Shown here: positions 1 to 19,816 of the stretch, piece after piece
Position numbering within the stretch: position 1 is the stretch's first letter
How the letters are laid out: every line of letters begins with the position of its first letter
Program-made: the position numbers and the translations under genes
Assembly: GCA_003504855.1 (NCBI GenBank)
Contig: DNZD01000335.1
Span: 1-19,816, forward strand
Direction: 5' to 3'
Source of the DNA: Cytophagales bacterium
GTDB taxonomy: Bacteria; Bacteroidota; Bacteroidia; Cytophagales; Cyclobacteriaceae
DNA: 19,816 nucleotides
Notes under the pieces: model-generated
Databases searched by the model: none
Seen by the model: only the letters and a program-made list of their open reading frames with translations
What the model was told of the DNA's origin: nothing

Positions 1-3000
1 CTGTCGCACTCGTGGGCGTATAACTGAAGCTCGTGCCGCTGCAGATCGCCGATGGCGTCAACGTACTGGTCAATACCGGTGTGGGATCTACCGTGATCGT
101 AAAGCTCTTCGTTGTGCCCGTGCAGCCATTGTACACCGGCGTGATCGTGATCGTGGCCGTTACCGGATTCGTTGTCGGGTTCAATGAGGTAAATGAAGGG
201 ATGTTACCTACTCCACTCGCCGCAAGGCCTATCGACGGCGTATCGTTGGTCCAGTTGTACTGCGTGGCAACGCCGCTAAAACTTACGGCCGTCGTCGATG
301 CCCCATTGCACAAGGTCTGGTTCGATACAACATTCACTACCGGAACAGGCTGAACCGTAACCGTAACATTCTGACCATTAGCACATCCGTTAGCAGAGAG
401 AACAAAAGCATAGGTCACTACTACGGGTGAAGAAGTTGTGTTGGTTAGCGTCTCATTAATACCGGCAACCAATCCGCTGCTTCCCGCTTCAGATATTCCA
501 GCAACTGCACTCCGGGTCCATGAATATGATACACCGCCTACGGCACTTGTAGCCGTGTATGAAAAAGTCGCACCACTACAAATAGCAGCAGGAGACGTAG
601 TACTGGAAAGTACCGGCGTCGGGTTAACCGTCACCAACACATTTTCAGCATTATTACAACCATTCGCACTGATGACAAAAGAATAAGCAACTACCAGTGG
701 CGTATTGGTCAGGTTTGTCAGCGTTTCAGCAATAGTCCCTGTCAAACCACTTGAGGCTGCCTCTGAAATTCCAGCTACAACAGCGCGGGACCAAGAGAAG
801 GAAACTCCGGCTGTACCGCTGGTTGCTGCATAATTAAATGTCGTTGCACTACAGGTAGAAACTGCCAGACTACTGCTCAATGCAGGCGTTGGGTTAACAA
901 CCACTACAACATTAGCAGTGGTAGGGTTGGAACAACCATTAGCTGACACACTATAAACGTACGTGACACTTACCGGTGAAGCCGTGGTGTTCGTCAATAT
1001 CTCACTCACCGCTCCGGTGCCCGAGGCAGCACCTTGAGAAATCCCTGCAACAACTGATCGGGACCATGCGAAGGTGGCTCCGGCAGTTGAACTGGTTGGT
1101 GTATAAGCAAACAAAGTACCACTGCAGATTGCCGCTGGTGTTAAGGTACTGGTTAGCACCGGATCAGGCTGTACTGTCACCAGAACATTCTGGCCCGAGT
1201 TGCATCCATTGGCACTCGTGACAAATGCATACGTCACAACAATTGGCGAAGCCGTTGTATTTGTTAATGCTTCAGAAATTGACGTAAATCCACTCGTTGG
1301 TCCGATCGGTGTGATTCCAGCTACCGTTGCCCTGGACCAACTAAGGGTCGCAGCGGGTGTTGCGGATGTGCCGGTATAGTTAAAGGTTGAACCTGAACAA
1401 ATTGCTGCCGGCGACAGTGTACTACTCAGCACCGGGATCGGATTGACCGAGACTACAACATTCTGCGCATTGTTACAACCATTCGCGCTCACAACAAATG
1501 CATACGTCACCGAAATAGGTGACGTCGTTATGTTGTTCAGCGTCTCATTTATCGTTGGTAATAATCCACTGCCTGCACTGTTGCTAATGCCACCAACTAC
1601 AGCGCGTGTCCAGGAAAAAGATGCTCCGGCTGTTGCACTGGTGGCCGTATATGAAAAAGCACTTCCATTGCACAAGGCAGCGCTTAAGGCACTGCTCAAT
1701 TGCGGTGTCGGGTTGACGGGAACAACGACACTAAATGTCGACGGATTGGTGCATCCGTTGGCGGTTAAGGTATAAATGTAAGTCACATTGACCGGAGCAG
1801 TAGTCGTGTTGGTGAGTACTTCACTGATCGCTCCAGTGCCACTACCAGCACCCTGACTAATACCACCAACAACAGCGCGCGTCCATGCAAACGTTGTACC
1901 TGCTGTGGCACTGGTTGGCGCGTAGCTAAAAGATGTTCCACTACAAATACCCGTTGGAGAAAGTGAGCTGGATAACGCAGGCTGAGGGTTTACATTTACC
2001 ACTACATTCTGAACCTGACTACAACCATTCGCAGATGTGGTAAATGCATAGGTAACTGCAATGGGTGCCGCAGTACTATTGCTAAGGGTCTCGGCAATGG
2101 TGTTAGTTCCACTGGTGGGTCCTACTGGCGTAATTCCGGCTATGGTTGCACGGTTCCAGGAGAAAGTCGCACCCGGGGTAACACTGGTTGCCGAGTAGTT
2201 GAAGGCTGAACCACTGCAAACTGCAGCTGGTGATAATCCGCTGGACAACGAGGGGGTCGGGTTAACGACTACGGTAACATTTTCGGCAGTACTGCAACTG
2301 CTGGCTGAAGTAATAAACCGATACACTACGGACACGGGAAGCGCCGTAGTATTGGTCAGGGTCTCAGAAATATTTGCGCTGGCGGCTGAAGATGCGCCCT
2401 CGGCAATACCTAGAACGGCCGACCGAGTCCAGAGAAAAGTAGCACCTCCAGTAGCGCTCGTTGCTGAGTAGCTAAACAAGGTGCCACTGCAAATATCCGC
2501 CGGAGTCAGGGTTGAACTCAGAACCGGATTCGGATTAACGGTTGTCGTGATGGTTCCACTGGTTCCGATACAGCCTGCTGCCGAAGTCACTAACACCTGT
2601 AGCACATCGCCGTTAATTAGTGCAGCATCTGTGTAGGTCGATGAGGCACTGTTCTGAACTGTTACCCCATTCTTTTTGAATTCGTAGTTGGTTGCGGCAG
2701 GTGTGGCCGTAAATACTACCGATGTCCCTGAGCAAATAATGTTATCAGCATCACTACTGACAAGACTGGCGACAGGAACAGGGTTTACCGTCGTTGCAAT
2801 TCCCGAACTAGAAGCAGTGCATCCTGCCGCGTTCGTAACGGTAACGGTAACTGTTTGTCCATTGGTTAAAGCAGCGTTTACATAAGTTGCCGAAGCACTG
2901 TTTTGTACACTAATACCATCCAGAAAAAACTGATAATTAGATCCTCCGCTAGCTGTGAATGTCACCGTTGTACCTGCACAGATTGTATTTGAAGGGGCAT

Positions 3001-3841
3001 CGCTGCTAAGACCGGCGGTTGGATTAGCATTTACGGTGAGTGTTGCAGTAGCACTTGTGGCTGGCGGTGCACAGGTCCCTGAAGCCACTAATCGATATAC
3101 ATATCCTGTTTGAGCGGTCGTTAATGCAGAAATGGTTAGTGTGCCGGTAGTAGCGCCAGAATATTGTCCGCCATTGGTGACGCTTGAAAAACCAGATCCC
3201 TGGTCTTCTTCCCATTGGTAAGTAATGCCAGCACCAGATGCCGAGCCCGTGAATGAAACGGATGTCCCCGCACAACGCACTGCACTTGAAGGACTTGAGA
3301 CAATGGCCGGTTGTTCGATGCTTGAAACAAAACCATAACTTGTTCCTGAACCGCTATTTGCCTGTCCGGCGACCACCAGGGTACCACCGGCAGCACCGGC
3401 TGGTCGCAAAATGTTACCCGATGAGGCAGGCGCGATCGCCTCAATTTGCAGACCACTGATTGTAATGATATCCAATGCAGACGCCGTTGGATTAGCTACC
3501 GTAACTGTTGTGCTAACTGCCAGAGCTGTGTATGAAACTATGGTCAGTTCATTGGCCGTGCTTACTGCACCTCCAGAACCGGGCACGAATTGAAAATTGG
3601 CAGGAGGAACCAGCACAAAAGTCATGTTGGATCCACTTGCGCCAAAATCTCCTACCGAAGTTTCAGCAATCTGAATGTCACTCAGGGTTTGCTGAACGCC
3701 GATACACAGGTTATTGGTGGGATTGGCCGGGGCAACTAGCGTTTGGCCCGCAGCAGAAAGGGATAGAAGGGTAAAAACGGCGAGGAGAATTCCCGTCAGG
3801 TTACTGGAAAAAAGGTATTTGACTCTGTAAAAATCAGGCAT
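1..3841 (-). CDS. giant secreted PKD/Ig-like repeat protein, 3' end off the window
   Basis: This reading frame stays open from the ATG at 3841 to the left edge, giving at least 1280 residues; the C-terminus is missing. Residues 1-32 look like a signal peptide: a basic start, a hydrophobic core, and cleavage near AAG/Q. Residues 33 to about 165 form an N-terminal domain that I do not recognise. An Ig-like domain follows (about 170-272), then two related domains of about 80 residues (275-435), and eight copies of a 91-residue PKD-like domain (436-1163). A different PKD-like domain comes next (from 1164), then the start of another 91-residue copy. Each repeat has a Cys near ICSG and usually one in a late NGC motif. 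The sequence is rich in Thr, Ser, Ala and Val with very few charged residues, as in cell-surface adhesins. In Bacteroidota such proteins are usually exported by the type IX system and end in a sorting domain; that end is not visible here, so T9SS export is inference. Many short plus-strand frames over this region are shadows of it. Confidence 0.9.
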   Translation of the reverse strand, partial: MPDFYRVKYLFSSNLTGILLAVFTLLSLSAAGQTLVAPANPTNNLCIGVQQTLSDIQIAETSVGDFGASGSNMTFVLVPPANFQFVPGSGGAVSTANELTIVSYTALAVSTTVTVANPTASALDIITISGLQIEAIAPASSGNILRPAGAAGGTLVVAGQANSGSGTSYGFVSSIEQPAIVSSPSSAVRCAGTSVSFTGSASGAGITYQWEEDQGSGFSSVTNGGQYSGATTGTLTISALTTAQTGYVYRLVASGTCAPPATSATATLTVNANPTAGLSSDAPSNTICAGTTVTFTASGGSNYQFFLDGISVQNSASATYVNAALTNGQTVTVTVTNAAGCTASSSGIATTVNPVPVASLVSSDADNIICSGTSVVFTATPAATNYEFKKNGVTVQNSASSTYTDAALINGDVLQVLVTSAAGCIGTSGTITTTVNPNPVLSSTLTPADICSGTLFSYSATSATGGATFLWTRSAVLGIAEGASSAASANISETLTNTTALPVSVVYRFITSASSCSTAENVTVVVNPTPSLSSGLSPAAVCSGSAFNYSATSVTPGATFSWNRATIAGITPVGPTSGTNTIAETLSNSTAAPIAVTYAFTTSANGCSQVQNVVVNVNPQPALSSSLSPTGICSGTSFSYAPTSATAGTTFAWTRAVVGGISQGAGSGTGAISEVLTNTTTAPVNVTYIYTLTANGCTNPSTFSVVVPVNPTPQLSSALSAALCNGSAFSYTATSATAGASFSWTRAVVGGISNSAGSGLLPTINETLNNITTSPISVTYAFVVSANGCNNAQNVVVSVNPIPVLSSTLSPAAICSGSTFNYTGTSATPAATLSWSRATVAGITPIGPTSGFTSISEALTNTTASPIVVTYAFVTSANGCNSGQNVLVTVQPDPVLTSTLTPAAICSGTLFAYTPTSSTAGATFAWSRSVVAGISQGAASGTGAVSEILTNTTASPVSVTYVYSVSANGCSNPTTANVVVVVNPTPALSSSLAVSTCSATTFNYAATSGTAGVSFSWSRAVVAGISEAASSGLTGTIAETLTNLTNTPLVVAYSFVISANGCNNAENVLVTVNPTPVLSSTTSPAAICSGATFSYTATSAVGGVSYSWTRSAVAGISEAGSSGLVAGINETLTNTTSSPVVVTYAFVLSANGCANGQNVTVTVQPVPVVNVVSNQTLCNGASTTAVSFSGVATQYNWTNDTPSIGLAASGVGNIPSFTSLNPTTNPVTATITITPVYNGCTGTTKSFTITVDPTPVLTSTLTPSAICSGTSFSYTPTSAT
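353..2536 (-). repeat. eight tandem 91-residue PKD-like domains
   Basis: In-frame protein repeats, each opening with an NPTP-L-SS-like stretch. They start (minus strand) at 2536, 2263, 1990, 1714, 1444, 1171, 895 and 625. Lengths are 91, 91, 92, 90, 91, 92, 90 and 91 residues. Shared features are ICSG near the start, a W-[STN]-R core followed by GI, and an ETLTN-TT-like strand before the ANGC motif. The copies have diverged at DNA level, so this is a domain array rather than a recent DNA repeat. Confidence 0.92.
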
Positions 3842-3885
3842 GCAGGCAGGATAATTCTAACGCAAGTTGAATAACACAATTACTG

Positions 3886-3917
3886 CAAAAGTAACCCAAA
3901 AAAAGCGGTTTATTCAA
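3886..3917 (-). promoter_or_regulatory. Bacteroidota-type promoter for the giant surface protein
   Basis: On the minus strand, TTG (3917-3915) is followed after 21 nt by TACTTTTG (3893-3886), matching the Bacteroidota housekeeping pattern TTG-N17-23-TAnnTTTG. It lies about 45 nt before the ATG at 3841. The TTG element abuts the stop codon of the upstream lipoprotein gene (3921-3919), so the giant gene can probably be transcribed separately from the STAND operon. Confidence 0.6.
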
Positions 3918-3918
3918 C

Positions 3919-5226
3919 CTATTTGGCCAGTTTACCATCAGAATTAACCTTAATCAGGGTCATTTTCATTTCACCTGCATCGGGCTTGCCAGTCCGCATT
4001 GTTCCCAGGATCAATAACCGTCCGTCAGGCAGCTCCTCGACCTTACCGCAATCATCCAATCCTTCACCTCCGAATACGATGGGTTGAAAGGCGGTGGTAA
4101 CATCGGTATTCCATTTGGTCAGAAGCCAATTCTGGTTGTCGTTAAAACTTCGCTCATCAGTGAGCACATAAAAGCCTGATTGCCGGGACGCATACGAGGA
4201 TGTGTTATTTGGCAACCCATTCCCCAGGTTCAGAGAAAGCGACTTGGGGCTGGTTTGATTGTCTAATGCATTAAAGACGAGTGAATTACGAAGTCTGGCA
4301 ATATAGACATCGCCAGCGTTGGTAGTCCCCGGGGTGGTGTATGTTATTCCAGAAAGGATATAGCCACCACCTGTTTGGGCGGGTGCAATGGCAACGCTGC
4401 TAAGTAACTCATCGGTATTGGGATTCCCGATGAAAAGTACCTGGTTATTGGCGTCCCCATTGGGTCCGAGCGGAAATACCCAGTAGTTAATATCATTGGT
4501 CGGGTGACCAGGGACCAGGCTATTTGAATAACCAAATAAATAGAATTGTGAATTGTTAACCTGAATCACTTTGACAGCGACATCCAGTGTACCTGGCCCC
4601 TGCGTCAATGTCCAGGTTGGCGGATAAACAGTCAGGTCGTTGAAAAACCGGGCATGCAATGCATCACGGGTATCATTCAGGGGTGTACTCCCTGTTGGCT
4701 TGAGGTCAGTATTGCTGGTTGATCCCGAGACGATAAATCCATCATTGGTCAATGAAACCGAAAGCGCATCTTCATCTGTGGCCTGATTTGCTTTGTTCTT
4801 ATAACCAACGAGGGTACTGTCTATTTTAGCCCCATCCAATGTTAGCGTCATCAGCAAGATATCCCTGTCTCCATTGGCCGTGTACGAATTACCAACAACC
4901 ACGATGCGACCATCGGCAGTAAGTTCAATATCCCGTGCCTCTTCATCATATAGTCCTCCAAAGGTCATTTCCTTCAGGACGTGGCCATTGGCATCCAACT
5001 TGACCAGGTACCATTGACTTTTCTTCCCGGTTGGCCTGGTGGTCCCGAACATCATGATGGTACCGTCAGGCAGGACGACGAGGTCATTTCCGGTTTGATC
5101 ACCATCAGCGCCATAAAATTTGATAAAAAAAGAGTTGCTGGGGTCCTCAATTGTAGACGTATTATCGCAAGATGACAGGCCCAATGCCGATAAACTCAGG
5201 AATAGTATGATACCCCGTAGTCTCAT
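3919..5226 (-). CDS. lipoprotein with a predicted beta-propeller
   Basis: 435 residues. The N-terminus has Arg residues, a hydrophobic stretch and the lipobox LSSC, so Cys20 should be lipidated and the protein anchored in the envelope. The mature part repeats a pattern of the type LPDG-hhhhG-T, then a charged or aromatic strand, then a D-NG turn. Examples are LPDGTIMMFG, TADGRIVVVG, TNDGFIVSG and LPDGRLLILG. These are blade-like repeats resembling delta-60 or SBBP-type propellers, so a beta-propeller is likely; no catalytic motif is visible. The ATG shares ATGA with the stop of the upstream barrel gene (4-nt overlap), which suggests translational coupling and a common task. A surface or periplasmic binding role is inference. 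No named family could be assigned with confidence. Confidence 0.85.
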   Translation of the reverse strand: MRLRGIILFLSLSALGLSSCDNTSTIEDPSNSFFIKFYGADGDQTGNDLVVLPDGTIMMFGTTRPTGKKSQWYLVKLDANGHVLKEMTFGGLYDEEARDIELTADGRIVVVGNSYTANGDRDILLMTLTLDGAKIDSTLVGYKNKANQATDEDALSVSLTNDGFIVSGSTSNTDLKPTGSTPLNDTRDALHARFFNDLTVYPPTWTLTQGPGTLDVAVKVIQVNNSQFYLFGYSNSLVPGHPTNDINYWVFPLGPNGDANNQVLFIGNPNTDELLSSVAIAPAQTGGGYILSGITYTTPGTTNAGDVYIARLRNSLVFNALDNQTSPKSLSLNLGNGLPNNTSSYASRQSGFYVLTDERSFNDNQNWLLTKWNTDVTTAFQPIVFGGEGLDDCGKVEELPDGRLLILGTMRTGKPDAGEMKMTLIKVNSDGKLAK

Positions 5227-6377
5227 TTAGTCTTCCCTCCTTCTTCCCTTTGAATCTTACGTGATACACTTTTGGTCCTTGCTTTCTTGATCCGGCGCGG
5301 GTCATAAATCGGGTGGATAAATCCAAACGACAGAGATACATTATCCAACCTGAACAAGTCAGACACAAAAACATACTTTGTCACATTACTGGCAATAAAC
5401 AGATTGGGATTACCAACACCATTGTTCGGGGCATTAGCCGGATCGCCGTAATACAGTTTATTGACGGTTGTCAGATTACTCAAAGCACCCATATACCTTA
5501 AGTCAACATAGATGAAGTCCTTGCCCACTTTGTATTTGATACCTCCACCTATTACAAAAGAGCGATTGAGCCGGTTGTTTTGATAAGTAACGTTTTCACT
5601 GGGACCTTCTGCCAGGATTTGCGATAAATCCGGTTTCACATCTTTGTAGGTAAATGTACTTTTCGAACTAATCAAATAATTCAAAGCCAGGCCTGCGTAA
5701 CCAAATGGTCTTATATTTCCCTGACTTGCTGAGTACTTCAAGTAAAGTGGAAGGTCACCCCAGAGTTGAGATGACAAATGGGTCTGCAGATTGTTTCCAG
5801 CCAACCCATCGATTTCTCTTCGAAATGCCCTTGTACCAAAGTTGGCTTCAATACCTACACTCAGGTTATCGTTGATGTTCCAATCGAGGCCTGCACCTGC
5901 CTGCACATTGACCCGAAGAAAATTATGAATATCCACGGGGTATGGATTCGTACTCATGGAATAGATATTCCGGTAAACGGAGGAGTTTAATCCAATGCGA
6001 AAATGTGGCGTGAAAATGGGGGTTGCGGTAAACTTCTTACTGAGGTAAACTACATCAATGGGGTCCTTTTGCTCATCGGTGACATATTCCGGATCAGCAT
6101 CGAGTAATTTCAGATAGCTATCTTCTGCTGCGATCGGGTCATCGATAATTAAATAGACCTGGCACAACAGTAAATAAGCACGAATGCTCTGTTCCCTGGA
6201 TAGTCCATCACTGAGACACTTTTGAAGCAATGCTGGAATAGCGTAGAAATGCCCAGCTGTGAATTCGGTTTCAGCATGGCTAAGGGTTTGATCACAATCA
6301 CCTGCCTGACCTCGCACCGACAGTGAGCAGGAAACCAAGATTACGCCTGCCAGGAGATATCGAAGCCTGAATACCAT
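5223..6377 (-). CDS. outer-membrane beta-barrel protein with TPR-like N-terminal region
   Basis: 384 residues. A signal peptide spans about residues 1-24. A helical, TPR-like section follows (about 26-105), with AETEF-AGHFYAIPALLQKCL and a second helix pair around YLLLCQVYLIIDDPIAAEDSYLKLL. From about residue 120 to 360, alternating polar/aromatic strands separated by loops (RIGLNSSVYRN, VQAGAGLDWNINDNLSVGIEA, PFGYAGLALNYLI, VSLSFGFIHPIY) resemble the PorT/OMP_b-brl class of small Bacteroidota barrels. The last 24 residues are strongly basic and would lie in the periplasm. It is coupled on both sides: its ATG overlaps the STAND gene stop by 1 nt (TAATG), and its stop overlaps the lipoprotein start by 4 nt. 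It lacks features of the PorP/SprF family that usually accompanies T9SS adhesins. Confidence 0.85.
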   Translation of the reverse strand: MVFRLRYLLAGVILVSCSLSVRGQAGDCDQTLSHAETEFTAGHFYAIPALLQKCLSDGLSREQSIRAYLLLCQVYLIIDDPIAAEDSYLKLLDADPEYVTDEQKDPIDVVYLSKKFTATPIFTPHFRIGLNSSVYRNIYSMSTNPYPVDIHNFLRVNVQAGAGLDWNINDNLSVGIEANFGTRAFRREIDGLAGNNLQTHLSSQLWGDLPLYLKYSASQGNIRPFGYAGLALNYLISSKSTFTYKDVKPDLSQILAEGPSENVTYQNNRLNRSFVIGGGIKYKVGKDFIYVDLRYMGALSNLTTVNKLYYGDPANAPNNGVGNPNLFIASNVTKYVFVSDLFRLDNVSLSFGFIHPIYDPRRIKKARTKSVSRKIQREEGGKTK

Positions 6378-9300
6378 TAAAAGTCCTTAATTAACAGGTT
6401 CTTACAGGTAGCCTCGTAGCCGATATTGTTTCTCACATATATCTCCCATTCTTCCTGGGTCATATTTCTCGACAACTTCGGACAGATTTGATCGGCCACC
6501 ATTTTAGGATCGGTAGGCCACACCCTGATTTCTCCATTGTTACAAGATGCCAGCAGGTAGTCTGAATTATTGGTGAATGAGAGTTTCCAGATGCTTCCGC
6601 CATTGTTATCCATCACGACAGGTAAGTCTTCCTGCTCATGATCAACAACCCACATCTGCAATTTATGGTCAAGACCAGCACTAGCCAGCAGCAGTCCATC
6701 CGGACTAAACTCAACATCAGATACACCCGCGGAGTGTCCGCGCAACTCTTTAATCGATTCGGAGGTAGCGTAATTATACAGCTTCAAGGAACCCTTTACT
6801 TTCCCATCCTTGTCAACAAATTCTGTTCCATACGCAAGTACCGGACGGGTCGGATGGAAAGCCACAGACAGTACCCGGGTCTTATTTACCGACTCATCGA
6901 CCTTCAGTTCAAAAGAATTATCCCGAAGGTTCATGATGATAAGTTGTCCTGAAGCGGCAACACCAGCCAGGGTCGATCCATCCGGACTTATATCAATTGA
7001 TTTCAATTCATAAGGCAGTGCCGCGAGGAGTTTACTCTGGCCGGTAACGGCATTATTAAAGCGTACTGTTCGATCGGATGCGGTCGAGATGAATCCGCTG
7101 TTATCCGGCAGGAATCGAATATCCTTGATTGCTCCACGGTGTCCTTTTATTATTCCAGGTTTGGTATCCGGTTCGTCCAGGTGGAAGATCTGCATCGAAG
7201 AAGAATCACTTCCGTTGATCAGGTATTTTTCATCAGGACTAAGGGCCAGTACCTTATTTGGATACGGGTTGTAGCTGATTAGATTATCTGCTGTGCTCTT
7301 AAGATAATCCCCTTTGAAAATCCGCCCATCGTTACCGGTTGTGTAGAAGGCTGAACTGTTCTTGGACACGGCTAAACCGAACATCTTGTTTTTCAAGTTG
7401 CCCGGTATCTTGATCTGATTGTAATTCGGGTTCTCGGATAGCTTGGCAATAGAATAATATAGACCGATATATACATAAGGATCATACTTATGACCACCAT
7501 ACGTGGAGTGGTACTTGTAGCCCTGAAGGGCCAGCAAACCTGACAAGTCTTTGTCATCTATCGTTGGTGCCTTGGCTTCCATCGACTGAGCCACCGACAA
7601 ATACAATAACCTGTTGGCATCATCGCGTGCACGCTGAGCCTCATTCCTTTGGGCAATTGCATCCTCTTTTGCCGCCGCCTCCAGCTTTTCTGAATTCAAG
7701 GCCTTCTGTTCCTGTTCGATGGCTTTTTGAAGGTTCCGGTCAGCTGCTGCATAAGCCATCTGGGTTTCTCTCAAGGCCTTTTCGATTTGCTCATTGGCCT
7801 TTTTCAATTCTTCTGACTTCTTTTCTGCGATTTGCCGCTGTTTTTTGGCTTCATCAGCTGCCTTTTCAGCAATCTGCTCATTCTCAATTGCCTTTTTTGT
7901 TTGCTTCTCAGCCTCCCGGCGCTGGGTTTCTGCTTCAATGAGTTGGGTAAAACCAAAAATCATGAATATGATGGCAATCACTGCTGCAGTACCCAGGATA
8001 ACCGAGGTAATGCGTGCACGCCGGAGCATTCTCCGTTGCAACATTTCCTGATTCTTGAGTTCGGCCTCATACGTTATCCGGCTTGTGTCCAAAAAGACGA
8101 TGGCACGTTCAAACGCTACATCATATCGCTGCGCCCATAGGCGGTTAGGACGTTGTTTCTTTTGCCAGTTAAGCGCCAATTGCAGATCCGGCGGCCTCCA
8201 CAGCCCTGCTTTGCCCATCTGGTACAAGGCGGCAGCCTCGGATATCCGCTTATACAACTGCGCCGATTCAAACTCTTCATCTACCCAGTTCAACAACCTC
8301 GTCCAGATACGCATCAACGACTCGTGCGAGAGTTCAATGGTTGAGGCACCAGTCAATGTCACATGGCTTCCCGGCATCAGGAAAGAACGGCCGGTCCGAC
8401 GGAAACAATCAACAACCTTAATTACCTCCTCTTCGGTGGTACCGGCAAGTTCAGCAACGAACTTTATTTTGGTAGGGCGGCGAAGGCCCTGATTCTCCTG
8501 ATTTTTTTCAGTAAGGCTCTTGAAGAGCACTTCTGCAATTTCCTTTTCATTGCTGGTTAACTCTTCATATGCCTCATTGGCGTGCAGTGAAAGAGCCTGG
8601 CTGATCCGACCGATGGCGTTATAGTGCCGTATGTCCATCGCCTCACCGGGTTCCCGGTTAGCCGACCAATAATCCCAGGTGCGCATTAAGGCATGTTGCA
8701 TGATTGGCAACTGATCCTGGTGGTCTCCTATATCACTTAATAGCTTCTTTATCAGGCGATTGGTGATCTTTCCACCACCCACAGCCACGGGGCCTTCAAT
8801 GGCTTTCCGCTTCTGTTCCCTGGTCATCTGGGGAACCAGATAATTACTGGTGTTGATGACCTCAGTAAGTCCATGAAATACCGAACACTCCCCGATAAAA
8901 TCGGAACGCAAACTCAGGGCAACGAAAACTGGTAACCGCGTTTGATGAACTGCGTGGATAAGCAGGTTAACGAACTGGATAGATTCGTTAATGTTTTCTT
9001 CTCCTTGTTCTCGGAAACGCAATAACTCCTCGAACTGATCTACCAACAAAAACAAGTTCTCCTGGTTATGCCGTTGCATATATTCAGCCACCTCAACAAG
9101 TCCGTCCTCACGGCTGGTGAGCAAAGACTTAATGATGGCATGCTGAATAGGTCGATCTTCCGGTGTAAGCTTACCAGCTTGTTCCAACTGATGCAGGATA
9201 GCCTCGGTAAGATTTTGAATGGGTGAATTTCCAGGGCGGGTAGTAATCACCTGCCAATTCGGACCTGTCTGGGTCATAAACCCGCCATAGAGCACGGGAA

Positions 9301-9547
9301 CCAGACCGCAATACAATAAGCTGGATTTACCACTACCCGAGTATCCAAGTATGGTCACAGACCTGTTTATGGACAGCTTCTCCAGGATTTCATCAACCTG
9401 GCCTTCTCGTCCAAAAAACAGATGGGATTCCTCAATGCTGAATGGACGCAGTCCCGGGAACGGATTGTATCCCAAAGGATTCAAACCAACCTCCGGTGAA
9501 TGAGCCTCATCCACCAAGTCACCCGTCTGGACGGAGTAATTCAACAT
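6377..9547 (-). CDS. STAND NTPase (nSTAND1-like) with membrane segment, coiled coil and WD40 repeats
   Basis: 1056 residues. The NPFPGLRPF-x-FFGRE signature at about 28-48 is typical of the nSTAND1 family. Walker A is GYSGSGKS at 68-75. Walker B is LFLLVDQFEE at 165-174, with Asp170 and Glu173/174. LSLRSDF (211-217) is the family sensor-like stretch. LSHESLMRIW (407-416) marks the winged-helix end of the switch module. A transmembrane segment (about 513-535) is preceded by RRMLRRAR, so by the positive-inside rule the NTPase is cytoplasmic and the rest periplasmic. A long Glu/Lys/Ala/Gln coiled coil covers about 536-645, and WD40-type blades about 715-1012 (for example LQMWVVD, IRVWPTD). No effector domain precedes the NTPase. 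STAND proteins are ligand-triggered ATP switches; the ligand here is unknown. It is first in a three-gene coupled set with the barrel and the lipoprotein. The 137 nt before it contain no convincing promoter match. Confidence 0.9.
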   Translation of the reverse strand: MLNYSVQTGDLVDEAHSPEVGLNPLGYNPFPGLRPFSIEESHLFFGREGQVDEILEKLSINRSVTILGYSGSGKSSLLYCGLVPVLYGGFMTQTGPNWQVITTRPGNSPIQNLTEAILHQLEQAGKLTPEDRPIQHAIIKSLLTSREDGLVEVAEYMQRHNQENLFLLVDQFEELLRFREQGEENINESIQFVNLLIHAVHQTRLPVFVALSLRSDFIGECSVFHGLTEVINTSNYLVPQMTREQKRKAIEGPVAVGGGKITNRLIKKLLSDIGDHQDQLPIMQHALMRTWDYWSANREPGEAMDIRHYNAIGRISQALSLHANEAYEELTSNEKEIAEVLFKSLTEKNQENQGLRRPTKIKFVAELAGTTEEEVIKVVDCFRRTGRSFLMPGSHVTLTGASTIELSHESLMRIWTRLLNWVDEEFESAQLYKRISEAAALYQMGKAGLWRPPDLQLALNWQKKQRPNRLWAQRYDVAFERAIVFLDTSRITYEAELKNQEMLQRRMLRRARITSVILGTAAVIAIIFMIFGFTQLIEAETQRREAEKQTKKAIENEQIAEKAADEAKKQRQIAEKKSEELKKANEQIEKALRETQMAYAAADRNLQKAIEQEQKALNSEKLEAAAKEDAIAQRNEAQRARDDANRLLYLSVAQSMEAKAPTIDDKDLSGLLALQGYKYHSTYGGHKYDPYVYIGLYYSIAKLSENPNYNQIKIPGNLKNKMFGLAVSKNSSAFYTTGNDGRIFKGDYLKSTADNLISYNPYPNKVLALSPDEKYLINGSDSSSMQIFHLDEPDTKPGIIKGHRGAIKDIRFLPDNSGFISTASDRTVRFNNAVTGQSKLLAALPYELKSIDISPDGSTLAGVAASGQLIIMNLRDNSFELKVDESVNKTRVLSVAFHPTRPVLAYGTEFVDKDGKVKGSLKLYNYATSESIKELRGHSAGVSDVEFSPDGLLLASAGLDHKLQMWVVDHEQEDLPVVMDNNGGSIWKLSFTNNSDYLLASCNNGEIRVWPTDPKMVADQICPKLSRNMTQEEWEIYVRNNIGYEATCKNLLIKDF

Positions 9548-9684
9548 TATTCTACAGAATGAACCAGAAAAGTAAGAAAATAACCATTAACCTGACTCTA
9601 CTCTTGTTTACACTTCAAAAAATACCCCATGAAAGGCCAATACAGCTAACCTAGTTTAAAAAATACCTTGAAAAGTAGCCCATT

Positions 9685-12600
9685 TTAGACATATTCCAAA
9701 ACCTTATCTGCCAGTTTTACATTTTCTGCCAGCAATTCGTAAAGTTGGTCCTTATTGATCTTAAGCAGGATGGTTCGTTCACGTGCCTGCAACTGATTGG
9801 ATTTTGCAAAACCTTGGGGGGCCAACATCTCGCCAAGGAACTGACTTTCAGTGAATTCACCTACCAATTCGCCCTTGTTGTAATAGTCAACCCTCCCCTG
9901 ATATACGATATAGAAGAAATTATTAGCGCGCTCATCCAGGGTGAGGAACTCCGATTCCTTGAGAACAACTTCCTGGGCAATATCTGCCAGAAACGAAAGG
10001 CTTAGCCCAGTTATTCCAAAGAAAGTTGGCATCTGCCCCAGGAACACAACTTTGTCAAAAAGTAATATCTGGTCTTTGTCATCCTGGGCTTTGATGATAG
10101 CATGCATACGCTTCTGGACATCGTAGTTGAGGCGAGTAACATTCGACTCATACAATTCCGGGTCAATCCGATACAGGGACCATGCGGCCATTTCACGAAT
10201 CAATGGATCCGGGTTAAACAGCTGCGCGATCAGGTCGAGCGTGAATTCATCAATCGAGAGTAACCCGATCTGCCGGAGCACACAAGCTTTTGTCCAACGG
10301 TTAGTCTGGGTGTAATCGCGGTTGATCAGAAATTTCAATACCAGTTTTTCATCCAAATCCATCCGCGGGTAGAATATCTCCAGTTTCTTGATACGATCCT
10401 GTTCAGAGATATCATCCAACACCGGAATAACGCGTTCCTTCAACTGCTCGGATAAGAACACGTCGAGCAATTCAATGGCAAATGAGGTTCCCTCCACGGT
10501 ACCGCTTTCAATATTCTCTTTCACCAATTGAATTGAGCGGGTGTCATACAGCATCGCCATTAGCATGTAGACGTGATCGATGTCGTTTCGGATTTCAGCA
10601 CGGATAGCCTCTTTCAATTCTTTCGCAAAGCCATCATTACCGATTTCAGCTATGGCCGACAGGTTCCAACTGATATCTCCGATATCGTTTTCAATGGCAA
10701 ACTTGATCCGGGAAATCTGTGATATCCCCGCCTTGAAACCAGCCCCTCCCATGGCAAGTAAAACACTGGAAACCACCACTTTATCTGGATAATCGATCTT
10801 GTTCCACAACAGGTCTTTTGCCCGCTGTCCGCCAATTCTACCGATGATTTGCACCAGGCGGATCAGAATTTGGGTGCTTTGGCCAGAACGGTAAAATGCA
10901 GAGTCCAACTGGGACAGCGCTTTGCCACCGATCAGTGTTAAGGCATTCATCGCCTGGTTGCTGAACAACGGATTGGCCAGGTTTTCAATTAAGGCCAGTA
11001 TCACTTCGGGGCTATTCTTCTTAATCGCAGTTTTTATGGCAGTTGAACGTACAATGGGTTCACTGTCGGAGAGCAACTCGATCAGAAAAGAGGTGTTGTC
11101 ATCTGCGCTGGAATGAAGTAATAATTCAGCGGCATACTGGCGATCGCCTGCTTCATTGGATCTGGTCAGGCGCAAGATGCGTGTCTTGGTGATATCTCCT
11201 CCGCTATTAATGATGAGTTCCAGTTCGCTTTTGGTGAGCAGGTTTTTTCCGGCCAGGTCCGACTTGGTCCTGTCATATCTGATTACATACCGATCAGAAA
11301 CCGAAAGCCCTTTCATCTCATTCATCTTTCGCTGAGCGAAATCGCGCGTTTCCTCATTATTATTTCTGATGAGCGTGTTCACCCAGGTACCTGTACCTGC
11401 CGGATTGATCTTCTCCAGCAACTTGAATGAAAACACGGCGACACTGGGTGACTCATTGACGAGACGCCCCTCTAATTTCTGGGTGATTTGTCCAAAACCC
11501 ACCTCAAGCTTTTCCATGCTCGTACCCACGGTTTCTAGTTTAGACCTGATTTTTGTTTTGTAACCCGCATAGAGGTTCTTTACAACCATCAGGTATAGCA
11601 TGGACAATATGGTTATGAGAATGGGAAGCCAGACAATCTTGAAAATGGCCAACGAACTCAAGGCAAAAATTAAAACACCTGCTGTAAACCGACCTGATTC
11701 ATTCACAACACCCTCCACTTTTGCCTGGATTCCAAACCGATAGCGGCTATCAAGGGGTATGAATAGCAGTTTGAACATTGGATTCTCCAGAGAGTCGCGA
11801 ATCATGCTATTGAACAGACGAATCAGCGCAACCAACAGGAAGAAATAAATGAATGATGTAGGTGCCATTTCCGGCGTATAGCCAAACACCAAACCGGTTA
11901 TGCTGGCACTGAAGGCAAATATGCCCACCACTACAGGGAGCAGCAGCAAGGCAATCCGAATTCCATAATTGCTTACCACCCGATCATTGACGAATGTCTG
12001 CATGATAAAGCTCAACCCGTAAATACTGGCATTGAAGTACGCAAGAAAGTTGGTCAATTCGCGCTGATTGGGGTACTGTACTTTGATAAGTTCCTGGAAT
12101 GTGAACTGGGCAAACATCAACGTCACCATGGAGATGATAAGAAAGACTGAAAGCAACTTGGTATAAGGTTCCGTGAGCACCTTCACCATTTTAGTCTCCT
12201 TGCGCACGGTGTCATCAAACTCAGCCGGATCATTCTTGATCAGGGGGAATCTGACTGATATGGCAATGAAGTGGGCCGCCGAAATAATGATTGCTATGCA
12301 GCAGATAATCAAATAGTTATCAGTAGCGGGGAATAAACGGGCCGTCAAGGGGATCAACACGTTAGCGAGGATTACGGCGATCAATTGGCCGGTATCGATC
12401 CAGCCGATGATACGCTTGGACTGTTTGAAATTGAATAATCGTCCGAATATCCCCCAGTAACTCAACAGCAGTACCGCATTGATGGGACCGGTCGAACAAA
12501 ACATAAAGAATATAATCGGCTCCTTGTATTCCTGAGGTCCATAGTGATACCCCACATAAAAAAGCGCCGTCAACAATACAATGACAATAATTGATGACGT

Positions 12601-12849
12601 AGTCAGGTTTGAAAACTTAACCTTGTTTTGCGCATACGAGAACAAAAGCGTTGCCACGATACCCAAAAAACCCGAGGTGAGGAAGGCTTTGTCCAGTTCG
12701 TTACCCAGGGTGTTGAGGAAAAGAGATTCAGCAACGACACTGTAAGTCGCGAAGAAAATCCCCATAAAAAATCCGGCACCGAGCATAAGCATAACCTGGT
12801 ACCGTTCTTCCTGACGCACGTTCAGGAAGTCGAAGAGGGAGCTAAACAT
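9685..12849 (-). CDS. TLC-family (ADP/ATP carrier-like) membrane protein fused to HEAT repeats and a cNMP-binding-like domain
   Basis: 1054 residues. The first 425 or so contain about 11-12 hydrophobic segments. Two stretches recall the ATP/ADP translocase (TLC/NTT) superfamily: YWGIFGRLFNFKQSKRIIGW (131-150) and IPLDSRYRFGIQAKVEG (364-380), the latter like the P-RY-AK motif before a late helix. Residues of about 555-910 are helical repeats of HEAT type, with repeated LL-D-P-VR-AI patterns such as LLSDSEPIVRSTAI. Residues 940-1054 resemble a cyclic-nucleotide-binding domain: FFYIVYQGRVDYY, then FLGEML. The usual Arg of the phosphate-binding cassette is not obvious, so it may not bind cNMP. 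The substrate cannot be named: nucleotide exchange is the family archetype, but free-living bacteria carry such fusions with unknown roles. The ATG at 12849 lies just beyond the ompH-like gene's terminator. Confidence 0.82.
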   Translation of the reverse strand: MFSSLFDFLNVRQEERYQVMLMLGAGFFMGIFFATYSVVAESLFLNTLGNELDKAFLTSGFLGIVATLLFSYAQNKVKFSNLTTSSIIVIVLLTALFYVGYHYGPQEYKEPIIFFMFCSTGPINAVLLLSYWGIFGRLFNFKQSKRIIGWIDTGQLIAVILANVLIPLTARLFPATDNYLIICCIAIIISAAHFIAISVRFPLIKNDPAEFDDTVRKETKMVKVLTEPYTKLLSVFLIISMVTLMFAQFTFQELIKVQYPNQRELTNFLAYFNASIYGLSFIMQTFVNDRVVSNYGIRIALLLLPVVVGIFAFSASITGLVFGYTPEMAPTSFIYFFLLVALIRLFNSMIRDSLENPMFKLLFIPLDSRYRFGIQAKVEGVVNESGRFTAGVLIFALSSLAIFKIVWLPILITILSMLYLMVVKNLYAGYKTKIRSKLETVGTSMEKLEVGFGQITQKLEGRLVNESPSVAVFSFKLLEKINPAGTGTWVNTLIRNNNEETRDFAQRKMNEMKGLSVSDRYVIRYDRTKSDLAGKNLLTKSELELIINSGGDITKTRILRLTRSNEAGDRQYAAELLLHSSADDNTSFLIELLSDSEPIVRSTAIKTAIKKNSPEVILALIENLANPLFSNQAMNALTLIGGKALSQLDSAFYRSGQSTQILIRLVQIIGRIGGQRAKDLLWNKIDYPDKVVVSSVLLAMGGAGFKAGISQISRIKFAIENDIGDISWNLSAIAEIGNDGFAKELKEAIRAEIRNDIDHVYMLMAMLYDTRSIQLVKENIESGTVEGTSFAIELLDVFLSEQLKERVIPVLDDISEQDRIKKLEIFYPRMDLDEKLVLKFLINRDYTQTNRWTKACVLRQIGLLSIDEFTLDLIAQLFNPDPLIREMAAWSLYRIDPELYESNVTRLNYDVQKRMHAIIKAQDDKDQILLFDKVVFLGQMPTFFGITGLSLSFLADIAQEVVLKESEFLTLDERANNFFYIVYQGRVDYYNKGELVGEFTESQFLGEMLAPQGFAKSNQLQARERTILLKINKDQLYELLAENVKLADKVLEYV

Positions 12850-12873
12850 GTGTGAAAGTTACGATGTTGGCCT

Positions 12874-12908
12874 AAAAATCAAAAAGCCGGCCCTTTTGGA
12901 CCGGCTTT
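12874..12908 (-). terminator. intrinsic terminator after the OmpH-like gene
   Basis: Read on the minus strand, AAAGCCGG (12908-12901) pairs with CCGGCTTT (12890-12883) around a ten-base loop, which can add two more GC pairs. TTTTTGATTTTT-like T tracts follow. It sits about 25 nt after the OmpH-like stop and before the next gene's ATG, so it should isolate the two genes. Confidence 0.85.
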
Positions 12909-12931
12909 GTACCAATAAGTTCAGGTTCAGC

Positions 12932-13552
12932 TTACTTCTTCTTGGAAGCAGTTGAATCCTTCCTGGAGGTCTTAGTGCTTTCCTGTTTGTACTCTTCGTT
13001 CAAACCATTTACCACGTCCTTGCTGATGTCCAATGCGGATTCTCCATACCAGAGATCACTGGCGGCATCAAACTTCATAACAACCTGAATACCCTTTTGC
13101 TGGCTGTAGGTCTTCAGGAATTTGGTAATCCTTGAGTACAGTTCACCACGCAATTTATCCTGGTCGGTCATAATTTCCTGGCTAAGGCTTTCCTGATACA
13201 TCTGCAGGTTTTGACGTTTTTTACCCAGGTCTTCTTCTACCGCACGTGCCTGTCCAATGGTCAGGGTGCTTGCATTGCGCTGATAGGACTCAAATTCGCT
13301 TTGCAGGCCTTGTGCCCTGCTCTTGAGGTCTTGATCAAGGCGTTTGCTCTTCGCCTCCAGGCGATCACTGTTCACCTTGAAATAGTCATAATATTTCAGG
13401 ATGGTATCTGAATTGATATACGCGATTTTCAGATCACCAGGAGCGGTCGCAGAGGCAGGCTGACTAGCTGAAGGTCCGGAAAAATGAAGGTAATACAGGG
13501 CGGCAACCGCTACCAGCAACACTGCACTGAGTATCAGGGGTAAATTTTTCAT
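12932..13552 (-). CDS. OmpH/Skp-family periplasmic chaperone
   Basis: 206 residues. A hydrophobic N-terminal segment (about 4-24) serves as signal or anchor; it is followed by an Ala/Ser/Pro linker. The start of the mature domain, LKIAYINSDTILKYYDYF, is the usual OmpH-family opening. A long charged coiled coil (about 60-140) follows, with Gln/Glu/Lys/Leu heptads, and then VVMKFDAASDLWYGESALDISKDVVNGLN, which returns to the beta part as in Skp. A Lys/Ser-rich tail ends the protein. Skp-type proteins form jellyfish-like trimers that hold unfolded outer-membrane proteins in the periplasm. It is a single gene with its own -7 element and terminator. The retained hydrophobic N-terminus may be an anchor rather than a cleaved signal. 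Confidence 0.9.
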   Translation of the reverse strand: MKNLPLILSAVLLVAVAALYYLHFSGPSASQPASATAPGDLKIAYINSDTILKYYDYFKVNSDRLEAKSKRLDQDLKSRAQGLQSEFESYQRNASTLTIGQARAVEEDLGKKRQNLQMYQESLSQEIMTDQDKLRGELYSRITKFLKTYSQQKGIQVVMKFDAASDLWYGESALDISKDVVNGLNEEYKQESTKTSRKDSTASKKK

Positions 13553-13574
13553 GTTGTAATTTTGACTTGGGCCG

Positions 13575-13582
13575 CAAATATA
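13575..13582 (-). promoter_or_regulatory. TAnnTTTG (-7) element before the OmpH-like gene
   Basis: On the minus strand TATATTTG lies 22 nt before the ATG at 13552. No TTG is found at the expected 17-23 nt upstream; the nearest is about 11 nt away. The call therefore rests on the -7 box alone. Confidence 0.4.
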
Positions 13583-13600
13583 ACGGGATTCGTCAATTTC

Positions 13601-14110
13601 CTATGAATACCATTCAGCGTACATGGGATAATTCCGCGCTGTACGTGCGATTACTTCCGCCATTTCGGGACCTGCATCCTTGATTCGGCGGGCCGGAATG
13701 CCAGCATACAAACTCCCTGGCTCTACCCGGGTACCGGACAGCACGATCGCGCCAGCCGCGATGACAGACCCCTCCCCGATCACGGCATTGTCCATGATGA
13801 TTGCACCCATCCCTATCAGAACATTGTCTTCTATGGTGCACCCGTGAACAATCGCACCATGAGCAATGGAAACATTGTTACCTATAACCGTACAAGCTTT
13901 CTGATAGGTACAATGAATAATAGCGCCATCCTGAATATTGGTTTGGCTGCCGATCGTAATGGAATGAACATCGCCGCGAACCACGGCATTAAACCAGACC
14001 GTACACGAGTCACCCATGATTACCTCACCGACCACCACTGCATTGTCCGCCAGGAAGCAATTGCTGCCCACTACCGGCGACTTACCTCGAACTGTTTTAA
14101 TAATTGCCAT
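13601..14110 (-). CDS. gamma-carbonic-anhydrase-like hexapeptide repeat protein
   Basis: 169 residues, a normal length for the gamma-CA/YrdA/PaaY group. Residues of about 15-138 form a left-handed beta-helix with repeated [IV]-G-x-x-[AV] hexads (NAVVVGEVIMGD, NVSIAHGAIVHG, NVLIGMGAIIMD, GSVIAAGAIVLSG). The three metal-binding His are visible as His66 (IIHCT), His84 and His89 (AHGAIVHGC), and the RGD of the active-site region as Arg45-Asp47. A C-terminal helix (about 141-168) packs along the trimer in known members. The fold and a metal site are well supported. Carbonic anhydrase activity is uncertain, because many members with these residues show other or no measured activity. It is transcribed away from miaB, with its own promoter. 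Confidence 0.92.
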   Translation of the reverse strand: MAIIKTVRGKSPVVGSNCFLADNAVVVGEVIMGDSCTVWFNAVVRGDVHSITIGSQTNIQDGAIIHCTYQKACTVIGNNVSIAHGAIVHGCTIEDNVLIGMGAIIMDNAVIGEGSVIAAGAIVLSGTRVEPGSLYAGIPARRIKDAGPEMAEVIARTARNYPMYAEWYS

Positions 14111-14139
14111 CGACCACTGGTTTTTAAGTTGCTAATTAT

Positions 14140-14169
14140 CAAAACTACAATTATCGATACTGTGAACAA
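14140..14169 (-). promoter_or_regulatory. promoter of the gamma-CA-like gene
   Basis: Minus strand: TTG (14169-14167), 19 nt, then TAGTTTTG (14147-14140). It is a full match to the Bacteroidota pattern, with the ATG 30 nt further on at 14110. It stands back to back with the miaB promoter. Confidence 0.65.
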
Positions 14170-14178
14170 TCTGACAAC

Positions 14179-14211
14179 TTGTCATAGAACCATTTAATTG
14201 TATTAATTTTG
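14179..14211 (+). promoter_or_regulatory. promoter of the miaB operon
   Basis: TTG (14179-14181), 22 nt, then TAATTTTG (14204-14211). Transcription should begin near 14218, just before an AGGGA-like sequence and the ATG at 14230. Confidence 0.6.
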
Positions 14212-14229
14212 CACAGAGCAAGGGAAGAA

Positions 14230-15657
14230 ATGAAGCTAGTATTGCAGGAACTGAAGACTGACCCGACCCCGGCACCTGCCACGACAGGCCAGGGAAGGAA
14301 GATCTATATTGAGAGTTATGGCTGTCAGATGAATTTCTCCGACAGTGAAATTGTGGCCTCAATCCTTAAGAAAGATGGTTTTTTGACCACCTCGGATGTT
14401 AAAGAAGCAGATGTAGTATTGTTGAATACCTGTTCAATCCGTGATAAGGCCGAGCAAACTGTGCGCAACCGCCTTACACACATCCACGGCCTGAAGAAAG
14501 GAAAGCCTGAGTTACTGGTGGGTGTGCTGGGATGCATGGCCGAGCGCCTGAAGTCAAAACTATTGGAGGAAGAAAAGATCGTTGACCTGGTTGCCGGACC
14601 TGATGCGTACCGGGACTTACCCCGGTTGATCGCACAGGTGGATGACGGTGAGCGTGCCGTGAATACGTTTTTGTCGCGTGAGGAGACTTACGGAGATATT
14701 AGTCCGGTGCGTTTGAACAGCAACGGTGTCACTGCATTTGTTTCCATCATGCGAGGTTGCGATAACATGTGCTCCTTTTGTGTGGTACCCTTTACCAGGG
14801 GTCGTGAACGTAGCCGTGACCCGGAGACTATCGTACAGGAAGCAACAGAACTCTTTAATCAAGGTTATAGGGAAGTTACGCTACTCGGGCAAAATGTAGA
14901 TTCTTATAAATGGAGCCCGGAGGAAAACAACAAAGCCCGGCTCGAAAGCAAAACAGTTTCTGCGGTAGTTAACTTTTCACAATTGCTGGAGCGAGTTGCC
15001 CAGGTACATCCGGAGCTCCGAATTCGTTTTTCAACCTCACACCCCAAGGATATTACCGATGACGTTCTTCATGTCATGGCGCGGTATGAGAATATTTGCA
15101 AATACATCCACCTGCCTGCGCAGAGTGGTAACAGCCGCATATTGGAGCGGATGAACCGGGGCTATAGCCGTGAGTGGTACCTGGCCAAGGTGAATCGCAT
15201 TCGTGAAATCCTGGGTGATGATTGCGGTCTTTCGTCAGATATGATCGCCGGGTTTTGCGGTGAGACAGAAGCAGAACACCAGGATACCCTTTCCCTCATG
15301 GACGAGGTGAAGTTTGATTACGCCTATATGTTCATGTATTCCGAGCGTCCTGGAACGCCGGCTGTGAAGAAATTCAGTGATGACGTGCAGGAGGAAGTGA
15401 AGAAACGGAGGCTGGAGGAGATCATTGCAAAACAGAACCGTCATTCGCTGGAACGCAATCAACTGGACATTGGCAAAACATTCACGGTGCTGGTAGAAGG
15501 TGAATCCCGCAGATCGCCCGACTTCCTGCAAGGACGGAACAGCGCTAATAAAGTAGTAATCTTCCCTAAAGAAAATAAAGCCAGGGGAATGTACGTCTCT
15601 GTGTTGGTCGATCGATGTTCGGGCGGAACCCTCTTTGGCACTGTAGTCCCATCATAA
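14230..15657 (+). CDS. miaB: tRNA-2-methylthio-N6-dimethylallyladenosine synthase MiaB
   Basis: 475 residues from the ATG at 14230. This radical-SAM enzyme adds a methylthio group to N6-isopentenyl-A37 of tRNAs. The N-terminal methylthiotransferase domain has the three cluster Cys: Cys32 (SYGCQMNF), Cys68 (NTCSIR) and Cys102 (GCMAER). The radical-SAM motif [10 protein letters not shown] gives Cys177, Cys181 and Cys184. The substrate region STSHPKD and the late LPAQSGN motif are present, and a TRAM domain (about 408-475) ends the protein. A longer reading starting with TTG at 14209 is possible, but that TTG is the last three bases of the -7 promoter box, so it would lie upstream of the transcript. 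ATG 14230, preceded by AGGGA, is preferred. It heads the run with the sigma-54 activator and lptE. Confidence 0.96.
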
Positions 15658-15659
15658 AT

Positions 15660-16913
15660 ATGGCAATTACCGACAACGAAATACAAAGCGTAAAACAACG
15701 ATTTGGGATCATCGGCAATGCGCCGATGCTCAACCATGCGGTGCGCGTAGCGATGCAGGTGGCCACTACCGACATGTCCGTCCTGATTACCGGTGAAAGC
15801 GGATCAGGAAAGGAATCGTTTTCCAAGATAATCCACTCCCTAAGCCCAAGAAAGCATGGTCAGTTCATCGCCATTAACTGCGGTTCAATCCCGGAAGGAA
15901 CTATAGACTCGGAATTATTTGGACATGAGAAAGGCTCCTTCACCGGGGCCCATGAGGCCCGGAAAGGCTATTTTGAGGTGACTAACGGGGGCACCATATT
16001 TCTGGATGAAATTGGTGAAATGCCACTCGGAACCCAGGCGCGGCTGCTCCGCGTGCTGGAAAATGGTGAGTTCATTAAAGTAGGCTCGTCCAAAGTGCTG
16101 AAGACCGATGTCCGGGTTGTGGCAGCGACGAATGTCAACCTGATGAATAAAGTCGAGGAAGGAAAGACCCGCGAAGACCTCTACTACCGTTTGAACAGTG
16201 TTCCGATTTTCGTCCCTCCGCTGCGCGAACGCGGGCGCGATGTAGAACTGTTGTTCAGAAAGTTTGCTTCAGATTTTGCTGAGCGTTATAAAGTCAAGCC
16301 TATAAGCCTGGCTGATGATGCCAAGGAAATTCTCCTGAAGTACCGTTTTCCAGGAAACATTCGTCAGTTGAAAAATCTGGTGGATCAGATGTCCGTGTTG
16401 TCAACCGAAAACAAGATCATCACGGCCGAAGAGTTGAGTACATACCTCCCGCCGGCCCAAACCAATTTGCCAGCACTTTACAAAGAGGGATCAGCTGATT
16501 TATCAGAACGTGAGATCTTATACAAGGTGCTTTTTGACATGCGCAAAGACATGAATGAGTTGAAGCGCATTGTCCTGGAAAATGTTTCCAACCCGGGCCA
16601 TGCAGCACAAATTGTCAAAGAGAATCCGCATTTGTTCGCCGATGTCAATCATGTTGACCGGGTACCCATGCCAGAGCCGGTGACACTTAACCTCAACACC
16701 AGCGCTGATCATGCTCGCGATGAGGTTGAGGAGGTACAGGACATCAGTCATACAGCTGAAGACGACTCCTTGTCAATCGAAAAGAAGGAAAAGGAATTGA
16801 TTATGCGTGCATTGCGCAAGAACAATAACAAACGGAAATATGCGGCACGGGATTTGGGCATATCCGAACGAACCCTTTACCGCAAAATTAAAGAATACCA
16901 GCTTGAAGACTAG
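15660..16913 (+). CDS. sigma-54-dependent activator without receiver domain (AAA+ and Fis-type HTH)
   Basis: 417 residues from ATG 15660, two bases after the miaB stop. An in-frame ATG at 15615 would overlap miaB, and the family normally begins shortly before VKQRFGIIGN. The AAA+ domain has Walker A GESGSGKE (45-52), the sigma-54-contact loop GSFTGA (92-97, a common variant of GAFTGA), Walker B GTIFLDEIGE (111-120), and PLRERGRD (187-194) with the likely arginine fingers. PGNIRQLKN (231-239) closes the module. A low-complexity acidic linker follows (about 340-372), then a Fis-type HTH (about 375-414: KYAARDLGISERTLYRKI). There is no receiver, GAF or PAS domain, so activity must be set by level, by a partner protein or through the linker. 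It remodels RNA polymerase with RpoN at -24/-12 promoters; its targets are unknown. Confidence 0.93.
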   Translation: MAITDNEIQSVKQRFGIIGNAPMLNHAVRVAMQVATTDMSVLITGESGSGKESFSKIIHSLSPRKHGQFIAINCGSIPEGTIDSELFGHEKGSFTGAHEARKGYFEVTNGGTIFLDEIGEMPLGTQARLLRVLENGEFIKVGSSKVLKTDVRVVAATNVNLMNKVEEGKTREDLYYRLNSVPIFVPPLRERGRDVELLFRKFASDFAERYKVKPISLADDAKEILLKYRFPGNIRQLKNLVDQMSVLSTENKIITAEELSTYLPPAQTNLPALYKEGSADLSEREILYKVLFDMRKDMNELKRIVLENVSNPGHAAQIVKENPHLFADVNHVDRVPMPEPVTLNLNTSADHARDEVEEVQDISHTAEDDSLSIEKKEKELIMRALRKNNNKRKYAARDLGISERTLYRKIKEYQLED

Positions 16914-17418
16914 TATTTTAACCGCCCTTCTCGTCCTTGTCGTAACCACCCGCTGCAGTGTTTACTCGTTTTCAGGTGCCGCTACAACTGCGAAGACCAT
17001 AACCATTGAAACCCTCTTCAATAACACTGACCTGGCGCCAGCCAATCTTGGGCAGACTTTTACCAACAAGCTGAAGGACTATTATCAGCAGAACTCGAGT
17101 CTTCGGGTTGTGAATGAGAACGGTGAGTTACACATTGAAGGTACGATTTCGGAATACCGCATCAATCCGGTGGCGCCCGTTTCTACCGGGAATATCAACG
17201 ACGTGAATACGGCTGCTCTGTCGAGATTAACTATTGCTGTTAAGTTAACCTATGAAGACGGGACGGAACCCAAAAACAATTTCAAAGACCGCTCCTTCAG
17301 TTTCTACAAGGATTTTGACAACAACCTGAATTTCACCTCTGTACAAGAGGACCTGGAGAAGAAGATATTCGATCAGATCCTGATTGATATCTTCAATGCT
17401 ACCGTTGCAAACTGGTAA
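16903..17418 (+). CDS. lptE: LptE-like LPS-assembly lipoprotein
   Basis: 171 residues if started at the TTG at 16903, which overlaps the activator gene by 11 nt. The frame is open further upstream, but that part lies over the activator's HTH coding region and lacks a signal. From TTG the protein reads as a lipoprotein: Lys, hydrophobic core, then Cys18 in TTRC. The CSVYSFSGA start of the mature part and the later ANLGQTFTNKLKDYY and LHIEGTISEYRINPVAP stretches match the Bacteroidota LptE group. LptE plugs the LptD barrel, which delivers LPS to the outer leaflet. The Arg just before the Cys is unusual for a lipobox. The TTG start is inferred from the signal peptide, not proven. Confidence 0.82.
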   Translation: MKTSILTALLVLVVTTRCSVYSFSGAATTAKTITIETLFNNTDLAPANLGQTFTNKLKDYYQQNSSLRVVNENGELHIEGTISEYRINPVAPVSTGNINDVNTAALSRLTIAVKLTYEDGTEPKNNFKDRSFSFYKDFDNNLNFTSVQEDLEKKIFDQILIDIFNATVANW

Positions 17419-17429
17419 TCTTCAGCCGT

Positions 17430-17460
17430 TTGGGGACTCCGGTAATTTCCTTTAGATTTA
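17430..17460 (+). promoter_or_regulatory. possible internal promoter before the TPR gene
   Basis: TTG (17430-17432), 20 nt, then TAGATTTA (17453-17460), one base off TAnnTTTG. It lies in the only sizeable gap (61 nt) of the miaB-secG run. Confidence 0.3.
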
Positions 17461-17479
17461 CTATTCAACCTATGCCTCC

Positions 17480-18361
17480 ATGGAATCTGCCGGCTTCCGG
17501 TCTATTGTTGACAACTTTACCCAACTCAACACCGCTGAAGCCGGTGAACTGGAGAGACTCGCCCAACAACATCCATACAGTCAGCTTATCCACCTGCTGA
17601 GGGCCCGTAGCGCACGTGACTTAAAGCAGTCCGATGCAGAGGAACGGCTTCATCAGGCAGCCGTTTATGCCACTGATCGGGCCGTATTAAAGCTTATTAT
17701 GACCAGCCCGGCTGTGGCTCGGGTAGCGCCACCTTCAGTGGCTGCTGATCCTGCTCCTGCTCCCACGCAGAATATTGACCAGCCTGAAACAAAGAGAGCT
17801 GCCTATTCTGTTGAGCCCGTAGTTGCCTTATCAGAGACGCCCAATAAAGTTCAGGCTACGCCTGCTGAATCTAAGCCAACGGCACCGGATCTCATGGGAG
17901 ATGCGCTCCGGGATGATATTTACATTCAACTGGAGAAGCTGAAGAAATCCAAGCACGATTTCGAAGTGAGTGTTGAAGAATTTAGTCATGGCGTTGTTGC
18001 GCCAACCAAAGCGACCACGAAGGCATCCAAAGACCCGATTGATCCCTTGCTGGATGAGATCAAGTCCACCAAGAAAAAGATGCCGGTACAGAACCCGAAA
18101 GCCCAGGAACAGAACCAGATTATTGAGGAATTTATCCGCAAAGAGCCTGTACTTCCCAAGCCTGCAGCCAATGCGACACCCAAAGATCTGGCAGAGGATT
18201 CCAGCCTTTTCAGCGACAACATTGTATCAGAAACCCTGGTAGAAATACTCCTGAAGCAGGGAAAAAAGGAGAAAGCCATTGAGGTGTTGAAAAAGCTGAT
18301 TTGGAAATTTCCGCAGAAAAAGGCTTACTTTGCCGCTCAAATAGAAAGCCTCAAAGGTTAA
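17480..18361 (+). CDS. conserved protein with C-terminal TPR, between lptE and secG
   Basis: 293 residues, no signal peptide, so cytoplasmic. Residues 1-75 are helical (LNTAEAGELERLAQQHPYSQ and LLRARSARDL), resembling a tetratricopeptide-like head. Residues of about 80-150 are rich in Pro, Ala and Thr and look disordered. A Lys-rich charged part follows (about 150-230). The last 45 residues form one clear TPR-like pair: SETLVEILLKQGKKEKAIEVLKKLIWKFP then KKAYFAAQIESL. The ATG at 17480 is used; secG begins three bases after its stop, so the two are probably co-translated. The position next to secG and lptE suggests an envelope-related scaffold role, but the function is unknown. Confidence 0.85.
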   Translation: MESAGFRSIVDNFTQLNTAEAGELERLAQQHPYSQLIHLLRARSARDLKQSDAEERLHQAAVYATDRAVLKLIMTSPAVARVAPPSVAADPAPAPTQNIDQPETKRAAYSVEPVVALSETPNKVQATPAESKPTAPDLMGDALRDDIYIQLEKLKKSKHDFEVSVEEFSHGVVAPTKATTKASKDPIDPLLDEIKSTKKKMPVQNPKAQEQNQIIEEFIRKEPVLPKPAANATPKDLAEDSSLFSDNIVSETLVEILLKQGKKEKAIEVLKKLIWKFPQKKAYFAAQIESLKG

Positions 18362-18364
18362 CTT

Positions 18365-18700
18365 ATGTACACTTTATTCATTTCACTTACAATTATCGCC
18401 GCTGTTTTGCTGGTTTTGGTTGTTCTTGCACAGAACTCAAAAGGAGGCGGTTTGTCCAGTCAGTTTGGAGGCAGTGGCGCCAGCAATTTGATTGGAGTGA
18501 AAAAGACAGGCGACTTGCTTGAGCGTTTGACCTGGGGTTGTGCCATTGCGGTGATGGTTTTTTCTCTGGCTACCAACTTCACCACGCAGGCGCCAGGCGC
18601 CGAATCTAACGAACTGTTAGAGCGTACCAAGGAACAACAGTCGCTTCCGGCTACTTCAGCCCCGCTGAATAAGACTTCCGGAGATACCACTAAAAAGTAG
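18365..18700 (+). CDS. secG: protein translocase subunit SecG
   Basis: 111 residues. SecG is the small accessory subunit of the SecYEG inner-membrane channel. The first membrane segment (about 3-22) ends in LVVLAQNSKGGGLSSQFGG, the typical SecG loop, followed by a Gly/Ser-rich stretch and a second membrane segment (about 56-75). The C-terminal 35 residues are a polar Ser/Thr/Lys tail, common in Bacteroidota. It is the last gene of the plus-strand run. Only 17 nt separate it from the convergent gene, and no clear terminator is seen there. Confidence 0.95.
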   Translation: MYTLFISLTIIAAVLLVLVVLAQNSKGGGLSSQFGGSGASNLIGVKKTGDLLERLTWGCAIAVMVFSLATNFTTQAPGAESNELLERTKEQQSLPATSAPLNKTSGDTTKK

Positions 18701-18717
18701 TCCTTCACACTAACTGG

Positions 18718-19434
18718 TCATGCCACCTTTGAAAGGTGCTTGATCAATAGTCGTTTGGCCACCGGAACCAATGTAGATTGGTACGGAAACTGCATTTGTG
18801 ATACAATCAGAAATGCGGCCGGATTAGGCAGATCGCGGTATTGTCGGATCAGGTTTCTTTTAATATTCTCGTACGTATTGCTGAGGCTGTATGAAGTCTT
18901 TGTCACCCAATGCGTGGCTATTCCCCTCAACGGTTCCTGACTTTGGTGGTATACCGTCATCTGGTAACGGTAGATATTAGTTTCCTTCTCTGGCGGTTGG
19001 GTGATAAACATGTAGCCCTCCTGCATATAGAGCGGCACCACACCCACGGCAGTCAGTTCGCATTTCGATTCCACAAATTCATAAATGGAAGAACCTTCTT
19101 CCACCGAATCCTTGAGTTGCGGCAGGGCGAATTGCATGATGGATTCAATTTCCTGCATCACGGCATCATCCTCGATAATCTTCCGGTAGTTCAATTCGAG
19201 GGTACGCAAGTTCTCCAGCGAAAGCTCACGGGGAAATGAACTTACAATCAGTCCCTTGTTTTCCTTTAAGGAAACCAGGTTGCGGTAGTGGAATACCAGA
19301 TCTGACAAATGCGGGTATAGTTCTACCCTACCGAATGATTCCTTCACACGCTTGAGGTACGCGAGGAGGACATATTTCTTGTATTCGAAATCGATCAGGC
19401 CGTCGGTGAGCCAATTGTCTTTTAAGTGTTCCAT
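18718..19434 (-). CDS. conserved hypothetical protein of unknown function
   Basis: 238 residues, no signal peptide or membrane segment, so probably cytoplasmic. The N-terminal half is helical and charged, starting MEHLKDNWLTDGLIDFEYKK and containing a long helix around ELSLENLRTLELNYRKIIED. The C-terminal half has strands (VGVVPLYMQEGYMFITQPP, NIYRYQMTVYHQ) and ends in a basic stretch, VPVAKRLLIKHLSKVA. I do not recognise a family or catalytic motif. Its steady composition, full length and own promoter support a real gene. It faces secG and shares its upstream region with groES; the order secG - this gene - groES hints at a conserved locus, which is inference. Confidence 0.75.
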   Translation of the reverse strand: MEHLKDNWLTDGLIDFEYKKYVLLAYLKRVKESFGRVELYPHLSDLVFHYRNLVSLKENKGLIVSSFPRELSLENLRTLELNYRKIIEDDAVMQEIESIMQFALPQLKDSVEEGSSIYEFVESKCELTAVGVVPLYMQEGYMFITQPPEKETNIYRYQMTVYHQSQEPLRGIATHWVTKTSYSLSNTYENIKRNLIRQYRDLPNPAAFLIVSQMQFPYQSTLVPVAKRLLIKHLSKVA

Positions 19435-19457
19435 GGGGCGATAATAACTCTGGAATA

Positions 19458-19487
19458 ATTATACGAAATCGAAGGGTTTTGTGTCAA
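19458..19487 (-). promoter_or_regulatory. E. coli-type TTGACA-N18-TATAAT pair before the hypothetical gene
   Basis: On the minus strand TTGACA (19487-19482) and TATAAT (19463-19458) are both perfect matches to the enterobacterial sigma-70 hexamers, spaced by 18 nt. Transcription would start about 17 nt before the ATG at 19434. Bacteroidota sigma-A normally uses TAnnTTTG, so use of this site in its own host is uncertain. Confidence 0.45.
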
Positions 19488-19595
19488 ATCTGCCATTTTT
19501 GCCCCCAAAAACCTGACAGGCCGACAATTCTGTCTGGTTTTGCCCTGCAGGGGCGTGCTTGAAGGTCACAAAGTGGCAGAAATGCCCTTTTGGCA
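19482..19595. promoter_or_regulatory. cluster of TGNCA half-sites upstream of groES
   Basis: Five exact TGNCA words (self-complementary) occur at 19482, 19491, 19514, 19574 and 19591. Within the cluster are an imperfect inverted repeat, CCTGACAG/CTGTCTGG (19512-19519 and 19530-19537), and the palindrome CCCTGCAGGG (19543-19552). A hairpin-like ATGCC-CTTTT-GGCAT (19582-19596) is also present. The arrangement suggests operator or enhancer sites for groES control. Confidence 0.35.
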
Positions 19596-19606
19596 TGAAA
19601 ATCGAC
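19590..19606 (+). promoter_or_regulatory. sigma-54-like promoter element for groES
   Basis: TTGGCATG-AAAA-TCGAC resembles TGGCACG-N4-TTGCW. The -24 half is good (one mismatch in seven), and the spacing from GG to the -12 pair is the required ten bases, but the -12 GC is GA. It ends 41 nt before the groES ATG. No TAnnTTTG box was found on this strand, which leaves this as the best candidate. Confidence 0.25.
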
Positions 19607-19647
19607 ACACGCGAGTGAGCTTATTAACAACAAACCTTTTAATCCAT

Positions 19648-19816
19648 ATGGCTAAGATCAATTTTAAACCCAACGAAGACCGCGTTCTGGTAGAACCCGC
19701 TGCGGCTGAGGAGAAAACCGCTTCCGGAATTATCATTCCTGACACTGCAAAAGAGAAGCCTCAAAAAGGCAAAGTGATCGCCGTTGGTGATGGCCTGAAA
19801 GACAAGCCTGTTACCG
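19648..19816 (+). CDS. groES: co-chaperonin GroES, 3' end off the window
   Basis: The first 56 codons are present. [17 protein letters not shown] and the mobile-loop region [27 protein letters not shown] are characteristic of GroES, the ten-kilodalton lid of the GroEL folding chamber. GroES is normally about 90-100 residues, so roughly 40 are missing. groEL is expected just downstream. A consensus CIRCE (HrcA) operator is absent from the 213 nt upstream; the TGNCA cluster and sigma-54-like element lie there instead. Confidence 0.97.

Follow-up and report, generated by a model that had tools for sequence, protein, structure and literature searches.

A conserved five-gene locus of the Cytophagales, identified by sequence evidence, probably connects a giant surface protein with an ATP-driven intracellular switch, the connection passing through a lipoprotein and a barrel of the outer membrane. 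Its genes encode, in order, an NTT-HEAT-cNBD protein, an nSTAND1-TM-WD40 ATPase, a head-barrel protein, a propeller lipoprotein and a giant repeat protein. We give about an even chance to the reading that this locus is a trans-envelope signalling relay, in which a helical head on the barrel protein couples the surface complex to the cytoplasmic switch. The link appears to be retained in relatives in which a different signalling enzyme stands in for the switch, a pattern suggestive of an undescribed mode of sensing the outside. The following features lie in the window, by which we mean the whole 19,816-nucleotide stretch of DNA analysed.

9685..12849, minus strand: NTT-HEAT-cNBD protein, 1054 aa, whose gene opens the conserved locus (Pfam HEAT_2, cNMP_binding)
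6377..9547, minus strand: nSTAND1-TM-coiled coil-WD40 ATPase, 1056 aa (PF20703 at 1.1e-90, plus WD40; 80 relatives)
9323..9346, minus strand: Walker A of the ATPase, residues 68-75 (GYSGSGKS), conserved in alignment A1
7955..8011, minus strand: its single transmembrane segment, residues 513-531 (hydropathy scan)
7613..7930, minus strand: its charged linker, residues 540-645, a coiled coil by eye (48% identity to L001)
6494..7390, minus strand: its WD40 propeller, residues about 720-1018, predicted periplasmic (profile matches and topology)
6404..6484, minus strand: its tail with paired cysteines C1022 and C1048 (pair pattern across 136 relatives)
5223..6377, minus strand: head-barrel outer-membrane protein, 384 aa, with signal-like N-terminus and basic C-terminal tail (PF13568; structure model; OmpA-type barrel)
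6024..6302, minus strand: its helical head, residues 26-118, with C28 and C54 (five helices in the model)
5304..6023, minus strand: its beta-barrel, residues 119-358 (structure model and OmpA-type match)
3919..5226, minus strand: delta-60 repeat propeller lipoprotein, 435 aa, lipidation Cys20 in LSSC (PF17164, TIGR02608; CylK propeller match)
2..3841, minus strand: giant secreted protein with Ig/PKD repeats, of which the window contains the first 1280 codons before its edge interrupts the gene (Ig_7; eight stretches of PKD_5)

The order ATPase, head-barrel protein, propeller lipoprotein is retained in 75 of the 76 testable loci that were anchored on the ATPase. When one order was surveyed with the barrel gene as anchor, 42 of 47 loci had the ATPase/WD40 gene directly upstream, 37 had the lipoprotein gene directly downstream, and 34 had both. 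Five of these loci have no ATPase call directly upstream, including one (L163) in which the ATPase lies beyond a spurious ORF, and 10 have no lipoprotein call; at L071 the ATPase is present alone, without locus partners. A chance gene order was rejected on these counts, which are not phylogenetically independent. The three adjoining genes reported in the initial annotation are thus part of one conserved unit, larger than was noted, and the scattering of homologues that would have told against it was not found. That annotation had the three genes right and did not include the NTT-HEAT-cNBD gene that precedes them, the gene for the giant secreted protein that comes after them, or the TIR-DUF4062 gene of relatives. 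Its argument from gene overlaps, that the proteins are made in fixed proportion, is weak because intergenic spacing varies among loci. The locus appears to be vertically retained within its group, not patchy. As ATPase relatives, 80 of 158 confirmed loci were fetched; searches for relatives scored only the candidates sharing most words, and genome profile searches scored limited candidates per genome. Alignments A1 to A5 hold 13, 12, 13, 102 and 98, respectively, of 120 listed relatives.

The ATPase scores 305.4 bits against PF20703, whose gathering score is 27.1, and has the intact Walker A and B motifs and the C-terminal repeat sensor, here WD40 repeats, that characterize nSTAND1 proteins. 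The Walker A pattern is found in 135 of 136 relatives (135 distinct proteins, as L133 duplicates L025), and the exception, L044, is cut at its N-terminus. Walker B reads LLVDQFEE in the window, and its strict pattern occurs in 129 of the 136. The WD40 profile matches APAF-1.

Exactly one transmembrane segment, between the ATPase domain and WD40, is detected in all 136 ATPases by a hydropathy scan, and lysine and arginine are in excess on its N side in 132 (positive-inside), with 3 ties. Both tail cysteines are present in 123 proteins and neither in 9, and the tail is truncated in 4; the pair is therefore kept or lost together in all 132 intact proteins, with L163 and L184 settled by eye. Five of the nine proteins without the cysteines are of the TonB-receptor type. 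Because of the single segment, the charge bias and the paired cysteines, a periplasmic WD40, as originally proposed, is favoured, and the best-supported topology places the ATPase domain in the cytoplasm and the predicted coiled coil and WD40 in the periplasm.

The first gene of the locus has the NTT-HEAT-cNBD architecture, although its carrier part is recognized by a PDB sequence match only (residues 125-469 to ADP/ATP carrier 9j3j, E=3.9e-10), with no Pfam carrier match at E 0.01. It lies at most 400 nucleotides upstream of the ATPase gene in 61 of 81 ATPase-anchored loci, and is not beside it in 10 loci with sufficient upstream DNA, which represent a Chryseolinea-type group. A TIR-DUF4062 gene belongs to the unit at 39 of 136 loci (38 plus L117), all outside the window's clade, where it was found at the locus in none of 82 sequences (81 distinct); the TIR, HEAT and tail models were built from the same loci on which they were counted. 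Family matches of the TIR-DUF4062 proteins are weak, with TIR in 20 and DUF4062 in 23 of 36 members at E 0.01. No column with more than 60% Glu occurs in the expected DUF4062 active-site stretch, which was guessed and not aligned to a solved structure.

Both cysteines of the barrel protein's head are invariant in all 28 heads of alignment A6. PorG and OMP_b-brl_2 barrels have a small outer-membrane barrel in common with this protein, which differs in its added head and basic tail. The PorG model NF052316 matches it weakly, at 30.3 bits, far under the cut-off of 130, and PorG or another named type IX component was rejected as its identity. The lipoprotein has a signal peptide with a lipobox (LSSC) ending at Cys20, which is invariant in alignments A3 and A5; the pattern is found in 95 of 116 relatives, and most of the other 21 have, by eye, a Cys at the same place. 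In 69 of 72 loci the lipoprotein gene has a same-strand ORF of at least 120 aa downstream of it, and 58 of these ORFs run past the end of the stored sequence. All eight complete giant counterparts tested, three of them from the window's clade, carry a type IX sorting tail (TIGR04183). The C-terminus of the window's giant lies outside the window, and on the basis of these relatives we infer that it leaves the cell through the type IX system and resides at the surface with the lipoprotein and barrel.

Module swapping provides the strongest argument for the relay. Heads with the same two cysteines are found in barrel proteins, a TonB receptor with a Plug domain (L091) and other secreted proteins, and seven more putative head-TonB receptors of 863-895 aa were recognized by size and position. 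With model A2, built from head-barrel proteins only, kinase-linked and TonB-receptor-like heads were detected at per-genome E values from 3e-14 to 3e-8. The genes preceding heads encode nSTAND1-TM-WD40 proteins, a triple TIR-TM-WD40 protein that occupies the ATPase's place at L182, or Ser/Thr kinases with PEGA domains; among four head-linked kinases scanned for a transmembrane segment, one (L205) shows none. Of 78 heads, all in loci fetched because a head match was present, 65 have such a gene directly upstream (nSTAND1/WD40 in 53, kinase in 12). For the remaining adjacent same-strand pairs of these loci the corresponding figure is 4 of 526, and two of these four are broken or spurious ORFs. 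Kinases of the order set were at first labelled by motif, and a single profile search throughout gave the same counts. The other 13 heads have a different upstream neighbour, and weaker matches in the phylum (L195, L196, L199-L202) have no adjacent signalling gene. The case is strengthened that the head is a mobile domain, which still follows an inner-membrane signalling protein where another protein has taken over from the barrel or the ATPase.

In the proposed relay, the head would hang in the periplasm, dock on the WD40 propeller and report the state of the surface complex; we infer this contact, the direction of the signal and its trigger. A change in the contact would be transmitted through the coiled coil and the single transmembrane helix, and the nSTAND1 domains would then exchange nucleotide and oligomerise, by analogy with other STAND proteins. 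Because no effector is fused to the ATPase, the output would be a separate protein. Candidates in many relatives are two neighbours, the NTT-HEAT-cNBD carrier and the TIR-DUF4062 protein. The locus of the window's clade has no TIR gene, so the likely output there would be either the carrier or a TIR protein encoded elsewhere, at a paralogous second locus.

Known STAND ATPases act in the cytoplasm, where they switch immunity and cell death. If the relay exists, STAND sensing would reach over two membranes by means of a periplasmic sensor connected to a complex at the outer membrane and surface, many barrel and propeller-lipoprotein genes now called hypothetical would gain a function, and the head could be named as a coupling domain that serves ATPases, TIR arrays and kinases alike. 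More tentatively, and less likely than not, the head might serve as a plug shared by a new class of Bacteroidota signalling systems that span the envelope. Head-bearing outer-membrane or secreted recognition proteins (a barrel with its type IX giant, a TonB receptor, a contractile injection system partner or a secreted repeat protein) would be wired through a periplasmic propeller or PEGA domain to varied inner-membrane switches (nSTAND1 ATPase, TIR array or Ser/Thr kinase), and those with a STAND switch would amount to NLR-like receptors monitoring the cell surface from across two membranes.

In FecA-FecR signalling, a receptor in the outer membrane uses its N-terminal domain to signal to a partner that crosses the inner membrane once, and the head-TonB receptor variant resembles this arrangement. 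However, the barrel protein gave no STN match, none of the five proteins scanned is a sigma or anti-sigma factor, and an ATPase, TIR protein or kinase is present instead. The nSTAND1/STAND conflict systems, as described in the sections available of PMC8195603, PMC7159879 and PMC10907252, share the STAND ATPase with a C-terminal sensor and have relatives with nearby effector genes. Here, by contrast, the predicted sensor lies beyond a transmembrane segment and is encoded with a barrel, a lipoprotein and a secreted giant, and neither a fused effector nor, as in STAND-TIR conflict systems, a TIR gene accompanies the STAND protein at the window's locus. The available text of PMC8195603 and PMC7159879 has no match to "outer membrane", and that of PMC10907252 has one, about other proteins. 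DUF4062 is described in part of PMC13174449 as a TIR-like NADase beside NACHT and WD40 in TEP1/NWD1. The trio seen in APAF-1 and TEP1/NWD1 (CARD or DUF4062, STAND ATPase, WD40) recurs in the relatives that bear TIR-DUF4062, but is split over two proteins, with WD40 predicted beyond the membrane and extra envelope partners, and the window has no TIR-DUF4062 gene. The antiphage NADase Swarozyc shares the DUF4062 domain with that gene, but according to the same excerpts is activated in the cytoplasm by a phage portal protein, with no envelope partners reported. NTT-HEAT-cNBD proteins in PMC5381601 have the architecture of the upstream gene, and the text available from that source names no STAND, barrel or secreted partner ("WD40", no matches). 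No publication on this gene set was found among open PubMed Central papers.

The same genes also fit ATP-driven work from inside to outside. The nSTAND1 ATPase might power assembly, display or retraction of the giant through the WD40-head contact, with barrel and lipoprotein as an anchor and nothing sensed. The large ORF after the lipoprotein, type IX cargo where complete and tested, agrees with this, and a barrel and lipoprotein adjoining a surface protein suit anchoring. We nevertheless consider it unlikely, as heads are also found in TonB receptors and downstream of kinase genes, which is the logic of signalling and not of a motor, while a TIR-DUF4062 gene joins the unit in some relatives and a triple-TIR protein replaces the ATPase in L182.

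It is similarly improbable that the locus serves surface-triggered defence, whereby the relay would detect phage adsorption or a neighbour's attack and arrest or kill the cell through a predicted TIR/DUF4062 NADase or nucleotide leakage by the NTT carrier. Depletion of NAD by DUF4062 proteins is described for antiphage defence (PMC13174449, in part), the nSTAND1 name derives from conflict systems (PMC8195603, in part), and both the TIR-DUF4062 gene and the strong outward divergence of the locus proteins would be in keeping with such a role. Against it stand the absence of that gene from the locus in the window's clade and a distribution that looks vertical and not patchy. Searches of the ATPase, the head-barrel protein and the lipoprotein against PADLOC (2023 library, E 0.01) gave no match, and a known PADLOC defence system was rejected as the identity of the locus.

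In known STAND proteins, among them the APAF-1 matched here by profile, the WD40 domain is cytoplasmic, but a cytoplasmic WD40, with genes merely co-expressed and no coupling across the envelope, is very improbable and was rejected on the transmembrane count, the charge bias and the paired tail cysteines, and the upstream neighbourhood of head genes likewise opposes it.

Identity to L001 is 84% for nSTAND1, 81% for WD40, 82% for the head, 64% for both barrel and lipoprotein and 29% for the giant; divergence increases outwards across the predicted envelope arrangement, from ATPase to giant, and this gradient counts in favour of the relay. The charged linker, with the 48% listed above, is the least conserved part of the ATPase gene when compared with its nSTAND1 and WD40 flanks.

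The three core genes lie at the positions assigned to them in the initial annotation, and neighboring genes overlap by 1 nt and 4 nt:

3919..5226, minus strand, propeller lipoprotein
5223..6377, minus strand, head-barrel protein
6377..9547, minus strand, nSTAND1-TM-WD40 ATPase

Pfam assigns nSTAND1 and WD40, an outer-membrane barrel and the DUF5122 propeller repeat to the three products, and NCBIfam gives a delta-60 repeat match below cut-off and a sub-threshold PorG match. Structure models of the two smaller proteins, with input alignments of 103 (barrel) and 99 (lipoprotein) sequences, give the barrel protein a helical head, then an OmpA-type barrel, and a helix at the C-terminus. The lipoprotein model is all-beta and, like its sequence profile, matches the propeller of CylK. 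Weak Foldseek matches to the barrel protein model (5223-6377) include Bacteroidota BAM complex subunits (9n2d_B, 9hjm_F and 9hiv_F; TM 0.16-0.19).

The trio, previously proposed to form a trans-envelope switch, is a conserved unit. The refuting outcome, scattered homologues, is not seen: surveys anchored on the ATPase and on the barrel both find the three genes together in most loci. With an ATPase profile, 80 loci were fetched (of 158 confirmed), or 81 with the window, from genomes mostly titled Cyclobacteriaceae, Flammeovirgaceae, Cytophagales, Chryseolinea or Fulvivirga. The ATPase is followed by barrel and lipoprotein in 75 of these 81; five loci end too early, and locus L071 has neither gene. 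As a second, independent anchor, the barrel and lipoprotein models were compared with 148 genomes of one order, and neighborhoods of head-bearing matches were fetched. Among the resulting 47 head-barrel loci, an ATPase/WD40 gene is next upstream in 42 and the lipoprotein next downstream in 37 (both in 34, neither in 2). The window-type ATPase of L071 (9920-13066), followed by unrelated genes, belongs to a genome in which the barrel sits at a paralogous locus.

The conserved locus extends beyond the trio, to a carrier-like NTT-HEAT-cNBD gene upstream and a secreted giant Ig/PKD repeat protein downstream. This architecture of the upstream gene is already described in PMC5381601. The gene lies at most 400 nt upstream of the ATPase in 61/81 loci, and the N-terminal part of its product matches a chloroplast ADP/ATP carrier. 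In 10 loci whose upstream DNA is long enough to tell, a Chryseolinea-type group, it does not adjoin the ATPase; in L036, L043, L045, L046, L052, L053, L054, L056 and L071 of this group it is replaced by a gene for a protein of 114-126 aa, which we take to be similar to ribosomal protein L20. Downstream of the lipoprotein, 69 of 72 loci have a same-strand ORF of at least 120 aa (58 of these run off the stored DNA), and all eight complete giants tested, three from the window's clade, have TIGR04183, the sorting domain of type IX secretion. Further upstream in the window (12932-19815), neighbors judged by eye resemble housekeeping genes, presumably OmpH/Skp-like, MiaB-like, sigma-54 activator, SecG-like and GroES-like ORFs.

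A hydropathy scan finds exactly one hydrophobic segment in each of 136 ATPases, and K+R is higher on its N-terminal side in 132, with three ties. In the WD40 tail, C1022 and C1048 are both present in 121 sequences by alignment column and in two by eye, and both absent in nine; four truncated ORFs among the 136 could not be scored, and no intact ATPase of this set clearly has a single one. This joint retention or loss of the two cysteines suggests a disulfide and an oxidising environment. Since the proteins lacking them cluster among relatives, the losses represent few events.

The simplest reading of the locus is a putative relay from surface to cytoplasm. The giant, lipoprotein and barrel would be on the outside, the head would meet WD40 in the periplasm, the coiled coil and TM segment would connect WD40 to the nSTAND1 switch, and separate proteins would carry the output. 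Conservation drops from inside to outside along the locus products, the pattern that surface recognition would predict. The two main rivals, an ATP-driven machine that displays the giant and a surface-triggered defence system, seem about equally unlikely to us.

A paralogous form of the locus, first met in the same genomes, has the order NTT-HEAT-cNBD, TIR-DUF4062, ATPase, head-barrel, lipoprotein, giant. Eight genomes carrying the window's form were examined with the barrel model; seven of them also have the paralogous form, each with its TIR gene. A TIR-type gene was labelled at 38/136 ATPase loci, and L117 was added on checking; among 36 full-length members, Pfam (E 0.01) detects TIR_2 in 20 and DUF4062 in 23. 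A 2026 preprint (PMC13174449) identifies DUF4062 as a TIR-like NADase that serves antiphage defence, with NACHT and WD40 as its neighbors in TEP1 and NWD1. In the TIR-DUF4062 proteins of these loci, no strongly conserved Glu was found at the expected active-site stretch, whose place was guessed, not aligned to a solved structure. In an nSTAND1-domain tree, the window's clade (82 sequences, 81 of them distinct) lacks the TIR gene and is nested among TIR-bearing sequences; support is low at the window-clade node (0.33) and 1.0 at the node below.

Returning to the relay, its head is found in other settings. Over the head alone, the full barrel model matched proteins of ~870-890 aa and proteins beside kinases. 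One of the former, L091, has a TonB-receptor Plug domain, and seven loci (L124, L129, L130, L185-L187 and L191) have proteins of similar size that likewise follow an nSTAND1/WD40 gene. Immediately upstream of the head gene lies one for nSTAND1/WD40 in 53/78 cases and for a kinase in 12/78, versus either of the two in 4/526 other adjacent pairs in the fetched loci. Two cysteines are invariant in the head alignment (28 sequences), which gave matches in 57 of 395 genomes of the phylum, many weaker ones being probably chance or generic repeats; in these survey loci alone, nSTAND1/WD40 or a kinase is upstream in 18/25, versus 2/194 control pairs. A bolder reading, which we offer tentatively, is that head-coupled signalling across the envelope forms a general class. 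Taken singly, nSTAND1, WD40, the barrel, type IX cargo and NTT-HEAT-cNBD are already known; our searches of open PubMed Central papers turned up no account of the combination, nor any of the head. We regard the locus as a variant form of STAND signalling.

Several head loci have further features. In L182 (5575-9228), one protein combines three TIR domains, one TM segment, a charged linker and WD40, with a head protein directly after; here TIR occupies nSTAND1's place. Ser/Thr kinase genes lie just 5' of head proteins in L125, L126, L128, L131, L188, L189, L192, L193, L198 and L203-L207, with PEGA domains confirmed at L126, L188, L205 and the L095/L125 locus, and PP2C-like motifs nearby in L125, L126 and L188. 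In the TonB-receptor form, an NTT-HEAT-type gene, whose alignment spans the carrier and HEAT parts of the model, lies two genes downstream of the receptor (L123, L129, L185, L186, L187 and L191). Head proteins also occur within contractile-injection-type clusters in L180, L181, L183, L157 and L158. Pfam matches include baseplate OB (Phage_base_V), PAAR and gp25 domains for the L180 cluster and, for L157, a CIS tube protein. Three of these clusters have an NTT-HEAT-like gene near the head gene:

L180, near 8486-9571, head gene
L181, near 8975-10060, head gene
L183, near 8322-9422, head gene
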